From IMG/VR virus record IMGVR_UViG_3300022745_000032, positions 1 to 64,000 of that record: a DNA stretch of 64,000 nt. One strand, written 5' to 3'. The notes beneath the pieces are model-generated. The model made no database searches, had not been told where the DNA came from, and saw nothing but the letters and a program-made list of their open reading frames with translations. Source of the DNA: a virus. Shown piece by piece: positions 1-64,000 of the stretch (positions are counted from its first letter, which is position 1; each line of letters opens with the position of its first letter). Both the position numbers and the translations under genes were made by a program.

Positions 1-3000
1 ATTGGTTCCAATCGCCAATCTGGCCAAAGGCCCAAAGAGCGGGAGCTTGCTCAGGAATGGGGTGTACATCCTGTTGGGGGATGGGTCAGCAAGATCGATG
101 GAGGGTGCGGTCTGCTGGAGCATGACGTCGAGCCCATCCTTGTTGATGTTCTCAACCAATGCAGGAATACCGTCCTGAGGTGGTACGGGTGCGTGGGCGG
201 AGAGGTAGTCGTCCCACTTCAGCCTTCCTTGGGGGTCCTTAGCCGCCTTGTAGGCCGCCTCATTGATTTTCTGGACCAGCTGGGGATTGCTGCGAAGGGC
301 AGCCTGCATGGCCTTGCCCGTCAAATGCCCACCAGAGGCCAGCAAATAGCCAATGATGGCATTCCGCTTCTTCTCATCATCATTGCCAGCTGGCAGGCTG
401 TAGCCGATGGCGGCTCCGATTGCACCAGCTCCCTGGTTAGCCGCAAATCCCATCATGGCCGCAGGGTCGATTGACCCCCTCTTTCCCGTCATGGTAAACG
501 GACCCTCCTTGGCCAGCTTCTGGGTGACGCCCTCAATCGGGTAGAGCCTACCTGAGTTGCGTACCGTGACTGGATCAGAGCCATCGTTGAGCGGGCTCTC
601 GACCGTAACTCTGTGCTGCCCAAGATCGACATCCTCGCCTTTGCTTCCGGTCAGCTCTTCGGCGATTTGTCGGTACTGCTTGCCGTAAAACGACTCATGC
701 CCACCCATCCTGCCGTAGTCCTGTCCCGGTTCGTAGTTTGGACTTAGGTGGCCCTGGGTCATGGCGGAAGTCACCGGATCCGGGATCATGATATGGGTGG
801 CTCCATTTGCACCCGCCTTGGCAATGGCAGCCTTTAAGATGGTGCGGTAGACGTCATCCAAGGCCCAAGTGCCTGGAAAACGGGCAATTTGCCTTTCAAG
901 ACCCGCCTTGTTGAATTCGGCCTCATTCTTAAGAATAGCATCCGCCAATTCCCGATAGTCCTGCTTGGTTGATTCATTGGACGTCACCACTTCATGGTAC
1001 TTTTCATAGAGTGCAGGATCCCTCTCTATCGCCCGGTTAATCCACATGACCGCCCTTTCCTCACCATGAGCCGCAAACTGATCGGCATCAAACTTCCTGT
1101 TCAGCATGAGGTTGTCGTGATCATCCGTGAGCTGCTTGATGGCCTCGTTCCTCTTTGCCTTCCAGTTGGATTGGATCTCAAATAGGTTGGCGATTTTCCT
1201 ACCCAAGTTGTCTATGTGGTACTGGATGGCGGACCAACCGATCGTATCCTTGAGCTGCTCGTGGATCTTATCCGGCTTCCAAGTATTCTCGGATGAAGGC
1301 GACGGCTTGATCACGTCAACCCTCTGGATTGGGTGAGACTCCAAGTCATGAGGGGCCATTGACTTGTAGTAGTCAGTTATCCTTGGCCTGGACTTCCACT
1401 CGATGCCCTCTGGCGTCAGGAAGAAGTGGGCCATGGCCTTTTCAGCCTTGATCTCGGCCTTGGCTAGATTCGATGCATGGATGACATCGTCGATTGTTAA
1501 GGCGTTGAATTCCTTGGCGTTTCTCGGTGATGTAAAATCCTCCAGGCGCTTTTTAGCAGACGTAAACGCCTCTTCAGCACCCATTCCCCTTGAAATCCGA
1601 GTTTCATACTCATACTGAAGAGATTTCAGCGCCAGCGGAAGTGCATCGTATTCAGCTGATGCCTTCTGGTAGGCGGCTACGGTTGGGTGAACCTCGTTAT
1701 TGGTGTAGTCCTTAACCACCACCTGAGGCCAATTGTCCTTGAGGTGGTTGGCTAAGACCTCGGGGCTGATGGACTTGACACCCTCCGTAAGCTTTCCAAT
1801 TCCAGCCTCATTCAGAGCCGCTTGCTCGGGCTTGTTTAGCTTGGAGATGGCAATCTTGAGCTGCTCGGTGGAGATTTCACCTTCCCTGTTCTTGGAGATG
1901 CCGAAGGGCTTATCACTCATCCTCAACTCCTTTTCGGTTTGGGTGACAAAGTCACGGCCCTTGAAGGCGTCGGCGGCTGCCCTCAGCAGATTGGGGTTGG
2001 AGGTGAGGTGGCTGACTCCGTAGGCTGCAAGGCCAAGCGCAAGGCCATTATCGGCCCATTTCTTCTGGGTTTCCTCATCCTGACCAGAGGCCCAAGCGGC
2101 CAATTTGCCAGCACCATAGCCCAATAGGGGATCAAGGGCACCAAGCGTCACACCACCCGGCTTGATACCCAAGAACTTGATCCCAACGTCGCTGGCCTTG
2201 GTGTTGATGTCCTTGCCGGTTCCTGAAACCTCCACAATCGGACCAAGGCCTTTCTGCACCAAAGAGAATCCTCCATCCGGATCGCGGATAAGCTTACCAT
2301 CGTAGCCAGCGTACCTTATGTTCTGACCGATCAACTCACCAAGAGTCGGATCACCCGTCAGCTTGGAGCCCGCATAGTTCTCGGTGGGTTCCTTGGCGAG
2401 GAGGTCGGCCAAGATGGTCTTCTTGGCCTCAATGGTGGGCTTGTCGGAAACGCCCAAGATGGGGTTGATGGCCTTTTGGACTGCATCATGAGCCGCCTCC
2501 AGCCCATTGCGTTGATCGGCCTCGATTGCAGCCTGATCCTTTTCCACCAAGCGATCCCTTGGAATCCCAACCTTCTTGCCAATACCCAAATCAGACTCGA
2601 TCTGCTCGATGATGGGGGTGCGGAATTTCTTCGGAGTCTGCTTGGCAATGCCCGCCATGGCAGGAGGCGTCTCAATGTCGAAGGGCATTTCAGGCGATCC
2701 AACAGCCTGACCAGTTGGGGTGCCTTGGTTGATCTCAGCCAAGTCTGCCATGGTCGGAGGCTTGGATCCCGTAACCTCATTGATTGCAGATTGATTGGCT
2801 CCAGCACCCGTTGCGGTGTCGGCCCTTCCAACGAGACCCTTGAGGCCTGCCTTGGTAGCTGCGCCCATGCCCGCACCAAGCTCCTCCACGTAGGCCGCAT
2901 GGGCCATTGGCTTGTTGAAAATGGCTTGGATGGCGGCAGATTCAAGAGCCCTCTTGGCCGTACCTTCAGGCAGTGAACCACCATTGGTCAGGTAGTCTTG

Positions 3001-3762
3001 GGCAACCGAGATACCACCACCAATGCCAGCAGGAACGGCACGGGAGAGCAGCTCATCCCTCAGGCTCCCAGTGATGCCACCGGGCAGGAACCCACCGGCA
3101 GCCAGGGAACCAAGCTTTCCGGCAATCTCATGCTCGGCAATTGCCTTGTCTTGGGCAGCTTGGAACTCGGGAGCAACAGCCTCAGTGGCCTTGCGCTGGA
3201 GGATGGAGGAGCCCAATGCCGCTCCAGCACCAACGACACCACCCGCAATAGCCCTTATTCCCCAAGGTGTTCCAGCGGGAAGGAATTGGTTGACGGCAGA
3301 CGCCGCGCCAATACCCACCATAGACGGTGCAAGGTTCTGCTGGGCACCCGCCTCAAAGGCCTTGGTATTGCCCATGACGGCATCCCCTATCTGGCCCAAG
3401 GTGGTGTCAGCCGGAAGGGAACTCTTGTAATCCGCCTCCTCCTGATCGGGGCGACGGAACTCGGTTGGGCTGATGCGGAGGATCCTTTCCCCATCATGTG
3501 TGAACTCCTCTCCATCCTTGGCCTTCCTCAAAGCAGCCATGAAGGCTTGGAGTGACTCCTTGCTCTTCTTTTCGGGTATGTTTGAGAAGTCGGCGTAATC
3601 CCCCAGTTCCTTGGAGTAGTCGCCAATGTCCAATACCTTGCGGAAGCGAGCACGCGGGTCCGCCTTCAGCCCCTGATCAACCTCTGCAATTAGGCTGTTG
3701 ACTTCCGAGGAAGAACGTTGGGCCTCGATTGCCTTGATGAGATCCTCTGCTGATTCAGCCAT
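1..3762 (-). CDS. giant internal virion / ejection-type protein (3' part outside window)
   Basis: An uninterrupted minus-strand frame starts at ATG 3762 and runs off the left edge, giving at least 1,254 residues. The ATG directly follows the stop of the preceding gene. The N-terminal 110 residues are polar. A Gly/Ala-rich, weakly hydrophobic stretch follows (about residues 140-260), with a second such patch near 520-560, and then long helical charged regions. Around residues 1000-1050 there is a compact region with WALDDVYR and GHESFYGKQYR, of the kind seen in very large polyvalent phage proteins. No catalytic motif is certain. Its size and its place as the last gene of the tail/ejection block resemble T7 gp16-type ejected proteins. 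Function is inferred from context only. Confidence 0.75.
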   Translation of the reverse strand, partial: MAESAEDLIKAIEAQRSSSEVNSLIAEVDQGLKADPRARFRKVLDIGDYSKELGDYADFSNIPEKKSKESLQAFMAALRKAKDGEEFTHDGERILRISPTEFRRPDQEEADYKSSLPADTTLGQIGDAVMGNTKAFEAGAQQNLAPSMVGIGAASAVNQFLPAGTPWGIRAIAGGVVGAGAALGSSILQRKATEAVAPEFQAAQDKAIAEHEIAGKLGSLAAGGFLPGGITGSLRDELLSRAVPAGIGGGISVAQDYLTNGGSLPEGTAKRALESAAIQAIFNKPMAHAAYVEELGAGMGAATKAGLKGLVGRADTATGAGANQSAINEVTGSKPPTMADLAEINQGTPTGQAVGSPEMPFDIETPPAMAGIAKQTPKKFRTPIIEQIESDLGIGKKVGIPRDRLVEKDQAAIEADQRNGLEAAHDAVQKAINPILGVSDKPTIEAKKTILADLLAKEPTENYAGSKLTGDPTLGELIGQNIRYAGYDGKLIRDPDGGFSLVQKGLGPIVEVSGTGKDINTKASDVGIKFLGIKPGGVTLGALDPLLGYGAGKLAAWASGQDEETQKKWADNGLALGLAAYGVSHLTSNPNLLRAAADAFKGRDFVTQTEKELRMSDKPFGISKNREGEISTEQLKIAISKLNKPEQAALNEAGIGKLTEGVKSISPEVLANHLKDNWPQVVVKDYTNNEVHPTVAAYQKASAEYDALPLALKSLQYEYETRISRGMGAEEAFTSAKKRLEDFTSPRNAKEFNALTIDDVIHASNLAKAEIKAEKAMAHFFLTPEGIEWKSRPRITDYYKSMAPHDLESHPIQRVDVIKPSPSSENTWKPDKIHEQLKDTIGWSAIQYHIDNLGRKIANLFEIQSNWKAKRNEAIKQLTDDHDNLMLNRKFDADQFAAHGEERAVMWINRAIERDPALYEKYHEVVTSNESTKQDYRELADAILKNEAEFNKAGLERQIARFPGTWALDDVYRTILKAAIAKAGANGATHIMIPDPVTSAMTQGHLSPNYEPGQDYGRMGGHESFYGKQYRQIAEELTGSKGEDVDLGQHRVTVESPLNDGSDPVTVRNSGRLYPIEGVTQKLAKEGPFTMTGKRGSIDPAAMMGFAANQGAGAIGAAIGYSLPAGNDDEKKRNAIIGYLLASGGHLTGKAMQAALRSNPQLVQKINEAAYKAAKDPQGRLKWDDYLSAHAPVPPQDGIPALVENINKDGLDVMLQQTAPSIDLADPSPNRMYTPFLSKLPLFGPLARLAIGTN

Positions 3763-5013
3763 TTAGGGGGTAATTCCACGTTGTTCCAAGTATGCTTTTG
3801 CAGTCTTGTTACCAGCCTTGGCCAGAGCCCTCAGCTTGTCAATCTTGTCATCGATGGATGCGGATTCGGGCGTTTTGGCTGCTTTTACGGGCTTTTCTTG
3901 GTCAGGGGTGGTATCTGACCCTCCCTTGTCATCAGAAGGCCTGGAAGTGGCCTTAGAATCTCCGGAATCGGCATCCCTGAGCTTCCTTAGCTCCTCATGA
4001 TCCCTCACCATCTGGTCGGTGAGGTATTTGGCCTGCTTGGCCGATTCAATGCTGGACCTCCTGAGGGTAATGTACTGCTCATAAGCAGCCTTGGTCTCGG
4101 GAGAGGCATTGGCCACGCTCTTGATAAATGGCAATCCCTTCTCCCTAGGCACCTGATTGCCATCCTTGTCTGTGGTGTAGGCTTTGTCGTACCACTCACT
4201 CAGCTTAACCGGAACCATGGGATTCAACGGATCTGGTACCACGGTATTGCCAAGCCTTGAGGCCTCAAGTGCATCACTGTCGCGCTGCTTCTGGAGCAGT
4301 TTGACGGTTTCCGCTTGTGAATTGATCTTGCTAATCATCGCGTTGGAACGATCGGCAAGGGCCTTGGCCTGGATCATCTTGGCCTCACCCTCCTGCTTGA
4401 GGTAATTGGTATTGGCCAAGGTAAACCCGATCTTAGCGGAATCAGCCGCCTGCTGGAGCTGGATGTTGTCGGGCTCGGCCTCAGCTTTGGCAAGGGTGGC
4501 ATCAAGATTGGCCTTGGCGAGATCGACCTGCTTTTGGGCGGATTCCTTGTTCCAAGTGCCCATTGCCGAAGCAACTGCCAACCTTCCTTCCTGACCCGCC
4601 TCATCTACTGCAGCCTGACGCTGCTCAGCTCCAGTCTTGAGCTTTGCTTGGACAGCACCTTGGCCAAGAATATCAGACCTTGATTGAGCATCAGTAGCCA
4701 GGAATGGGGCTTTGGCCGCATTCTCGGCAACTTGGGTATTGGCATTGGAGATGGTCGCAGCAGCGCTTGGCGCATAGGTGTCCTTGAGCGCCCCAAGCTT
4801 GGCCAGAATGTCCTGCTTCTCGGCCTCATGGGTTGCACGCTGGGTATCCAGCATGAGGTTCAGGAGCTGGTTCTGGGTGTCGGCCCGATTGATGTTCAGG
4901 GACGCAAGCTGGCCCTGCTGGAACGCTTGGGGATTAAACGCCACCAACCCCGGATCAACCGGGGTGAATTGTGGCATGACCTGAACTTGAAAACCGCCAG
5001 TATTGATCGGCAT
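3763..5013 (-). CDS. internal virion protein, coiled-coil rich
   Basis: 416 residues, rich in Ala, Gln and Lys and predicted to be almost wholly helical or coiled coil from about residue 45 to 250. The C-terminal tail is charged and low-complexity (Ser/Asp/Lys/Pro, about 350-395). No Cys and no enzyme motif is seen. It lies between two other candidate internal virion proteins and its stop abuts the ATG of the giant protein at 3762. I infer a middle-sized ejection protein comparable in position to T7 gp15 or P22 gp20. Sequence alone cannot prove this. Confidence 0.6.
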   Translation of the reverse strand: MPINTGGFQVQVMPQFTPVDPGLVAFNPQAFQQGQLASLNINRADTQNQLLNLMLDTQRATHEAEKQDILAKLGALKDTYAPSAAATISNANTQVAENAAKAPFLATDAQSRSDILGQGAVQAKLKTGAEQRQAAVDEAGQEGRLAVASAMGTWNKESAQKQVDLAKANLDATLAKAEAEPDNIQLQQAADSAKIGFTLANTNYLKQEGEAKMIQAKALADRSNAMISKINSQAETVKLLQKQRDSDALEASRLGNTVVPDPLNPMVPVKLSEWYDKAYTTDKDGNQVPREKGLPFIKSVANASPETKAAYEQYITLRRSSIESAKQAKYLTDQMVRDHEELRKLRDADSGDSKATSRPSDDKGGSDTTPDQEKPVKAAKTPESASIDDKIDKLRALAKAGNKTAKAYLEQRGITP

Positions 5014-5019
5014 GATGCT

Positions 5020-6000
5020 TTAGCCAGTTGGATAGTAACCGCCAAATCGGGTGTTAACCAACTTGGAGTTGTCGGGGATGATGTTGCCATTGCCACCGCC
5101 AAATGCCCCAGCCAATCCAGCCATGCCGCCTGCATTCTGGAACATGGAACCGGCCAAGCCGTACATATTCTGGGATTGGCGACCGTAGATGTTGGCCTGA
5201 TTGGCAAAGGCCGCACCACGGGCATTCTGGTTACCAACGGCGATGTTGGCGATTGAACCCGGATCAAGACCAACAACAGGACGTTGGATCCCCTCGCCAT
5301 ATTGGGCTGCACCCATGGCCCGATTGAAGTTGGACTCGGAAAGGCTTTTCAGCAGCTGGATCTTTTGGAGGAGGTTCTGGGCGTTGAACTGCTGGTTTTG
5401 GGTGTCGAGCTGGCCGAATTGCGAGGCATCGTTGAGCCTCTGCTGCTGGAGCTGGAGTGAGGTAAGCCCAAGATCCCTCGCCACAATATCACGGCCCAAG
5501 CCCAACCTGCCACCACCCACCATACCTGCATGAGCCAAGCCCGATTGGGTAACTGCGTTCTGGGTTTCTGTTGAAAGCGACCCGCCAAGTGCAAGATTTG
5601 CCTTGGCCCTGGCAATGGCGGCGGCAAGCAGTGGGCTATTGATGTTATTGCCCAAACCAGAAAGAAGCAGGGACTGGGAGGCCTGATCGGAGGCGGAGGG
5701 GGCTAGACCCGCCAACACCGCCTGATTGGCTGCAGTCCTCAGCTGGGGAACCTCTGGGGTAAGCTGGCGCTCAAGCTCGGCTGAATCCAAGGCATTCTGA
5801 CGGGCAATCGACCTGACCTGCTCATTCAGTTGGTTGATGTCAACCTGGGCAGCCTGACCCGCCTGACCAGCAGCACGATTGGCTTGATTACCCGACAATG
5901 CACCACCCAGCAAGGTACCGCCAATGCCAATGGCGGATGATGCGGCGGTTCCGAGACCGGCTGCACTTGCAATGGGACCGGCTAAGGCGAGGAGGGGCAT
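5020..6000 (-). CDS. internal virion / DNA-ejection protein
   Basis: 326 residues. The N-terminal 45 residues are an Ala/Gly-rich hydrophobic segment (PLLALAGPIASAAG...) that could insert in a membrane. Gln/Asn/Ala-rich helices follow, and the C-terminus is Gly-rich (GGMAGLAGAFGGG) ending near GGYYPTG. Such composition is typical of podovirus ejection proteins. It is the first of three consecutive genes of this type, separated from the next by 6 nt. No SD sequence precedes the ATG. Confidence 0.6.
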   Translation of the reverse strand: MPLLALAGPIASAAGLGTAASSAIGIGGTLLGGALSGNQANRAAGQAGQAAQVDINQLNEQVRSIARQNALDSAELERQLTPEVPQLRTAANQAVLAGLAPSASDQASQSLLLSGLGNNINSPLLAAAIARAKANLALGGSLSTETQNAVTQSGLAHAGMVGGGRLGLGRDIVARDLGLTSLQLQQQRLNDASQFGQLDTQNQQFNAQNLLQKIQLLKSLSESNFNRAMGAAQYGEGIQRPVVGLDPGSIANIAVGNQNARGAAFANQANIYGRQSQNMYGLAGSMFQNAGGMAGLAGAFGGGNGNIIPDNSKLVNTRFGGYYPTG

Positions 6001-6002
6001 GA

Positions 6003-6479
6003 CTATTTAAGTTGAGATTCCCATTGGGAGCGGGTGATGGAAAACCAAAGCTCGTCAACCTTCTGACCGTTGACGGTGGTAGGATGGGGCTGACGGCCCA
6101 CAAACGACCATCCAGCGGTGCGGATGAAATAAAGCGCCGATTTTGCGGAAGACAGGCAGTAGCCAACAACCGCCTTAATGCCCATGCTAGAGAACATCTC
6201 ATTAAGGGCCAATTTGAGGGCCTCACGGGCCTTTGCGCCCCTGCAGGCCTTGGTCAGGCAGGTGTGGATCTCGCATTCATCTCCATGGCCAAGGAAGACA
6301 AAGCAGCCAACTACCTTGCCACCATCCTCAACCGCCAGAAATACGTTGGCGTCATCCTGGATCTGGCTGGAGGCGCTTGCCTCCTTTGGTGTTGAGTCGT
6401 CGGAAATTCCCGCAAAGACATCCTGATGATGGAGGATTCCATCGACCAGTGAGACATCCTTGGTGCGGTAGACCGTCAT
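6003..6479 (-). CDS. GNAT-like protein of tail region (DUF2824-like)
   Basis: 158 residues. The middle resembles a GNAT acetyltransferase fold: a beta strand VFLAVEDGGKVVGCFVF, then CLTKACRGAKAREALKLAL where the acetyl-CoA loop would lie, then an AGWSFVGRQP strand near the end. Small GNAT-like proteins (DUF2824) occur next to ejection genes of P22-type podoviruses, which fits this location. Whether it still acetylates anything, or is structural, cannot be told. It sits 1 nt from its upstream neighbour. Confidence 0.55.
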   Translation of the reverse strand: MTVYRTKDVSLVDGILHHQDVFAGISDDSTPKEASASSQIQDDANVFLAVEDGGKVVGCFVFLGHGDECEIHTCLTKACRGAKAREALKLALNEMFSSMGIKAVVGYCLSSAKSALYFIRTAGWSFVGRQPHPTTVNGQKVDELWFSITRSQWESQLK

Positions 6480-6480
6480 C

Positions 6481-7329
6481 TTAGTACCCGTGGACCAGCT
6501 CGATGCAGAATTGGGAGTTGGGTGAGATAATCACATCGTGGCCTGAAGCTCCATCATTGGACTCAAGATAGACTTGGATGGAATCTCCAGCCGCCAGATT
6601 CAATAGGCCGGTAACCTGAGGATACCAGCGATCTCCCGGAGGATCCTTTACTGCAACGCCGGAAGTTGGAGCAAGCGGATCACCAAGGGCGTTGTTGGTC
6701 GTGATCTTGACGCCAAATTCGGCTTGGCTGTGGTTGGCGGTGTTGTTGTCCACTTGGATGTTAGTGGAGGCGCGATAGACTCCAGCAACCGGAGCGATGT
6801 ACTGGGAGTTGGCGTTGTCGTAGATGGTGAATGGATCCAAGATGGATTGGTTGAAAATCACCTTGTAGAAGTTGCCATCCACCGAAAGGGTCTGACTGCC
6901 GGTAAGCTTGGCGGCTGCAGGATAGCCCTTGAGCTTGTTGAAGGTGTCCTCGTAGATGTCCTTCCACCCACCTGCGTAGTAGGTCTTGATGGCAATGGCC
7001 TTACCGCCAGCATCCGTCTCAATCCAGATGGTGTAATCGGAGGCCGAGGGTTGGGTATTGGCTACGATGTAGCGCAGGCTGAGCGAATCCAGCTTCTCCG
7101 GAACATAGGACCCAGTAATGGAATCCCAAACGTACCAAGTGGTTCCATTCTTTAGGAATGGACCAACATTGGTCAGTGGAGGCGTCGAGCCAATCGTGAA
7201 GATCGAATAGTTGGTATCGGTCTCAATGGCCAGCCTAGCCACCAATGCGTCAAGAAACTGCTGAGGGGTACCCCTGAAGTTAGAGGGAAGCGCAGAAGCG
7301 CGAAAGGTGACTGGTAGCGTAACGCTCAT
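6481..7329 (-). CDS. fibre/tail-tip protein with C1q/TNF-like C-terminal jelly roll
   Basis: 282 residues. Residues 1-130 form a small head with repeated beta strands (WYVWDSITGSYVP, YTIWIETDAGG). From about 150 on, the pattern YIAPVAGVYRASTNIQV ... LAAGDSIQVYLES ... NSQFCIELVHGY matches the C1q/TNF-like trimeric jelly roll found at tips of phage fibres and in cement proteins. It lies directly downstream of the tailspike-like fibre, so a role as a fibre tip or accessory receptor-binding protein is likely. Confidence 0.6.
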   Translation of the reverse strand: MSVTLPVTFRASALPSNFRGTPQQFLDALVARLAIETDTNYSIFTIGSTPPLTNVGPFLKNGTTWYVWDSITGSYVPEKLDSLSLRYIVANTQPSASDYTIWIETDAGGKAIAIKTYYAGGWKDIYEDTFNKLKGYPAAAKLTGSQTLSVDGNFYKVIFNQSILDPFTIYDNANSQYIAPVAGVYRASTNIQVDNNTANHSQAEFGVKITTNNALGDPLAPTSGVAVKDPPGDRWYPQVTGLLNLAAGDSIQVYLESNDGASGHDVIISPNSQFCIELVHGY

Positions 7330-7368
7330 GGTCTCAGGTGGTAGTGTGATTCCTGTGGATTGTCAAGG

Positions 7369-10323
7369 CTACTGGCCAACGCCGATCCATGCATACATCG
7401 TGGTTCCGCTCGCCAAAGTGGCTCCGGAAACATTACGGATGTCGATCTTGATCTCGTTGGCGTTGACGAAGGCATTGGAGTTAATGCCGTCAATGATGCA
7501 TCCCTGCAGCGATGCCGGAAAGATCCTGAACGACGTCAGATTGTCTCCTCCGAAATTAGCACCATCAACGTATGGGTGATAGGCGTAGAATGACGTCGAT
7601 GACCCATTGGCCAGATTAGCACCAAGGGTCATTTTGGCATAAAAGCCATTGGAGGTTACAGGTATTCCGGAGTTAAAGGATGAGCGATTATTGGGGGTCG
7701 TAAAGCACGCAAGTCCAGTGGCCGTACGGTACAGCGAAGATGCAGATTCGTACCTATTCCCAGCCGCCCCATCGCCAATTTGAGGAGTTGGAACGAAAGA
7801 CGCATAGCTGATGGTGTCATTCCAGGCCAAGAAGAAGTTGCAACCATCAAAATTACCGGCCACGTATCGTGGGTGGGTTAGCGCTAGATAACCATTGGCG
7901 ATGTCCGTGGCCATTGAACCACTTGAGGTGTAGCTGCTTGTAACGCGATAGGAATCGTACCCGGTTCCCGGGTTGCCCCAAATGACGTTATTAGTTGAGT
8001 ACGATGTAGATGCGGCCCAGTTGTTTGGCCCAGCCAGCGGATCGCTTAGGGCACCACCAAACCAAGTATCAACCCTAAAAATGGACCTCGCAACCCACAC
8101 AGAGTCAACAATCCCGTTCTGGAAGCCGATGGGGGACGTGACGCCCTGCATTTCAATTCCCTGGAACACCACCTTGATTGCATCGGCATAGTAATGCCCG
8201 GTGAGTGTTCCGGAACCAGATCCGCTGAAGTAAACGGCTCTCTTGCATCCATTAACGAAATTTGCAGCAACATCTATTCCCTGGTACTCCATGTTGGTTG
8301 AGCCATTGCCAACGGAATAGAAATTGATGGCAGATGTGACTGCCAAGCTCAGGTACTGGGCCCTGAAGTTATAGTTCTGCAGTACACGCCTGACTGGGCT
8401 TGTCGTTGCATCAACGTAGAACTGGACGAGGTGGTTGCAGTAGTTTACGCTTGGGCATGAAACATCGCAGGTGTCTCCGCCAAAAATCCTGATTCCGACG
8501 CCCGCAGTAAAATTGGAAATGGACGGAAGTACCATTCCTGAGAACTTGATCCCAAGCAGGGTAAACCCATTGGTCTCGCCATATGATTCAAGCGAAGCCG
8601 ATGAGGATGAATCGATTGATGCCTTTGGATTATCTCCAAGACCATCGGATCCAACTACAATGTCACCACCTCGGTAGGTGGCGGAAAAGTAGACGGTTGG
8701 CCAGTACGGGCTCGATGAATCAAAATTATCGCAGGCATCTAGGCAGGACTGGATCGCATTGCTTGAGTTTACTCCAGACCCCCTACCCTGAACTGCACCA
8801 AACCATTCTGGATAAACGAGGTATGAATTTTTACCGATCCTAACCCTTCCGGCTCCTGTATTTGGTGATGTAGCCCAAGACGCACGATAGGGTGCATTGA
8901 AGATCTGGTAAAGTCCGGCCTCAATCCCGCCCGTAAACGTAACCGTGACAGCATTTGAAACCACCAGCTTCCCGCCCTCAAACTTGATTGGGGATGTAAT
9001 GTTTAGGTTGCTATCGATCAGATAGCTTCCGTATGGAACCAAGATCACACCATTGACAGCGGCGGCTGCCGTTTGGGTAGTCGAAAATGCAGCCGTATCG
9101 GAGGTTACGCCATCTCCAACGGCCCCATAGTCTTTAACGCTAAAAGTCTGCTGTTCGGACCATTTCGTGTCGTAGTTGGCAGTCGATGCCTTGACCAGCC
9201 TCGCGTTTTTTCCGCCTCCTGTTCCCAGAAGGCCCGGGATGGTCGCTTCTGAGGCCGCTGTGGCCCTTCCCTTGGCGTCGAGGGTGATGATGGCCGATTT
9301 GGTGGCGGAGCCGTAGGTTGCAGCAGAAACGCCCGTATTTGCCAAAGTGGTGGTGGAGCTGCCAGAAGAGGCCGTAACGTCACCCGTGAGGGCTCCCCGG
9401 CTAAGCACCCCTCCTGAATAGCTCAAGGTTGAGCCGACTGAGATGGCAGCAACGGTGCCTGCGCCATTTGCAGCAAGGATGCCGTTGGCACTACCCGCAC
9501 CGCCATTATTTGAGCTAAGGACGCCCGTGGTGATGTCGGAGGCAGAAACCGTCACATTGGACGAGAGGGGATGACCATTAACAGTAACGGACGTCGAGAC
9601 CTTGGCGTCAAGGGCCGTCTGTAGGTCAGTTTGGCTTGAGAGAGTGCCCGTAATGGCACCCCAGCTTACACCTCCAACGGAAGGAGCCGCCCACGTACCA
9701 TCACCCCTAAGGAACAGCAGATTGCTACCCGGAAGCTTGGGGGCCAAGCCGTGGTAGAGGGTTGAGACGTTAAGGTTGGTGTTATCCGATGGGGTGCTAA
9801 GAGCATCAAGCGCAATCGGATCACTTCCACCGGCCTGGTGGGTTGAGGCGTGAAGGTTAGGATTGCGGCTATTGGTCATCCGGGGATCATTACCCCTCGG
9901 AACCTCCGTGGCGGTGGCGGCAACGCCAGATGCGGCGATAGTCAGACCTGCATTCTTGATCAGCTTCCCAGTAGCCCCATTGAATAGGACAAGGCCGTTA
10001 TCAGTAGAACTAGCAGGACCAGATACGTCACCAGAACCCGATCCCCCTCCGCCAATGGTTGATACGAGGGTCCACGTGGTGGAGTTGGTCTTTTGGTAGA
10101 CCTTGGTGGTGGCGGAGGCGTCATCCATCCACTCGTACCAGTCTCCGGCGACACCAATGGTCTCGGTGGGGGCGACTGATGCAACGAAAAGGTTGTAGGT
10201 TGCGGGTACAGCCTGCTGGTCAGGGGTTGTTCCGGTTGGGGTTTGGAAGATGGCATAGTTGACCTGGGAGACCGCCTGCGGAAGCGGAGAAACGGCTGCA
10301 ACGGAGGAGCTGACGTCGGGCAT
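7369..10323 (-). CDS. tailspike-like tail fibre with pectate-lyase-type beta helix
   Basis: 984 residues. The N-terminal 110 residues form a small adaptor (WYEWMDDASATTKVYQK). Shaft repeats follow, including LRGDGTWAAP near residue 209. From about 395 the sequence VKDYGAVGDGVTSDTAAF is the hallmark of the pectate lyase superfamily domain that starts many tailspike beta helices; regular short strands follow to about residue 850. The C-terminus may be a trimerisation or carbohydrate-binding tip. It probably recognises, and perhaps depolymerises, a surface polysaccharide. Catalytic residues cannot be assigned by eye. Confidence 0.8.
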   Translation of the reverse strand: MPDVSSSVAAVSPLPQAVSQVNYAIFQTPTGTTPDQQAVPATYNLFVASVAPTETIGVAGDWYEWMDDASATTKVYQKTNSTTWTLVSTIGGGGSGSGDVSGPASSTDNGLVLFNGATGKLIKNAGLTIAASGVAATATEVPRGNDPRMTNSRNPNLHASTHQAGGSDPIALDALSTPSDNTNLNVSTLYHGLAPKLPGSNLLFLRGDGTWAAPSVGGVSWGAITGTLSSQTDLQTALDAKVSTSVTVNGHPLSSNVTVSASDITTGVLSSNNGGAGSANGILAANGAGTVAAISVGSTLSYSGGVLSRGALTGDVTASSGSSTTTLANTGVSAATYGSATKSAIITLDAKGRATAASEATIPGLLGTGGGKNARLVKASTANYDTKWSEQQTFSVKDYGAVGDGVTSDTAAFSTTQTAAAAVNGVILVPYGSYLIDSNLNITSPIKFEGGKLVVSNAVTVTFTGGIEAGLYQIFNAPYRASWATSPNTGAGRVRIGKNSYLVYPEWFGAVQGRGSGVNSSNAIQSCLDACDNFDSSSPYWPTVYFSATYRGGDIVVGSDGLGDNPKASIDSSSSASLESYGETNGFTLLGIKFSGMVLPSISNFTAGVGIRIFGGDTCDVSCPSVNYCNHLVQFYVDATTSPVRRVLQNYNFRAQYLSLAVTSAINFYSVGNGSTNMEYQGIDVAANFVNGCKRAVYFSGSGSGTLTGHYYADAIKVVFQGIEMQGVTSPIGFQNGIVDSVWVARSIFRVDTWFGGALSDPLAGPNNWAASTSYSTNNVIWGNPGTGYDSYRVTSSYTSSGSMATDIANGYLALTHPRYVAGNFDGCNFFLAWNDTISYASFVPTPQIGDGAAGNRYESASSLYRTATGLACFTTPNNRSSFNSGIPVTSNGFYAKMTLGANLANGSSTSFYAYHPYVDGANFGGDNLTSFRIFPASLQGCIIDGINSNAFVNANEIKIDIRNVSGATLASGTTMYAWIGVGQ

Positions 10324-10324
10324 C

Positions 10325-10519
10325 TTATTTCTTGGTAAGGAGTTTGCTCAGCAGGCCCTTCCAGTAGCATGAGCAGGTGATCTTGGCAAGGAAAGCCGCC
10401 ACCTTGTCGGAGGCAGCATTGAGCTTGCGCTGGCGTTCGGCACAATCCGCGCAGTTCTCGTACTTCGTTCCGGCCACAAATGGGGCCAGTACCTTATGAA
10501 CCAAGTCTCCTAGTTTCAT
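10325..10519 (-). CDS. small Cys-containing phage protein
   Basis: 64 residues from ATG 10519. Upstream in-frame ATGs overlap the preceding gene deeply and are less likely. The centre reads YENCADCAERQRKLNAASDKV, a C-x2-C motif followed by a basic helix, seen in small phage proteins encoded near tail or holin genes. The C-terminal part (AFLAKITCSCYWKGLLSKLL) is amphipathic and could be membrane-associated. It lies between the nozzle protein and the tailspike-like fibre. Function unknown. Confidence 0.6.
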   Translation of the reverse strand: MKLGDLVHKVLAPFVAGTKYENCADCAERQRKLNAASDKVAAFLAKITCSCYWKGLLSKLLTKK

Positions 10520-10523
10520 GGGT

Positions 10524-12452
10524 TTAGATGATTTCTCCAATTTCCGACAGAACGTACCATTGGGCCATTGCAGTGGCCTTGCGGGTGGCATCCACCTGCG
10601 AGATGATGGAGGATTGGGTGCAGGTCTTGCTCACGGGCAGACCGGTCTCGGGATTTAGCTTTGAGAAGGTAACGGTGGCGGAAAATGTCTCGAAGGGGGA
10701 GCTGGTAGAGTGGGGTTGGGTAGATCCGCAGCCATCGGGAGTCAAAAGTCTGGTTTCGCCCGTCTCATCATCCTCGCAGATGCCTTGGTAGGTCTGGGGC
10801 TCGTTTTGGCTGAAGCCACGATAGGCGTACAGCCCTGCAATACCACTCCAGACCACAAGGAAGGAGAAGCCCTTATCCACTAAGCCACGATACTCATACT
10901 CAACGCATTCGGCGTTGCAGTCGCTTGGATTGGAGTTGTCCTCGGATCGGATGATGCGGGATTGGACCTTGCTGCCATCAATCAGGAAGTCGGTTTGGTT
11001 GCCGTAGAGGGAATCGGCATAGACCTGACCTAGAGTTGCGGCTACATCCTTACGGAGTATGGGTTGGAAGGCGCCACGAGTACCCCTTGCAGCAACCATG
11101 ATGGCTACATCGCCGCTGACGTTGACAAACTCAAGTTCGGCATAGCGGAAGCGCTTCCAATCCCGATTGCCCCAAAAATGCTCCCTGGTGGCAATGAAGC
11201 AGGTGATGGGGATTCCATTGTCGGTCTTTTCGGGCCTCATCAGCTCCCATAGGCGGTTGACGCCATCGTAGTCCACGCTGACGCAGAACAGCCTCTCCTG
11301 CGATGAAACGACACCCCTCGCAAACTCCACCGGTCTCCACCCTGTCCAGTAGGATGCCCAAGAGTTTGCATTGCCCTCAAACGGGGCCTGATCCAGCACA
11401 TGGACGCGGCTATTAAGCTTCTCGCCCACTGGCAGGGCGTGGAGCAGGAAGTTCTCATAGAATTGACCGCAAACACCCGTTAGGTTGTAGCTTAGGTCAA
11501 TCTTGGATTGTAGCATCTCGTTGTCCTGAATGTCAGTCCGGGACGAGATGTTGATGTTGAGGGCACTATTGAGATTGATCAGGCCCTTGCTCGTGTACCA
11601 CCAGATCATTCCGTACTGGGAGACGATGGAGCGGTGGGAGATGCAGCCGATTCCGACAAGGATGTTCTGCTGGAAGTTGGGCGTTGAGAGCCATTGCGTA
11701 CGGTCCTGAATCGCCGACTGAAGAAACGTTCCAGTTTCCTTCGTGAAGCAGATAATTCCTTGTCGGTCGGCGGTTTCGACGATCCCGGTGCATTCTCCGG
11801 GTAGATAAAACGCACGACCTTCACTGATGTATTGGGATTCGGTGAACTTGAGGGGGTTGCCAATGTCGGAAGCGAACACCTGGGAGCCACGACTGACCCA
11901 CAGGCGGTTATTGGACCAGCACATCCACAGGCCCACAGGAGTACCGTTTCGGTCGGTCTGGGTGGTGGTGGACTGGGTGGGGTTAAGATGACCCGACACA
12001 ATCCCGTCCCAATAAGCTGCCCTTGTGGCACCATCCTGCATGATCAGGATGGCCTTGGGCTGGTCAAGAAAGCGGATGATGCCAGCTTCATCAAAGTAGG
12101 TAGTTTGGACGGTAGCAGCCCAAGCGATGGCGCTGGAGTTGGCATTAAACGCCACATTCGCCAGCGGAGCGTAGGTCGTGAACGGGGCGGGCGAAACATA
12201 CACCGTTCCGCCAACACAAAAGACCAGATAGGGGACTCCGGACGAAGGCGTAAAGAAGGTGAGGCCTTGGAGATTGCCAGCGGGCAGATCAAACTTGCTG
12301 ACCGAACCGGGCCTGGTTTGGGCAATTCCACCCCTGCACATGATGTTCATCCCGACAGCATACTCCCCGTTTTCCAGCTTGGACGGCTGGGTGTACGAGT
12401 TCATCCCAAGGACGAACGAATCGGAGCCATCTGGTGCGATTTGGGCGTCCAT
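10524..12452 (-). CDS. tail nozzle / tail tubular protein B-like
   Basis: 642 residues with many short beta strands and WY/W-rich motifs throughout, typical of the beta-propeller nozzle proteins of T7-like phages (gp12) or P22 gp10-like stabilisation proteins. The N-terminal GMNSYTQPSKLENGEY resembles the start of such proteins, which begin with a 'GG.n....' strand. Its ATG shares one base with the stop of the tail-tube protein upstream (TAATG), giving strict pairing of the two tail proteins. It should form the lower part of the short tail. Confidence 0.7.
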   Translation of the reverse strand: MDAQIAPDGSDSFVLGMNSYTQPSKLENGEYAVGMNIMCRGGIAQTRPGSVSKFDLPAGNLQGLTFFTPSSGVPYLVFCVGGTVYVSPAPFTTYAPLANVAFNANSSAIAWAATVQTTYFDEAGIIRFLDQPKAILIMQDGATRAAYWDGIVSGHLNPTQSTTTQTDRNGTPVGLWMCWSNNRLWVSRGSQVFASDIGNPLKFTESQYISEGRAFYLPGECTGIVETADRQGIICFTKETGTFLQSAIQDRTQWLSTPNFQQNILVGIGCISHRSIVSQYGMIWWYTSKGLINLNSALNINISSRTDIQDNEMLQSKIDLSYNLTGVCGQFYENFLLHALPVGEKLNSRVHVLDQAPFEGNANSWASYWTGWRPVEFARGVVSSQERLFCVSVDYDGVNRLWELMRPEKTDNGIPITCFIATREHFWGNRDWKRFRYAELEFVNVSGDVAIMVAARGTRGAFQPILRKDVAATLGQVYADSLYGNQTDFLIDGSKVQSRIIRSEDNSNPSDCNAECVEYEYRGLVDKGFSFLVVWSGIAGLYAYRGFSQNEPQTYQGICEDDETGETRLLTPDGCGSTQPHSTSSPFETFSATVTFSKLNPETGLPVSKTCTQSSIISQVDATRKATAMAQWYVLSEIGEII

Positions 12453-13405
12453 TAGTAGAACAGCGTATCCTGGATAGACACGGGAAGGCCCTCATTGAAC
12501 GTGATTTGGGGGCCAACGGACGAGGGAGGGCGAAGGGACTCCGCCTCATTGGAGAGCAGGCGAACACCCTCGGTTTCAAAGGCCCTGGCCTGCTCCGGCT
12601 GATTATCCAAGCGGAATTTGACCGCCTTGAGCAGCATCAGAAGGGCCTCCCGGTTATCGATGTTGATCCAGTCGGATACACCCCTGACTTCAAGGTCCTT
12701 GCGGCGATACTTGATCTTGATCCAGCTCCTGTCCGGAACCTTGATCCGGCGATAGGAGGGATCGGTCTCCCAAGGTTGGTAATAGCCGATGAGGGTGTGG
12801 GCGGTTAGGTCGGAAGGATTGAGGGCGATCAGCTTGACGAAACCAACCGTAACAGCCTTCTCGATCCTATCTATGCGGCCAATCGCGGGAGCCTCCGGAT
12901 TCGGAGCAAAGAACCCATAGACAGTAGGAACAAGGAACCCGTCTTCGAGGGTATTGTTGGGGCCTGGGGTGTAGATCCTCTTACCGTTCTCATCCCATCC
13001 GAAAACCCGCAGCACGCAATTAGAGTCCTGAGAATTCTCGACCTGGGCCGCAAGCAGTACAGGGGCCGATGGATCACGGAAGGTGGAAACGGGACCAAGT
13101 TCGTCGGTATACCCGCAGGGCACGCAGCAATCGCTACCGGAGCCATTGGCATGGTACTCATACCACTGATCACGGAGAAGGGTTGGCTGCCCAGCATTGT
13201 TGACAGCGATGACGGTCCCAACATCAGCAGGGAGAGTAACGCAGCCATCGCAAACGCACAAAGACATGACCCCAATGTTCCAGTCGTTACCCTTTGCTTG
13301 GTTGTTGGCGAGGCGTACTGCGTCCGTGATCCTACGATAGACCGTTGCGTCACTGCAGCGACCGAGAACATCTTTGGCCTCATTCAGGATGTCGGAGACT
13401 CTCAT
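12452..13405 (-). CDS. tail tubular protein A-like head-tail adaptor
   Basis: 317 residues from ATG 13405, which overlaps the upstream stop by one base; a longer in-frame start (13471) would overlap the fibre gene without need. The N-terminal helix RVSDILNEAKDVLG and the C-terminal REALLMLLKAVKFRLDNQPEQAR match the helical bundle of gp11-type tail tubular proteins, with a beta domain between them. Pairing with the nozzle gene directly downstream supports this. Two Cys pairs (CVCDGC, CCVPC) at about residues 55 and 100 are unusual for the family. Confidence 0.65.
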   Translation of the reverse strand: MRVSDILNEAKDVLGRCSDATVYRRITDAVRLANNQAKGNDWNIGVMSLCVCDGCVTLPADVGTVIAVNNAGQPTLLRDQWYEYHANGSGSDCCVPCGYTDELGPVSTFRDPSAPVLLAAQVENSQDSNCVLRVFGWDENGKRIYTPGPNNTLEDGFLVPTVYGFFAPNPEAPAIGRIDRIEKAVTVGFVKLIALNPSDLTAHTLIGYYQPWETDPSYRRIKVPDRSWIKIKYRRKDLEVRGVSDWINIDNREALLMLLKAVKFRLDNQPEQARAFETEGVRLLSNEAESLRPPSSVGPQITFNEGLPVSIQDTLFY

Positions 13406-14955
13406 TAGCGGAGCTGTTCTAGGGTGAAGTTGTAGCAGTTGATGGAGCAGATTGGGTCGGCGGCTCCCCATTGGACGTAGATTCCAACCTCCTGATCGGT
13501 CGTTGTGTCGATGGTTCCAGTTGCCGGAGTGACGAGATAGGCCTGATCGGAGGTGTCGCTGATGCCGAACCTGCCATGAAATTCGCAGAAGTATTGACCG
13601 GCACCACCACTTGAGCGGACTACAATCGTTGCCTCAAGATTCCAAGGTTTGCTGGTTGCGGATGGAATGCTATTTGCGTTACCGACGATAAAGGCCAACC
13701 CACCACCAGCATACGTCACGTACATCTTAAGGGTTGTGCCTGCACCGTTGGAGTAGTTGCCGGAGGCCTTGAAGCGCAGGACGGATCCTGTAGCCAAACT
13801 CCCGCCGGGAATGGTAAGGGTTCCAACGCCAGTACCGCTCAATGAACTCAGTGAGGTAGTATTGCTGACGGTTGCAATGGAAGTCTGGGAGAAGAGGGTC
13901 TTGCTAGTGGCGCTTGACCCAGACGAGCTAAGAACTCCAGCGGAAAGGCTTAGGCCGCTTCCGACGGTAATCTCCTCAATGGCACCCGTTGAGGCCGTTG
14001 AGCGACCAAGCAGCTTGCCCGTGGTCATGGTCAAGCCAGAGGTAGTGGTGGCCCCAGGGACAACGTAGTCGGTACCGGCAGAGGCAGTCACCAAAGCCCC
14101 GGCAGAGCCCTTTAGAAGGCCTGAAGCGGACAATCCCAGCACAATGGTACCTGTGGTAGTGACCGGACTGTTGGTGACCGTAAAACCAGCGGGAACCGAC
14201 AATCCAACGCTGCTGACGCTACCACTTGATGTGGGCGGAACGGCCCAAGTGCCATCACCCCTCCAAAAGGTCGAGGATGAGGCTGAAGCTCCTCCATTAA
14301 GGTGAGACACCCCAAGATTTCCAGTGACTCCGGAGGCTAGATCCACTTGAGCCCAAGCTGGGCTGTTGCTTGTTCCTTGGTTGGAAAGATAGGCCTTGGA
14401 TAAGCTGCTCTTGGGTAGGGCGGCAAGGGTGTTGGCGGCGTCGGCGTACACCAAATCGCCTTGGGAGAAGGTGGATAGGCCGGTTCCACCATTGGTAACC
14501 CCGATAGTGGTGCCACCCCATGAAGCCCCTGAGAGCACGCCAGCCGCGTAGATCAGGCTGGAGTCCTTGACAATGGTTCCGCTGGCCCCATCCCAAAGAA
14601 CAACGGCATTATTGGTGGCCGACCCAGGGCCCGAGATGCCACCTCCGCCTCCACCCCCAGCCGGAACCGCCCAAGTGCCATCTCCTCGCCAGAACGTCGT
14701 ATTGGAGGCTCCGCTGCCGTTATTCAGCTTGGTAACGGGCAGATTGCCGGTTGTGGCCGTGGCCAGATTCACCAGCATCGCATTCTCATCGCTGATGATA
14801 ACCTTGTTCTTGATGGAGCCGGAGAGCTGGCAAACCGAGTCGGCGTAGTTCTGGAATGAGATGGTCTTGTTGGCACCCAGGCTCTCCTGCCAAACAAGGA
14901 TTACATCGTCAGCCGTAAGGCCAAGAATCTCGCCATACTGGTTGTAGATCGCCAT
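13405..14955 (-). CDS. tail fibre 2 (shaft-repeat fibre)
   Basis: 516 residues. Two copies of a shaft module, [21 protein letters not shown], are seen near residues 85 and 230. They are separated by Ser/Gly/Thr-rich repeats typical of trimeric fibres and followed by a C-terminal beta domain (about 355-516) with aromatic strands. The same module occurs in fibres 1 and 3 of this phage. It is probably a receptor-binding or collar fibre. It overlaps both neighbours by one base (TAATG). Confidence 0.7.
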
Positions 14956-15248
14956 TAGGTCGTAACGGTCTGGATGGGATGACCTCCCTCATCGAGAATG
15001 GGGTTGCAGTTCTCGTCCCTGAGGGTGGAGAGGACGCTGAATTTGGGCGTGGCATTGTGGTCGTAGCGCATGACAAACGAGGTGTCATTGCACGACGGAA
15101 CCGGCAGCTCGACCACTTCACAGGTCAGCTTTACTCGGTAGGGCGAGCATTGGCCCTGATCGGGATGGACGGGCTCCTCAAACGTACCGCAAACGATCTG
15201 GGTATTGGTTGTGGAGCACCCGCAGCGGGTGGTGGGGAGGTAGGCCAT
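14955..15248 (-). CDS. small Cys-rich protein
   Basis: 97 residues with seven Cys (CGCSTT, VCGTF, QCSPY, LTCEV, SCNDTS, ENCNP), evenly spaced in a beta-rich sequence, so it could bind a metal or hold disulfides in the virion. Its stop overlaps the ATG of fibre 2. It may be a small virion accessory protein, but no family is recognised. Confidence 0.5.
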
Positions 15249-15253
15249 AGTAA

Positions 15254-15574
15254 TTATTCATCTCCCGACTCCTCCATCTTGTCCTTGGCAATCTTGTCCA
15301 TGGCGCCCTCAAGGCCATCACCCTCCTCCTCGTCGTGGCAGTCGCAGGAGACCTCGCGGATCTCGATGGTGGCGGACACCCGCTCGCCATCCTCCGTCTC
15401 CTCCTCGGTGATGCGCTTGATCACGCCCTTGAGCATGACCTCGTCACCCACCGCACCATCAATGGCCTCGATGTTGTCGATGAAGACGGTGGGGTAGTAC
15501 TTCTTGTCCTTGCCTGCGACTTTCGACGCAGCAATGTCATTGGAGGGGGTCTGGCCGATGTCGGTGAATTCCAT
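15254..15574 (-). CDS. acidic hypothetical protein
   Basis: 106 residues, strongly acidic C-terminus (runs of Glu/Asp from about residue 78). A beta-rich core (YYPTVFIDNIEAIDG, VMLKGVIKRI, SATIEIREVSCDCHDEE) looks like a small OB- or Ig-like fold. The leader is A/C-rich without SD. It sits between lysis candidates and fibre genes. Function unknown; it could be an assembly factor. Confidence 0.5.
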   Translation of the reverse strand: MEFTDIGQTPSNDIAASKVAGKDKKYYPTVFIDNIEAIDGAVGDEVMLKGVIKRITEEETEDGERVSATIEIREVSCDCHDEEEGDGLEGAMDKIAKDKMEESGDE

Positions 15575-15588
15575 TTGGGTTGGTTGGG

Positions 15589-15894
15589 TTACTTGTTGAG
15601 ATTATCAAGCTTGCGCTCAATGGAGTCAAGCGAGGACCGGATCGCCCTTACGTCCGTCTTGAGCACCGCCACATCGGTCTTCATGTCGGCGATTCGTTCC
15701 ATTTCGGCTGTTTCGTGGTTGTGGAGGCGGTTTTCATCCACCGCAGCGGACTTCTTGACCTCAAGCAGGTCAGCAACGCTTCTCTCCACCGCCCCCTGCA
15801 GCTTGACGTAGCCCGCAATGAAGCCGACGACCACAAGGGCCCAGGATACGATGTTACCGATTGAGATTTCGCTATTTACCTTCGGGGGTGACAT
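15589..15894 (-). CDS. single-TM, coiled-coil protein; holin or inner-membrane spanin candidate
   Basis: 101 residues from ATG 15894 (an upstream in-frame ATG at 15939 lies deeper in the previous gene). There is one clear membrane segment at about residues 14-33 (IVSWALVVVGFIAGYV), then a coiled coil to the C-terminus (ERSVADLLEVKK ... VAVLKTDVRAIRSSLDSIERKLD). This is the architecture of class III-like holins and of i-spanins. It overlaps the upstream lipoprotein gene by 23 nt, which is reminiscent of lysis cassettes. Confidence 0.5.
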   Translation of the reverse strand: MSPPKVNSEISIGNIVSWALVVVGFIAGYVKLQGAVERSVADLLEVKKSAAVDENRLHNHETAEMERIADMKTDVAVLKTDVRAIRSSLDSIERKLDNLNK

Positions 15895-16642
15895 GGTGAC
15901 GATGATTTGAGTAGCCGAGGGCTCCAGCCACCAACGCAAAAGCGAAGGCTAGGCCGATGCCCGAGTAGATGATCCAAGGATGGGCCTCCAGGGCCCTTTC
16001 TATGGCGTTTACGGCGATTCCGGTGGCGATTAGGGTGATCCCACCACCCATGGTGGCAAAAGCCATCCTTGGGCCTAAAAAGGGGTACTGCGAGCCAGCC
16101 ACCAGCATGACCACACCAGCCGCCAGCGCCAACGCTCCAAGGCCGATGGTTGAGAGCATGATCCAACGCTTCCTTTCCTTTGCGGCTTCATCTTGGATTT
16201 CTTTGATTTTGGCTGCCATTTCCGCCTTGGCCCTCTCCTTTTCGGCGGCTACCTGCTGCTCAAGGGATTGGATGCGGGCATTAAGGGCTTCTGCATCCCC
16301 CCTTGCCTTGGCCCATCCAGTCAATGCCTCGTTAAGCTTTCCATTAAGGGCAGAATTGACCAGCTTGATGGCCTCAAGGCGATCCGATTCAGTGGCCGGT
16401 CCGGCAAGCTTTCTAACCACCGAATTGGACTCGAATACTGCGGTCTTGGCCGGTCCATCGGGATTATGGGAGTTGGCCAACTCGGTTGCCTCCGCCGAGG
16501 CGCTAATCCTGCTTAACCTAGCATCCGACGCCTCCCCCAGCTTGGGGGCCGATGGGAGGTTGGTCGGAGCGGGCTGGGACGGTCCATGACAGGCCGACGG
16601 CACAAGGCTCATCAGCGCTGCCATGAACACGAATGTCCTCAT
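15872..16642 (-). CDS. lipoprotein-like protein with coiled coil and C-terminal TM segments; spanin-like
   Basis: 256 residues. The N-terminus has a signal sequence (RTFVFMAALMSLVPSAC) with a Cys where a lipobox would be, although Pro at -3 is non-standard. A Pro-rich stretch and then a long coiled coil follow (about 105-155). Three hydrophobic segments lie in the last 100 residues (around 160-180, 190-208, 223-243). A lipid-anchored N-terminus, periplasmic coiled coil and C-terminal membrane anchor together recall a unimolecular spanin, but those have one C-terminal TM, so this is a tentative call. Confidence 0.4.
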   Translation of the reverse strand: MRTFVFMAALMSLVPSACHGPSQPAPTNLPSAPKLGEASDARLSRISASAEATELANSHNPDGPAKTAVFESNSVVRKLAGPATESDRLEAIKLVNSALNGKLNEALTGWAKARGDAEALNARIQSLEQQVAAEKERAKAEMAAKIKEIQDEAAKERKRWIMLSTIGLGALALAAGVVMLVAGSQYPFLGPRMAFATMGGGITLIATGIAVNAIERALEAHPWIIYSGIGLAFAFALVAGALGYSNHRHHVTPEGK

Positions 16643-16645
16643 CGA

Positions 16646-17077
16646 TTACTCAACATCCTCAACCTTAAGGATACCGGCAATTTCCATTTGGCGCAGGAAG
16701 CCGATGGAAAGAGGGTTGTTATCGCCAAGATCGGAGATCTCAAGCGGCTTGATGGCCTCAACATTCGAGTCCTGATCCAGCAGATCGGAGAGATCCCTCT
16801 GGAAGGATTCGAATGCCGGGGTGTTGGGCTTGATTGCAATCCCGAGGGACTTGCGATTGGGCTCACCAGCAGGGAGGTCGAACGCCTCCTCCCCATACTT
16901 GCGAATGAGCGCATCGCGCTCCTTGTCGAAGAATTCGGCATCACCCTGGATCTTGCGCAGAATGGTGGAAACCTTCAACCGGGTACGGAACGGAAGGAAC
17001 GAATCCTTCTCATCTCGCTTAACCAGCTCATTGAGAACAAGCTGGGCCTGAACGATTTTATCGAGTTTTAGTGCCAT
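16646..17077 (-). CDS. DUF1617-like tail-region protein
   Basis: 143 residues, highly charged and mostly helical. The start ALKLDKIVQAQLVLNELVKR and the central KVSTILRKIQGDAEFFDKERDALIRKYG resemble the small DUF1617-type phage proteins that occur among tail and lysis genes. No enzymatic motif. It is followed three bases later by the spanin-like gene. Confidence 0.5.
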   Translation of the reverse strand: MALKLDKIVQAQLVLNELVKRDEKDSFLPFRTRLKVSTILRKIQGDAEFFDKERDALIRKYGEEAFDLPAGEPNRKSLGIAIKPNTPAFESFQRDLSDLLDQDSNVEAIKPLEISDLGDNNPLSIGFLRQMEIAGILKVEDVE

Positions 17078-17128
17078 AGGAGTATCTGGAAGGAAATTGG
17101 ATCAGCCGCTTTAGAGGAGTCAAGCTTT

Positions 17129-17629
17129 TCAGAAAACCGACAGGATGATGGTCTTGGGATCAACCTTGATCTCGCTTCCATTTTGGGGCTCAACGAACAC
17201 GGGGCCCTTTTCGGTTATGAAGACCACGACTGCATGGCATGACTTGGGGCCGTCAATGAACCATACGGTCCCCATGGCCAAGGATTGGGCCTTGGTGTTG
17301 GACTGGAAGGTTGAGATGAAGTAGTCGGTCTGGGTCTTGGCGACAAAGTAGGAGGCGAAGTGGTTGCAGTCGAAGCGGCTATCCCAATGGGCCACACCGT
17401 CCTTGAATAGGGCGGATTTGTACTTCTCGTAGAGGGCCGGGATTGCTGCGCTTGAGACTACCGCATATGATTCATCCCCCCAATAGGTTTGACCACCGGC
17501 ATAGACCGCCAACTTGGGCAGTACCTCGCCGGTGGTTGGTTTTATCTCATTGCGCGGCGAGCAAGCCGCCAAGATCAAGATTACCAGCCCTATTGGGCCG
17601 CAACCAAGCCAAGATTGGCGAGCACGCAT
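17129..17629 (-). CDS. lipoprotein with Cys-His hydrolase-like motifs
   Basis: 166 residues from ATG 17629. The N-terminus is a signal peptide with a good lipobox (GLVILILAAC, Cys25), so the mature protein is probably membrane-anchored. The domain has DCNHFASYFVA (about residue 90), KSCHAVVVF (about 130) and EPQNG (about 150). This is a Cys ... His ... Asn/Asp order seen in transglutaminase-like and papain-like hydrolases. It overlaps the upstream gene by 40 nt. It could be a cell-wall or envelope enzyme or a superinfection protein. The catalytic role is inferred from motif order only. Confidence 0.5.
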   Translation of the reverse strand: MRARQSWLGCGPIGLVILILAACSPRNEIKPTTGEVLPKLAVYAGGQTYWGDESYAVVSSAAIPALYEKYKSALFKDGVAHWDSRFDCNHFASYFVAKTQTDYFISTFQSNTKAQSLAMGTVWFIDGPKSCHAVVVFITEKGPVFVEPQNGSEIKVDPKTIILSVF

Positions 17630-17868
17630 GACTCGATGTACGGCTGGTCGGACTGGTTGGTCCAGTTGGCCCACTGGTCGGGCGTCATGGCTACGGAGCC
17701 GCTGGCGACCGTGGTTTCGGTCTTGGCATCGTCGTTGGCCACCTTGTAGAGGGCGTAGTTGAAGGTCGGAGTGCCGCCAAGGGCGTTGCTCCAAGTGTCC
17801 GAGATGAAGAGCCGCGAGGCCGCAGGCGGGAAGTCAGGATTGGTCGGGGTAAGGATGTCAATTTTCAT
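17590..17868 (-). CDS. small hypothetical virion-region protein
   Basis: 92 residues, no Cys-rich or TM pattern except one C-terminal Cys. Aromatic and Asn/Thr-rich (LFISDTWSNALGG, NYALYKVANDD, DQWANWTNQSDQPYIE). It lies directly after fibre 1 and may be a fibre-associated or chaperone protein. The leader is C/T-rich with no SD. Function unknown. Confidence 0.5.
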   Translation of the reverse strand: MKIDILTPTNPDFPPAASRLFISDTWSNALGGTPTFNYALYKVANDDAKTETTVASGSVAMTPDQWANWTNQSDQPYIESCVLANLGLVAAQ

Positions 17869-17877
17869 GGAGGAGGA

Positions 17878-19548
17878 TTAGGCTGCGGCGATGGTAGTGA
17901 CGGTGCCCGAGGAGCCACGGTACTTGAGCGCACCTGACTCGACGTAGAGCTGGCCAACACCAGCCGGAGACGATGAGGGGGCGGTTCCGTTGGCCATGAC
18001 GATCACCTTGGCACCCGAGGTGCCTGCGTCTGTGGTGGTGCCCAGCAGCAAATTGGCGTTGCCCGTGAGCGACATCAGGCGATCATTTCCGTAGAAGCCC
18101 CAAGTCAAGGCATTGGAAGTAGACCCGCTCGACGAGTAGTAGAAGGCATCGTAGCCGCTGTTGTTGGTGGAGCGTCCAACACCAACCATACGGAGCACGA
18201 GATGCCCAGTGGTTAGATTCGTGGCTTCAAAGTATGACGCCCAGACATACGCACTGTCGGTTGTGCCATAGATCGAAAGGATACCCGGTCCACCAGTCGT
18301 CGAAAAAGCGGAAGTGATGGTGACCCGACCCGTACCGAGACTCGCGATGTCGAGATTCTGATTGGGGGACGTGCCCGACGCAGAGATCGTGGGGCCGTTG
18401 GTACCGTCGCCGATTTTGAGGCCCGTCGGCCCGAAGAACCCTTGATACCAGCGCAGGGCTGAAGTCCCCACCGTTTTTCCGCTGGTGTTATCCGCAGATG
18501 GGGAAAGCGTCGTAGTTACTGCAAGTGAACCCGGCGCTGTAATGGCACTCGGAAGACTCAGCGTGATCGCGCCGGTAGTAACGTCGGTGCTGATCTGGTT
18601 GGCCGTTCCGGTGACAGACGTGACGCCACCACCACCTGCAACCGTGGCCCACGAGGAAGTCGTGCCGTTCGTGGTCAGGTACTTCCCGCTATTACCCGTC
18701 TGCGACGGAAGACCGGCGTCAGCATTGACCGTGATCGTGTTGACCGTGCGGGTGAGTCCGGTCGAGAACGTGAGCGGGACCTCGTACGCACTCGAAGCGG
18801 TGTAGGCAGCGGAACCGAGCGTGCCACCCACCCCAATCGCCAGCGTAGCACCGTCCGTCGCAGTGAATGTGACCGTATTGCTCGCGGTCAGCGTCTTGCC
18901 ATTGGCGATCGTCAGCGTGCTGCCCGTGGCAGGCTGGGTGATCGTAACCTTGTTGAAGCTGGTAAGGCCGTAGATCGAAAGAGGGAGGCTAAGCGTAATT
19001 GCACCAGTGGAGGCGCTGGCGGTGATTTGGTTGGCGGTTCCTGTAACAGACGTGACGCCGCCGGATGGGGTGGCCCAAGTGCCGTCCCCGCGCCAGAAGG
19101 TGGTAGAGCTTGCTCCCGTTCCGCTATTGAGGTTGTTGACCGAAAGGTTGCCCGTGACACCCGTGGAAAGAGGGAGGCCTGTAGCGTTGGTTAAAACGAC
19201 ACTGGCGGGGGTTCCAAGGGCGGGTGTAACCAACGATGGGGAGTTGAACGTACCACCACTCAAGGTCTTTCCCGTGAGGGTAATTGAGGTCGGAAGCGAC
19301 AGGGTGATGGAGCCCGTGTTGGCCGAAGCTGAAATTTCATTTGCCGTACCGTAAACGGCGGTTGCTCCAATGTTGGTGACCGTGACTGCGCCCGTGGCTG
19401 CAGAGACCGAGATGCCTGCACCGGCCAGCAGGGAGGTAACACCACCACCGCCTCCACCCCCATCAACAATCAGGGCCGTATTGGTGGCAATGCGCTTGAG
19501 CAGTTCGGGCTCGTTATCGTTCCATTCCGGGTAAACGCCAGTGGCCAT
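17878..19548 (-). CDS. tail fibre 1 (shaft-repeat fibre)
   Basis: 556 residues. The N-terminal [22 protein letters not shown] resembles the start of the neighbouring 62-residue protein (YPQWNDNKRDFWLRIASNLY), so the two share an attachment-type domain. Repeats of [22 protein letters not shown] (several copies) and one [22 protein letters not shown] module form the shaft. The C-terminal 150 residues form a head domain ending in a short Lys-Tyr strand. Codon use looks similar to its neighbours but the repeat region is more GC-rich. Confidence 0.7.
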
Positions 19549-19576
19549 TTTGTTGGTGGGTTTTCAGCTAGGGCTT

Positions 19577-19765
19577 TTAGGGATTCTCGACAATCTTGGC
19601 AGAGTAGTAGGCGGACTTCCTTTGGAGGTCCTTGGAATCATCGTTCCAGCTTGGCGGATTGAGGCCGCTTACGCCCTTGGTGATCGCAACATCGTAGAGA
19701 TTCGAGGCGATGCGCAGCCAGAAATCGCGCTTGTTGTCGTTCCACTGGGGGTAGTTACCAGCCAT
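19577..19765 (-). CDS. small protein homologous to N-terminus of fibre 1
   Basis: 62 residues. Residues 3-25 (GNYPQWNDNKRDFWLRIAS) match the first residues of fibre 1 ([17 protein letters not shown]), with the same WNDN core and spacing. It could be a free-standing copy of the fibre attachment domain or a capsid-tail accessory protein. It is the first gene after the capsid terminator. Confidence 0.6.
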   Translation of the reverse strand: MAGNYPQWNDNKRDFWLRIASNLYDVAITKGVSGLNPPSWNDDSKDLQRKSAYYSAKIVENP

Positions 19766-19784
19766 GATGTTCAGTATGGGCTCT

Positions 19785-19812
19785 AAAGAGCCCCCAAGTT
19801 ACTGGGGGCTCG
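19785..19812 (-). terminator. rho-independent terminator after major capsid gene
   Basis: Perfect inverted repeat GAGCCCCC (19789-19796) / GGGGGCTC (19805-19812) with an 8-nt loop. On the minus strand it is followed by TTT, 28 nt past the capsid stop. It probably reduces read-through from the capsid gene into the fibre genes. A second, smaller pairing (GGCTCT/AGAGCC) overlaps its 3' side. Confidence 0.8.
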
Positions 19813-19839
19813 AAGAACTCACATTAAACTGGCCAACCC

Positions 19840-21072
19840 TTAGAGGGTCGCGTCAGTAATGGCGGCACACGTTGCGAAGCCAAAATCGAGGGCACACCTC
19901 TTATAGAGCACGGGCACGACGCCATGGGGCCTACGAGCCTGGAAGGCGCGGACCACCTGGTAGATGTGGTACCCGAAGTCACCCCACGGATTGCAGACGT
20001 TATCGCGGATGTTCACCCAATCAAGCTCACCCATGATGAACTGGGGCTGGAACTTGAAGGAAGCCTCACCGACATAACGCTCCGGAACGAGACGACGGAA
20101 CGTACCCTTGGAGACTAGGAAGCCGACCTCGTACTTGGCCTCCACCCAATCCGGATTCGTCACATTCGAGACGCCGGAGGTGGTGGCGGTACGGACGAGG
20201 GGCTCGATCAGGACCGGGAAGCCGTTGCTGTCAACGGTGTTGAAGCGCAGCGGCTGCTGGTCGATCGCCAGCTTGATCTGGCGGTACGGATAGTCGATGA
20301 AGGCATACTTCATCAGCTCGTCCTTGGCATCCTTGAAGGAGCCCTTGGCGAAGGCGAGCATCTCCGTGTTGACGTTGCTCTGGTTGCGCAGGGCTTCGAT
20401 CTGGTCGCTGGAGGCGATGAAGACGAAGTACTGGCCGGAGCCGTCGCCGAAGAACTCAGGCGAGAGGTTGTCTCGCATGTAGTTAGACAGCGCCACAAGG
20501 AACTTGTGGGTGACCGCCGTGGTGGGGAGACCGCCAAGGAAATTGACGTTCACTTGGTTGTAGCCACCCGTTAGGATCTGGCCGAGGCTCGTCGCACCAA
20601 CCTTCAGCACCGCCTTGACGCCGGAGAGGGTCAGGAGCTGGTTGCGGATGTCGGCGGAGAAGACCGTCTTGATCGCATCCTTGAGGTTGGCCTCAGCGAT
20701 ACGATACGAGTCAAGCACCGCAAAGCGGGCCTGATTAAGGCAGATCGTAGGACCCTTGCCACGGAGAGTCTCCAGGTGGGTCGTAAAGACCGTCTGGCCG
20801 AACTCGGCGGCGTTGCCGACCGTACCGCAGGAGTCGATGGTAGCACCGAAGACCGGGGCGGTCAGGCTCTGGTTGGTCACAAGACGCTCGGTCACGATGG
20901 TCTTGATCTGCTCGCCCATGTTGTTCGGGGTGGTGCCACCGTCAACGAGGTTCGAGTAGGGGTCGTTAAGGGCAATGAAGCGGATAAGCTCATTGCGCAG
21001 GGCGGAGACCTGCGAAAGGATGCCCGACGAATAATCGGAGGGCGTCAGGGTACAAGTAGCGGGAAGGGCCAT
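19840..21072 (-). CDS. major capsid protein
   Basis: 410 residues, no signal or enzyme motif, mixed alpha/beta with HK97-like features. There is a long N-terminal helix (SGILSQVSALRNELIRFIAL), a helix-rich middle, and a C-terminal aromatic beta region (FKFQPQFIMGELDWVNIRDN). It lies downstream of portal and scaffold with its own leader and terminator, as expected for the most highly expressed virion protein. The family assignment rests on size, order and expression signals rather than on a specific motif. Confidence 0.75.
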   Translation of the reverse strand: MALPATCTLTPSDYSSGILSQVSALRNELIRFIALNDPYSNLVDGGTTPNNMGEQIKTIVTERLVTNQSLTAPVFGATIDSCGTVGNAAEFGQTVFTTHLETLRGKGPTICLNQARFAVLDSYRIAEANLKDAIKTVFSADIRNQLLTLSGVKAVLKVGATSLGQILTGGYNQVNVNFLGGLPTTAVTHKFLVALSNYMRDNLSPEFFGDGSGQYFVFIASSDQIEALRNQSNVNTEMLAFAKGSFKDAKDELMKYAFIDYPYRQIKLAIDQQPLRFNTVDSNGFPVLIEPLVRTATTSGVSNVTNPDWVEAKYEVGFLVSKGTFRRLVPERYVGEASFKFQPQFIMGELDWVNIRDNVCNPWGDFGYHIYQVVRAFQARRPHGVVPVLYKRCALDFGFATCAAITDATL

Positions 21073-21281
21073 TTTGGTAGCTGTTGACCTAACTTAGGTG
21101 GCTTCCAATGGCGGAATTGCCGAAGGACTAAACGCCACCGATGAAGAATGCAGGATTGGAGCCTGCTCATTCCCCGGCGATGGGATCGTTTTTAACGCCT
21201 TCGGACTTTCCTCGCAGGGCTGCGGAAATCGAGGAGGTCCTTGTCGCAGCGAGCGGACCCTCTAACACTAAGGCCCTTATG
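21073..21281 (-). promoter_or_regulatory. 209-nt leader / promoter region of the major capsid gene
   Basis: The largest gap in the leftward virion block. On the minus strand it begins with TTGACA near 21290, a good -35 box, but no convincing -10 box at 16-18 nt is seen (nearest is TAGAGG at 15 nt). The leader lacks an SD sequence before ATG 21072 (CAGCTACCAAA). A dedicated capsid promoter is plausible by position, but the promoter itself is only weakly supported. Confidence 0.35.
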
Positions 21282-22070
21282 TCAAGCCAGTAATTTGCTG
21301 CGAACGCAGTCGATGCCCGCAGTACCCTTGATTCCGTGGAGCCATGAGGGCTTGAGTTCTTGGCCGGAAAGGGGGTTGTCGGGGTGGGTGTGCTTCCTTG
21401 GGGCAAAGAGATGGTTGCAGCCGAGAAGGGGGTTGTCGGGGGTGTTTAGGCGGTAATCGGAGTAGATTAGCCTTGAGGGGTGGGCGAAAGGCCTGATCCT
21501 GCTCCAGAAGTGCATATCCCATCCCCACATGGGAACCTCACCATCAGCTAGTTCAGGAATCTCATGGACCAACTTTGGGTGGAAGATGAGGTTGCCGTTC
21601 ATGTGGGAGGAGGGCGGATTGCCATCCCTTGAGCCGTCCCAGTGGCCCGAAGCGAGCTTTCCAGAGGCGACGAACTCATCCAGGATGTCGTCTGCCCATG
21701 AAAGTGTGAGGGGGACGCAGTCAGCCTCCATCAGCAGGGCTCCTGCGTAGGGGAAGTTACCATCATCGTAGAGCTTCCTTACGTCCATGAAGGCATCCAT
21801 GGCTTGGGCGTTGGGGCCATAGGGCCAGCCAGAGCGTTGGCGGCGGCTCCTCATCCCTCCCACGTTAAAGGCCTTTTCTAAGGCTTTTAAGGCCGTCAAT
21901 TCCCTGATGTTGGTATCATACCGTGGGTATAGGAGAAAATCGATTCTAGGGGCATAGGATTGCGCCAAATCAGCCATTAGGTTCATCAGCCCATTCATCT
22001 GGGCAAGATCGGCGTGCCAGAACTGCAAAACGCCCAAAAGGCGGGGCTTATTTTCTTGTGGCGCGTGCAT
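21282..22070 (-). CDS. glycosyltransferase-like protein (GT-A type)
   Basis: 262 residues from ATG 22070 (an earlier ATG at 22154 would overlap the previous gene by 107 nt). The core LLMEADCVPLTLSWADDIL carries an acidic D-x-D-like ExD motif as in GT-A enzymes. WGWDMHFWSRI near residue 185 resembles the acceptor-side WGxD(E)xxF motif of GT2/GT7-type transferases. It is the last gene of the glycosyl island before the capsid gene. It probably transfers a sugar to a virion or host surface component; substrate unknown. Confidence 0.6.
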   Translation of the reverse strand: MHAPQENKPRLLGVLQFWHADLAQMNGLMNLMADLAQSYAPRIDFLLYPRYDTNIRELTALKALEKAFNVGGMRSRRQRSGWPYGPNAQAMDAFMDVRKLYDDGNFPYAGALLMEADCVPLTLSWADDILDEFVASGKLASGHWDGSRDGNPPSSHMNGNLIFHPKLVHEIPELADGEVPMWGWDMHFWSRIRPFAHPSRLIYSDYRLNTPDNPLLGCNHLFAPRKHTHPDNPLSGQELKPSWLHGIKGTAGIDCVRSKLLA

Positions 22071-22812
22071 GATGATCAACCCATGGCAGGAAGTCCTTGA
22101 GCCTGCAAGGCCAGAGGGTATTGGCCTGAAGGCGCTTCCAGTGCTCGACCGCATTGGTGTAGCCGTAAAACTTCTCCTTGTAGGCTACTTGAGCCTCACT
22201 ATGCCAGCTGAAGTGGTCGAAGACGAGGTCGTGCTGGCGGGTAATGTGCTTAGGCATCATGTTGCCCATGTTGAGATTAAGCACTGGTGGCTCATGCTTG
22301 TTCCAGCGCATCCGAGTGTTGAAGCGCCAAGCCCTCACCCACTCATAGTCGTTGTTTCCGTAGCAGTTCTCGCCAACCGTAACCACATCAGGACCAACGT
22401 AATAATTGCAGTATAACTGCATCCTGGCTACGTCTGGGTGAACCTCGAAGAGCTGCACGATCTTGGTCAGCTGCTCAGCCGTCCATACCTCGTCGCAATC
22501 AAGTTGGACAAGTACGCCATCGGACTTGAATGCCGAGGTGCCTGCATTGACCATCTGGGTCTTGTTGTCCCAGAATGGGCTTTGGATGACGGAGACATTA
22601 GGCAGGGAGGATAGCTCTTTTAGGTATTCGGTTGTTCCGTCGGTACTTAGGGACGGAGTAAGGCTGCGACACCAGGACGTATCCCTTGTGTTGCCTGCCT
22701 GCCCCTCCACAATACTCCACCTCCACGGAATCCTAAGCTCTTGGAATACTGGTAGATGCCTCTGGATGTAGGGCATCCCATTGAGGACGATGGTGAGGAT
22801 GTTGAGGGTCAT
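22048..22812 (-). CDS. family 2-like glycosyltransferase
   Basis: 254 residues. The N-terminal LNILTIVLNGMPYIQRHL is the classic GT2 first strand. A nucleotide-sugar/metal motif QLDCDEVW appears near residue 103, and a C-terminal region HDLVFDHFSWHSE holds a His-rich acceptor site. It overlaps the upstream gene by ATGA (22809-22812). The complete GT-A signature makes this one of the best-supported transferases of the cluster. Confidence 0.75.
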   Translation of the reverse strand: MTLNILTIVLNGMPYIQRHLPVFQELRIPWRWSIVEGQAGNTRDTSWCRSLTPSLSTDGTTEYLKELSSLPNVSVIQSPFWDNKTQMVNAGTSAFKSDGVLVQLDCDEVWTAEQLTKIVQLFEVHPDVARMQLYCNYYVGPDVVTVGENCYGNNDYEWVRAWRFNTRMRWNKHEPPVLNLNMGNMMPKHITRQHDLVFDHFSWHSEAQVAYKEKFYGYTNAVEHWKRLQANTLWPCRLKDFLPWVDHHARATRK

Positions 22813-23483
22813 GCCGAAAGCAGGTTCTTACCACTCAACTCCCGTAGCTCATCCGGGGTCAGTTTCTGGGCATAGAATACGGGATCGCTAAAATTGATCG
22901 GCCTTTCCCGGTCATAACCGAAGGAGAGTCGGCGGATTCGTGCTGTGCCTAAGGCGTCCTCCAACTTCTGGAACTTGGTCTCGGGTAGGTTGGCGGGATC
23001 GCCATCGGGGCCCATTGCTAGGTAACGGGAGACAAACTCCGGGATGAAGCGATGCCGGATTAGGAAGAGGCTTTGACCGCAGGCCATGAAGGGAGGGGAG
23101 GTCATCTTCCTGCCAAACACCATATCCCCATCGCCAAGGTCCTTGTAGACTTGGGATACCCATGGTCCAAAGGCCAAGGCGTCCTGCTCAAGGTAGAGTA
23201 AATCTGCCTCGCCAGAGTAGGCGATCATGGCCAGCGCAATGACTCCAGCCGACCATCCGCAGAAGTCATGGGGCTTGGACTTGTTGAGCAGATCGCCAAC
23301 ATGGCCAAGGTTACCCGGTACGCAGATCCTATTGACGTCAATTGGACCGTTGGGATTTGCGCCAACCTCAAGCTTGACCACGGCATTGGGCCTTCCGGTT
23401 AGATTGGATAGGTTATGCTGCCTCCAGATTCGCTCCCACTCCCTGCTGACGTTGAACCGTCCAGTACCAAGGATGTAGTTCAT
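22809..23483 (-). CDS. glycosyltransferase-like protein
   Basis: 224 residues. The motif DLLYLEQDALAFGPW near residue 95 is an E-x-D variant of the GT-A DxD site, preceded by a hydrophobic strand and followed by a helix. GDMVFGRKM and QSLFLIRHRFIPEFV fit the acceptor domain of such enzymes. It overlaps both neighbours by ATGA. Specificity cannot be predicted. Confidence 0.55.
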   Translation of the reverse strand: MNYILGTGRFNVSREWERIWRQHNLSNLTGRPNAVVKLEVGANPNGPIDVNRICVPGNLGHVGDLLNKSKPHDFCGWSAGVIALAMIAYSGEADLLYLEQDALAFGPWVSQVYKDLGDGDMVFGRKMTSPPFMACGQSLFLIRHRFIPEFVSRYLAMGPDGDPANLPETKFQKLEDALGTARIRRLSFGYDRERPINFSDPVFYAQKLTPDELRELSGKNLLSA

Positions 23484-23920
23484 TTGGTGGCCTCCATTCT
23501 GAGGGTTTCTGCGGAATCGAGAGCTTCCCCGATTTGCCGGTGATGGCCATCAATCTCCTTTCTGCCCGTCCTCTCGATAGAGGAGAAGCCAGCGGCCTCA
23601 AGCATAAGCCGAAGGGACTCCTCCGCATACACCATCAGGTGTCCGTGGTTGCAGATAATGTCGCAACGTTTATTGAGATCCAGTCGAGCGAGTTCTGGGA
23701 CGCAGATCCTGAAGACCCCACCTGGCTTGAGGATGCGCCTGACTTCGCACATAAAGCGGAAGCCTTGGGGGCCGGTCGTGTGCTCGACGACGTGCTCGGC
23801 AAGCACTTGCTCCACTGAGTTGTCGGGGAATTTGAGGGGCTTGGTGATGTCATGGTCTGGGTACTCGGTGTTCATCCAGCCCTGAAGCTGGTTTCCGCCT
23901 GATCCAAATTGAACCTTCAT
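23480..23920 (-). CDS. SAM-dependent methyltransferase (class I, type 11-like)
   Basis: 146 residues from ATG 23920, which overlaps the preceding stop as ATGA. The first strand KVQFGSGGNQLQGWMNTEY is a shortened SAM motif I. FPDNSVEQVLAEHVVEH is motif II/III, and CEVRRILKPGGVFRICVPEL is the strongly conserved strand-4/5 region of methyltransferase type 11. In the island it may methylate a sugar, as in O-antigen and SPO1- or mycobacteriophage-type glycan cassettes. Confidence 0.75.
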   Translation of the reverse strand: MKVQFGSGGNQLQGWMNTEYPDHDITKPLKFPDNSVEQVLAEHVVEHTTGPQGFRFMCEVRRILKPGGVFRICVPELARLDLNKRCDIICNHGHLMVYAEESLRLMLEAAGFSSIERTGRKEIDGHHRQIGEALDSAETLRMEATK

Positions 23921-24141
23921 GACTGCTTGAAGGGAAGGCTCCACTGGTCTCGGAGGGCGAGGCAGGCCGTGTAAACGGCATCTTTTCGGTCATGGGATGT
24001 ATTGCCCTCTGCCAGGGTCATACCATCCGTGAAGCAGCACTTCCAGCCATTGGGGCCGCTCTCCATTGAGCACCCGAAGCCCATGGTCCTTGCGGCGGAC
24101 ATGATATGGGCGCAGAATTCCTCCTTGTGGTCTTGGCTCAT
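23917..24141 (-). CDS. small Cys-containing protein in glycan island
   Basis: 74 residues from ATG 24141 (ATGA overlap with upstream gene). Contains CAHIMSAARTMGFGCS and GWKCCFTDGMTLAEGN. The last part has the helix DAVYTACLALRDQW typical of small phage proteins that accompany larger enzymes. No family recognised. Confidence 0.5.
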   Translation of the reverse strand: MSQDHKEEFCAHIMSAARTMGFGCSMESGPNGWKCCFTDGMTLAEGNTSHDRKDAVYTACLALRDQWSLPFKQS

Positions 24142-24821
24142 AGTCTGAGGGAGGGCATGTTGCTCCTGCACCACTCTCTTGCAAGCTTCATGTTGTGGAG
24201 GTTGGCGGGATAGGAGAACTCATTGGCCCCAGCCCATCCGCTATCATGCTTCTCATGGATAGCGTAGCGGTGTTCGGTATCTGAGGGGTAGAGGTCGGCG
24301 CTCATATTGCCGACCGTGGAGTTAATCCCATGGAGCTTGCGAATGAGGGCGGCTAGTACGATGTCGAAGCAGGGGGCCCCGAGGATGAAGTCGGGAATGG
24401 AGTCCAGATTGGCCTTAAGCCATTTCGAGGTGAAGGCGAACAGTTCCCTGCCCATATGGATCTCGCTCGATCCGGGCTCGCTGCGCCTCATGCTGATAGC
24501 CCCATGCAGCCTCACCTCAGAAGCGGCCCATAGGACAGCCTGAGGGTCTATCTGGACGTCATCGTTGGTCCAGATGATGACATCGTCATCCTTGTCAGAC
24601 ATACCGAGGGCGGCTGTTAGCAGGTCCTTGAGGTAGGGAAGCGGACGGCTCTCCCCAATGTCCATTGCCGTGCGCGGAGCTGGATTGGCTGGATCATCCG
24701 TGATGTACTCCAGCACCCATGCCCCGGCATTGGCCAGCTTCTCACGGGACTCGCCCGCTCGCTTGTGGCGGTCGGTGGCTAAGTGGGAGGCATAGACGAT
24801 GAAGATGACCTTCATGGACAC
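24138..24821 (-). CDS. glycosyltransferase-like protein (GT-A type)
   Basis: 227 residues. Strand one (MKVIFIVYASHLATDRHKRA) is followed by DVIIWTNDDVQIDP near residue 85, an N-D-D variant of the GT-A metal site. GAPCFDIVLAALIRKL near residue 145 resembles the acceptor-binding helix. It overlaps the previous gene by 10 nt. Probably a retaining or inverting transferase of unknown specificity. Confidence 0.6.
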   Translation of the reverse strand: MSMKVIFIVYASHLATDRHKRAGESREKLANAGAWVLEYITDDPANPAPRTAMDIGESRPLPYLKDLLTAALGMSDKDDDVIIWTNDDVQIDPQAVLWAASEVRLHGAISMRRSEPGSSEIHMGRELFAFTSKWLKANLDSIPDFILGAPCFDIVLAALIRKLHGINSTVGNMSADLYPSDTEHRYAIHEKHDSGWAGANEFSYPANLHNMKLAREWCRSNMPSLRL

Positions 24822-25582
24822 TTAACCTTGATGGCCTTGAGCACCGGCTCAAGTGAATTGGCCAGCTCGGAGTAGCAGAAGGATGCGATAGTATTGGGTG
24901 GTGGGATTGAGCCATACCAACCGTCATTCAGAATGGCTACCACCGGTATCTTGGAGGCTGCGGCCAGATGCAGGTGCATGGTATCGATGGTGACAAGCAG
25001 GGCGGAGTTATCCATCAGGCCAAGCAGGTCATACACCCGCTCGACCCTGATTGAGGACAGGTCAACCACATTGTACCCCGGAAACGCCTTCCTGATTTCC
25101 CCCACAAGATCACCCTTGAACGGGGATGATACCCCCTTTCCAGAAACGAGTATGGTGGACTTGTTCACGGTGAATGGATCGGTCAGAAGCGCCGCCTTCA
25201 ACTCGACTTCATTTTCCCTTTTCTTGTCGCGCCTGTCAAATACGAGTGGGAGCTTGCCGAACTTGTCCAGGTAGCCCGCCCTCTCCCAAGACTCCATCTG
25301 GTAGGAGCTTGTCTTTCTGGTCTGATCTGGATGGGTATAGACTTGGGCGATGTGGGCCTTCAGCCCTTTGGTCCTTTGGATGGCAAAGGGGATGTTCTTG
25401 TAGTCCATGTCCCAGACCACGGGATTGACGTACGACACGCCCTCCAGAATCCTCCAGAACTCGGAGGATACGACAAACTTGGGAGTCGTGCCATGCTGGG
25501 CCAGATCCCAAGCTATCGGAAGGGCATTGATGATGTCGCCATACCTGCCAAGGGTGACGACAATCGGTACGTCTTGGCTCAT
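24812..25582 (-). CDS. family 9-like (heptosyltransferase-type) glycosyltransferase
   Basis: 256 residues with the GT-B features of the ADP-heptose transferase family. The N-terminal VVTLGRYGDIINALPIAW is the Gly-rich donor-side start, and a C-terminal block has LGLMDNSALLVTIDTMHLHLAAAS, which corresponds to the 'D-x-G-xx-H-x-A-x-A' signature (here IDTMHLHLAAA). Such enzymes build LPS core; in a phage this could modify the host surface or virion glycan. ATGA overlap at the start. Confidence 0.75.
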   Translation of the reverse strand: MSQDVPIVVTLGRYGDIINALPIAWDLAQHGTTPKFVVSSEFWRILEGVSYVNPVVWDMDYKNIPFAIQRTKGLKAHIAQVYTHPDQTRKTSSYQMESWERAGYLDKFGKLPLVFDRRDKKRENEVELKAALLTDPFTVNKSTILVSGKGVSSPFKGDLVGEIRKAFPGYNVVDLSSIRVERVYDLLGLMDNSALLVTIDTMHLHLAAASKIPVVAILNDGWYGSIPPPNTIASFCYSELANSLEPVLKAIKVKCP

Positions 25583-26157
25583 TTCTTCTTCTTGGCGGGA
25601 GCGGCTTCAGGAATGGGCTCAGGGGTCGGCTCCAGCTTGGTGACTGGAAGTTCCTTGGTCATGTCGATGAACTTGTGGGGCAGCATGGTCTTGGAGGCCC
25701 AGTTGGTTAGCCAAGGGAGGGCGTTGCCCTCGGACAGCATAACATCATTGGTCACATCCCTCACGATGTGGGGGATCAGGGCTAACGACACCACCATCAA
25801 CTGGGCGGGATTGCCGCTGCGGAATGCCCAGTTCTGCTCGGCTCCCATCCACCCACCCCCGATCATGGCATGGATGGCAGAATAGTCGGTCGGGATTACC
25901 ATGTTGGGCATGACAATCCCCACCATTTCCCTGCCCCTGACCTTCAATAGGTGATTGGTCATAACCAGCTTGAGCTGGGCTGGCTGGGTGGCGGGTGTGA
26001 TGACGTTGAAGCCAAAGGCGTCGGCGGGAGCCTTGAGCTTGGTATAGCAGAAGACCGATCCAGCCGACTTGAGGAAGTTGAGCGCATTGCCCAGCTCCCA
26101 CTCGTTGTCGGCTTTGGTGATGACGGCTCCCAGTTTAGTGTTGGTGTTTTGGATCAT
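25579..26157 (-). CDS. hypothetical protein of glycan island
   Basis: 192 residues from ATG 26157 (ATGA with the upstream gene; a longer in-frame start at 26202 would overlap it by 49 nt). The middle, MTNHLLKVRGREMVGIVMPNMVIP and GWMGAEQNWAFR, is alpha/beta. The C-terminus is a Pro/Glu spacer with a Lys4 tail. It does not show a clear DxD site, so it may be an accessory or degenerate transferase. Confidence 0.5.
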   Translation of the reverse strand: MIQNTNTKLGAVITKADNEWELGNALNFLKSAGSVFCYTKLKAPADAFGFNVITPATQPAQLKLVMTNHLLKVRGREMVGIVMPNMVIPTDYSAIHAMIGGGWMGAEQNWAFRSGNPAQLMVVSLALIPHIVRDVTNDVMLSEGNALPWLTNWASKTMLPHKFIDMTKELPVTKLEPTPEPIPEAAPAKKKK

Positions 26158-27113
26158 ACTTCTGGCGGTCGATTCATGGTGTTGTGGCCTCCATAGGCGC
26201 ATTCTCCAACGTGGAGAACCTCAAGGACGGGGTCTAGGTAGGATTGGATGCCAATCTCGCCAGCCCTTAGACCAAAGGAGACATCCTCACCCATCCCCTC
26301 CTGCTTGGGGGTGAAGAAGCCGTAGGGACGACCCTCAAAGAGGGGCTTGCACTCCGGGAACTGACCGGCATCGATGGCCTCCTTCATGCGCTCGAAAACC
26401 GAGCGATGGATGCGCATGAAGCCGGGAGCAACCCACCTTACGGGTATCGGGGAGTTGTATTGGTGGCGGCGGAGCTTATCCGCCTCGATCTCCCAGCCTT
26501 GGTCAAAGCCCAGCGAACATTGGGCGGTTCCGAAGCGGTGGCGACCGAAGTAAAGCGCCCCTGTGATCAGCATCTCGGGAGGGAGGGAGAGGAGGCGGTC
26601 AAAGGCCAGAAGGCCTGCGCTGGACTCAGGCATGGGACTGCCGTACCTCCCATTGATGATCCTTGGGTCTCCGGTCGGGAGGATCATGTCATCATCCACG
26701 AACACCAGCCATTCCGCATCCGTCTTCAGGCCCTTGTGGACAAGGATGTTCCTTGCCACATGAATCTGGGTGCCCTTCTCCTGCGTCATACCGATCCTGC
26801 TGGGACCGTACTTGGCGTAGTTGGCGAACAGGGTGTAGTGGGTATCCGCCGAGAAGGACCGATAGACCGGCAGTAGCACATGGACCTTCCTCCCCTCCCA
26901 GAGCTTGGGCTGGAATACCTCAGACTGCTGGATGATGGCCTCTGCGGCCAGTCCCGAGTCTTCGGACAGCACCTGCTCCGCCGCATCCAGCGACGGAGAG
27001 GATTTGCCATTAAGCCAATTGGAGATGGTGCCTGTGGACACGCCAAAGTGGCGTGAGGCCTCCTTGACCCCAAGGGCGTTGATTTTGTCGATAACCCGCT
27101 GCTTGAGTTTCAT
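26154..27113 (-). CDS. HTH - glycosyltransferase fusion
   Basis: 319 residues. Residues 1-45 form a helix-turn-helix (VKEASRHFGVSTGTISNWLNG) like that of Cro/transposase-type DNA-binding domains. From about 75 a GT-A domain begins (KVHVLLPVYRSFSADTH), with LVFVDDDMILPTGDP (residues about 135-150) as metal site and EDVSFGLRAGEIG as the late E-D motif. The two halves are joined by a short acidic linker. DNA-binding plus sugar transfer in one chain is unusual; possibilities include DNA-base glucosylation or simple domain capture. Its start overlaps the scaffold stop (TAATG). Confidence 0.7.
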   Translation of the reverse strand: MKLKQRVIDKINALGVKEASRHFGVSTGTISNWLNGKSSPSLDAAEQVLSEDSGLAAEAIIQQSEVFQPKLWEGRKVHVLLPVYRSFSADTHYTLFANYAKYGPSRIGMTQEKGTQIHVARNILVHKGLKTDAEWLVFVDDDMILPTGDPRIINGRYGSPMPESSAGLLAFDRLLSLPPEMLITGALYFGRHRFGTAQCSLGFDQGWEIEADKLRRHQYNSPIPVRWVAPGFMRIHRSVFERMKEAIDAGQFPECKPLFEGRPYGFFTPKQEGMGEDVSFGLRAGEIGIQSYLDPVLEVLHVGECAYGGHNTMNRPPEV

Positions 27114-28603
27114 TATTCATCATTCTCGGCCTTCGACGCTTCGATGGCAGCAAGGGCATCTTCAAGGGATTGCGGCTTGGCCGGTTTGGACTCGGTGTGG
27201 GCACCGCCAGCCAGCAGGGAGCCGGGTCTGCTGACCGTGGAGGAGGCCTTCCGATAGCGGGTGATCTCGTCCTGCAGGCGGGCGTTGTCCTTGCGGATGG
27301 CCTCAAGCTGGGCGGCAGTACGGGCGTGCTGACGGCGCTCCTGATAGTAGTTGATGGAGTTCTCCACCACCTCAAGGAGGGTGTTCACGTCACGAGCGCC
27401 AAGGGCCTTCTGGAGTTCGGCATGAATCTGCTTGGTGTGGCGGTTCTCCTCCTCGATCTGGGCCCTCACCTCGGCGCTGGCATCGGACGGAAGCTCCTTC
27501 TCCTTCAGCCACTCCTTCCTTGCGTATAGATCCTTCTGCCACTGGTCGATGGCCTTTTGGGCTTCGGCTACGGCCTTGGCCTGCTCCTCGGATTGGCGCT
27601 TTCCGACCTCATCGCGCTGTTTGAAGTACTCGTTGGCCTTGCGCTGCTCCTCGGCAAAGTACCGATCCCGCTCACGCTGGGTGGTGATCTGCTCAAGGGT
27701 GATGGCCTGAAGGGTTTGGCGGTCGGCGAACGGGAGGCGCTCAAGGACGATATTCGCCACCTCACTGGCGGGCTTGACCTCACCGGCGACCTGGATCGGG
27801 CGGTTGGACTTGGCGAACTTGAGCCAGCCACCCTCCTCCTGCACCATCTTGGCCAGGGCCTCAACCCCATGCTTGATCAGAATCTCTTGGATGGGCTTTT
27901 CGGCCTCTTGAATGCGTTGGTCGAACTTGTTCTTTACCTCAGGGTCATTCTCCAGCTCGTAGCGACGGCGGAACATGGCCAGCTCCTCCTGCTGCTTCTT
28001 GATCGCCTCCTCCGTCTTGGGGTCGATGGTTTGGGTGCGGGCAGTGGCCAGCTGGGCCTCAAGCTCCTTCAGCTTGGCGTCACGAGCCTCCAGCTCCTTC
28101 TTGGTGACAGCCTCCGACTCCTTGATGACGTTTACCTTATGAAGGAGGGCTTGGATGCGTTTGGCGGTACGGGGCTTGTCCGAGACAAGGACCTGAAGCT
28201 CCTCCTCCGGCACATCCTCCTGCTTGGTTGTGGCAGCCGGGGCCGGTTCCGTCTTGGCCGGAGCCTGCTCATCGGGTTTGGCCTGCTGGCGCTTGGATTG
28301 GGTGTCGAGCGCGGCGTCAAGGCCCGCATGGCCCGTTTCTTTTGATTCTACGGGCTTTTGATTAGCCGGGGGTGTCTCGGTACTGGTCGGGGCGGGTTCG
28401 GCCTTTCCAGTGGCCTTAGCGGCTGCCTTAGCGGCTGCCTTAGCGGCATCCTCAACGGACAGGCCCTGCTCCATCTTGTCGAAGATGGAGGCAAGCGTGC
28501 CCGTGTTGTTCAGCGTGTTGCCATCCTTGTCGAGGATTTCAACGGTTTCCCGCTTCTCAAGGATGCGGACGTCACTTTCCAGCGTTTGGGTGTTATCGGC
28601 CAT
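27113..28603 (-). CDS. scaffold (capsid assembly) protein
   Basis: 496 residues, almost entirely charged helix and coiled coil (about 130-430) with many Glu, Lys and Gln. An Ala/Lys repeat sits near residues 55-70 (AAKAAAKAAAKA), and the C-terminus is low-complexity. It lies between portal and capsid genes, the canonical place of the scaffold. No cleavage site can be identified. The Ala-Lys repeat is encoded by a short tandem DNA repeat. Confidence 0.75.
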   Translation of the reverse strand: MADNTQTLESDVRILEKRETVEILDKDGNTLNNTGTLASIFDKMEQGLSVEDAAKAAAKAAAKATGKAEPAPTSTETPPANQKPVESKETGHAGLDAALDTQSKRQQAKPDEQAPAKTEPAPAATTKQEDVPEEELQVLVSDKPRTAKRIQALLHKVNVIKESEAVTKKELEARDAKLKELEAQLATARTQTIDPKTEEAIKKQQEELAMFRRRYELENDPEVKNKFDQRIQEAEKPIQEILIKHGVEALAKMVQEEGGWLKFAKSNRPIQVAGEVKPASEVANIVLERLPFADRQTLQAITLEQITTQRERDRYFAEEQRKANEYFKQRDEVGKRQSEEQAKAVAEAQKAIDQWQKDLYARKEWLKEKELPSDASAEVRAQIEEENRHTKQIHAELQKALGARDVNTLLEVVENSINYYQERRQHARTAAQLEAIRKDNARLQDEITRYRKASSTVSRPGSLLAGGAHTESKPAKPQSLEDALAAIEASKAENDE

Positions 28604-28615
28604 GGTCTTATCTTA

Positions 28616-28852
28616 TTACGGGTTTTCCAGAGATTGGGGGTCTTCCTTCGGAGTGCTGACGATCTCCGCAATTTCATCAAGACAGGCCCTCCAGCCTTGG
28701 GCCCTGCCTGCATCAAAGATGATGCCATCCGCATCCCCCTTAAGGACAGAGGGGGCTTTCTCGCGGAGATACAGCATGCCTTCGACCCCTGCCTCGGAGG
28801 TCAGGAATCGACGCCATGCCAGATTGGTTACTCGTTTCAGTTCTTGTGCCAT
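28616..28852 (-). CDS. small portal-adjacent protein
   Basis: 78 residues between portal and scaffold. The sequence TNLAWRRFLTSEAGVEGMLYLREKAPSVLKGDADGIIFDAGRAQGWRACLDEI is typical of the small conserved proteins encoded directly after phage portals. Predicted helical. It may help head assembly; no known enzyme motif. Confidence 0.6.
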   Translation of the reverse strand: MAQELKRVTNLAWRRFLTSEAGVEGMLYLREKAPSVLKGDADGIIFDAGRAQGWRACLDEIAEIVSTPKEDPQSLENP

Positions 28853-28855
28853 AAA

Positions 28856-30961
28856 CTAGACCGCCCCCGACTGCACCAAGTGCTGGGCGACCTGATCTGC
28901 CTGAGCAGAAGCCTGCTGGTGCTGCTGCTGGATAGCGGCACGCTTCTGCACCTCCTCCAGCATCCTGGCATAAAGAGCGATGATGCTCTTCTCCTCGTTG
29001 ATCTTGTCGGGGGGAATTTGCTTCTTGGCCACACCCTGCGAATAGTGGCCGGTGTAGTGCTCCAGTGCGACTTGGGCGAGCGGCACATTACCGCTCTTCA
29101 CCACCTGATCCAGACCGGGCTTCATGGTCTGCATGTGGACCCAGTCATTATCCTTCGGGATGACCGGGACGGACTGGCCAATGGCAAGGGCGGCGTTCTC
29201 GGTCAGCTGCTGGCGCTGGGCCTCCATGACATCGGATTGATCGCCATCCGGAACCACGATTTCATTGACGAAGCGCTCGTCACCCACGCCAGCGGCCATA
29301 ACGCGGGCCACTTGGGTCTGGCGGAAGAGGGGATCTCCCTTGACGGAGGCGGCGAACATCGCCCTCTGCTGGGCGCGGTATTCGGTGAACTCCATGATGG
29401 AGACGACCGGAGCCTGGTTGCAGAGATAGTCGATCTCTTCCTCGCTCAGCTTCTGCAGGAGGGTATTGCGGTAGCTTTGGGCCACCGGATCGGGGGAGTC
29501 CGGACGGGCAAGACGGCGAGTCATTGCCCGAATCAGCCAAGCAAACTGAGATAGCCAGTTCTCCAGGCTATCCTCTTGCAGCTCATGCTCCTTGCTGAGG
29601 GCGGCATTGATCTGGGCCGCTTTGATGTCGGATGGCTGGAGGGGAATGGGCGGAACGAATGCACCGATCCTCTGCTGGGCGATCTGGGTAAGCTTCTGAT
29701 CCAGAAGCTCATAGCTTTGGATGTCTTGAGGCATCGAGGCTTGATTCCCGGCAAACTGAGCCCCCGAAACGATCATCATCGTGTCATTGACCGTCATCTT
29801 GACGTCGTTGACATTCTTGGCCTCTGGGACCTGAAGCTTCATCTTGTTGGTCATCCGCATGTTGTCCACGGAATCGCAACGAATCTTTTCTACTACGCCG
29901 GAAAGGTCATAAAGGATCTGGGCCGCACCCCAAGAGCCATGGACCGTACCATCACCAAACTGGAAGACGATGGTGTTGACGGCATCGGCCATCGTGTCGA
30001 ATTGGTCCAGATTCTCGTAGAGCAAGCGGGCATTGTTGCCCTCCTGGATGGAGGGGTTGGGCGGATTATTGCCATCGGAGGCATAGCCCTCGGCGCGGAG
30101 GATGTAGTGGCTTACCTTGCCCGTGACCTCCTTGGCAAACAGATGCCACGTACGAATGAGCTTCTGGCCCTTGCTGTAGCGGAAGCCCCAGACCGACTGC
30201 CTGACCATGTCTTCGTACGTCCTTACGTTGGGGTAGGACGCATCAATCGGGGGCGGCATGGCCGTGTTGATCGCCCGGATGACGTTATCCTTCTTCCACT
30301 CGGTCCTTCCGCTATCCACCGCAAACTTGAGCTGGTTGAACAGCTCGCTCGGGGTGTAGTCGTATTTGGCAAGGAAGAAGGCCGGTTCGGTATCCATGAC
30401 CTCCGTGCCTTGCGGTACAAAGCCCTTGTCCATACGCATGAGCGTCGGCCTCCACTCATACTCATCGAAGAAGACATTGAAGGCGTACCCAAATACCCCA
30501 ACCTCACGGGCCAAGCCACGGGTGTAGAAGTTGAACTTGCTCCAGCTTCTAATGGTGTCCGTCGTTACTTGGCGGAAGAAATCGCTCTTTGCGGCAGAAT
30601 CGGGCCAGTCGAGAGGAAGCGAGGCTGACGTGAGGTACTTTGCCGTTTTGATCGGCATATGGAGCCTCGGCTGGATCTTGAGGCACTCCGTTGCAAGGAA
30701 ACCAGTGGAGATGTTCGTTTTGTAGTCCTTCGCAGCCGCCTTGAGCCTAGCTTGGTTGTAGGGGCGCTCACCGTTGAGTTTGGCGGTTATGCGGGCGGCG
30801 TTAAGGATCAGCTTCTTGGCATCGTAGACCATCGACTCGCAGATCGAGAACGCTTGGTCGATGTTGGAAATGACCCTCTCCGGAGTGCTTGAAACATCCC
30901 GAAGATCCGGAGAGGATCCGACTGAGTCTTGTAGTACAGCGTTACTGCCGGGTTCGGACAT
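28856..30961 (-). CDS. portal protein
   Basis: 701 residues, the size of podovirus portals. Features are a helical N-terminal half with the crown/wing pattern (SKFNFYTRGLAREVGVFGYAFNVFFDEYEWRPTL), a central aromatic block, and a C-terminal Gln-rich coiled coil (AAIQQQHQQASAQADQVAQHL) as in the barrel of T7-type portals. It is followed by scaffold and capsid genes. An A-rich, SD-poor leader precedes ATG 30961. Forms the dodecameric vertex through which terminase packages DNA. Confidence 0.85.
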   Translation of the reverse strand: MSEPGSNAVLQDSVGSSPDLRDVSSTPERVISNIDQAFSICESMVYDAKKLILNAARITAKLNGERPYNQARLKAAAKDYKTNISTGFLATECLKIQPRLHMPIKTAKYLTSASLPLDWPDSAAKSDFFRQVTTDTIRSWSKFNFYTRGLAREVGVFGYAFNVFFDEYEWRPTLMRMDKGFVPQGTEVMDTEPAFFLAKYDYTPSELFNQLKFAVDSGRTEWKKDNVIRAINTAMPPPIDASYPNVRTYEDMVRQSVWGFRYSKGQKLIRTWHLFAKEVTGKVSHYILRAEGYASDGNNPPNPSIQEGNNARLLYENLDQFDTMADAVNTIVFQFGDGTVHGSWGAAQILYDLSGVVEKIRCDSVDNMRMTNKMKLQVPEAKNVNDVKMTVNDTMMIVSGAQFAGNQASMPQDIQSYELLDQKLTQIAQQRIGAFVPPIPLQPSDIKAAQINAALSKEHELQEDSLENWLSQFAWLIRAMTRRLARPDSPDPVAQSYRNTLLQKLSEEEIDYLCNQAPVVSIMEFTEYRAQQRAMFAASVKGDPLFRQTQVARVMAAGVGDERFVNEIVVPDGDQSDVMEAQRQQLTENAALAIGQSVPVIPKDNDWVHMQTMKPGLDQVVKSGNVPLAQVALEHYTGHYSQGVAKKQIPPDKINEEKSIIALYARMLEEVQKRAAIQQQHQQASAQADQVAQHLVQSGAV

Positions 30962-31037
30962 TTCCTAGGTAGGTTTCCTTTGGTTGGAGATGCGCCACAA
31001 GAACCACAAGAACCTGAAATGGCAAGAGAAATTTCTG

Positions 31038-32885
31038 CTACTTAGCTGGTTCCGACTGGAAGTAGGGGATTGGGGCCCGCTTTGTCGTGTGGAATTGGCA
31101 GGCGTCCGGATCGAAGAAGGTTACGATTTCGCTTTCCTGACCATCCCCAAAGCGCTGCTTGTCGATGATGATCTTGCCATCTGGCTGGTCTAGCCATTGA
31201 GAGAGGGTCTCGATGTCGTTGGCTTGGCGGGCCTCGTCAATCTTGCGCTTCTTTATCTTGTTGCGCCAGAACACAATGACATTGAATGCGGCGTTGGTAA
31301 TGTCGCTTGAGCCGGCAACATCCGACTTGGATGGAGGGGTTAGCTCGTTGCCATTCTGCGTCTTACGGGAGTGGGCAACCAAGATGACGTGTGCACCGGT
31401 ATTATTGGCAAAGGATGTCAGCCTATCGGAGAAGGCCCTTGCTGCACCATAGTCCTCACCAGACATCCCGCACTTAAAGAGGGAGTCGATGACAAAGACG
31501 TCAACTCCGTGGCGCTTGCGGGCGTATTCCATGGCGTGCATGAGGCGGTCTACGTTGACGGTGCCAATGCAGTCCAAGAAGAACATCCGGTCATTAAGCC
31601 AAGATACGCAGGCCTCCGCTTCCTCCTTCGAGGCGTGCTTCTTGGCCATGGCGCACCGGGTCATGTAGTAGAGCGTTAATCCGGGGCGGATCTCAAGGGA
31701 TGCGTCGAAGATGGAGCACCCCTGCTGGGCGAGGTGAAGCATGAGCTGGTTAAGCCCGAGAGTTTTACCGTGCCCGCTAAAACCCGACCACACCGTCAGC
31801 TCACCCGGACGGACCCTCCATGGTAGGCTATGACTCCACGGCGTCTCAAAGCCTTCAGTAGCGGGATCTCGGTTGTAGTGGGAGACGACGTCAGCGCGGA
31901 AATCATCGGGGCGCTTGATCTCGTCGAGTTCGATGGCCTTGGCGGATTCAAGGCACTTTAGCATGGTCTCGCGGGTGACTCCATCCACCAAGCAGTCGTT
32001 TGCGTCCTTTTTGGGGAGGGAGACGATCCAGCTGCGATGAAGGCCTAGGCGCTTGGCTACCTCGGTGGAGGCTGCCTGACCTGGCTCGTCCATATCCATC
32101 GAAACGTAGATCTTCTCAAAGCGGGCCAGCCAGTCCCAGTCGATGTCCACCCACTCAAAGTCAGAGACTCCGTTTGGTACGGAGATGGCGGGAATGCCCC
32201 AAGAATGCCACGACAGGGCATCAATCTCACCCTCGCAGATCACAAGCTCGCTGACATTGGCGTCGATGAGGTTCTTGCCATAGAGACAGCGCTTGGTGCC
32301 CTTGGTTGACCAAGAGTCCTTCTTTCCGTCCGGACGCTCCAGCTTGAGGTATTTCTTGTGGGCACAGACCCAAGCCTGCTTCTCTTGGCTGAAGTCGGCG
32401 AATGGGAAGATGATGGCTTTGCCGTCGTCAGTCTCCCCGATCTTGGCGGAAGCGACCACGATTGGGTTTAGCCTACGCTCCAGCGTCAAGTAGTCCATGA
32501 CGGGAGTATTTGGCTCGGCTGGCTTGACGGGGGCTCCATCCGGCTTGGCATAGGTCTTCTGCTTGTGGCGCTTTACCCCATAATCGTCTGCCTTGACCCC
32601 AAGCCAGTCAGCGGCCTGCTTCATGGCTTCCGTAAACGGAATGCCCTTAACCTTCGCCCACAGCCAAAGGGGGGTTGCACCCTTTGTCTCCTTGTCAGCA
32701 AAATCGATGAACCTGCCGGTGGCAGATCCAGACATGGTAACCTGAAGCGACTCTCCGGCCTCACCAGAGATGCTTCCGACTAGCCAGTGGTTACCCTTGC
32801 GCTTTCCGTTGGGGAGCAGGAAGAGGCATAGCTCCTCCATGCGTTCTGAAAGGAGACGATTGATTCCATGGGCGTCATGACTCAT
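31038..32885 (-). CDS. bifunctional primase-helicase (T7 gp4 / Twinkle-like)
   Basis: 615 residues. The N-terminal part (about 1-110) is the Gly-rich beta domain of phage primases but lacks a CxxC zinc ribbon, as in Twinkle. The TOPRIM core is seen at ELVICEGEIDALSWHS (about 216) with the acidic SMDMDEPGQ (about 265). The RecA-type helicase follows: Walker A GFSGHGKTLG near 370 and DVFVIDSLFKCG (Walker B) near 465. It should unwind DNA and lay down primers. It lies oddly in the packaging block, between terminase and portal, rather than with the rightward replication genes. Confidence 0.85.
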   Translation of the reverse strand: MSHDAHGINRLLSERMEELCLFLLPNGKRKGNHWLVGSISGEAGESLQVTMSGSATGRFIDFADKETKGATPLWLWAKVKGIPFTEAMKQAADWLGVKADDYGVKRHKQKTYAKPDGAPVKPAEPNTPVMDYLTLERRLNPIVVASAKIGETDDGKAIIFPFADFSQEKQAWVCAHKKYLKLERPDGKKDSWSTKGTKRCLYGKNLIDANVSELVICEGEIDALSWHSWGIPAISVPNGVSDFEWVDIDWDWLARFEKIYVSMDMDEPGQAASTEVAKRLGLHRSWIVSLPKKDANDCLVDGVTRETMLKCLESAKAIELDEIKRPDDFRADVVSHYNRDPATEGFETPWSHSLPWRVRPGELTVWSGFSGHGKTLGLNQLMLHLAQQGCSIFDASLEIRPGLTLYYMTRCAMAKKHASKEEAEACVSWLNDRMFFLDCIGTVNVDRLMHAMEYARKRHGVDVFVIDSLFKCGMSGEDYGAARAFSDRLTSFANNTGAHVILVAHSRKTQNGNELTPPSKSDVAGSSDITNAAFNVIVFWRNKIKKRKIDEARQANDIETLSQWLDQPDGKIIIDKQRFGDGQESEIVTFFDPDACQFHTTKRAPIPYFQSEPAK

Positions 32886-32993
32886 AAAAGTTGGATTGGT
32901 TTCGGATGGAGGCCGAGCTTACCTAGCTACTCGGCGGTGACGAAGACTTGCACCGACTCACTGGTCGGCGGAGGGAAACAAGGGAACCCCCGA

Positions 32994-33584
32994 CTAGGAT
33001 TTAACGTCACCGGCATTCAGCCCTCCAAGGACGAAGCAGTCCTTAGGTGGGACTGCAGGATCTTTTCTGGCTGAAACCTTGTCTGGTGCATCTAGGAAAG
33101 CAAGTAGCCCCAGGTCAGCGCCATGACAAGTGCAAAATCCAACATCGTCCGGAACATCCTTTCCCTGACGGAGAAGGAATAGTCGCCGGTCGAACTCTTC
33201 AGCCTCTGGACTGGTGGCCCAATCCATGGCGGAATTGAAGGGACAGTCCCGGCACTTCTCCCATCGTAGCTCAGCCTCTTTCACGGTAAGGAGTTTCTTG
33301 GGAGGGGCGAACCACATGTAGCGTACCCAATCCCTCCACCTGCGGTACTTCTCATTGAGGGCGGGCTTCTCACGCTCCCCGTTCTGCACCATGGCGGGAT
33401 AGTGCTCGGCGTAGTACTTGATGATGTCGCCCTCCGGATCTCCCACCGGCTGGCCGTTGGCAATGCGCAGCTCGGTGATCTTCTTCTTCAGCTCGTCAAT
33501 GGTATCAGCACGCAGCACCAGCCCCATGATGGGGAAGTGGTGGCCTCCTGGCGGCAGGGTCTGCTGCTTGTGATTGATGACCAT
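32994..33584 (-). CDS. Cys-rich hypothetical protein after terminase
   Basis: 196 residues. The centre is ELRWEKCRDCPFNSAMDWA and the later part GFCTCHGADLGLL, a C-x2-C ... C-x-C-H set that may bind zinc or an iron-sulfur cluster. The first 70 residues have a helix-rich DELKKKITELRIAN. Start overlaps the terminase stop (TAATG). It may assist packaging; function unknown. Confidence 0.55.
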   Translation of the reverse strand: MVINHKQQTLPPGGHHFPIMGLVLRADTIDELKKKITELRIANGQPVGDPEGDIIKYYAEHYPAMVQNGEREKPALNEKYRRWRDWVRYMWFAPPKKLLTVKEAELRWEKCRDCPFNSAMDWATSPEAEEFDRRLFLLRQGKDVPDDVGFCTCHGADLGLLAFLDAPDKVSARKDPAVPPKDCFVLGGLNAGDVKS

Positions 33585-36500
33585 TATTCCAAGTCTCCTG
33601 TTTCGGCGTCGCCTGAGATGGAATCGTCCACCTCTACCGTGGCGTAGCGGGAAATGGGGTGGAGTTGGACGCCTTGCGTCCTTTCCTCGATTACAGGATC
33701 AGGTGTCCTTTCCTCAACAAGTCCGGGCAGTACGCCGCCCTTCATCCTGACTAGGTGGGGGAGCATGACAAAGGCGTCGGCCTCGTCGGGTGAGGCATTG
33801 GCGTTGCGGGCCTTGTACTCGTCCTTCGGCTCAACCTTGATGCCCCTCTTGCCGGTGCGGTAGCGGCGGCTGGTGAGCTGATGGTTGATTGGGGAGGTCG
33901 GAATGATTGGATTGATGAAGATGGCCCCGGTATGGGGGTCCATCCAGCGCCGGAAGGTCCACCACATCTCGGACATCACTCCCTCGCATTGGGCGTCTGC
34001 GCCTTCGGTGTCCTCGCTGAGAATCTTTCCTTCGGTTGCGCCCTCGTTCCAGCTTACTCCATTCACATCGCCCCATACCTTGCGGAGGTGGGAATAGACG
34101 CCAAGGCCAATTCCGGTCTTGTCGATCACCACCCACTCGGGCTTGATCTTCATCATCTTGCAGCGACCGATGATTTCCTCGCTCATCTTGACGGTGTCGT
34201 CGTGCTTGGCTAGGGGGAGGAGCTGGTCGATCTGGAGAACGTGGCGGGGCTTTGATTTGGACACGTTGAGGCGGTCGGCAAACGTCGTATGCTGGCCCTT
34301 GAAATCCCTCCAGCCTGAGGCCCTTCCCCACCTGGCCACCACCATCTGGGCGGTGTCGTTGCCCATGAAGGCCAAGTCGATGGAGGCGAGAACGGACGGG
34401 TTCTCGATGAAGGTAACCTCTCCCCGCACCTGATTTGGCCAAGACGGAGGGATGATCGTGTTGACGCTGCCCGAAACCGGAGGAAACCCTCGACCGAAGC
34501 ATAAATACGCCGGGGAGTTGTCGCCACCACCCTTAAGGTACTTAAGAAATCCATCATAAGTCTGGAGGCCGTCATAGACCACCTTCCTAGCCATGACGTT
34601 TTCGCTCTTAGCTGCGTCAAGACGGCAAACCCTCCATCCGGCCTTGCTCTCATAGTCGTAAAGACTATCCAGGTCCTCAATGATCCATCCATGATCCGGT
34701 TCAGCCAACTGGACAGCCTTGCAGGTGGTGTTCTCGGGATTGAAGGCGCATACGATCTTGACCTTCTCGGTTGAGGACAGGGAAGCGGTTAGAGAGTTAA
34801 AGTCCTGGAATGGGCCTCCGGGGATATTTTGGCAGTTATGGACACACACGCCTTCGACAAAGAAGTTGTGCGTTCCATCGACGTCTATGCAGAAAACGAC
34901 GTCTTCCTCCTCATGGTCCATTCCAACCTCAGTTGCCTTGCTAGGGCCATTCTGCATTTTGGTGAGCAGGTGAGTGCCCTCCTTAGCTTGCGAAATGGGG
35001 ACCCGCATATCCTGCATGGAATTATCATCGGGCCATTTAGCATTGGCATCTCTGCTGGCTTTGGGGGTGGCGAGTCGCCCGAAATCTTGTAACTCAGGCA
35101 GGGGTGGATAAATGGACTGACTGAGGCCACAAAGCGACGCGATGCATCCGCACTCATTGCTATGATCAGCCTTCCCTTGCTCTTGCTTGGCTTCGACTGG
35201 AATCCAAGTCCCGTAAGAAACGCCGCAGCCGCATGAACATCCTCCGCTGGCCATGCGTATGTCGATAGTTTCACGTGTGGTCCCTTCAGGAACTGGCCGT
35301 GCGATGAACTGCCGTCGTCCATGAACCAAACAGCAAGCGCCATCATGTCTATCATCTTGACCATTTCTGGGTGAAAGCGCCTCACTCCGTTGATGCAGGT
35401 CTTGTGGTAGATTTCCGTGAAAATTGGATGGCTGATTGTTGTGAAGCTGTAAATCATCCCCCCGAACTCCGTCGATTGAGGACCCTTGATTTGGGAAGTT
35501 GTGAAGTTTGCCATCAGATCCCTCTTCCATCTCAAGTAATCCAGCTGGGCCACACCATGCATGAATTTGATTCTGGAGTTTGCCTTTGAGACTGGCGGCA
35601 TAATTGACGCATCGCCCATTAGGCCCCCGATCACCAGTGAAAGCTGCTCCCTGCTTAACTTGTCCGAAGGTGAATAGGTTTTCATGGTCGATTTTGAGAC
35701 ACGTCATCCTAGACAGGATGGCCTCATCTGCAATCACAAAACCTCGCTCTTTGGTCAAAATCCTATGGTCGTAGGTAACGACCGCCCCATTTACAGAAAC
35801 AAAGCGTCGGCCACGGCGCGGTACTTCTCTCCATCCGGTAATTTCCCTTGGCTCAATTATGCCAGTGGCTGGGTTGAGAGATAGGACATGCCCTTTAACC
35901 CTGTTCCTTACCAGTTCGCATATCGTGATAAGCGATCCGTCTGCCATCGAAACTCGCTGATCTCCGCGTACGCATTCGTCAGCGAGCACCCTTAGACGGG
36001 AGTGGGGAGGGAGCTTTGATCCTATTGGACGCTTAACGGGAAGGGACTTGTACCCTTTGAATTGGCCGGATGTCTCTTGGGATTGCTTGAAGGCAATACC
36101 AGATATGCCGAACTCCATGCCTGCATCCTTGATCCCGATCCACATGTCGGCCTCCTTGAAGTCGAACTTGGTGGCGGGGGGAATGGCAAGGCCCCGGATG
36201 AGCTTGGCGACGTGAGGGAAGAGATTCTCCCTTAGATGCTTTTCGGAGACGGCTGCCAGCTTGATGGAGGTGTAGCGCGGGTCCTTGAGGTAATCTAAGG
36301 CCATCCATGCACCCACGGAGTACGATTTGCCCATCGAGCTTGCTCCGGGAATTAGGAGGAGGGCGGATGTCGCAACGGCGTTGAATACGCGCTGAACGCA
36401 TTCCGGCTCAGCGTTGAAGAGGACGGGTCCCCATTGGAGGGTTGCGGCCTCAAGGTACAGGCCTTCGCTTAGGAGGTGCTGGAAGAGACCCCTGCAGATC

Positions 36501-36628
36501 GCCAGAGCCTGGGCCTTGGTTGTGACGGTGGGCTTGTTGCCCATCAGGTCCATCACATTATTCCCGGCCTCAATCCAGTTATCCGCCGAGATCAGGTCAT
36601 TCAGCTCCCTTGCTTCCTTGATTGTCAT
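33584..36628 (-). CDS. terL: terminase large subunit, interrupted by an intein
   Basis: 1014 residues before splicing, 634 after removal of the intein (residues 219-598). The ATPase domain has Walker A PGASSMGKS (94-102) and Walker B LRVLADE just before the intein. The nuclease domain follows it, with Asp residues in SIDLAFMGND, WVVIDKTGIG and PDEADAFVM. The splice junctions are DE|C and HN|C, so the extein product should have an intact Walker B. It pumps DNA into the head with the portal. Its start overlaps the preceding 124-residue gene by 32 nt. Confidence 0.9.
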   Translation of the reverse strand: MTIKEARELNDLISADNWIEAGNNVMDLMGNKPTVTTKAQALAICRGLFQHLLSEGLYLEAATLQWGPVLFNAEPECVQRVFNAVATSALLLIPGASSMGKSYSVGAWMALDYLKDPRYTSIKLAAVSEKHLRENLFPHVAKLIRGLAIPPATKFDFKEADMWIGIKDAGMEFGISGIAFKQSQETSGQFKGYKSLPVKRPIGSKLPPHSRLRVLADECVRGDQRVSMADGSLITICELVRNRVKGHVLSLNPATGIIEPREITGWREVPRRGRRFVSVNGAVVTYDHRILTKERGFVIADEAILSRMTCLKIDHENLFTFGQVKQGAAFTGDRGPNGRCVNYAASLKGKLQNQIHAWCGPAGLLEMEEGSDGKLHNFPNQGSSIDGVRGDDLQLHNNQPSNFHGNLPQDLHQRSEALSPRNGQDDRHDGACCLVHGRRQFIARPVPEGTTRETIDIRMASGGCSCGCGVSYGTWIPVEAKQEQGKADHSNECGCIASLCGLSQSIYPPLPELQDFGRLATPKASRDANAKWPDDNSMQDMRVPISQAKEGTHLLTKMQNGPSKATEVGMDHEEEDVVFCIDVDGTHNFFVEGVCVHNCQNIPGGPFQDFNSLTASLSSTEKVKIVCAFNPENTTCKAVQLAEPDHGWIIEDLDSLYDYESKAGWRVCRLDAAKSENVMARKVVYDGLQTYDGFLKYLKGGGDNSPAYLCFGRGFPPVSGSVNTIIPPSWPNQVRGEVTFIENPSVLASIDLAFMGNDTAQMVVARWGRASGWRDFKGQHTTFADRLNVSKSKPRHVLQIDQLLPLAKHDDTVKMSEEIIGRCKMMKIKPEWVVIDKTGIGLGVYSHLRKVWGDVNGVSWNEGATEGKILSEDTEGADAQCEGVMSEMWWTFRRWMDPHTGAIFINPIIPTSPINHQLTSRRYRTGKRGIKVEPKDEYKARNANASPDEADAFVMLPHLVRMKGGVLPGLVEERTPDPVIEERTQGVQLHPISRYATVEVDDSISGDAETGDLE
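34835..35974 (-). other. intein within terL
   Basis: 380 residues, inserted directly after the Walker B Asp-Glu. Block A is CVRGDQRVSMADGSLITI, block B AVVTYDHRILT (with its essential Thr-x-x-His variant TYDH), block F EDVVFCIDVDGTHNFFVEG, and block G VCVHN, followed by Cys+1. All splicing residues (Cys1, B-block His, penultimate His, Asn, Cys+1) are present, so splicing is likely. The 250-residue region between B and F, where an in-frame endonuclease would be, is low-complexity in this frame and instead encodes a LAGLIDADG protein in another frame. Confidence 0.9.
34885..35685 (-). CDS. LAGLIDADG homing endonuclease, out of frame inside intein
   Basis: 266 residues, wholly inside the intein coding sequence but one base out of phase with terL. 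The two LAGLIDADG helices are LSREQLSLVIGGLMGDASI (about residues 10-28) and MIDMMALAVWFMDDGSSS (about 110-127), each with its acidic residue. The last 45 residues form a zinc-finger-like CRICGS ... CSPKC. An in-frame TGA lies 21 nt before its ATG, so it is not joined to the upstream intein frame by simple read-through. No SD is visible. It could home the intein into intein-less terL alleles. Confidence 0.85.
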   Translation of the reverse strand: MKTYSPSDKLSREQLSLVIGGLMGDASIMPPVSKANSRIKFMHGVAQLDYLRWKRDLMANFTTSQIKGPQSTEFGGMIYSFTTISHPIFTEIYHKTCINGVRRFHPEMVKMIDMMALAVWFMDDGSSSHGQFLKGPHVKLSTYAWPAEDVHAAAAFLTGLGFQSKPSKSKGRLIIAMSADASRRFVASVSPFIHPCLSYKISGDSPPPKPAEMPMLNGPMIIPCRICGSPFRKLRRALTCSPKCRMALARQLRLEWTMRRKTSFSA

Positions 36629-36971
36629 CTTTCTTGGTCATCTTGCTGAAGTCGATCCCGCTTTCGGCGGGCAGGGCTTCGACGGGGGTTGCTTGGGTGG
36701 GGTCGGGATCCTTGTAGACCTGCTGGGAGAACTCGGCAAGGGATTTACCGGCCTCCGCCAGATCCCTTAGCTCCTTGGGGGTCATGGGACCATCCAGGTT
36801 CTGGAGCTTCTTGATGTTCTGCTCAAGGAGGTGGCGGATGGCTGCGGCGAGCAGGTGGTTGGCGATTCGATTCTCACCTGCATCGCCGGGAACGCGCACG
36901 ATTGCGCCATCCGTCTCGACCTCGTAGGCCTTCGGCATCAATCGGGCGATTTCCTTGGTTTTAGCAGCCAT
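36597..36971 (-). CDS. terL-adjacent protein, small terminase candidate
   Basis: 124 residues, mostly helical (IANHLLAAAIRHLLEQNIKKLQNLDG and LRDLAEAGKSLAEFSQQVY), acidic tail. It sits immediately before and overlaps terL by 32 nt. Small terminase subunits usually precede terL, and this gene and the HTH gene just upstream are the two candidates. No clear DNA-binding domain is visible in this one. Confidence 0.5.
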   Translation of the reverse strand: MAAKTKEIARLMPKAYEVETDGAIVRVPGDAGENRIANHLLAAAIRHLLEQNIKKLQNLDGPMTPKELRDLAEAGKSLAEFSQQVYKDPDPTQATPVEALPAESGIDFSKMTKKDDNQGSKGAE

Positions 36972-36988
36972 GACTTGTTAGGGTTACC

Positions 36989-37243
36989 TTAGCCGTTCCC
37001 CTTCTCGGGAGAGAGTCGTAGCGGTGGTACCGCTCGCAGGCGGTGATAGCGGACGGGCCTCCAGACTCCATCATAGACCGCCATGCCCGGGACCGTTTCG
37101 ACGCCTTCGCCGAGCTTCTTGAGCCACCTTTTGGCGGATTGGTGGGTGACTCCCATTGCTTCCGAGATTTCATTGAGGGTATACCATCCGGCACCTTCCG
37201 GCCTTCCACGCAGGCTATGGCGGGCGGCGTTGGCTGCTACCAC
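36989..37243 (-). CDS. winged-helix-type DNA-binding protein, small terminase candidate
   Basis: 84 residues from GTG 37243, preceded by GGAAGG at a good distance; there is no in-frame ATG nearby. The centre YTLNEISEAMGVTHQSAKRWLKKLGE is a helix-turn-helix, followed by a basic beta region (GMAVYDGVWRPVRYHRLR) that could be a wing. It starts 8 nt after the metallophosphoesterase stop. DNA-binding plus location two genes before terL fits terminase small subunit; a transcription regulator is the alternative. Confidence 0.5.
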   Translation of the reverse strand: MVAANAARHSLRGRPEGAGWYTLNEISEAMGVTHQSAKRWLKKLGEGVETVPGMAVYDGVWRPVRYHRLRAVPPLRLSPEKGNG

Positions 37244-37250
37244 CAGCAGA

Positions 37251-38114
37251 TCACCTTCCGGCGAGTTCTGGGGTCCATGCGCAGGGGCGGGGACTTTCGT
37301 AGAGACGCTTGCGGACGTCAGGGAGTTCGCCTTTACTCTTGCCCCTGAAATCGAGTAGGAAGCCTCCCGATTTGGTTCTGGATTGCGATACGACCTTGTG
37401 GCCGAAGCGGGTGAGCCCCTGCCACGGCGGGCTGACGATGATGATCCCGTTGTCATTCTCATAAGATCCGAATACATGGCGATGAGCGCAGCAGACCACG
37501 TTGGGCATGATCTCGCCATTGTTGACCGCCTCCAGCTGTTCCTCCGCGAGGTTGATGGAGAGTTGGGTTGCAGCCAGACCACGACGAATGGAGGTTCCGA
37601 TATGGTGCCTCCAGACCAGTCGCAGTCCATTAAAGTCGATGGTGAGGCGTTGGTGGGCCCATGAGCGGGGTTCGCCCTTGGCGTCCACTCCCGCATAGAG
37701 GTCGGGCTTGGCCCTTAGCACCTTGGCCAATGTCTGCTCTTGGTTGTGGGTATGGCATTCGGTGCCAGCGACCACAAACACAGCCTCGGCCTTTCTGGCC
37801 AGCGGCTCAAGGATCTCAATCGCCGCCTTGAGGTGGTCGCCGGAGTCGGAGGAGATGATCTCGGTTGTCTTGTGATGCACGCCCTCCACCGCATCCCCGT
37901 TGATGACGAGGGCGAATCCGTCCCCGTTCATCGTCTCCTCCACCCACCGGTTGAAGTCCTCCCACTGCTCCCACAACTCCTGTTGCATCCGGTTCTGGAC
38001 GATCTCATTCTCGTTCACGGTTACAAACCCCGGAGGGAGCAACGCTCTCACGCTACCAGCGTGGATGTCAGCAACGGTCAAGATCGCCTTGATCGGCTTG
38101 GAGGATTTTCTCAT
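37251..38114 (-). CDS. calcineurin-like metallophosphoesterase
   Basis: 287 residues with the family's metal-binding motifs in order: AILTVADIHAG (D-x-H, about 14-19), VINGDAVEG (G-D, about 71), GTECHTHN where most enzymes have G-N-H-E (about 116), and CAHRHVFG (H-R-H, about 210). The G-T-E-C-H form lacks the usual Asn, which is known in some phage MPEs. Probably a nuclease or nucleotide phosphatase of the Mre11/SbcD superfamily. First sure gene of the packaging block. Confidence 0.8.
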   Translation of the reverse strand: MRKSSKPIKAILTVADIHAGSVRALLPPGFVTVNENEIVQNRMQQELWEQWEDFNRWVEETMNGDGFALVINGDAVEGVHHKTTEIISSDSGDHLKAAIEILEPLARKAEAVFVVAGTECHTHNQEQTLAKVLRAKPDLYAGVDAKGEPRSWAHQRLTIDFNGLRLVWRHHIGTSIRRGLAATQLSINLAEEQLEAVNNGEIMPNVVCCAHRHVFGSYENDNGIIIVSPPWQGLTRFGHKVVSQSRTKSGGFLLDFRGKSKGELPDVRKRLYESPRPCAWTPELAGR

Positions 38115-38157
38115 GGTTGTGCAGTGGTGGATACGGTGGTGGCGGGGGAAGTCAATC

Positions 38158-38358
38158 CTAGAACGATCGATTCCTTTCCGCCAACCTGACCCACTCCTCC
38201 CTTTGGAGCTTCTTGTCGTGGTTGTATCGCCAGTTGCAGTTGCGATACGACGACCTTACCTCATTCCACAACCTATCCCGGTAACGGGAGTCTTGAGACT
38301 CCTTCCCCGTAAACTCCTCGACCTTGATCAAGGATTCCCTTGGTTTGAATTGGATCAT
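38158..38358 (-). CDS. small basic hypothetical protein
   Basis: 66 residues rich in Arg, Tyr and Trp (RYRDRLWNEVRSSYRNCNWRYNHDKKLQREEW). The composition looks protein-like rather than random and it lies between a spacer and the metallophosphoesterase gene. May bind nucleic acid. The evidence is coding style only. Confidence 0.4.
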   Translation of the reverse strand: MIQFKPRESLIKVEEFTGKESQDSRYRDRLWNEVRSSYRNCNWRYNHDKKLQREEWVRLAERNRSF

Positions 38359-38770
38359 TCAAACATCAAGATAGGTTTTGGTTGTTTAGTCAACCCGGGG
38401 TTTCAATGAACCCGGGGTTTCCCGGGGTTCGTTCTTTAGCGATTTCGGAGAGCACGTTGCAGACACAGCTCACCCAGTGAAGGGATGAGTCATGTCTGCA
38501 ACGCTTGGGATCACTTCGTTCAGAAGCGCTTCCGGTTGAGTATCGCAGTTTCTTGGAGGACCATCCCCTCGGAATTGTCAATTAAAGGGTCTTGCGGCGG
38601 TCCACGCTCACGCCATTGCTGGCACAGGATTTAATGCCGGTAGGTGAATTCCGGCATCCGATTTCCCGTTGCCCTCCTTCCTAGAAATCGGAGGGGCGTT
38701 GTTTTCAGCTGTTATCCGGGTGCTGAAGAAACCCACTACCGACATGACTTGAGGCCCATCGGCCTCCAAG
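38359..38770. other. 412-nt spacer with palindromic repeats and hairpins
   Basis: No convincing gene. It contains two copies of AACCCGGGGTTTC (38392-38404 and 38409-38421) and a partial third copy CCCGGGGTTC (38421-38430). It also contains a 7-bp hairpin ATGCCGG/CCGGCAT (38634-38657) directly followed by an 8-bp hairpin CCGATTTC/GAAATCGG (38658-38691), and a hairpin around 38745-38773 that overlaps the stop of the next gene. A minus-strand frame in 38390-38581 is not supported by composition. Confidence 0.6.
38392..38430. repeat. tandem AACCCGGGGTTTC palindromic repeat
   Basis: Two full copies and one truncated copy of a 13-nt unit centred on the palindrome CCCGGG, spaced 17 nt. Every copy can pair with every other, so alternative hairpins are possible. 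It could be an operator set, a terminator or a replication-related element. It follows directly upstream of the 38158-38358 gene. Confidence 0.6.
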
Positions 38771-39022
38771 TCAAGCGGGATTTGGCTTCATGACGGAAGG
38801 GCGCTTGTCTATGACAAGCCTACGACCGGCCTGCTTGTTGATGACATGGCCCCTTTCATCACGATCCCAATCCCGGTCCATTTGGCTGGCTATACGGGCA
38901 TGTTCCGGGGCGACCCATGAGTTATCATGGTAGTGCCGACGAAATGGCCTACGGGCAGGCAAATCGGGCGAGAAAGAGAATTTAAGGGGACTATCCGACT
39001 CCTTGTTTTGGCTCATGGTCAT
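38771..39022 (-). CDS. small basic hypothetical protein
   Basis: 83 residues; ATG at 39022 or 39016. Arg/His/Asp-rich (RRPFRRHYHDNSWVAPEHARIASQMDRDWDRDERGHVINKQAGRRLVIDKRP). It begins directly after the stop of the gene upstream, so the two are probably co-translated. Stop codon is inside a hairpin (GACTTG/CAAGTC with AGGCC/GGCCT) that may act as a terminator. Unknown function. Confidence 0.5.
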   Translation of the reverse strand: MTMSQNKESDSPLKFSFSPDLPARRPFRRHYHDNSWVAPEHARIASQMDRDWDRDERGHVINKQAGRRLVIDKRPSVMKPNPA

Positions 39023-39241
39023 TTACGGATTCTTCGCACCACCCTCCAGGTCCTTGAAGTACGGATCTACACCGTTCAGGCTGGGGGTTTCGGTGAGGTC
39101 GTACACCAACGGACCACGACGGTCCGGGATGGGGGCATTCGGCTTGGTCGCCTCGCGCATGCGCAGATAGGCGTCCTCAAGCGGTTCGATTTGATCAGCG
39201 GGCATTTCTTGGGTAGGTTGAGTTAACTCACTTCCACTCAA
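39023..39241 (-). CDS. small hypothetical protein
   Basis: 72 residues, acidic N-terminus (TQEMPADQIEPLEDAYLRMREA) and a Pro-rich C-terminal half (PIPDRRGPLVYDLTETPSLNG). Its stop is adjacent to the ATG of the next gene. It lies just after the tRNA-like element. No family recognised. Confidence 0.5.
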   Translation of the reverse strand: MSGSELTQPTQEMPADQIEPLEDAYLRMREATKPNAPIPDRRGPLVYDLTETPSLNGVDPYFKDLEGGAKNP

Positions 39242-39273
39242 CTACCACCCTAATATGGTCCCGTCAAGGATGA

Positions 39274-39380
39274 AGCCCGATGGAGGATTCGAACCTCCAT
39301 CCCCCGACTTAAGCGCCTTGAAGCGCCCCACCAGAAACCTCCGGTGCCATTCAGGGTCCTGCCAATTAGACGAATCGGGC
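39274..39380 (-). tRNA. tRNA-like element, isotype unresolved
   Basis: On the minus strand it has a perfect 7-bp acceptor stem (GCCCGAT/ATCGGGC), a normal D-arm (GTCT-AATTGGCA-GGAC) and a perfect T-arm (GGAGG-TTCGAAT-CCTCC). The part between D- and T-arm is 57 nt, far longer than the usual 17-nt anticodon arm plus variable loop. It contains a hairpin CACCG/TGGTG with an 8-nt loop and a 10-nt direct repeat (GGCGCTTCAA / GGCGCTTAAG). No CCA is encoded. It is either a tRNA with an inserted segment, a degenerate gene, or a tRNA mimic. Confidence 0.55.
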
Positions 39381-39489
39381 TAAGGTGCTGGCTACTTATT
39401 GATCGCGGCCAGCCATCACGTTTAAGGAGTAGTCGTGAACGCGAAAAGGGAAGAGGATCGGCCCCGATTGGAACCGACCCCCTTGTTGA

Positions 39490-39582
39490 TTACTTGGCGT
39501 TACGCGGAAGCAGAATCTTCCACAAGGCAATGTACGCCGTTAGGATTACGGACAGGGTGACCATATCAATGAACACCCCCAC
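39490..39582 (-). CDS. 30-residue single-TM microprotein (putative)
   Basis: GTG start at 39582, immediately downstream of the pyrophosphohydrolase gene (its stop ends at 39591). The peptide has a central hydrophobic helix, VTLSVILTAYIALWKILL, followed by a basic end (PRNAK). An internal ATG would give a shorter form. Small membrane peptides are common in phage early regions, but there is only sequence composition as evidence. Confidence 0.4.
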   Translation of the reverse strand: MGVFIDMVTLSVILTAYIALWKILLPRNAK

Positions 39583-39590
39583 GATATGGC

Positions 39591-39932
39591 TCAGGATGGC
39601 TTCTTGTCAACTGGCTTTTGGTACCTGTCATCTATGGCCGTGCCATCCGCTTGGTTCTGGAGGACGAACATGAGCCTGCAGGCGGCATGGGCCAGGTGGC
39701 TCCTGCCCGACTCGCCATCAAAGGTATTCCCGTCCATGAACTCGTAGATATGGCGGAGGGCGCAGGAGAGGTTCCTTGAGACCTCCATCCCCTTCCTGTA
39801 ATTGTTGAAGTCACGGTACTTGTGATGGCCGTAGGCTTGGACCATGGAAATCTCCCTCAGGGCTGCCGGAGGGAGGTTGGCCAGGGGCGGTTTGCCATCA
39901 TCGTAGGTGGCGGCTTTAGCTTCCGGTGTCAT
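39591..39932 (-). CDS. DUF5664 / MazZ-type dATP-dGTP pyrophosphohydrolase-like
   Basis: 113 residues matching the DUF5664 pattern: YDDGKPPLANLPPAALREI, then AYGHHKYRDFNNYRKGMEVSRNLSCALRHIYEFMDG, then FDGESGRSHLAHAACRLMFVL with the conserved E-S-G-x-x-H-L-A-H-A. This is an all-alpha NTP pyrophosphatase-type fold related to MazG. Related enzymes (MazZ) act in phages with 2-aminoadenine DNA, but most DUF5664 genes do not indicate Z-DNA, and no PurZ is seen here. It overlaps the next gene's 5' end by 17 nt. Confidence 0.7.
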   Translation of the reverse strand: MTPEAKAATYDDGKPPLANLPPAALREISMVQAYGHHKYRDFNNYRKGMEVSRNLSCALRHIYEFMDGNTFDGESGRSHLAHAACRLMFVLQNQADGTAIDDRYQKPVDKKPS

Positions 39933-40125
39933 GGCAGGTGCAGGGTCGGGATTTCTTGCAGTCCTCGCAGGTGAGGCCTTCTCCGCAGCTCACCGTTTCC
40001 AGCGCATCCCAGTTGGCCTGGGCCTGGGCCTGGGCCTTGGTCAGTTCGGCATGGAGCCTTTTGACCTCGGCTTCCAGGTGGGCGATGACCTGCTTGTAGG
40101 CGTATTCGTTGTCGGAGGTGAGCAT
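39916..40125 (-). CDS. small coiled-coil / CxxC protein
   Basis: 69 residues: helix YKQVIAHLEAEVKRLHAELTKAQAQAQANW followed by a Cys-rich tail (VSCGEGLTCEDCKKSRPCTC). The tail may bind zinc. Located in a run of three small coupled genes before the divergent point. Function unknown. Confidence 0.55.
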   Translation of the reverse strand: MLTSDNEYAYKQVIAHLEAEVKRLHAELTKAQAQAQANWDALETVSCGEGLTCEDCKKSRPCTCHDTGS

Positions 40126-40128
40126 GGA

Positions 40129-40329
40129 TTAGGCTCCTCGTTGGGGGGTTGAACGGCACTCCTTCATGCCGAAGTGCTTCAACCAGGCAACCCCGATCTT
40201 GATGGAATAGCTGCAATCAGGGCAGAGGAAGCCGAGATCGGGATCCTCCCGCAGCTGGGACTTGTCCAAGTACTCGATCCTGCTTTCGCAGCAGGAGCAG
40301 GTGACGTGCTGGACGGCCTTGGCGTTCAT
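40129..40329 (-). CDS. zinc-ribbon protein
   Basis: 66 residues from ATG 40329 (overlapping the upstream stop, TGATG). It carries VTCSCCESRIEYL ... LGFLCPDCSYSI, two CxxC knuckles about 25 residues apart, which is the classic zinc ribbon seen in small phage transcription or replication accessory proteins. The rest is short and basic. Likely binds nucleic acid or protein; no more can be said. Confidence 0.6.
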   Translation of the reverse strand: MNAKAVQHVTCSCCESRIEYLDKSQLREDPDLGFLCPDCSYSIKIGVAWLKHFGMKECRSTPQRGA

Positions 40330-40520
40330 CAGGCCACCTCCTTCATCGCCTCGACGGCACGGGCCATGCGGACGAATTCGGAGCTGATGCTGCGCTTGGC
40401 CAGACGGTTGGCCTTGTTCAGTTGGCCGAGGCGGTAGAGGGGCTTCGGCTTTTCGAGGCCCATCCACTTGAGATAGGCCTTCTGCTTGCGACTCACCTTG
40501 GGAGCAGGTTTGATCTTCAT
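40329..40520 (-). CDS. small basic protein at divergent point
   Basis: 63 residues from ATG 40520. Very basic and helical (KIKPAPKVSRKQKAYLKWMGLEKPKPLYRLGQLNKANRLAKRSISSEF). It is the first leftward gene next to the divergence from rightward genes, only about 45 nt apart. May be a DNA-binding early protein. No promoter motif is clear in the short gap. Confidence 0.5.
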   Translation of the reverse strand: MKIKPAPKVSRKQKAYLKWMGLEKPKPLYRLGQLNKANRLAKRSISSEFVRMARAVEAMKEVA

Positions 40521-40564
40521 CGATTGGGGGAATATCGGGAATCGGGATTCGGAAATCAAGTCCC

Positions 40565-40903
40565 TTGTTCAGAAAAATGAACTTTCCTCTTGAATTCATC
40601 GCCATGAGACGTACGCTCGGATCCCTCATGGAAGACAAAACAAGTCCCTCTTCGGACATGGAGGCGCTGAAGGAGCGCTTTCTGATCCTCAGCCAGCAGG
40701 CGAGTTACCTTGAGGTAACGGCCAAAGCCGCCTCCCTTGACCCATCGGTCAGGACCTTCGAGGCCGCGTTGGAGGATTTGGCGCGGGTTTCCGCCGCCGT
40801 CAGCCTCCTCCTTTCGAGGGGAGGGTTCGCCCATCCCCCGACCAACGATCAGGTCAGGAACGCCCTCAATGCGCTCAAGGAGGCGTCCAAGCTGAACAAA
40901 TGA
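40565..40903 (+). CDS. first rightward gene, small helical protein
   Basis: Up to 112 residues; an internal ATG (40604 or 40628) is equally possible, as no SD sequence is present. The main part MEALKERFLILSQQASYLEVTAKAASLDPSVRTFEAALEDLARVSAAVSLLLSRG is helical. Its stop overlaps the next ATG (ATGA). First of five ATGA-coupled genes. Unknown function. Confidence 0.55.
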   Translation: MFRKMNFPLEFIAMRRTLGSLMEDKTSPSSDMEALKERFLILSQQASYLEVTAKAASLDPSVRTFEAALEDLARVSAAVSLLLSRGGFAHPPTNDQVRNALNALKEASKLNK

Positions 40904-41301
40904 ACAACCGCTACCAGTTCACCTTCAGTTGGAGGGTCAAACTCCCCAAGGGGAAGTTTTGGGAGGGGGAGAGCACGATGAATATCGACGCCACCAATCC
41001 CGTCTCCGCTATCTCGGAGTTCCACAAGCGGGTCCAGCTGAGCCGCCAGTTGGATCCCTCCAACCGCACGGTCACCCTCCGCCCAACCCTCAGGGCGGAT
41101 GAATACTCGGTCAAATCCTTCACCCAGATCTACCACGATGCCCACAAGAACCTTGTCCGATCCGCCTTCGACTACCCCCAATCCCCCAACCCCGACCTTC
41201 AGGACCATCACGGGAAGCGATTGGAGGGAGGCCATCAGAAGGGCGAGGAATACGCCGAACTCGATCTCGGATCGGCTAAGGGAGTTGCGAAATCTTCATG
41301 A
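40900..41301 (+). CDS. hypothetical protein
   Basis: 133 residues, start by ATGA overlap. N-terminal beta-strand motif RYQFTFSWRVKLPKGKFWEGES, then a helix (NPVSAISEFHKRVQLSRQL). The last 35 residues are less protein-like, and an overlapping frame (41138-41329) encodes a well-formed amphipathic helix (SDWREAIRRARNTPNSISDRLRELRNL). The true 3' end in this region is therefore not fully clear. Confidence 0.55.
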   Translation: MNNRYQFTFSWRVKLPKGKFWEGESTMNIDATNPVSAISEFHKRVQLSRQLDPSNRTVTLRPTLRADEYSVKSFTQIYHDAHKNLVRSAFDYPQSPNPDLQDHHGKRLEGGHQKGEEYAELDLGSAKGVAKSS

Positions 41302-41510
41302 AGCCAAGAATCGATCAGTTCTACCTTGATCCCCGGTTTGGCCGGATCAAGGCCGCAGGCGAGGAGGGCGATGCCTACCTCTTTCACGGCTACGAGACCT
41401 TGAGCAAGGGGCGGATCCTGGAGTCCAGGTACGCCTACAAGATCAACCGGGACGAGTTCAGCAAACGGGTTGAACTCGGCCTTATCCAACCCTCCGTTCC
41501 CCCGCAATGA
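41298..41510 (+). CDS. small hypothetical protein
   Basis: 70 residues coupled by ATGA to both neighbours. Compact beta sequence IDQFYLDPRFGRIKAAGEEGDAYLFHGYETLSKG followed by a helix. No family recognised; typical small phage early protein. Confidence 0.55.
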   Translation: MKPRIDQFYLDPRFGRIKAAGEEGDAYLFHGYETLSKGRILESRYAYKINRDEFSKRVELGLIQPSVPPQ

Positions 41511-41917
41511 AGCTTAACGACTACCAATCAGGCGCCCTTAGAACCGCCCCGCAAGGCCACGACACCAACCGGGAGATGCTCCATGCCGTCCTGGGCTTGG
41601 TCACGGAGGCGGGGGAGTTGGCGGATGCCTTGAAGAAGCAGCTCGCCTATGGCAAGCCCGTTGACCGGGTGAACTTGATCGAGGAGGCGGGGGACGTGCT
41701 TTGGTACCTGCCGTTGTTGGCGAGGGCCCTCGGCACCGACCTTGAGACCATCGGCAGGATCAATTTGGAGAAGTTGAGAAAGCGCTATCCCGACAAGTTC
41801 TCGGAGGATCTCGCCAACCATCGGACGTTGGAGGTGGAGAGGGAGACGTTGGAGAGGCTCTCGACCCCTTCCGCCCACCGCAACATCTCCCTCCTTGACC
41901 ACGGGGATGAGTCATGA
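41507..41917 (+). CDS. MazG-like nucleotide pyrophosphohydrolase
   Basis: 136 residues. The motif LVTEAGELADALKKQ followed by LIEEAGDVLWYLPLLARALG is the E-E-x-x-E-x-n-E-x-x-D metal site of MazG/dUTPase-like all-alpha pyrophosphohydrolases. It should hydrolyse noncanonical or excess NTPs to NMP and PPi, as do many phage MazG homologues that alter (p)ppGpp or nucleotide pools. Coupled by ATGA. The phage also encodes a DUF5664 enzyme at 39591. Confidence 0.8.
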   Translation: MKLNDYQSGALRTAPQGHDTNREMLHAVLGLVTEAGELADALKKQLAYGKPVDRVNLIEEAGDVLWYLPLLARALGTDLETIGRINLEKLRKRYPDKFSEDLANHRTLEVERETLERLSTPSAHRNISLLDHGDES

Positions 41918-42592
41918 GGGTGCTTGTTGGATGCGAGATGGGAGGTCGGGTGAGGGATGCCTTCATCGCCAAGGGGCATGAGGCCGTTTCCTGCGACCTC
42001 CTTCCCTCCGAGACTCCCGGCCCCCATATCCAAGGGGACCTCTTGGAGGTCCTTGATCAAGGTTGGGACCTGGGGATCTTCTTCCCTCCCTGCACCTATC
42101 TCTCAAGTTCGGGCATCCATTGGACGAGGAGGGGGGCTGAGGGATCCCAAGCTGACGGAGGATGCGGCTTATTTCTTCCTTCGGCTTTGGCTCGCCAAGA
42201 TCCCCAAGATCGCCATTGAGAACCCCATCGTGGTCATGAGCACCCGCTTCCGCCCACCCGACCAGATCATCCAGCCCTACGACTTCGGGGAGGATGCCAG
42301 CAAGCGCACCTGCCTTTGGTTGAAGGACCTCCCTCCCCTCAAACCCACCAAGAGAATCCCTCCAAGGTACGTTTGCCCCTCCTGCAAGGGAGAGTTCAGG
42401 GAGGCGGACGGATTCAAGGTTGGAAAGAACCCCAGATGCCCCTCCTGCCCCCAACCCTCCAAACTCCTCCCCCGTTGGAGCAACCAAACCTCCTCAGGCC
42501 AGAACAAGCTACCCCCATCAGAAAGAAGGGCAATTGACAGGTCCAAGACCTACCTCGGGATAGCAAAGGCAATGGCGGAGGCTTGGGGTTGA
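41914..42592 (+). CDS. cytosine methyltransferase-like protein, frameshifted
   Basis: Frame 1 (41914-42219) encodes MRVLVGCEMGGRVRDAF ... LGIFFPPCTYLSSSG, the N-terminal SAM-binding and PPC catalytic part of small phage DNA cytosine methyltransferases. Frame 2 (through 42592) continues after about 42131 with RDPKLTEDAAYFFLRLWLAKIPKIAIENP, the motif VIII-like block and a zinc-ribbon-like CPSCKG ... CPSCPQ end. The switch is at a run of six G (42131-42136), so either a mutation, a sequence error, or a programmed frameshift joins them. Complete frames together give about 225 residues. Confidence 0.6.
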
Positions 42593-42601
42593 CAGGATCA
42601 T

Positions 42602-42634
42602 CCTCCCAGAATCAACGGGGAGGCCCTTCTTTTG
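42602..42634 (+). terminator. rho-independent terminator after early operon
   Basis: CCTCCC (42602-42607) pairs with GGGAGG (42618-42623), loop of 10 nt, followed by CCCTTCTTTTGGCTTTT. This would stop rightward transcription ten bases after the methyltransferase-like gene. Confidence 0.7.
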
Positions 42635-42679
42635 GCTTTTACGGGCATTTGAGGGTTGGGGGTATACGTTGGTAGCCAT

Positions 42680-42718
42680 TTGGGGAGATCGGGCCTTTAA
42701 GGCCCCTTTCCGCCCCAA
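42680..42718. terminator. nested hairpin between convergent genes
   Basis: An outer TTGGGG/CCCCAA and an inner GGGCC/GGCCC (loop TTTAA) form a long imperfect hairpin in the spacer between the rightward operon and the leftward gene at 42720. Followed by T-rich sequence on neither strand, so weaker as a terminator than the one at 42602. Confidence 0.45.
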
Positions 42719-42719
42719 C

Positions 42720-43019
42720 CTAAGCCATCTCCTCCAACCGCTTCAACCTTTCCTTCACCTCAAGGTACCTTGACCTCCAAAAGGACACCTGGTCGCTTTC
42801 GGAAACGGAAAGCATCTCCTCCACCCTCTTGCTTAAGAGGTCATTCTCCTTCTCCAACCTCTCAACATCATCCAGCAGGGCTTTAACCTTGGAGGGGTCG
42901 GAAGTCCCATCCCCCACCCGCCCCTCCCTCAAAACCGCCTCCAGCAAAGGAACCTTGGAGGGAGAGACTCTCCTTGCAAAGAGGACATTCCCCAATTTCG
43001 GCCTACCCCTGCGCTTCAT
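42720..43019 (-). CDS. small DNA-binding-type regulator (leftward)
   Basis: 99 residues from ATG 43019 (two further in-frame ATGs upstream to 43064). The N-terminal KRRGRPKLGNVLFARRVSPSKVPLLEAVL is a basic AT-hook-like segment; residues 45-99 are a coiled coil (VERLEKENDLLSKRVEEML). The only leftward gene in the rightward half. Repeats of AAACGGAAAT near its start suggest autoregulation. Confidence 0.55.
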   Translation of the reverse strand: MKRRGRPKLGNVLFARRVSPSKVPLLEAVLREGRVGDGTSDPSKVKALLDDVERLEKENDLLSKRVEEMLSVSESDQVSFWRSRYLEVKERLKRLEEMA

Positions 43020-43050
43020 AAGTGAAGAGTTCATAAGAACCGAATTGTTG

Positions 43051-43104
43051 AAACGGAAATTCATTAGTTGTCAACAGAAATTCAGGTATTTCCGAAACGG
43101 AAAT
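43051..43104. promoter_or_regulatory. repeated operator-like element AAACGGAAAT
   Basis: A single copy at 43051-43060 and a palindrome ATTTCCG-AAA-CGGAAAT at 43088-43104 lie just upstream of the leftward regulator gene. The motif's two copies have the same orientation plus one inverted half site. The tight spacing and position fit an operator for the 42720-43019 product or for a host regulator. Confidence 0.5.
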
Positions 43105-43290
43105 TAAAAAAAGGGGAGGGTACCCTAAAATTACCCCATAGGGGGTCCTGATAAAGGGGGAGGGGCCTTTGGGAATAAACTTAGAGTCTGCGTTCTAGTT
43201 ATGACTTGAAGGTATTTCCCCCGCTTGGGCTTGGCCCCGGGGTGGTGGGGTACCCCTGGGTAGTGCCTCGGGGTCATGGGGTTGGGTGAT

Positions 43291-43306
43291 TGTTCCACGT
43301 GGAACA
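43291..43306. promoter_or_regulatory. perfect 16-bp parS-type ParB-binding palindrome
   Basis: TGTTCCACGTGGAACA, which is the canonical bacterial parS consensus of the GTTCCACGTGGAAC type, perfectly palindromic. No parA or parB gene is present in the window. The site could recruit host ParB to the phage genome or be a mimic. A single copy was seen; a chance match of 16 bases is very unlikely. Confidence 0.7.
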
Positions 43307-43400
43307 TTGGGTCTTGGGGTGACGGCGCAAGGGTCCGCTCCGCCCCCAAGGTCCGCCCCGGTCCGGGAGGAATGATTATTCATGAAATCTCATGGAGGCT

Positions 43401-43419
43401 ATTGAGACTCGGTCTCAAT
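43401..43419. repeat. 8-bp inverted repeat ATTGAGAC-TCG-GTCTCAAT
   Basis: Perfect 8-bp arms with 3-nt spacer, in the spacer before the 151-residue gene at 43730. Suits a dimeric regulator site or small hairpin. It lies about 100 nt downstream of parS. Confidence 0.45.
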
Positions 43420-43729
43420 CCTGGGACCTGGCACGGTTTGTGAACCTAGCGCAGTTCCGGTCGCAACTACCTCCCCTTCCATGCCAAGCTAACCCATTAG
43501 AAGATTCTCTTATGGGGGTTATTAGGGGAGATTCTGCTTTGTGAAACCCTGGTATCTGCTATCGACGGCAGAGGGGAGATAGTATCCACTGCCGGTGTCC
43601 GCAAGGACTGCTCTTTGATTTGCTCGCACGTTCGCGCTGTCAGGCTGTGACGAAATCGCAGACCGGCAAGGGGGAGGCATTCCGCCAACCTCCGGCATCG
43701 CAACTAGCCATCCTTGCAGACTTCACCAT

Positions 43730-44185
43730 ATGGCTACCAAAACCGCTAGCTCTCCCGTTCAATCGTCCGCCCAAGCTGTCGCTTCCGTCAAGGATTCGAC
43801 TGCCGCGTCTGAACCTTCAATGCCGCGCAGTGTGGCACTGGAAACGCTTACATTTGGCGAATCGTCCACCCTTGCGCTCAAGTTGGCGCACTGGTCAGAC
43901 ATCCTATCTGCCGCTGACAAACTCGCGGAGGGTATCAAGGCCAAGGGGATTGCGGAAAAGACCGTCTCGGCGCAAGCGCGCAAAGTTGGTCAGCTATTCC
44001 CGCTGGAGGTAGCTGCATTCCGCTTCGCAATCGTCTCGTATTCGCTCTCTGGGCGCCGGACGAATGCGACGCAACTCGCGGAGTTGGCCAGCAAGCTACC
44101 TTCTCTTCGGAAGGTTGGCCAGTTGGCCAAGGACAGCATCGGATTCGGCAGCATCGCGCTTCCCCCGATGCTTGGCGAGTTTTGA
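43730..44185 (+). CDS. hypothetical helical protein
   Basis: 151 residues. The N-terminal 33 residues are low-complexity Ala/Ser/Thr. The main part is helical and amphipathic (LALKLAHWSDILSAADKLAEG, RKVGQLFPLEVAAFRFAIVSYSLSG). Ends in GFGSIALPPMLGEF. The region around it differs in composition from neighbours, with fewer GGN codons. Followed by strong terminators. No SD and no family. Confidence 0.55.
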   Translation: MATKTASSPVQSSAQAVASVKDSTAASEPSMPRSVALETLTFGESSTLALKLAHWSDILSAADKLAEGIKAKGIAEKTVSAQARKVGQLFPLEVAAFRFAIVSYSLSGRRTNATQLAELASKLPSLRKVGQLAKDSIGFGSIALPPMLGEF

Positions 44186-44200
44186 TTGAACGGGAGAACC

Positions 44201-44237
44201 AACTCCCCCGAGGACTGCAAACTCGGGGGAGTTTTCC
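44201..44237 (+). terminator. strong rho-independent terminator
   Basis: AACTCCCCCGAG (44201-44212) and CTCGGGGGAGTT (44222-44233) form a perfect 12-bp stem with a 9-nt loop, followed by TTTCC. It lies 16 nt after the stop of the 43730 gene. The palindrome can act in both directions. Confidence 0.9.
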
Positions 44238-44253
44238 ATTTCCAAAGCATAAT

Positions 44254-44293
44254 CCAACCCCCTATTCCCTAAAGGTTTAGGGGGTTGGTTCTT
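44254..44293. terminator. second terminator-type hairpin
   Basis: CCAACCCCCTA (44254-44264) pairs perfectly with TAGGGGGTTGG (44278-44288), 11 bp, 13-nt loop, followed by TTCTTGC. Placed 20 nt after the first terminator, this gives tandem insulation of the non-coding region to the right. Confidence 0.75.
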
Positions 44294-44975
44294 GCTTTGG
44301 TTTCCGCGCAGTATCAAAGCGGCTTCCAGGCCTTTTAGTGCCTGAACCAGGCCGCAAATTGACTGTGCGGAGCCTGATTAGGCGCTTTCCGGGCTTTGCA
44401 AGTATCGCCGGAAAGACTTAGGCAAACGCGCTAGGCCGGAACCAGATTGCGCAAAAAGCGCAGTCACCATAGGTTCCGATTCTGTCTAGGCAACTGAGTT
44501 TGGGGGTTTCACCAAACAATGGCATGATGCACGTTGCCCTTCTGGGGCCATGACGTTTCGGCGGACAACCGCCGCATTCGATTCGTGCATGGAGCCAACA
44601 AACCCCACTGAACAAGACACAAGCCCATTCCCCTAACCGTAACCCGGTTAGGCTCGCTTGTGATCGATTGCGCACGGGATCACTCGTGCGCGTTTCATGG
44701 CCGCAAAACCGCTTGGCCCGGAGATTGAACATCAAAGGGCAGGGAACGCTTGGCCGATTTACTCGCCAAGACCGGCGCGATAAGTCCATGATCGAAATTA
44801 TCTTGTCTGCAATGGCCCAGGAATGACGCATCCCCTTGATTGTGCGAGCGGATATGGGCCTTGCGAGGGACACAACCCAGCTACTGCAGTCGGGTCTGCT
44901 GGGTGATCAATCGGGGCGCGGTCAAATGCCCGACCTTCCGCGCCTTTTCATGCCCACGTTGCAAAGCGTGGGCAA
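44290..44975 (+). ncRNA. candidate large structured non-coding RNA region
   Basis: No supportable gene in about 690 nt. At least eight perfect-stem hairpins occur in sequence: CTTTCCGG/CCGGAAAG (44385-44415), TGCGC/GCGCA (44448-44462), GGCGG-ACAA-CCGCC (44560-44573), CCTAACCG/CGGTTAGG (44632-44652), GCGCACG/CGTGCGC (44670-44691), CTTGGC/GCCAAG (44749-44770), GGCGCGGTC/GACCTTCCGCGCC with TTTTC (44915-44948), and GCCCACG/CGTGGGC (44952-44973). A terminator-like stem ends it. The strand is assumed from that terminator. Size and phage setting recall large ornate RNAs such as GOLLD and ROOL. Confidence 0.5.
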
Positions 44976-45056
44976 ACTCAACCCCATGATTCAGAGAGCA
45001 TTAAGTTGCCAGCAGACCAAACAAGGACTGCCTGAGTCATGGGTTTAAGCTTGCCC

Positions 45057-45623
45057 ATGAATACCAATAACCAAAGTCAGAACCCTCCCGCGCTGCATAA
45101 GCGCTGGACGTTTGAGGAGCAGGAGCACCTTGTTCGCCATGCGGATAAGATGCAGCACGGCAGCCTGAGTTGGGCGCGTGCCACGACGGGTCCTTCCCGT
45201 CCTGAGGTCAAGGGACCCGTTAAGCACGACTTCCGGCCAATCACTTCCCTTGAGGCGTGCAAGCGGAAGATTCTCGCGGCAATCCCGCACAACCCCAAGG
45301 AGGTTGTCCGCATCGACAAGGACAAGGACAAATCCGTCAAGGACGTGATCAAGTCACTTGAAAAGGACATTCAGAAGCGGGAGGAGAACCTTTCGTTGAG
45401 GAACCGCTTGGATAACTTTTATGCCTCGTGCATCATCGCACGAGCGCCTGCTCCTGAGCTGCCCAAGCCGCAGGAGATCAAGCTGACCAAGACGCGCACG
45501 AGCGTCGTGGAGAAGCTCAAGGATAAGATCGTCGCCCCTCGTGAGGACGAGGGCTACGTTTACGACAAGTCTAACCACGAACTCAGGCACCAGAAGATCG
45601 TGGTGCCACTGAGAAAGCTCTGA
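45057..45623 (+). CDS. basic protein with Myb/SANT-like start
   Basis: 188 residues from ATG 45057; very basic, many Lys and Arg. The N-terminal KRWTFEEQEHLVRHADKM resembles the first helix of SANT/Myb-type domains. A charged helix (KDKDKSVKDVIKSLEKDIQKREENLSLRNRL) lies in the middle and the C-terminus is basic. Possibly nucleic-acid-binding. No SD. Confidence 0.55.
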   Translation: MNTNNQSQNPPALHKRWTFEEQEHLVRHADKMQHGSLSWARATTGPSRPEVKGPVKHDFRPITSLEACKRKILAAIPHNPKEVVRIDKDKDKSVKDVIKSLEKDIQKREENLSLRNRLDNFYASCIIARAPAPELPKPQEIKLTKTRTSVVEKLKDKIVAPREDEGYVYDKSNHELRHQKIVVPLRKL

Positions 45624-45628
45624 TTTCC

Positions 45629-45970
45629 ATGAAAACGAGGACGAAGATACTCATCGACGCCGCCAATGAGCTGGCGAAAATGGAGCCTGATGCGCACGAT
45701 TGCCTATGCGCCATCATCAGGATGGTTGGGTATAAAAACCCCGATTTTCTTAAAAACCCCGAGCTTCTCCTAAGCCAGATCCACACTAGGGTCTGGTTCA
45801 GTGATGTTTTTAATCCGATTCACAAATCCGGCAAGGCATGGGAGTGTGGGCCGGTTATCGCATGGAAATATCTGCCGCTAGGTAAGTTGAGGACACGTAA
45901 GGCCTACGAGCACCGGATGGTGATGATTGCCATGGCCATCACCCTATCGGAGGCGGGGTTTAAGCCATGA
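45629..45970 (+). CDS. hypothetical protein
   Basis: 113 residues, helical start (TKILIDAANELAKM), a central Trp-rich beta block and a C-terminal hydrophobic helix (RMVMIAMAITLSEAG). Overlaps the next gene by ATGA. Function unknown. Confidence 0.55.
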   Translation: MKTRTKILIDAANELAKMEPDAHDCLCAIIRMVGYKNPDFLKNPELLLSQIHTRVWFSDVFNPIHKSGKAWECGPVIAWKYLPLGKLRTRKAYEHRMVMIAMAITLSEAGFKP

Positions 45971-46236
45971 GGCCGCAGGAAATCAGGGACATCCTTGAGA
46001 TGGTGGCGGAATGGGAGATGCAGGAGGCGGACGCCCTGATGGGGCGGACGGCCTTGGCCGAGTCTCATTCCGTCTGCCAGGTTATCGTCAATAACCGGGT
46101 CAAGGATTGGAAAACGGGTGACGTGATTGCGTTGATTGACGCGATCAAGCGTGCTCCCGTCAACAGCTTACGGCTAGATCTGGTCGAGATGCTTGAGGGG
46201 TTGATCGCCCTTCGCGCCATCTCCGGAACCATCTAG
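45967..46236 (+). CDS. small acidic helical protein
   Basis: 89 residues, ATGA-coupled. Helices EIRDILEMVAEWEMQEADALMG and LRLDLVEMLEGLIALRAISG. No motif. The spacer behind it has hairpins and no gene. Confidence 0.55.
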   Translation: MRPQEIRDILEMVAEWEMQEADALMGRTALAESHSVCQVIVNNRVKDWKTGDVIALIDAIKRAPVNSLRLDLVEMLEGLIALRAISGTI

Positions 46237-46591
46237 CCCACCCTTTGCCATGAATCCAGGCCAGCCTCTCCGGTTGGTTGGATTCCTTCAGCCGATGAGG
46301 CCCCTAGCCATACGCGTAGGCAGGATTAGCCAAAAAAACGGCCTCCTGAGGCACCGACCTGCAGATAGCGGTGCGTAAGGAGCAGTGAGAAGCCGCCAAC
46401 GCAATGGCGGATGGCAATTCAATTATCCGTTGGCCGCATGACGGCCAGGATACAGGCCCATCATTGGGCATATGGTTGAGGGTTCGCCATAAAGAACCCG
46501 GCCTCGGCGAGCGCCATACCGTCGTGTCGTGATCCGCAGCTATGGAGTAGCGGGGTCTTCCGATCTATCCACAAGATCGGACTCTTTTGCC
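46237..46591. other. 355-nt spacer, hairpins and possible attenuator
   Basis: No gene supported. Hairpins include GGGTTC/GAACCC (around 46480-46500) and a 7-bp stem CCGATCT/AGATCGG (46560-46580) followed by ACTCTTTT and then the ATG at 46592. The latter resembles a terminator placed only a few bases before a gene start, so it may act as an attenuator. A hammerhead-like CGATGAGGC string near 46295 is not complete. Confidence 0.5.
46560..46588 (+). terminator. attenuator-like hairpin upstream of 46592 gene
   Basis: CCGATCT (46560-46566), 7-nt loop, AGATCGG (46574-46580), ACTCTTTT. It ends 4 nt before the ATG at 46592. Either a terminator for upstream RNA or a regulated attenuator. Confidence 0.5.
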
Positions 46592-46864
46592 ATGAAAATA
46601 CTCCACGTAACCGAATGTAGTGATCCCTATGAACCCAGCGCAACCGTAGCTACCTTCTCATCCATCGAGAAGGCCAAAGAAGCAGGGTTCATTGAGCTTT
46701 GGTTTTATGAGCGCAGGGTGGAGGTAGATGTTGAGGGCTGCGGAAAAATCGAAAAGGGGCTTTGGCGTGATGCCATTTCCGGATCTGAATACCTTGGCTA
46801 TGGAGCCGACTACCCTCAGCCCGTATGCGAATGGGCGGAGATGGATTTGGCTTTCGAACAGTAA
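46592..46864 (+). CDS. small acidic protein
   Basis: 90 residues from ATG 46592. Mixed alpha/beta with aromatic strands (ELWFYERRVEVDVEG), Cys residues at 9 and 50, and a C-terminal DYPQPVCEWAEMDLAFEQ. An in-frame ATG 63 nt upstream is inside the hairpin region and unlikely. Unknown function. Confidence 0.55.
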   Translation: MKILHVTECSDPYEPSATVATFSSIEKAKEAGFIELWFYERRVEVDVEGCGKIEKGLWRDAISGSEYLGYGADYPQPVCEWAEMDLAFEQ

Positions 46865-47070
46865 CCTTGGGGACTAGATGCGACTTTGACGGCGAATATC
46901 GCTGCGCCTTCAGCGGTTCGGCGTGCGAGAAATGCTACGATAAGATGAAGACGGGTGGCCTACTTGCAACTCCCGAAGAAGTTGAGCGGTGGGTTCGAGA
47001 TGGAATTCTGCCAGAGCGAATGCGCGAGGATTCTGGCAGCACCGAAACAAAAGAGGCCGCGAAAACCTAA
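46825..47070 (+). CDS. Cys-containing hypothetical protein
   Basis: 81 residues, starts inside the previous gene (40-nt overlap). Contains TRCDFDGEYRCAFSGSACEKCYDKM, a four-Cys pattern that may bind zinc, then an acidic helix (TPEEVERWVRDG). Ends in a TAATG overlap with the next gene. Confidence 0.45.
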   Translation: MRMGGDGFGFRTVTLGTRCDFDGEYRCAFSGSACEKCYDKMKTGGLLATPEEVERWVRDGILPERMREDSGSTETKEAAKT

Positions 47071-47342
47071 TGCTCTCAGCCAACACCCAGGGAATTGCGG
47101 TGATGCGCGAAGGATTACCGCTGGAGGCCCGCGAACCGTTTGATCGCTTTGTGAAGCGTGCCTTAGCTCACGATTTTTCTAAGCAGCCAATCATCCGCGA
47201 ACAGCATTCAATGCAAGCAGCCGATTCCCATCGGCGCGATAGGCGGCTGCTTCTTTTACGCGCCTTTGTAGCCCGTAATGGCCAAGTCCGCATTCACGCC
47301 CGCATCTACCTGGGCGGCGAATACGGCGTGCTTTTGTCTTAA
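47070..47342 (+). CDS. small basic hypothetical protein
   Basis: 90 residues, start coupled by TAATG. Basic and Arg-rich: REGLPLEAREPFDRFVKRALAHD and RDRRLLLLRAFVARNGQVRIHARIYLGG. Followed by a spacer with the tRNA-like element at 47456. Function unknown. Confidence 0.45.
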   Translation: MLSANTQGIAVMREGLPLEAREPFDRFVKRALAHDFSKQPIIREQHSMQAADSHRRDRRLLLLRAFVARNGQVRIHARIYLGGEYGVLLS

Positions 47343-47660
47343 CCCCGGCCTTCCTTTTGACTGTACGGGGCGATCGTTGGCGATGGCTATGTTGGTATGG
47401 GCTGACGATCAAAAGGCCGTAATGGCCAAAAGAAGGGCCTTCCTGACGATTTTAGGGCGCGATGGAGGAAAGGAGACTCACCCAAAACGGCCAATACATT
47501 TGGTCGCTTGGGAGATTGCCGGTTCAACCCCGGCTCGCGCCTCCTTTTTCTGGTGATGGAAATGGTATTCCCGTCATCGGAAATGATGAGAGTAAGGGGC
47601 AATGGCAAAGTCCCCGGTCCAACCCAAGGGGTTCGGTTGGGCCGGGGCACCAATTTCACC
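47343..47660. other. 318-nt spacer with tRNA-like element and long hairpin
   Basis: It holds the tRNA-like element (47456-47542). Just before the next gene is a 13-bp hairpin made of CCCCGG-T-CCAACC (47612-47624) and GGTTGG-G-CCGGGG (47635-47647), ending 13 nt before the ATG at 47661. The hairpin lacks a T-run, so it is more likely regulatory or structural than a terminator. Confidence 0.55.
47456..47542 (+). tRNA. tRNA-like element with abnormal anticodon arm
   Basis: Perfect 7-bp acceptor stem (GGCGCGA/TCGCGCC), a tRNA-Leu-type D-arm (GAG/CTC with a GG in the loop), and a perfect T-arm (GCCGG-TTCAACC-CCGGC). The middle is CCCAA ... TTGGG enclosing a second stem GGCCA/TGGTC with loop ATACATT, so the arm is about 15 nt longer than normal. 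If the inner loop is the anticodon, it reads ACA, an unusual anticodon. It ends in T followed by CCT, not CCA. A functional tRNA is doubtful, a tRNA mimic or degenerate gene possible. Confidence 0.5.
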
Positions 47661-48347
47661 ATGATTAACAACGGTAACGATGCCGCCAAGGCATTCCTCA
47701 AGGTTTGCGCGATCAAGAAGCCCAAGGCTGGTCAGACGACTGGCTACGTCCTCGCCCTTGGGGCTGAGGCCAAGATCATCACGGACGCGGAGATGCGGGA
47801 GTGCTCGCTCTACATGCGCCCCCATACCGATGCCTGCCAGCAGGAGTACATCTGCAAGCAGCTGGTGGGGCGGGCCAAGTACCCGGAGCCCAAGGGCTTG
47901 GTGCCCCAGCTCCCTGCGCCTCCCGACCATCACTTCCTCTACAACGCCTGGATGTGCGGCCATCAAGGTAACTCCCTGATTACCAACAAGGGAAGCTACC
48001 TGATCTCACCCGGTCAGACCATTTCCAAGTGGCGGCTCTACTCCGACATCACGTCGCCCACCGCCACCGCCTGCCCCGATCACAACGGGGTTCCCTTGAT
48101 GGGGGAGATCTGGCACTTGGAGCAGGATGATGCCGCCACCATCGAGAACTCCTCGGTTGGTAGGATCAAGTACGCCTCCGAGGTCAAGTGCATCGGCACC
48201 CTCGACGCGACCTTCCGCTGCTACATCTTCGGCCATAAGTCCGTGACGGACTGCAAGGCGATCCTTTCGCCCTTCATCATCTCATCTGGGTTCTACGATG
48301 ATCGTGCCAGTGCGCTGGCCGAGGTCATCGATCACTACCAGGTTTAA
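47661..48347 (+). CDS. hypothetical protein, 228 residues
   Basis: ATG 47661 follows A/C-rich CACCAATTTCACC. Contains five Cys (VCAIKK, ECSLYM, DACQQEYICKQL, WMCGHQG, KCIGTLDATFRCYIFG). The middle is DHHFLYNAWMCGHQGNS. No known fold seen. It precedes the tRNA-Arg and is the first gene of the larger block to the right. An N-terminal start further upstream would sit within the hairpin and is unlikely. Confidence 0.6.
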   Translation: MINNGNDAAKAFLKVCAIKKPKAGQTTGYVLALGAEAKIITDAEMRECSLYMRPHTDACQQEYICKQLVGRAKYPEPKGLVPQLPAPPDHHFLYNAWMCGHQGNSLITNKGSYLISPGQTISKWRLYSDITSPTATACPDHNGVPLMGEIWHLEQDDAATIENSSVGRIKYASEVKCIGTLDATFRCYIFGHKSVTDCKAILSPFIISSGFYDDRASALAEVIDHYQV

Positions 48348-48537
48348 TCACTTTGCCCTTGGTGCCTTGCGGACAAGGCTTAGGCACGTAACTTGTGGTC
48401 ATGGAACCGCCCTGAGATGCCTCCGGGTTGACCTACGTTGCGGTTTCGTTGGTTTGCGGGCTGGGTACGCAGACCTTCAGCATGCCAATCGTGGTGGGAA
48501 GCGCGTGGCATAGGCACCAAGGGCATTATCTTTCCAT
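48348..48537. other. 190-nt spacer with hairpins
   Basis: Contains GCCTTG-CGGA-CAAGGC (around 48362-48378) within a longer GTGCC/GGCAC pairing, and ATGCCA/TGGCAT around 48482-48510. No gene supported; directly followed by tRNA-Arg. Confidence 0.5.
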
Positions 48538-48613
48538 GTCTCCGTAGCTCAACCGGACAGAGCAGCGGTTTCCTAAACCGCCCATCCCGGTTCAAGTCCG
48601 GGCGGAGATACCA
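48538..48613 (+). tRNA. tRNA-Arg (anticodon CCT)
   Basis: 76 nt with full cloverleaf. Acceptor GTCTCCG/CGGAGAT with a G-U end pair, D-arm GCTC-AACCGGACA-GAGC, anticodon arm GCGGT-TTCCTAA-ACCGC giving CCT, T-arm CCCGG-TTCAAGT-CCGGG, discriminator A and encoded CCA. It reads AGG codons. Its normal shape contrasts with the two tRNA-like elements. Confidence 0.95.
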
Positions 48614-48643
48614 ATTTGTCCGTTAACCATCAACCTCATCATC

Positions 48644-49045
48644 ATGAAATATCGCAAAGGGGAGAAGTCCAAGCGTCGCAGCAACCGCTCCAAGGCTAAC
48701 AAGGAGCGTTCCATCAAGGCCCGGGAGAAGTGGCTGGCCAAGCGCCGAGCCAAGCGGGAGCTGATGGCTGGAGCCGTCAAGGTCATCCATAAGAAGGCCA
48801 AGCCCGGACCCAATATCATGCCGAAGCCGGGAGAAGAGGGCCACACCATCCGCCTCCATACGGTTGAGGCGGGCAAACCCTCCGTCTTCAACAACCTCGA
48901 CATCGACTCCGTCAAGGAGCTGGTGGGCGAGCGTCATGTGGTTGAGGCGTGCCTGGTTACGTTTATCACCAAGGCGGGCAAGAAGTGGACTATGGGAACC
49001 CGTGAGTTCTCCTTCGTTATTCCTGCCGCCCTCAAGGCGTCATGA
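48644..49045 (+). CDS. basic protein, Lys/Arg-rich N-terminus
   Basis: 133 residues. The first 45 residues are highly basic (KYRKGEKSKRRSNRSKANKERSIKAREKWLAKRRAK), then a beta-rich domain (TIRLHTVEAGKPSVFNNLDIDSVKELVGERHVVEACLVTFI). Probably binds nucleic acid. Ends in ATGA overlap with a TM microprotein. Confidence 0.55.
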   Translation: MKYRKGEKSKRRSNRSKANKERSIKAREKWLAKRRAKRELMAGAVKVIHKKAKPGPNIMPKPGEEGHTIRLHTVEAGKPSVFNNLDIDSVKELVGERHVVEACLVTFITKAGKKWTMGTREFSFVIPAALKAS

Positions 49046-49128
49046 TCGCCATCATGTTAATCCTTATCGCCATCATTGCCGTCATCCTCACCGAAGATGG
49101 AGGCGATGGGGGTAACCAACACCCATGA
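49042..49128 (+). CDS. 28-residue single-TM microprotein
   Basis: ATG at 49042 overlaps the previous stop, and its own TGA overlaps the next ATG at 49125. The peptide MIAIMLILIAIIAVIL is a complete membrane helix, followed by an acidic Gly-rich tail. Double ATGA coupling strongly suggests it is translated. It precedes a two-TM protein, so a small membrane complex is likely, perhaps of holin or superinfection type. Confidence 0.65.
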   Translation: MIAIMLILIAIIAVILTEDGGDGGNQHP

Positions 49129-49379
49129 ATGCACTGGCTTATCCCGCCAAGCTGATCCTGATTGGATTGGCTGCGGTCATCCTCATCTCCCTCTTCCTTT
49201 CCATCGAGATCTTCTCATGGTGGTTGGTGGGTAATGCCACCCTCTACTGGTTGGGATACGGACTGCCTGATGTCGAGTCCGCCATCCTTATCGGCATGCC
49301 GATCCAAGCGTTCCTTGGCATCATCTTCTTCATCGTTGTCATCGCCAACGCCAAATCATTCTGGGGGGGCGATCACTAA
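49125..49379 (+). CDS. two-TM membrane protein
   Basis: 84 residues with membrane segments at about 8-32 (AKLILIGLAAVILISLFLSIEIFSWW) and 50-75 (AILIGMPIQAFLGIIFFIVVIANA). ATGA coupling to the microprotein before it. Possibly an antiholin, holin or host-membrane modulator. Confidence 0.6.
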   Translation: MNALAYPAKLILIGLAAVILISLFLSIEIFSWWLVGNATLYWLGYGLPDVESAILIGMPIQAFLGIIFFIVVIANAKSFWGGDH

Positions 49380-49384
49380 TAGCC

Positions 49385-49684
49385 ATGAACGAACATCAAG
49401 TTAAGGAAATCCTAAAGGCTTGGGAGGATTCGGTTCCAGAAACCGACCGGAGATCCATCGGCAAGATCGTCAAGGGAAACAAAGATCGCTTCCTCCGGAT
49501 CAGGAGCATCATTCGCTCTGGCAAGATTGCCCGATTTGCCTTTGACCATGGCGGGTACAAGGACGTCAAGAGCTTCAAGCTGAGCAAGCATGGAGACATG
49601 GTCGCATTCCGCAAGAAGGGCTGCCTCAGCGACTACGTCTGCTGGGACTCCCCCAAGTACACGATCTTCTCGGTTAATGAATGA
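49385..49684 (+). CDS. hypothetical protein
   Basis: 99 residues, helical start (NEHQVKEILKAWEDSVPETDRRSIGKIVKG) and a beta C-terminus (DMVAFRKKGCLSDYVCWDSPKYTIFSVNE). Overlaps the next gene. Unknown function. Confidence 0.5.
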   Translation: MNEHQVKEILKAWEDSVPETDRRSIGKIVKGNKDRFLRIRSIIRSGKIARFAFDHGGYKDVKSFKLSKHGDMVAFRKKGCLSDYVCWDSPKYTIFSVNE

Positions 49685-49889
49685 ACTCCAACTCCATGAC
49701 AAGCTGCCCGACGCATGGATCGGCTATGCCGTTGACCGTGAACGGGGCGGCTTCTTCGTAAGAATTTGCACGCTATGTCCAGATCACACAAGGGCCATAA
49801 GAGACGCAAATGTTTCCGGCCTAAGATGGCGGGTGGGTTGCTGCCCCACCCACGCATCCATTCGCAACGAGCAGCAGGTATCAAGATGA
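49677..49889 (+). CDS. Cys-rich hypothetical protein
   Basis: 70 residues from ATG 49677. Contains VRICTLCPDHTRAIRDAN and GLRWRVGCCPTHASIR, two C-x-x-C/CC-x-x-H groups, likely a zinc-binding fold. Its stop overlaps the amidoligase start (ATGA), so it may belong to the amidoligase operon. Confidence 0.5.
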   Translation: MNELQLHDKLPDAWIGYAVDRERGGFFVRICTLCPDHTRAIRDANVSGLRWRVGCCPTHASIRNEQQVSR

Positions 49890-50743
49890 AGAACATGACC
49901 ATGCTATCGTTCGGAGGTGACCCCGAGGTCCACCTCTTTGACAAGAAACTGGGTCGCATTGTCAGCGCCATTCCGGTGCTTAAGTGCGACAAGCACAACC
50001 CCGTCGATTTGGGCGAGGGCTACAAGTGCTACGCCGACAACGTGCTTGTTGAGTTCACGATCCCCGTGAGCTACAGCCCGTTCTCGTTCATGAACAATGT
50101 CCTGAGGGGTGTTGAGCTGATCCGCAAGCACTTGGAAAAGATCGAGCCCGATCGGTACGATCTGCGCTGCGTTGCTGCGTACGAGTACGCCAATGAGGAT
50201 CTTCATGACGAGAAGGGCAACAAGCTTGAGCAGGCCTGGAAGATCGGATGCGATCCGACCTTTGATGCCTACGCCCGGGCCATGAATCCCATCCGGGAGT
50301 TCGACAGCAACCTGCGCACGGGCTCGTTCCACGTCCATGTGGGGCATCCCGACCTGATTGCCATCGAGGCCAAGGAGCGGATGATCCACCTCATGGATGC
50401 CTTTGTCGGCTGTCCGTTTGTGCTGGCCGACAACGACCCCAGCACCCTCAAGCGCCGCCAGTATTATGGTCGGGCGGGTGAGTTCCGGGTGACCGACTAC
50501 GGTGTCGAGTACCGGGTGCTCAGCAACTTCTGCATGCGCAAGGCTTCCCATATCGAATCGATCGGAAAGCTGACCAATGCCGCCTTCAGCGTTCTCAAAT
50601 TCCATGGCAACGAATCCATCCTCAAGGGCCTCAGCAATGAAATCCAAAAAGCCATCAACACGGGCGACCGCAGCAGTGCGGAAAAGGTCATCAAAGAAGT
50701 CGGCGTCCCCATCAGCTTCGTCAACGACATCCTCGCCGGATGA
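49886..50743 (+). CDS. phage COOH-NH2 ligase-type amidoligase (A)
   Basis: 285 residues from ATG 49886 (ATGA). The N-terminal FGGDPEVHLFDKKLGRIVSA holds the D-P-E of phage amidoligases, DNVLVEFTIPVS the second acidic site, and GSFHVHVGHPDL a H-x-H strand of the glutamine synthetase-like fold. Such enzymes use ATP to join a carboxyl group to an amine, modifying peptides or small metabolites. First enzyme of the modification block. Family known from comparative genomics; the substrate is not. Confidence 0.75.
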   Translation: MKNMTMLSFGGDPEVHLFDKKLGRIVSAIPVLKCDKHNPVDLGEGYKCYADNVLVEFTIPVSYSPFSFMNNVLRGVELIRKHLEKIEPDRYDLRCVAAYEYANEDLHDEKGNKLEQAWKIGCDPTFDAYARAMNPIREFDSNLRTGSFHVHVGHPDLIAIEAKERMIHLMDAFVGCPFVLADNDPSTLKRRQYYGRAGEFRVTDYGVEYRVLSNFCMRKASHIESIGKLTNAAFSVLKFHGNESILKGLSNEIQKAINTGDRSSAEKVIKEVGVPISFVNDILAG

Positions 50744-51488
50744 GGCGGCTGAGGTTGCTAAGGTTGCTGCGCCTGCAGCGCCACCCAAGCCAGCGCCGGT
50801 CACCCTGCTGCCCTCGGTCCAGTTGCGCAAGACCCTTAGCGAGGGTCGGATCAAGGGCATTGGCTTTGGCTTTGCCCGCAAGATCAGCCCATCCGAGTTC
50901 CAGCTGACCATGCCGATCTCGGCCTGCAAGGACTACCTCAATGACGTCGTATGCTCCGAGCATACCGGTCGTGAGTTGGTCAACTACGGGCTGAATACGG
51001 TCAAGCTTGGCATCTTCACGGGTGGCAGGGCCTACCTTGGCATGCAGTGCCTCAGGCATCGTGACGCTGAGGGCAAGGCCGACCCGCTCATCGATGACTT
51101 GGCGGTGCGGCTTGCATCCGGGCTGACCAAGATTGAGGTGGGCATCCGGCTATTGGAGGAGGCGCTCAAGATCGATGGTCGCACCTCCTTCCTCACCTCA
51201 ACCGAAGGCAGGTACGTTGCCGACATTCCCGACTTCTGGGTGCGGTATCCCTACCTGATTTCACTGTGGGGGCTGGTTGTGCGGAACTTGGTTTTCTGGA
51301 ATGGGGACCCCAAAAGCCTCATGGGATTCACGTTCTTTGCCAGCGAAGATACCTATTACACCAAAGCCGCCAAGGACAAGGTTGCCTTGTTGGTTAAGCT
51401 CAGGAACGAGGGCAAAGACGTTCCCCATGTCGCCATGGAAGCGCCCTTCGCCCCTCACTGGCAGGGCATCATCTCCCAACCACTCTAA
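50637..51488 (+). CDS. hypothetical protein in amidoligase operon
   Basis: 283 residues from ATG 50637 (overlaps amidoligase A by 107 nt; no later in-frame ATG before the domain). The N-terminal 50 residues are basic, Ser/Ala-rich and low-complexity, like a linker. The rest is alpha/beta (LRKTLSEGRIKGIGFGFARKISP, NYGLNTVKLGIFTGGRAYLG, DFWVRYPYLISLWGLVVRNL). Unknown; it may be the substrate-recognition partner of the ligase. Confidence 0.55.
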   Translation: MKSKKPSTRATAAVRKRSSKKSASPSASSTTSSPDEAAEVAKVAAPAAPPKPAPVTLLPSVQLRKTLSEGRIKGIGFGFARKISPSEFQLTMPISACKDYLNDVVCSEHTGRELVNYGLNTVKLGIFTGGRAYLGMQCLRHRDAEGKADPLIDDLAVRLASGLTKIEVGIRLLEEALKIDGRTSFLTSTEGRYVADIPDFWVRYPYLISLWGLVVRNLVFWNGDPKSLMGFTFFASEDTYYTKAAKDKVALLVKLRNEGKDVPHVAMEAPFAPHWQGIISQPL

Positions 51489-51493
51489 TCGTC

Positions 51494-52216
51494 ATGATCT
51501 CACATCAACGCAGGCTGGTGCATAATCCCAGCGGCCATATCGCCACGGCATATGGTGTTCCATCAACGGGATGGTTCATTCCGTTCATGCTCAACAAAGC
51601 AGCCTACCCCATCCTTGTCTCCAATTCCCCGCATTCGTGCCGGGAAACGTACGGTGGGCTGTTCGCCCAGCCTGACATCAGCAAGATCGATCCCCGCTTT
51701 GTCGGTCTTCTTGCCCCCAAGAACACCAGCAATCTCGCTGAAAGGGTTGCCTGCATGCTGGATTGGGTGTCGTCCCAGCTGGGCGAGCGAACCCGGTGCA
51801 TTGTCTCAAGGATCTCAACCGTGGCAACGACAGATCCCAAGGCAGTGAAATCACAAGTAGATCAGAACCATGCCGTCTGCATCTACACCCCTCCTTGGTG
51901 GAGGCATAACGGCCTACGCCATGGCATGCTAACCCTTTTCGTCAGGGGTAGCCTTTTCCTGCCCGCCAGTGGCGTTTCTCTTGGGGTGGAGGGTGAGTCA
52001 TGCCTTGCTGCCCTGAGGGCCTACACGTTGGCAGGAACGGCCTTGCCGGGGATTCTGGAGTTCCTCAAGGGCTCCACCGTCCCGGTCAAGCCCATCTCCC
52101 ATTCCACCGTGGTCAATACCCTAAAAGGCCTTCAGGACCCAGGCTTCATCAAGTCGGTCATCCGACCACCCAAAACCGCCCTAGAGAAAGCGGCAGCCAA
52201 AGTGAGGAGTTCATAA
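51494..52216 (+). CDS. hypothetical protein in amidoligase operon
   Basis: 240 residues. Starts after TAATCGTC without SD. Notable: NSPHSCRETYGGLFAQPD (Cys48), WWRHNGLRHGMLTLFV and an N-terminal SGHIATAYGVPSTGWFIPFML. The last 40 residues are Lys-rich. No known fold seen. It lies between the 283-residue gene and the C26-type hydrolase and ends 1 nt before it. Confidence 0.5.
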   Translation: MISHQRRLVHNPSGHIATAYGVPSTGWFIPFMLNKAAYPILVSNSPHSCRETYGGLFAQPDISKIDPRFVGLLAPKNTSNLAERVACMLDWVSSQLGERTRCIVSRISTVATTDPKAVKSQVDQNHAVCIYTPPWWRHNGLRHGMLTLFVRGSLFLPASGVSLGVEGESCLAALRAYTLAGTALPGILEFLKGSTVPVKPISHSTVVNTLKGLQDPGFIKSVIRPPKTALEKAAAKVRSS

Positions 52217-52217
52217 C

Positions 52218-52877
52218 ATGACCAGAAAGATCTACGTCGCGGGCAGCATGGACAGCGTGGCCAACTGGATGGAGGGGGAGGTTGTCCGAAAGCTAAACGA
52301 GGCTGACGTCGTGGTGTTCCCGGGAGGGGCCGACGTCGATCCCAAGCTCTACGACCGAACCTCCAACCCCAACACCAACTCCAGCCCGACCCGAGACACC
52401 TTTGAATTGGGCATCTTCAATGAGGCCATCCAGCTGAAGAAGCACATCGTCGGTATCTGCAGGGGAGCCCAGCTCTGCTGCGTCAAGGCGGGTGGAATCT
52501 TGGTCCAGCATCAGGCCAACTACAGCCCCTCCCACAAGATCAATACCATCGACAAGACGAGCATCATCACGACCTCCGACCACCACCAAGCCCAATACCC
52601 CTGGCTTCTCCCCAAGGACAAGTTCAGGGTGCTGGCCTGGACCCAAGACTACTCACCCTTCCATGAGGACGGTGATGGCAGCGAGATGGTTGTGGGGGTT
52701 AAGGAGGTTCCAGACGGCAAGGAAGTCGAGGTCTGCTACTACCCCGAGATCAAGGCGCTGGCCATCCAAGCCCACCCCGAATGGGAGTACTTCAAGCGGA
52801 ACTCCGACGCCGCTGCCGGTGCCTCGATTGAGTGGTATCGCAGCAAGCTCAACCGCCTGATCTACAACACGATCTAA
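52218..52877 (+). CDS. class I glutamine amidotransferase / gamma-glutamyl hydrolase (C26-like)
   Basis: 219 residues. GADVDPKLYD near residue 35 and HIVGICRGAQLCCVKAGG near 78 (nucleophile Cys in G-I-C-R-G), with IQAHPEWEYF near 185 (catalytic His-Pro-Glu), match the PuuD/C26 family of gamma-glutamyl hydrolases. It should hydrolyse a gamma-glutamyl amide or other amide. In this operon it could reverse or trim the amidoligase product. Confidence 0.85.
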   Translation: MTRKIYVAGSMDSVANWMEGEVVRKLNEADVVVFPGGADVDPKLYDRTSNPNTNSSPTRDTFELGIFNEAIQLKKHIVGICRGAQLCCVKAGGILVQHQANYSPSHKINTIDKTSIITTSDHHQAQYPWLLPKDKFRVLAWTQDYSPFHEDGDGSEMVVGVKEVPDGKEVEVCYYPEIKALAIQAHPEWEYFKRNSDAAAGASIEWYRSKLNRLIYNTI

Positions 52878-52891
52878 CCGGAGTGATCAGC

Positions 52892-53212
52892 ATGAGACAG
52901 CTAGTTATTACCCTGCCAACTAATTGGTCCAGGACGCTTTGTGGGGTTGCGCCAGCAGGATACGTATATGAGTTCGTCTCCGACACGCTTGCTACCGCCT
53001 GGTCATCCAACCGATACTACTCAATCGATGGGATTTTCATTGGGACTACGCCACCACACCTGACCAACATCCCGGTCATCGACGCCATTCAAGACTTTAA
53101 GGTCGGCTGTAACCACATCGTCGCCTACAAGTTAGTTAAGACGGGATCAGCGGCCCAAGCCAAGCAAACTTCCATTTCCAAGATAGCATCCATCCCATGC
53201 CCACTACCATAA
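52892..53212 (+). CDS. tagged protein 1 (C-terminal A-S-I-P-x-P-L-P)
   Basis: 106 residues from ATG 52892. The body RQLVITLPTNWSRTLCGVAPAGYVYEFVSDTLATAW is beta-rich with a GYVYEF strand, no family. The C-terminal end KIASIPCPLP is the same motif as in four further proteins at 57.4-59.4 kb. The next gene's ATG lies inside the tag coding sequence. Acts probably as a substrate or partner of the amidoligases; inference only. Confidence 0.6.
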   Translation: MRQLVITLPTNWSRTLCGVAPAGYVYEFVSDTLATAWSSNRYYSIDGIFIGTTPPHLTNIPVIDAIQDFKVGCNHIVAYKLVKTGSAAQAKQTSISKIASIPCPLP

Positions 53213-53394
53213 AAGAACTCAGGAAGAAGCTAAGGCAGCGAGAAGCCGAACTCGTTCGGGTCAAGTTCGAGGCCCGGGAGATGAGATCCATCCTGCTTCG
53301 CATCCACTCGGCCAGAATCGGCATGAGTGAGTCTGGTGTCATCCAGGGACTTAATGACATCGACTCATTCTTCAGGGAGCCCCATGTCAACTGA
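53197..53394 (+). CDS. small coiled-coil protein
   Basis: 65 residues, starts within the tag of the previous gene (16-nt overlap). A basic coiled coil (KELRKKLRQREAELVRVKFEAREMRSILLRIHS) followed by an acidic tail. Perhaps a dimeric regulator. ATG overlap with the next gene as well. Confidence 0.5.
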   Translation: MPTTIKELRKKLRQREAELVRVKFEAREMRSILLRIHSARIGMSESGVIQGLNDIDSFFREPHVN

Positions 53395-53578
53395 TCGTCT
53401 CTTGGCTGAGGTTAATAGGGTTGGCAGGAAAGGGTCTGCGGCAATCCTTGGATGCAGCGAAGAGTACGTGGAGTCCTGGTTTCCGAGGATAAACTTCCGG
53501 AGCGGCAGGATTGAGTCCGGGCTTGAGCCTTCAGCCGGATTCACGGCTGCAGCATTGGCGGAATTAAGCCGCCACTAA
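53384..53578 (+). CDS. small HTH-like protein
   Basis: 64 residues from ATG 53384 (11-nt overlap with upstream). The segment VNRVGRKGSAAILGCSEEYVESWFPRINF resembles a helix-turn-helix. The rest is short. Could be a regulator of this block; it is followed directly by a terminator. Confidence 0.45.
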   Translation: MSTDRLLAEVNRVGRKGSAAILGCSEEYVESWFPRINFRSGRIESGLEPSAGFTAAALAELSRH

Positions 53579-53584
53579 CATCTT

Positions 53585-53616
53585 CCATCCACGGTGCCCG
53601 ATACGTGGATGGTCTT
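53585..53616 (+). terminator. rho-independent terminator
   Basis: CCATCCACG (53585-53593), 10-nt loop, CGTGGATGG (53604-53612), then TCTT. It ends the first amidoligase operon 6 nt after its last stop. Confidence 0.8.
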
Positions 53617-53626
53617 CAACATCGGG

Positions 53627-53638
53627 TGCGTTAACGCA
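53627..53638. promoter_or_regulatory. operator-like palindrome TGCGTTAACGCA
   Basis: A perfect 12-bp palindrome between the terminator and the 53656 gene, 17 nt before its ATG. It is a candidate operator of a dimeric regulator. No clear -35/-10 pair was seen nearby. Confidence 0.5.
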
Positions 53639-53655
53639 ATAAGAGAAAGACAGAT

Positions 53656-54069
53656 ATGAACAAGTACTACCTCCAGAATGGCTCCGGCCTTTACTTCGTT
53701 GCTGGTCGCGGTTTCTCCGCTTCCAACAAGGGTGATGCGTCGCAGCTGACTGCCGCCGAGATCCATAGCCTCCGGGCCTTGGGCTTCTACGGCACGTCCG
53801 TCGATGCCACGCGGAACTTCACGGTGAACTACGTTCGCCCGCAGGACCGCACGACCTATGGTGGCCGCGCCGCCGTCTCCAGCAATGCGAACAATCCTTC
53901 GTCGAAGGTGTTCGCGTCGATTGGCGAGGCCGTCAACCACGCCAGCCGCAACCTTGAGTCCAACGGCCACGTTGGCTTCTGGGTGACCGAGACCTCCAAG
54001 GCCGTCACGCACTACGTGTCGGTTAAGGAGGACCCGCGCGGTCTGACCTGCCCGATCGAGAACAAGTAA
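53656..54069 (+). CDS. hypothetical protein, independently transcribed
   Basis: 137 residues between two strong terminators, so probably highly and separately expressed. One of few genes with an SD-like leader (AGAGAAAG). Sequence YYLQNGSGLYFVAGRGFSASNKGDASQLTAAEIHSLRALGFYG and VGFWVTETSKAVTHYVSV; no TM, two-domain look, one Cys. Codon use is more GC-rich than its neighbours. No family recognised. Confidence 0.6.
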   Translation: MNKYYLQNGSGLYFVAGRGFSASNKGDASQLTAAEIHSLRALGFYGTSVDATRNFTVNYVRPQDRTTYGGRAAVSSNANNPSSKVFASIGEAVNHASRNLESNGHVGFWVTETSKAVTHYVSVKEDPRGLTCPIENK

Positions 54070-54086
54070 TCGTCGGTGGCAGTAAT

Positions 54087-54112
54087 AGCCCCGGGGCTTC
54101 GGCCCCGGGGCT
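54087..54112 (+). terminator. strong UUCG-loop terminator
   Basis: AGCCCCGGGGC (54087-54097), TTCG loop, GCCCCGGGGCT (54102-54112). Perfect 11-bp stem with the stabilised UUCG tetraloop, followed by CATCCCTTTC. Ends the 53656 transcript. Confidence 0.9.
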
Positions 54113-54145
54113 CATCCCTTTCAATCATCAACCAAGTCCAATATC

Positions 54146-56161
54146 ATGGCGTCAATCAAGAAGGAAGAGGAGGAGTCGAGGAGCTTTTATTCCATCGACG
54201 GGTTCCTTCCGCTCGCCGGTAGCGTGCCAAGCATTCCCGGTGACATGCTGGCCAACATCAAGGGTGGATGCACACCCGACACCGTCAAAGCCGATGATTC
54301 CTACGTTGGTAAGTCGATCTCCAAGATCACGGGCGATCGCAATTACCGATTCTACCGCAGGACTGAACTCATCAAACCCGGGCAAATCTGCCCCACCTAC
54401 ATGTCATCCATGATTAAACTTGATGGACGCAAGACTGGGCGTCCGCGTCCGACCGCATGCAGCGAGAACGCCAGTGCGCTGCCCGATAATGTCGATCCCA
54501 AGACGACCGTCTCCATCTACCGCTTTACCTATCCTGATTCCGTCAGGGCTGATTGGCAGGGGTATGCCGGTTTCGGCTGGCTCCATGTCAGCGAGAGGAT
54601 GTACTTCACCAACGATTTCTTCTTCTGCCAGATCGACGGAACCTTGGCCAGTCGCTCGTTTGGAGTCATAGCCTACACCGGAGCCATGATCAACAACCGC
54701 CATATTAAACTTGGCGAGTGGTTCGTCTGCGATTACGACGGCAAGGCCTATCCCAAGAGCAGGCTTGTGGTTGTCAAGGGTCTTGAGGGCGATGTCAACA
54801 TGAGCGATGCCTGCGCCACTGAGCGCTCGTTCATCTGCGACTACGACAAGGCACGCTGGGAGCGCTCTTGCAGGGTGCATATCTCGTCCTCATCCAAGTA
54901 CAAGGTTGTCTCGCGCAAGTATGTCAGTGGCGAGGGGGATCCCTTCATTCTTTGCCCAGAGTGCTCCAAGGCATTTGAGACCTCGGCCAATGCGGTCCTG
55001 CCAAGGGATGACATGGGCGTTGTCGCCTGCACTGGCTGTTACGAGACATTCATGGCAAGGGATGTCATCAAGGCCCATAACTTCACGGGCTATCCCAAGC
55101 CCATCTTCCACGCCATCCGCCAGCCCCTCATCACAGAAGAGGCCGCAGCCAAGGCCGAGGAGTTCATGAGCAACATGGGCCATCCCATGGCCGCTGAAGG
55201 CTACCTAAGGTCCCTCAAGAAGTCCCGGTATCTTTACGGCATTGAGTGCGAAACCGAGTTCACGGGTCGTGAGGATGGCCTCAGGGCCAAGCTGGCCCTT
55301 CAGGCCTGGAAGGCCTTGGGTCAGGACTTCTGCATCATCAAGCATGATGGCAGCCTTTCGGGCAAGCGTGATCCAGAGCCGGGTGAGAAGGTGCGTCGTG
55401 GTGGCGACTTTGGCTTTGAGATCGTCTCCGCTCCATGTGACATCGAGACTCACCGTGAGCGCTGGCGCAGGCTCGAATCCATGCCCGATTACAAGCAGCT
55501 CAGGGCATGGGATGTGGGCACCTGCGGCCTGCATATCCACGTCAGCCGAGCCCCGATGACGTCCCTCCAGATCTGCCGGTTGTCCTACATGATCAACCAT
55601 CCCAAGCTCAAGGGCTTCATTGAGATGGTGGCGGGTCGGGCGGCTGCTAGGTACAACAAGTTCGTACCCAAGCGCCTGCCTGATGGCACCAAGCCCAACA
55701 TCGACAAGGACAAGTACACCGCCATCAACCTCAAGCATTCGGCCTCCATTGAGTTCCGCATCTTCCGTGGCACCGTCAACTGGCGTCATATCATCCGCAA
55801 CCTTGAGTTTGTTGCCGCCTGCGTGGCTTACTGCCATCCTGCCGACCGATCCCTCAAGGATCTTGAGTCCCATGAGAAGTTCGTGACCTTCATCTCCGAG
55901 CATCGCAAGGAATGGCCCGAGCTGAATCGCTGGCTTGATCTGCAGGAGGAGTTCAAGCGCATGATCAAGCCTGCCAACAAGGGTGCCTTTGGCCCCAAGG
56001 ACAACCGCACCAAGGCTGGCGAGAAGCCCATTGTCCTTGAGGAGGTCCACGATCCCGACCGAGTTCCCGCCAAGCCCAAGCCTAAACCCGCCAAGCTTGA
56101 GCCTGCAACCCTGGCTCCGTCGGGATTCGATTTCGAGGAACTCATCGACGACAACGCTTAA
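54146..56161 (+). CDS. large amidoligase (B) with zinc-finger region
   Basis: 671 residues. N-terminal 250 residues are a beta-rich domain. A zinc-finger-like block with CPEC ... CTGC lies around 270-305. From about 363 the amidoligase domain follows: YGIECETEFTG (acidic site), GTCGLHIHVSRAP near 465 (H-x-H), and SIEFRIFRGTVN near 534 (E-F-R-I-F-R signature of amidoligase_2). C-terminal tail is Pro/Lys-rich and acidic. Larger than simple amidoligases; the extra N-terminal domain could bind the substrate. It begins the second modification operon. Confidence 0.85.
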   Translation: MASIKKEEEESRSFYSIDGFLPLAGSVPSIPGDMLANIKGGCTPDTVKADDSYVGKSISKITGDRNYRFYRRTELIKPGQICPTYMSSMIKLDGRKTGRPRPTACSENASALPDNVDPKTTVSIYRFTYPDSVRADWQGYAGFGWLHVSERMYFTNDFFFCQIDGTLASRSFGVIAYTGAMINNRHIKLGEWFVCDYDGKAYPKSRLVVVKGLEGDVNMSDACATERSFICDYDKARWERSCRVHISSSSKYKVVSRKYVSGEGDPFILCPECSKAFETSANAVLPRDDMGVVACTGCYETFMARDVIKAHNFTGYPKPIFHAIRQPLITEEAAAKAEEFMSNMGHPMAAEGYLRSLKKSRYLYGIECETEFTGREDGLRAKLALQAWKALGQDFCIIKHDGSLSGKRDPEPGEKVRRGGDFGFEIVSAPCDIETHRERWRRLESMPDYKQLRAWDVGTCGLHIHVSRAPMTSLQICRLSYMINHPKLKGFIEMVAGRAAARYNKFVPKRLPDGTKPNIDKDKYTAINLKHSASIEFRIFRGTVNWRHIIRNLEFVAACVAYCHPADRSLKDLESHEKFVTFISEHRKEWPELNRWLDLQEEFKRMIKPANKGAFGPKDNRTKAGEKPIVLEEVHDPDRVPAKPKPKPAKLEPATLAPSGFDFEELIDDNA

Positions 56162-56186
56162 ACCACAACCCAACCATATCCAGATC

Positions 56187-57362
56187 ATGTGCATCATCAT
56201 ATCGAAGCCCGCTGAAAAGAAACTGCCCAAGTCCATCTACGAGGAGTGCTTCCGCTCCAACAAGGATGGGGCGGGCATCGCCTACATCGAAGATGGCAAC
56301 ATCGTGCTCAAGAAGGGCTTCTTCAACTTTGAGGAGTTCTACAAGGCCATCGCCGAGAAGGAGGATCATGGCATGCTGATCCACTGCCGCATCGCCACCC
56401 ATGGTGTGGTCGGCAAGGATAACTGCCACCCGTTTACCTTCACCTCGTCGGACAAGAAGTACCAGTGGGTCATGGCCCATAACGGCACACTTGACTGGCG
56501 CTCCACCAAGGAGATGTCGGACACCGCCTGCTTTGCCGAGGATCTGCTCTGGCCCATGGTTGACCATGTTCCGGATGTCTTCGACAAGCCGTTCGGTGAC
56601 GAGATCATGGACAAGATGCTCGGAGCCAGAAACAAGATGGTCGTGGTGCGCTACGAGCTGGCTAAGAATGAGTACACCACCTACATCTTCAATGAGACCG
56701 CAGGCAACCGCCATAATGGCTGCTGGTTCTCCAACATGAGTTGGAAGCCCTACCGCGCCTCCACCACTGGTTACGGCTATGGCTACGGCAGCAATGTCCA
56801 ATATGGGATGGGCGGGGCCTACGACGATGGCGACTTCTACGGTCACAAGGACGAGGACAACAGCATCTCCGTTTATGGCTGGCGGAAGAACAAGCACGGC
56901 ATCTGGATCAACGACAAGGACAAGAAGGCCCAGTTCGATGGCCAGTTCCACGACATCAGCAAGGTAACCAATATCGACAATGCCGACGAGCTGGACATCC
57001 TCAAGGCCAATGGGGATGATGCCAATGACTCGCCCTCCAACGAGCCCAAGGACAAGAGCAGCAAGCCCAAGCTTGAGCCCATGTCCAGCGATCGCAAGAG
57101 CCTCATCCGTCGGGGTTTCATCCATGTTCGCACGACTGGCCAGCTATCACGGGATCTCAAGTCCGAGGACAGAGTTGCAATCATGCGGAAGGATTTCCGG
57201 GAGCACTTTCCTGAGAAGTTTGCCAACGCCTCTGGGATTGAGGCGTGCGATACCATCATCCTTGGGATGAGCGAAGACACCTTCACCTCATCCTGCCTGC
57301 GTATTGCCGACAATCGCAAGGCTGCCAAGCGCGAGGAGGAGCGTGCAGCCTCAGCCACCTGA
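56187..57362 (+). CDS. class II glutamine amidotransferase (Ntn hydrolase)
   Basis: 391 residues from ATG 56187. MCIIISKP has the N-terminal nucleophile Cys2, exposed after Met removal. GMLIHCRIATHG (about 62-73) and MAHNGTLDWR (about 95) complete the GATase II active site. It ends in a Gly/Tyr-rich linker and a helical acidic C-terminus, with no synthase domain. It would release ammonia from glutamine, in line with an amide-forming partner. It follows amidoligase B by 26 nt. Confidence 0.85.
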   Translation: MCIIISKPAEKKLPKSIYEECFRSNKDGAGIAYIEDGNIVLKKGFFNFEEFYKAIAEKEDHGMLIHCRIATHGVVGKDNCHPFTFTSSDKKYQWVMAHNGTLDWRSTKEMSDTACFAEDLLWPMVDHVPDVFDKPFGDEIMDKMLGARNKMVVVRYELAKNEYTTYIFNETAGNRHNGCWFSNMSWKPYRASTTGYGYGYGSNVQYGMGGAYDDGDFYGHKDEDNSISVYGWRKNKHGIWINDKDKKAQFDGQFHDISKVTNIDNADELDILKANGDDANDSPSNEPKDKSSKPKLEPMSSDRKSLIRRGFIHVRTTGQLSRDLKSEDRVAIMRKDFREHFPEKFANASGIEACDTIILGMSEDTFTSSCLRIADNRKAAKREEERAASAT

Positions 57363-57389
57363 TGAGCGGACGGGATGGTGGGTCACAAC

Positions 57390-57953
57390 ATGTCACAAAT
57401 CAAGACGGACGGCGGTACTGTTGTTAGGTTCAGCGCCATAGAGGCCAACACGTACTACCACAGGCACCTTCTCAGCCTGAAATCATGGGGCGAACTCAAG
57501 GACGATCAAGCAGTCACGCTTGGGGACATCATCACGCGGATCAGGGTAGACACCGTCCTGTGGGCTGAGTGGATTTGCTTCAGGCAAAGGTACGGGGATG
57601 CATTCATGAAGCCCGATGATCCACTGGCACTGAGCAAGGCAGACACCCGCCAAGCAATGGCATTCAGGGTTCCGAGTCCGAACTACGTGTGCACTGGCAA
57701 GGATATACGAGAGATGTCCGGGGTTGGAAAGCGGGTGAAGCTGTTCAGATACACTCCGATCATGTGCACCTTCAATCAGTTCAATTCGTGGCTGATTGGG
57801 ATCATGATCGACCCAAAGCTGATGCGCAAGCCGACGCTGTCCATGCTGAAGTCAAAGCTCAACCCCGCGTTTGTCGATCTCTCGTCAATACCGGACCCAA
57901 GTCCCGAATTCACTGTAAGTCCGATTGCTTCGCTACCCGTTCCACTTCCATGA
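57390..57953 (+). CDS. tagged protein 2 (C-terminal A-S-L-P-x-P-L-P)
   Basis: 187 residues from ATG 57390 (an upstream in-frame ATG at 57375 is possible). The first part GGTVVRFSAIEANTYYHRHLLSLKSWGELKDD is mixed alpha/beta; four Cys are spread in the middle. The C-terminus is PIASLPVPLP. Overlaps the next gene by ATGA. No enzyme motif. Confidence 0.6.
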   Translation: MSQIKTDGGTVVRFSAIEANTYYHRHLLSLKSWGELKDDQAVTLGDIITRIRVDTVLWAEWICFRQRYGDAFMKPDDPLALSKADTRQAMAFRVPSPNYVCTGKDIREMSGVGKRVKLFRYTPIMCTFNQFNSWLIGIMIDPKLMRKPTLSMLKSKLNPAFVDLSSIPDPSPEFTVSPIASLPVPLP

Positions 57954-58510
57954 TCCCAATCGTCCTCATCGACCCAAAGTCCATCATTAGGCACGGGGAT
58001 TTAGTCTTCAGTGCAGACCTCACGGCTGAACAGCTGCTTTTGGCCATAAGGCCAGGTTCCATCCTGATGCATGATCAAACGAACGTACTGCACGGATTTG
58101 GAAACAAATTCATCTGCGTGGCATTGGGGTGGAGCAAATCTAGACTAGAGTCCATCGACCATGGCCCAGCCGCCATCATCAGGTATGGTTCGTTTATTAG
58201 GAACGATGGAACCGCTGAACCTGAAGCCTTCAAGAGCCTTGGATTACTGATTCGGGTGATTACTGATGGAAATCCATCGAACCTGAAGGTACCAGTTGTT
58301 GAAGTGATGAAGAACTACATCGAACGACCCATTCAACGAGATCAAGTTGCTGGGACTCTCTCCATCAATGAGATTGAGTCCATTATCTCAAAAAGTATTT
58401 GCAGGAGAGTTAAGGATTTGCCGAACTACTACCATGCGCACACATCCCAATACGCGGTAATGAGCGCGGCGATCTCCCCAATAGCCTCCCTGCCATCCCC
58501 ACTGCCATGA
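57950..58510 (+). CDS. tagged protein 3 (C-terminal A-S-L-P-x-P-L-P)
   Basis: 186 residues from ATG 57950. N-terminal IVLIDPKSIIRHGDLVFSADL has an 'I-R-x-G-D-h' motif also found in tagged proteins 4 and 5. The rest is alpha/beta with many hydrophobic positions. It ends in PIASLPSPLP. ATGA coupled. Confidence 0.6.
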   Translation: MIPIVLIDPKSIIRHGDLVFSADLTAEQLLLAIRPGSILMHDQTNVLHGFGNKFICVALGWSKSRLESIDHGPAAIIRYGSFIRNDGTAEPEAFKSLGLLIRVITDGNPSNLKVPVVEVMKNYIERPIQRDQVAGTLSINEIESIISKSICRRVKDLPNYYHAHTSQYAVMSAAISPIASLPSPLP

Positions 58511-58950
58511 GCACCGTCCATAACATTTTGGTAACCAGAGAGCCCAATTTCATGATTCGTTCCGGTGATGTCATCGTCCCGGAGGGCATGATAGTACTTC
58601 ATCTAATGTTGTTTTGCGATCTTAATCCCAGTGGGCGATGGCACTCAGACAACCGATGCGGTAAACCAATTCCATTTATCGTCAACAACTGGACCGAGAA
58701 ATCGCTTGGATGGGTCGAGGAGCGGCTGCTCCTCAGCTGCGTCCTTATCAGAGGGGTTGCGATGAAAGACCCAATGTCTTTGGTTTCAGATCGATTCATC
58801 GTTAATTGCGGGCTATTCAAGAAGCTGCCAGGGGACCTTGACCCCAATAAGTCAATGAGCGCGTATTGGGCGAGTTTTTCGATTTGTGGTGACGATAGGC
58901 CCTCCAGATCCATCTCCTCCACTGCCTCCATTCCCGCTCCACTACCATGA
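58507..58950 (+). CDS. tagged protein 4 (C-terminal A-S-I-P-x-P-L-P)
   Basis: 147 residues; N-terminal NILVTREPNFMIRSGDVIVPEGM again shows I-R-S-G-D. Central helices (WVEERLLLSCVLIRG). Ends in STASIPAPLP. ATGA coupled on both sides. Confidence 0.6.
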   Translation: MSTVHNILVTREPNFMIRSGDVIVPEGMIVLHLMLFCDLNPSGRWHSDNRCGKPIPFIVNNWTEKSLGWVEERLLLSCVLIRGVAMKDPMSLVSDRFIVNCGLFKKLPGDLDPNKSMSAYWASFSICGDDRPSRSISSTASIPAPLP

Positions 58951-59408
58951 GCCTGCAAGACGTTGAGATTGTTCACCCTACCAAACTGGTTACAAGCGGA
59001 GATCTGATCATCGACAGATTCCTCAAGGCCTCCAATTTCAGGAGAATTGTCCAGTTGGCAGGAAAATCGACCTCCAGGCTGGCATCGTTCCATCTCAACA
59101 TCGATCCCCAGTACTTCATGGATGTGATCAGGTTCAATGCCGACGATTACGGGCTGACGGCTTCGACCGTGTCCCACCACAAGAGCCAATACGGCAGGCC
59201 CTACTGCAGCACCATTACCCCGATAGCCATTGGTGGCATTGGCATGGATGGCTGGATTCAGTGGGGTGTACTTGAGCAGCTGTGCGATCTGCTCGATCTG
59301 TATCGCATGTACCCAGATGCGCTTGCGCTGGATGTCATTGCCAACCCGAAGAAACATCCGAGGGTCCGCATCTCAGAGATTGCCTCCATCCCCGTACCAC
59401 TTCCATGA
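58947..59408 (+). CDS. tagged protein 5 (C-terminal A-S-I-P-x-P-L-P)
   Basis: 153 residues; N-terminal VEIVHPTKLVTSGDLIIDRFL holds the T-S-G-D-L form of the shared motif. A Gly/Ile-rich segment (TPIAIGGIGMDGWIQWGVLEQL) lies in the middle. Ends in EIASIPVPLP. ATGA coupled. Confidence 0.6.
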   Translation: MSLQDVEIVHPTKLVTSGDLIIDRFLKASNFRRIVQLAGKSTSRLASFHLNIDPQYFMDVIRFNADDYGLTASTVSHHKSQYGRPYCSTITPIAIGGIGMDGWIQWGVLEQLCDLLDLYRMYPDALALDVIANPKKHPRVRISEIASIPVPLP

Positions 59409-59605
59409 AATCAACCACCAAATACCCGGATGCAAACGATCCGGGACCTTCCGACATTCAGCTTGCCTCTATGAGGCAGCTTGATGTTGGCACCAAAATC
59501 CGTCGCGGAGATTGGATTGATGACATTTCAGAGTGGGCGGATGGATCAGACACCCATGCCAGAGTGGGTCGTGAGTTCCTGGTTGTCTGGCGGAAAAAGC
59601 AATGA
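59405..59605 (+). CDS. small RxGD-motif protein without tag
   Basis: 66 residues, ATGA coupled. Contains LDVGTKIRRGDWIDDISEW, the same I-R-x-G-D motif as tagged proteins 3 and 4, but its C-terminus (VVWRKKQ) has no tag. It may be a shorter relative. Confidence 0.5.
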   Translation: MKSTTKYPDANDPGPSDIQLASMRQLDVGTKIRRGDWIDDISEWADGSDTHARVGREFLVVWRKKQ

Positions 59606-59889
59606 GTTCACACGATCAAGGGATTAGCAAGGAGCAGCTTATGAAACTTGTGAAGGCTGGAATGGTCAAGCTGGCTGCCAAACAGACTGAGTTGACGCTG
59701 GATGATAACACCCCAACCGATGAGGAGATCCTTCGGTGGCTCTTTGAGAAGTCAGAGTGGAAGGAGATCATGCCCGAGATCGACGATGGCGAGGACATTG
59801 AGCAGATCATTCAAGAAACCAAGGACTGGTATGGGAATTTGCTCACTCGTGAGTTTCTGGGCTTGACCGACTCCGATAACCCGTCCTGA
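59602..59889 (+). CDS. small acidic helical protein
   Basis: 95 residues, ATGA coupled. Helices KEQLMKLVKAGMVKLAAKQTELTL and EILRWLFEKSEWKEIMPEIDDGEDIEQIIQETKDW. Acidic, soluble. Unknown. Confidence 0.55.
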   Translation: MSSHDQGISKEQLMKLVKAGMVKLAAKQTELTLDDNTPTDEEILRWLFEKSEWKEIMPEIDDGEDIEQIIQETKDWYGNLLTREFLGLTDSDNPS

Positions 59890-59908
59890 ATCTTGTCCTT
59901 TCTAAATT

Positions 59909-60307
59909 ATGGACAAAGAAACTGCTGATCTGAACCGAAAGCGGGTTGTTGGCGAGGGTGCGGCGGATGGCATCTATGCTGCCGCCATCCTCCTGTGCTC
60001 CCATGAGAAGATCGACACCACCCCATCCAAGACCTTCACCAACCCCATTGACAGTCTGGTGGATCAGCTGACGTGGGAGTATGGGAAGGCTCATCCAGGA
60101 ACCCTTCAGATCCCGATCAAGGAGAAGGTTGACGCCATCTGCAATGAGCATATTCCCGCCATTGACCTCCTGATTGCCTCCAATGACCATGTTGAGGCCA
60201 AGAAGCTGGTTCGCTGGCTGGTGTGCGGTCAGGTCCTTGACCTCCTCCATCCCGAGAAGGACAAGATCAGGGCCTTCATCGATGGCCTACGTCAGGAGGC
60301 CGCTTGA
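59909..60307 (+). CDS. helical protein
   Basis: 132 residues, alpha-helical (DGIYAAAILLCSHEKI, EKVDAICNEHIPAIDLLIASNDHVEAKKLVRWLVCGQVLDLLHPEKDKIRAFIDGL). No SD; T-rich leader. A position between the tag proteins and SSB gives no function. Confidence 0.55.
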   Translation: MDKETADLNRKRVVGEGAADGIYAAAILLCSHEKIDTTPSKTFTNPIDSLVDQLTWEYGKAHPGTLQIPIKEKVDAICNEHIPAIDLLIASNDHVEAKKLVRWLVCGQVLDLLHPEKDKIRAFIDGLRQEAA

Positions 60308-60495
60308 GCTTGGTCTGTTTCATTTTCCGTCCTTGCGTTGCAATGCTGCGCATTAACTTGGCAGATGCGATGCAGCCTCAGGGGTGATGGGCTGGACGGC
60401 GGACGCCAACGATGGAAGCTCCATCGCTCCGTCGTCCCATGTGGTAGCGTGTTGACCGAGCGCGATTTAATCACCCTATCGGTCCCTATTTTTCC

Positions 60496-61188
60496 ATGAT
60501 AACCATCAGTCAAATCCTGACCCTCCCCGATCAATGCCCGGTGGATGCGGTCCAAATGAAGATCACGGGGGTATTCCCCCGCAAGACCAACATCGGCCAG
60601 TACAAGACCTCGGTGCAAAATGCAGAGGGTCAAGACATTGCAGGCAACAAGGTTCGTCTGTGCGTCTGGGGCCATGCCGACATCGAGCCCTACAAGGGCA
60701 AGGACATCGTGCTTTCCTCCGGCCCCAAGGGTGGGGTTAAGGTCAAGCATGGCAAGTACACCAACAAGAACGGTGAGGAGGTAAAGACGGTTGAGCTGGA
60801 GGTCTCCAAGTCTGGGCAGTTCCAGTACGTGGAGGTCCATAAGGCGCAATCTGAGGCCTCTGGCGGGGTTTCGGCTCCGACCCCTGGTCCTACCCCTCAG
60901 AAGGCCCCAGAGGCCCGTAATGGCCAAATTAACCCCATCCACGGGGCAACGGTGGGCATGGCCATCAACCAAGCCTGCTCCTACGTGATTGCCAGTGGGG
61001 GGGGCCTTGACCCCAAGGCCATCCATATGATCGCTTCGGACATTGTCCGGGTGGCTTTGGTGATGGAGAAGGGGGATCTTTACGAGCGTGAGAAGCCCGC
61101 CAACAAGACCACCACCATTCTGAAGGACTCGACGGTTCTGCCCGAGGCCCTGCAGGATCAGCTGGGTGAGCAGGAAGAGCCGTTCTAA
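60496..61188 (+). CDS. SSB-like OB-fold protein
   Basis: 230 residues. The first 115 residues are beta-rich with an OB-fold look (MKITGVFPRKTNIGQYKTSVQNAEG, RLCVWGHADIEPYKGKDIVLSSG). A Pro/Ala-rich linker follows (125-150), then helices. The C-terminus QLGEQEEPF is an acidic tail with terminal Phe, as in SSB proteins that use D-D-I-P-F to recruit partners. Probably binds ssDNA. Preceded by a 188-nt spacer that may hold a promoter (TTGACC near 60452) but no good -10. Confidence 0.65.
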   Translation: MITISQILTLPDQCPVDAVQMKITGVFPRKTNIGQYKTSVQNAEGQDIAGNKVRLCVWGHADIEPYKGKDIVLSSGPKGGVKVKHGKYTNKNGEEVKTVELEVSKSGQFQYVEVHKAQSEASGGVSAPTPGPTPQKAPEARNGQINPIHGATVGMAINQACSYVIASGGGLDPKAIHMIASDIVRVALVMEKGDLYEREKPANKTTTILKDSTVLPEALQDQLGEQEEPF

Positions 61189-61436
61189 TGCCCAACCCCC
61201 ACGTCTTTGAGGTGGTCAAGGGGAAGGATCTAATCCCCGTCCACCGGGTTCGCAGGCCATACAACAAGGGCAAGAACCTCGACATTCTCCTGAAGATGGA
61301 GCCGGGGGATTCCATCTGGGAAGTTCCTTACCGCAAGGTCAGGTCTCTGCGTTTCTCCGCCTTACGCAGGGGCATGAAGATAAAAGCAAGGCGGATTCCA
61401 ACCAGTGAAAGGTACGCGGTCTTCCGCGTTTCATAA
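61188..61436 (+). CDS. small basic phage protein, paralogue 1
   Basis: 82 residues, TAATG-coupled to the SSB-like gene. Basic: HRVRRPYNKGKNLDILLKMEPGDSIWEVPYRKVRSLRFSALRRGMKIKARRI. Shares with the next protein a 'KMxxGxS ... Y...' core and a basic C-terminus ending in aromatic strands, so the two are likely paralogues. Confidence 0.55.
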   Translation: MPNPHVFEVVKGKDLIPVHRVRRPYNKGKNLDILLKMEPGDSIWEVPYRKVRSLRFSALRRGMKIKARRIPTSERYAVFRVS

Positions 61437-61663
61437 TGAGTAACTACACCGTGGTTAGTTCCGTCAAGATGCCCGAGTATCGGAACGCGGGTCGTCCTAA
61501 CAAGTATCCGTTCAAGGAGATGGAGAAGGGTCAGTCCTTCGTCGTTTCCCTGAAGGAGTACTTCTCGGCCCGTTCCGCCGCCTACACGTTCGGATTCCGT
61601 CATAGGAAGAAGTTTTCCGCAAGGAAAATTGGAGACCATGCCAGGATCTGGCGGACTGCCTAA
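61436..61663 (+). CDS. small basic phage protein, paralogue 2
   Basis: 75 residues. PFKEMEKGQSFVVSLKEYFSARSAAYTFGFRHRKKFSARKIGDHARIWRTA, similar in pattern to the preceding 82-residue gene. ATG shares a base with the preceding stop. Followed by a terminator. Confidence 0.55.
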   Translation: MSNYTVVSSVKMPEYRNAGRPNKYPFKEMEKGQSFVVSLKEYFSARSAAYTFGFRHRKKFSARKIGDHARIWRTA

Positions 61664-61669
61664 CACCCC

Positions 61670-61707
61670 AAGACCCGGGTGCCTGAGGCCCGGGTCTTTT
61701 CTTTTTC
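61670..61707 (+). terminator. strong rho-independent terminator
   Basis: AAGACCCGGG (61670-61679), loop of nine, CCCGGGTCTT (61689-61698), TTCTTTTT. Perfect 10-bp stem with T-tract; the classical form. It stops transcription after the SSB operon. Confidence 0.95.
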
Positions 61708-61741
61708 AACCAAGAGGGCGAATGTCCTCACCATTCCATTC

Positions 61742-62782
61742 ATGAGCGATAAACTGATCAAGTTCGAGAAGTCAGCCCATTGGTACTCCAAGTCGGGCGA
61801 GCCAAAGCACGAGGCGGATCTAAGGGAGGCCAGGAAGCATATCCTGTTCCCCTCCATCACCTCCATGGAGAAGGACGTGTTTCCCAATCCCGGCCTTGAG
61901 CGCTACAAGATGAATGCCTTGATCAGGGCCGTGCTGGACAATCCCAAGCAGGCTCACGAGGACGATGAGCACTATGCCAACCGGGTCTATGACATCTCAC
62001 GACAAAAGGCGGTGGATGCGGCGGATTTCGGCAAGCGCCTCCATAAGGCCTTCCAAGAATACCCCAAGGAGCCTGAAGTCGCCATGCTGCCTTGGTTCGA
62101 CCAGTTCCGCAACTGGATCGAAAGCAACAGAGTGGAGCTGCTCAGCCGTGAGAAAGTGGTGGTGAGTGAGGAGCTTGGTCTGGCTGGATGCTATGACCTG
62201 TTCTGCACCATCAATGGGACTCCGGCCATGGTGGACTTCAAGACGCAGGACGTGAAGGTGGGCAAGACCGGCAAGAAGAAGCCCGAGTTCTACGACTCAT
62301 GGCTAAGGCAGCTGGCATTCTATTGGTACGCCAACGCCTCCGGCAAGATCGCGACCAAGCCTTCCAATCCCAACTGCCTGAGCATTGTCATCGACTCAAA
62401 TCACGGAGGTCTGCTTTATTTCAAGCAGTGGGATCCAAGGGAGGTGGAGGAGGCATTCGAGCAGGTGGTTGCCGGAGTGTTTATTTGGTGCTCCCGCAGG
62501 AACTTCTGGCCGACTGGTCGTCGCTCCTATACACTTATGCGGGTGAAATCTTCCGGAAGCCCAGTTCCCGACTGGGCCTTGGAGGTGCCATTAGCACCAG
62601 CTGAGATGGATGAAGTAATGACACTTGTTCCTCCCCCTCCTGTCCCATTGGCTACAGCAGGCGCTGGCGATCCTGCTGGAGGCAATCAGCCTCAACCGGC
62701 TACCCCAAGCCCAAGTCAAATGGCTGCGATCCAAGCCGCCATCGCCCAAGCCCAAGCCCAAACCAATCAGGATAACTTCTAA
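61742..62782 (+). CDS. PD-(D/E)XK nuclease (RecB/Cas4-like exonuclease)
   Basis: 346 residues from ATG 61742 (an earlier in-frame ATG lies inside the terminator). The core LGLAGCYDLFCTINGTPAMVDFKTQDV has the D and D-x-K of the PD-(D/E)XK site around residues 145-170, followed by QLAFYWYAN (motif IV Q-x-x-x-Y). The C-terminus is a Pro/Gln/Ala-rich tail. It should degrade or process DNA ends, next to SSB, as in recombination modules. Confidence 0.75.
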   Translation: MSDKLIKFEKSAHWYSKSGEPKHEADLREARKHILFPSITSMEKDVFPNPGLERYKMNALIRAVLDNPKQAHEDDEHYANRVYDISRQKAVDAADFGKRLHKAFQEYPKEPEVAMLPWFDQFRNWIESNRVELLSREKVVVSEELGLAGCYDLFCTINGTPAMVDFKTQDVKVGKTGKKKPEFYDSWLRQLAFYWYANASGKIATKPSNPNCLSIVIDSNHGGLLYFKQWDPREVEEAFEQVVAGVFIWCSRRNFWPTGRRSYTLMRVKSSGSPVPDWALEVPLAPAEMDEVMTLVPPPPVPLATAGAGDPAGGNQPQPATPSPSQMAAIQAAIAQAQAQTNQDNF

Positions 62783-63198
62783 TGAGCACAAAAACAGCAT
62801 CGGACGGGGTCATTAAGTTGACCCACAATGGCAAGACCATGACCATCAGCGAGTGGTCGAATGAGGTAGGCATCTCGTGCCGAACCCTGGCCTCCCGGAT
62901 CGGGAATGGCTGGGATCATTCACGGGCCCTGACGGAGCCTATCTCGACCAAGGTGGGTCGCGGGGCCAAGGCGGCGGGAGGGCTGACAAAGAACGATGCC
63001 GAACTATTTCTTGACGGACTGCCTGCCGAGGCATTTCCTAAGCGGTTGAAGCAACTGATCCAAGGCTTTGGGGGGTCGAAACGTGGCCGGATGGTCCGGT
63101 ACATGTACCCAAAACTGTTCAATGCCTGGTTCGATCAGGACTTCCCGTCTGAGTTTCATGCAGCAAATCCAAATCCTAAAGGCGTTCAGCCAGTCTAA
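62782..63198 (+). CDS. HTH-type DNA-binding protein
   Basis: 138 residues; ATG overlaps the stop before (TAATG). The segment KTMTISEWSNEVGISCRTLASRIGNGWDHSRALTEPI is the helix-turn-helix found with HNH/AP2-type phage proteins, but no HNH domain follows. The C-terminal half is basic with RYMYPKLFNAWF. Probably a DNA-binding regulator. Confidence 0.6.
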   Translation: MSTKTASDGVIKLTHNGKTMTISEWSNEVGISCRTLASRIGNGWDHSRALTEPISTKVGRGAKAAGGLTKNDAELFLDGLPAEAFPKRLKQLIQGFGGSKRGRMVRYMYPKLFNAWFDQDFPSEFHAANPNPKGVQPV

Positions 63199-63568
63199 TA
63201 CCTATCAACGTTTCATTAAAGTTCCCGGTCTGCTCTCCCTTGCATTGGCGGTGGTCGTGTTTGCGCTGCTGCAGGAGGCTTACTGGATTTTGATCCCCTC
63301 GGGGGTCGGGAAGGTGGTTGGGGCGATCCCAGCCATCATCGCAAGTTTCCTCATAGCCGATTTTGTGGCCTTCTTGGCTAACCGCCATATGACACGGGAA
63401 AGACTATGGGAGTGGGGCAATGGCAAGTTTGGTTCTTGGCGGGAGATGAGTGAGTGGATCAACAACATGCCAGCAGCTGAACTCGACAGGCTGGTTGGCC
63501 TCAAGGACGACGAATGGCACCCTGATGACTTCAAGAATGAAGTGCGAGATGCGAATCAGTCCGGATGA
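63158..63568 (+). CDS. membrane protein with two TM segments
   Basis: 136 residues from ATG 63158 (41-nt overlap). Membrane segments at about 20-38 (GLLSLALAVVVFALLQEA) and 48-75 (GKVVGAIPAIIASFLIADFVAFLA), then a charged cytosolic end. Unknown; perhaps superinfection or host takeover. Confidence 0.55.
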   Translation: MQQIQILKAFSQSNTYQRFIKVPGLLSLALAVVVFALLQEAYWILIPSGVGKVVGAIPAIIASFLIADFVAFLANRHMTRERLWEWGNGKFGSWREMSEWINNMPAAELDRLVGLKDDEWHPDDFKNEVRDANQSG

Positions 63569-63911
63569 CAACTCCCTGACCCGTTTCTGGGTCGGATCGG
63601 AGTCGGAGAGCGGGGTCGAGTACTTGGTGGATCTTGCAGCCATCCCGGTTGGGATCAACCGCAGGGGCACTCCCGTCTACAACGGAGCCTGCATTGGTCG
63701 CAGGTCCGAGACGGAGTGGGATCACCATGGCTGCAAGCACTTCCAGTGCGTGCAGGGACCCGCTCTCCGCAACCCACTCAACAAAGGCAGGACATTCCGC
63801 TGCAAGCACATCCTCTGCGCCAGGAAGTTCATTGAGGAGGCGGCGGTTGACGGAATGATCCAGCAGCTCAAGGTCATGAATCCCAATCTGGATGAAGATG
63901 AACAGACGTAA
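63537..63911 (+). CDS. zinc-finger (SWIM-like) protein
   Basis: 124 residues from ATG 63537 (63549 also possible). HGCKHFQCVQGPAL ... RTFRCKHILCARKFIEEA has a C-x-H and a C-K-H-x-x-C pattern similar to SWIM-type zinc fingers. Start overlaps the upstream membrane gene. Function in recombination or replication is plausible but unproven. Confidence 0.55.
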   Translation: MKCEMRISPDDNSLTRFWVGSESESGVEYLVDLAAIPVGINRRGTPVYNGACIGRRSETEWDHHGCKHFQCVQGPALRNPLNKGRTFRCKHILCARKFIEEAAVDGMIQQLKVMNPNLDEDEQT

Positions 63912-64000
63912 GGGCCTCAAGCGCATTGGAATTCGCCGGGTCAGCAAGAAGCTGAGCGGCCAGAAAAAGACCTACATGGCCTTAAGGGAGAAGTACCTCG
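63898..64000 (+). CDS. start of a nuclease-type gene, cut by window end
   Basis: 34 residues visible (NRRKGLKRIGIRRVSKKLSGQ ...). The basic 'LKR ... RVSKK ... Y..LREKYL' start is typical of phage NinG/HNH-type nucleases, whose zinc-binding domain would follow outside the window. Overlaps the gene before. Only the beginning is visible, so the call is weak. Confidence 0.45.
   Translation, partial: MNRRKGLKRIGIRRVSKKLSGQKKTYMALREKYL

Follow-up and report, generated by a model that had tools for sequence, protein, structure and literature searches.

Genome-specific C-terminal peptides on small proteins encoded beside phage amide-ligase modules

Results

A ligase module and five proteins with a common end

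The stretch of viral DNA analysed here (the window) comprises 64,000 nucleotides, positions 1 to 64,000 of the IMG/VR record IMGVR_UViG_3300022745_000032, and carries on its + strand a cluster of ligase and amidotransferase genes. The cluster includes a gene for a COOH.NH2 ligase type 2 (LIG1, 49886..50743; PF14395 E 1.3e-11, phrog_3815 E 8e-49) and, at 50736..51488 (start uncertain), one for a module-linked protein with no assigned function and no Pfam or PHROG match, a homologue of which adjoins LIG1 in the relative G004 (locus L077; tblastn 31%, E 1e-19). These are followed by an ORF inside the module that lacks both the tag described below and any Pfam or PHROG match (51494..52216), a class-I glutamine amidotransferase / peptidase C26 (52218..52877; PF07722 E 1.1e-17; 44% identity to the copy in G004), an Amidoligase_2 family protein with an N-terminal extension (AL2, 54146..56161; PF12224 E 3.6e-6, phrog_16683 E 2e-18) and a class-II (Ntn) glutamine amidotransferase with a Met-Cys start (56187..57362; PF13230 E 3e-7), in the alignment of which C2, R68, H98-N99-G100 and D112 are invariant. 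COOH.NH2 ligase, Amidoligase_2 and glutamine amidotransferases thus stand in one cluster, as in the phage COOH.NH2-ligase module. LIG1, AL2 and the two amidotransferases were the only members detected, and none of the ATP-grasp, P75 and GAT2a partners was found between 45 and 64 kb. ATP-grasp was detected in all other tagged loci checked, except for L134-like partial stretches, and most module loci have P75, a protein of ~200 aa with no assigned function (phrog_11055), as a neighbour of the COOH.NH2 ligase. A suspected link between P75 and the tag was dropped, since its profile placed P75 in most module loci.

Five predicted proteins encoded on the same strand end in a common peptide, identified by pattern search and alignment: T1 (106 aa, 52892..53212, ending ISKIASIPCPLP, with the tag ASIPCPLP at 53186..53209), T2 (187 aa, 57390..57953, with an alternative upstream ATG at 57375, ending VSPIASLPVPLP; ASLPVPLP at 57927..57950), T3 (186 aa, 57950..58510, ending ISPIASLPSPLP; ASLPSPLP at 58484..58507), T4 (147 aa, 58507..58950, ending ISSTASIPAPLP; ASIPAPLP at 58924..58947) and T5 (153 aa, 58947..59408, ending ISEIASIPVPLP; ASIPVPLP at 59382..59405), the last three with a GD near the N-terminus. 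Alignment of the five C-termini gives the consensus [IV]S-x-[IT]-A-S-[IL]-P-x-P-L-P, which extends beyond the A-S-(I/L)-P-x-P-L-P of the original prediction. A degenerate DNA pattern of motif plus stop matched the 67,787-base record five times, always on the coding strand and exactly at these ORFs (stops at 53212, 57953, 58510, 58950 and 59408); the reverse strand gave no match and neither did a reversed control over the same record, and composition leads one to expect 1.2e-5 such ends among 639 ORFs. Once the last 14 residues were cut off, the five bodies showed no convincing pairwise relationship (best E 0.033 over 24 aa). The original prediction, which was made from the letters and described different or weakly related bodies sharing one end beside amidoligase and amidotransferase genes, is thereby borne out, its enzyme neighbours by the PF14395, PF07722, PF12224 and PF13230 matches.

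The exact window tag yielded 56 single matches in IMG/VR, mainly in antisense or very short ORFs, and no locus with two, so that it has no known copy elsewhere. Searches for close relatives with AL2 and the class-II amidotransferase as queries found nothing. Of the portal-gene relatives, G002 has neither enzymes nor tag, and G004 keeps LIG1, the class-I amidotransferase and the neighbouring protein; no tag was seen in G004, whose contig stops there. A C-terminal CCCCAACCTCTACCATGA match in G004 was discarded, as it lies in the wrong frame inside the class-I amidotransferase gene. Two neighbouring paralogues of G004 (L077:746-1943, - strand) both end in NPVIG[LM].RTNR, and because their bodies are similar too, this pair is plain paralogy and not a tag.

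Elsewhere in the window, the terminase large subunit gene (33584-36628, - strand) contains an in-frame insertion (residues 219-599, ~380 in all) that bears the N- and C-terminal splicing signatures of an intein, and relatives match only the residues flanking it.

Other phages carry other tags

Loci with homologues of the enzymes were screened for C-terminal ends in common, and 84 further viral loci retrieved by LIG1 or AL2 were then subjected to automated scans; strict anchoring at the last residues missed the locus L186, and the scan was repeated as a local match within the last 22 residues. Some 17 other phage genomes encoding the COOH.NH2-ligase/amidoligase/amidotransferase module were found to have C-terminal tags of their own, a different one each time, borne by 5 to 18 small proteins in each genome (window included). 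In Sinorhizobium phage phiM6, ~14 small proteins end in DQEPxEEEETL, and in Rhizobium phage RHph_N3_13 ~16 end in QTGDTEDDI; in both, the tagged genes adjoin those for LIG1, AL2, an ATP-grasp protein, two class-II amidotransferases and one class-I amidotransferase. Cultured phages further include Citrobacter phage CVT22 (18 proteins ending in LENE), Klebsiella phage Asterion (12, LENK), Erwinia phage Pecta (14, LEND) and Salinivibrio phage CW02 (8, LLEENV), and seven proteins of the metagenomic T2S1 end in MENE. Automated scans added FKGN(I)K (L122), [EA]NE (L128), LENE (L144), EDKxII-EAL (L134), EExLYEI (L153), MGDREDDI (L180), QGDTDEDI (L181) and EPDDEDDV (L182). In L186, the whole module is accompanied by nine ORFs with a common K[TS]LEELMEEYL, and L299, a phage-like contig binned as Crocinitomix and found in a search of bacterial assemblies, encodes seven proteins with the end K-x-DWL.

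Matches at the control locus L020 (FNTKEK) and at L185 were judged to be SD or chance and were not retained as tags. Three adjacent small proteins of Pseudoalteromonas phage Slicky01 (L306:16969-17573) end in [VIL]LE, which is too short for a tag call. Upstream of the tagged cluster in L144, three tandem ORFs (3497-5533) consist of repeats such as 'VYGDAKVSGNA' and are probably repeat-helix proteins.

Tags were found only where both ligases occur

When the same tblastn set was applied across distinct loci, tagged families were present in 13 of the 56 loci with both LIG1 and AL2, in none of the 41 with part of the set and in none of the 137 without it (Fisher p 3.5e-8, a value that overstates independence because the tagged genomes form a few related groups). 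Tagged status was assigned partly by eye after the automated scans, and the 137 loci without the set include 56 retrieved through chance motif matches and 78 through a primase-helicase gene that adjoins the module in tagged phages. Used as a query, a small barrel protein retrieved the tagged L186 with its full module, and three other matches had neither module nor tag. The co-occurrence with ligase and amidotransferase genes anticipated by the original prediction therefore holds for tags in general, cultured phages with further tagged families included; its motif search fared less well, in that the exact motif was never repeated at other IMG/VR loci.

These counts bear on the possibility that the tag is read by something other than the enzymes, such as a host protease recognising a degron or a phage structure gathering early proteins, their co-location being historical. 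Degrons and sorting signals classically take the form of C-terminal tails, and not all tagged genes fall within the module region. On the other hand, no tagged family was found in the 178 loci lacking one or both ligases, and tags that differ so radically among phages would be odd for a conserved host protease, which makes a reader of this kind quite improbable. Ending at most ~6 residues from the stop, the tags also do not fit the layout of membrane sorting tags (PEP-CTERM, sortase), in which a hydrophobic helix and basic residues follow.

Most module-bearing phages have no tagged family; none was found in the PA11-like TC6, L189, L190, L297, L298, L300, T4S1 and T5S1. Because many phages have the enzymes without the tag, it is not required for the enzymes to exist. 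In the phiEco32-like loci L156, L163 and L164, the ligase module is accompanied by several small proteins of the GD type that have similar N-termini and no common C-terminus.

The peptide is what is conserved, clearly so in the long tags

The tag is conserved as a peptide, and clearly so in the long tags. In phiM6, RHph_N3_13, L180, L181, L182, L186 and CW02, the frequency of identical codons equals the expectation from codon usage (for example 0.48 against 0.48 expected and 0.45 against 0.45 expected in long tags), which points to randomised synonymous sites and leaves the peptide as the thing that is kept. The codons of the window tag also vary, yet codon identity is above expectation (0.53 versus 0.31, n=5, the CCA before the overlap being forced): the last Pro is CCA in all five, in four of them because the ATGA overlap with the next gene dictates it. 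The original claim that protein rather than DNA is conserved thus draws its strength from the long tags elsewhere, with the five window copies showing this excess.

Such an excess is what one would expect if the common end were simply the DNA of a ribosome-binding site or of a stop-start overlap for the next gene. In tags such as LENE, LENK, LEND and FKGN, the DNA reads GGAG or AAAGG immediately ahead of the next start. Since these letters also serve that start, codon similarity exceeds expectation in L122, L128, L144 and the LEN-type tags; the control locus L020 resembles such a case. Nevertheless, several observations make a purely translational signal very unlikely. The long tags vary synonymously at the level of codon usage, with neither conserved DNA nor constrained synonymous sites. 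Large genes of CVT22 have good SD sites but no tag. Short LEN-type tags keep the peptide even at distances above 12 nt from the next start, although 4 of 9 such cases have lost GAG, compared with 1 of 49 where the start is close (p 0.0014). No purine-rich site accompanies the window tag, and the motif is missing from the other ATGA overlaps in this arm of the record. A re-initiation signal, which the original prediction had named as the finding that would speak against a role of the protein end, accordingly fails for the window and for the long tags alike.

Tagged proteins are small and often barrel-like

Most tagged proteins are 60 to 130 aa long and their genes are interleaved with those of the enzymes. 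The tag was seen on none of 85 enzyme ORFs versus at least 83 small ORFs, and in five Zobellviridae-type genomes on no called gene above 150 aa. In whole-record scans tag matches were C-terminal, with a single internal match across all records; tags end at the stop or within ~6 residues of it, and in L186 another 1 to 5 variable residues come after them, with extensions also present on some copies in L153 and L122. A 'vGD.V' stretch opens many of the tagged proteins, which match PHROGs 11307, 9469 and 18715 (function unassigned) and, weakly, MIB_HERC2/SH3; tagged proteins are often SH3-like barrels. The structure predicted for an L153 tagged protein is a barrel (pLDDT 85.5) with confidence down to 48 in the tail, and this model is SH3-like, the nearest solved fold being YorP (TM 0.70). 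In T3-T5 of the window, GD alone stands near the N-terminus in place of 'vGD.V', and no usable model was obtained for them (AlphaFold pLDDT 35 for T4).

Two other roles could be imagined for proteins of this build. As modifiers in the manner of ubiquitin or Pup, they would be joined by the ligases to other proteins through their C-terminus. They do appear to be small folded proteins with a flexible tail, as judged from the model, and both PafA and the phage COOH.NH2 ligases are GS-like amide ligases. However, the final tag residues are P, L, I, V, K, E or D across genomes, variable extensions follow the tag as described above, no tag ends in the Gly-Gly-Gln/Glu of Pup, and the L153 model is SH3-like rather than beta-grasp, with no Gly-Gly end, all of which renders such a modifier highly improbable. 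Alternatively, the barrels could be adaptors that bind various host or phage targets and dock them by the common tail onto the ligase complex, host proteins then being modified. Their bodies are diverse and often SH3/MIB-HERC2-like, up to ~18 proteins per genome have one common tail, and this tail lies outside the predicted fold; yet adaptors would have no known target, and the same genomics is predicted if the tagged proteins are substrates. We regard adaptors as rather unlikely.

Discussion

Taken together, our results suggest that a genome-specific recognition peptide, conserved at the protein level, marks small proteins as clients of the adjacent amide-ligase/amidotransferase module, a proposal whose chances we put at about even. 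The tag would serve as a docking sequence for a component of the module, in the way that a leader peptide is bound by RiPP enzymes; candidate readers are the COOH.NH2 ligase, Amidoligase_2, the adjacent ~200-aa P75 or, in most phages, the ATP-grasp ligase. In our view, the small proteins are most likely substrates of the module and would acquire, through an amide link, a group that stems from ammonia or amines derived from glutamine, although the genomics fits adaptors equally well. The terminal carboxylate of the tag, on the other hand, is probably not the target of the ligases, since in L186 and in some L153 and L122 copies further residues follow it, which makes it unlikely as a common target. 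Of the two functions foreseen in the original prediction, recognition consequently fits best, while conjugation through the terminal carboxylate is weakened. Each phage would have its own tag because tag and reader presumably evolve together. A broader version, namely a private labelling code in which the ligases of each phage read their own peptide and modify either the tagged proteins or host targets brought in by them, is one we hold tentatively, at somewhat below even chances.

Sequence data revealed the phage amide-ligase module years ago, and the accounts of it read here offer proposed roles. If the tagged proteins are its clients, its targets become testable in cultured phages such as phiM6 on S. 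meliloti 1021, CVT22 and CW02. A peptide that is constant in any one genome but changes from genome to genome would, if true, represent an unusual, fast-evolving recognition code, and the tags offer a simple genomic signature for detecting more such systems. The open-access literature held no earlier report of common C-terminal tags linked to the module (Iyer et al. 2009 lying outside that coverage), and papers on phiM6, CVT22, Klyazma and StenR_269 do not mention such tagged small proteins.

Several known systems invite comparison. Iyer et al. (2009) reportedly defined the phage module of COOH.NH2 ligase, amidoligase, GATase and ATP-grasp. The same enzymes adjoin the tagged genes described here; what differs is that the accounts of the module read here mention no small proteins sharing a C-terminal peptide, and that the window lacks a detectable ATP-grasp and P75. 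The module has been recorded in phiM6 (PMC6256558) and CVT22 (PMC4505115), and peptide-bond synthesis and modification of host peptidoglycan have been proposed as its roles (PMC6256558). Pupylation (Pup/PafA) likewise pairs a GS-like amide ligase with a small client that has a special C-terminus, whereas the phage system has no Pup-like end, many different clients and a tag that need not be terminal. F-box and SOCS-box proteins are substrate receptors in ubiquitin ligases and likewise join diverse domains to one short docking element, but the phage tag is much shorter and genome-specific, and ubiquitin-type enzymes are absent from the phage system. Unlike RiPP precursors, the phage tagged proteins showed no conserved core residues, and where RiPP enzymes recognise a leader, the phage tag is C-terminal and sits on bodies the size of folded domains, 5 to 18 of them per genome. 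Still, RiPP precursors (e.g., those of graspetides) likewise combine a conserved short recognition peptide with variable parts beside amide-forming ligases.
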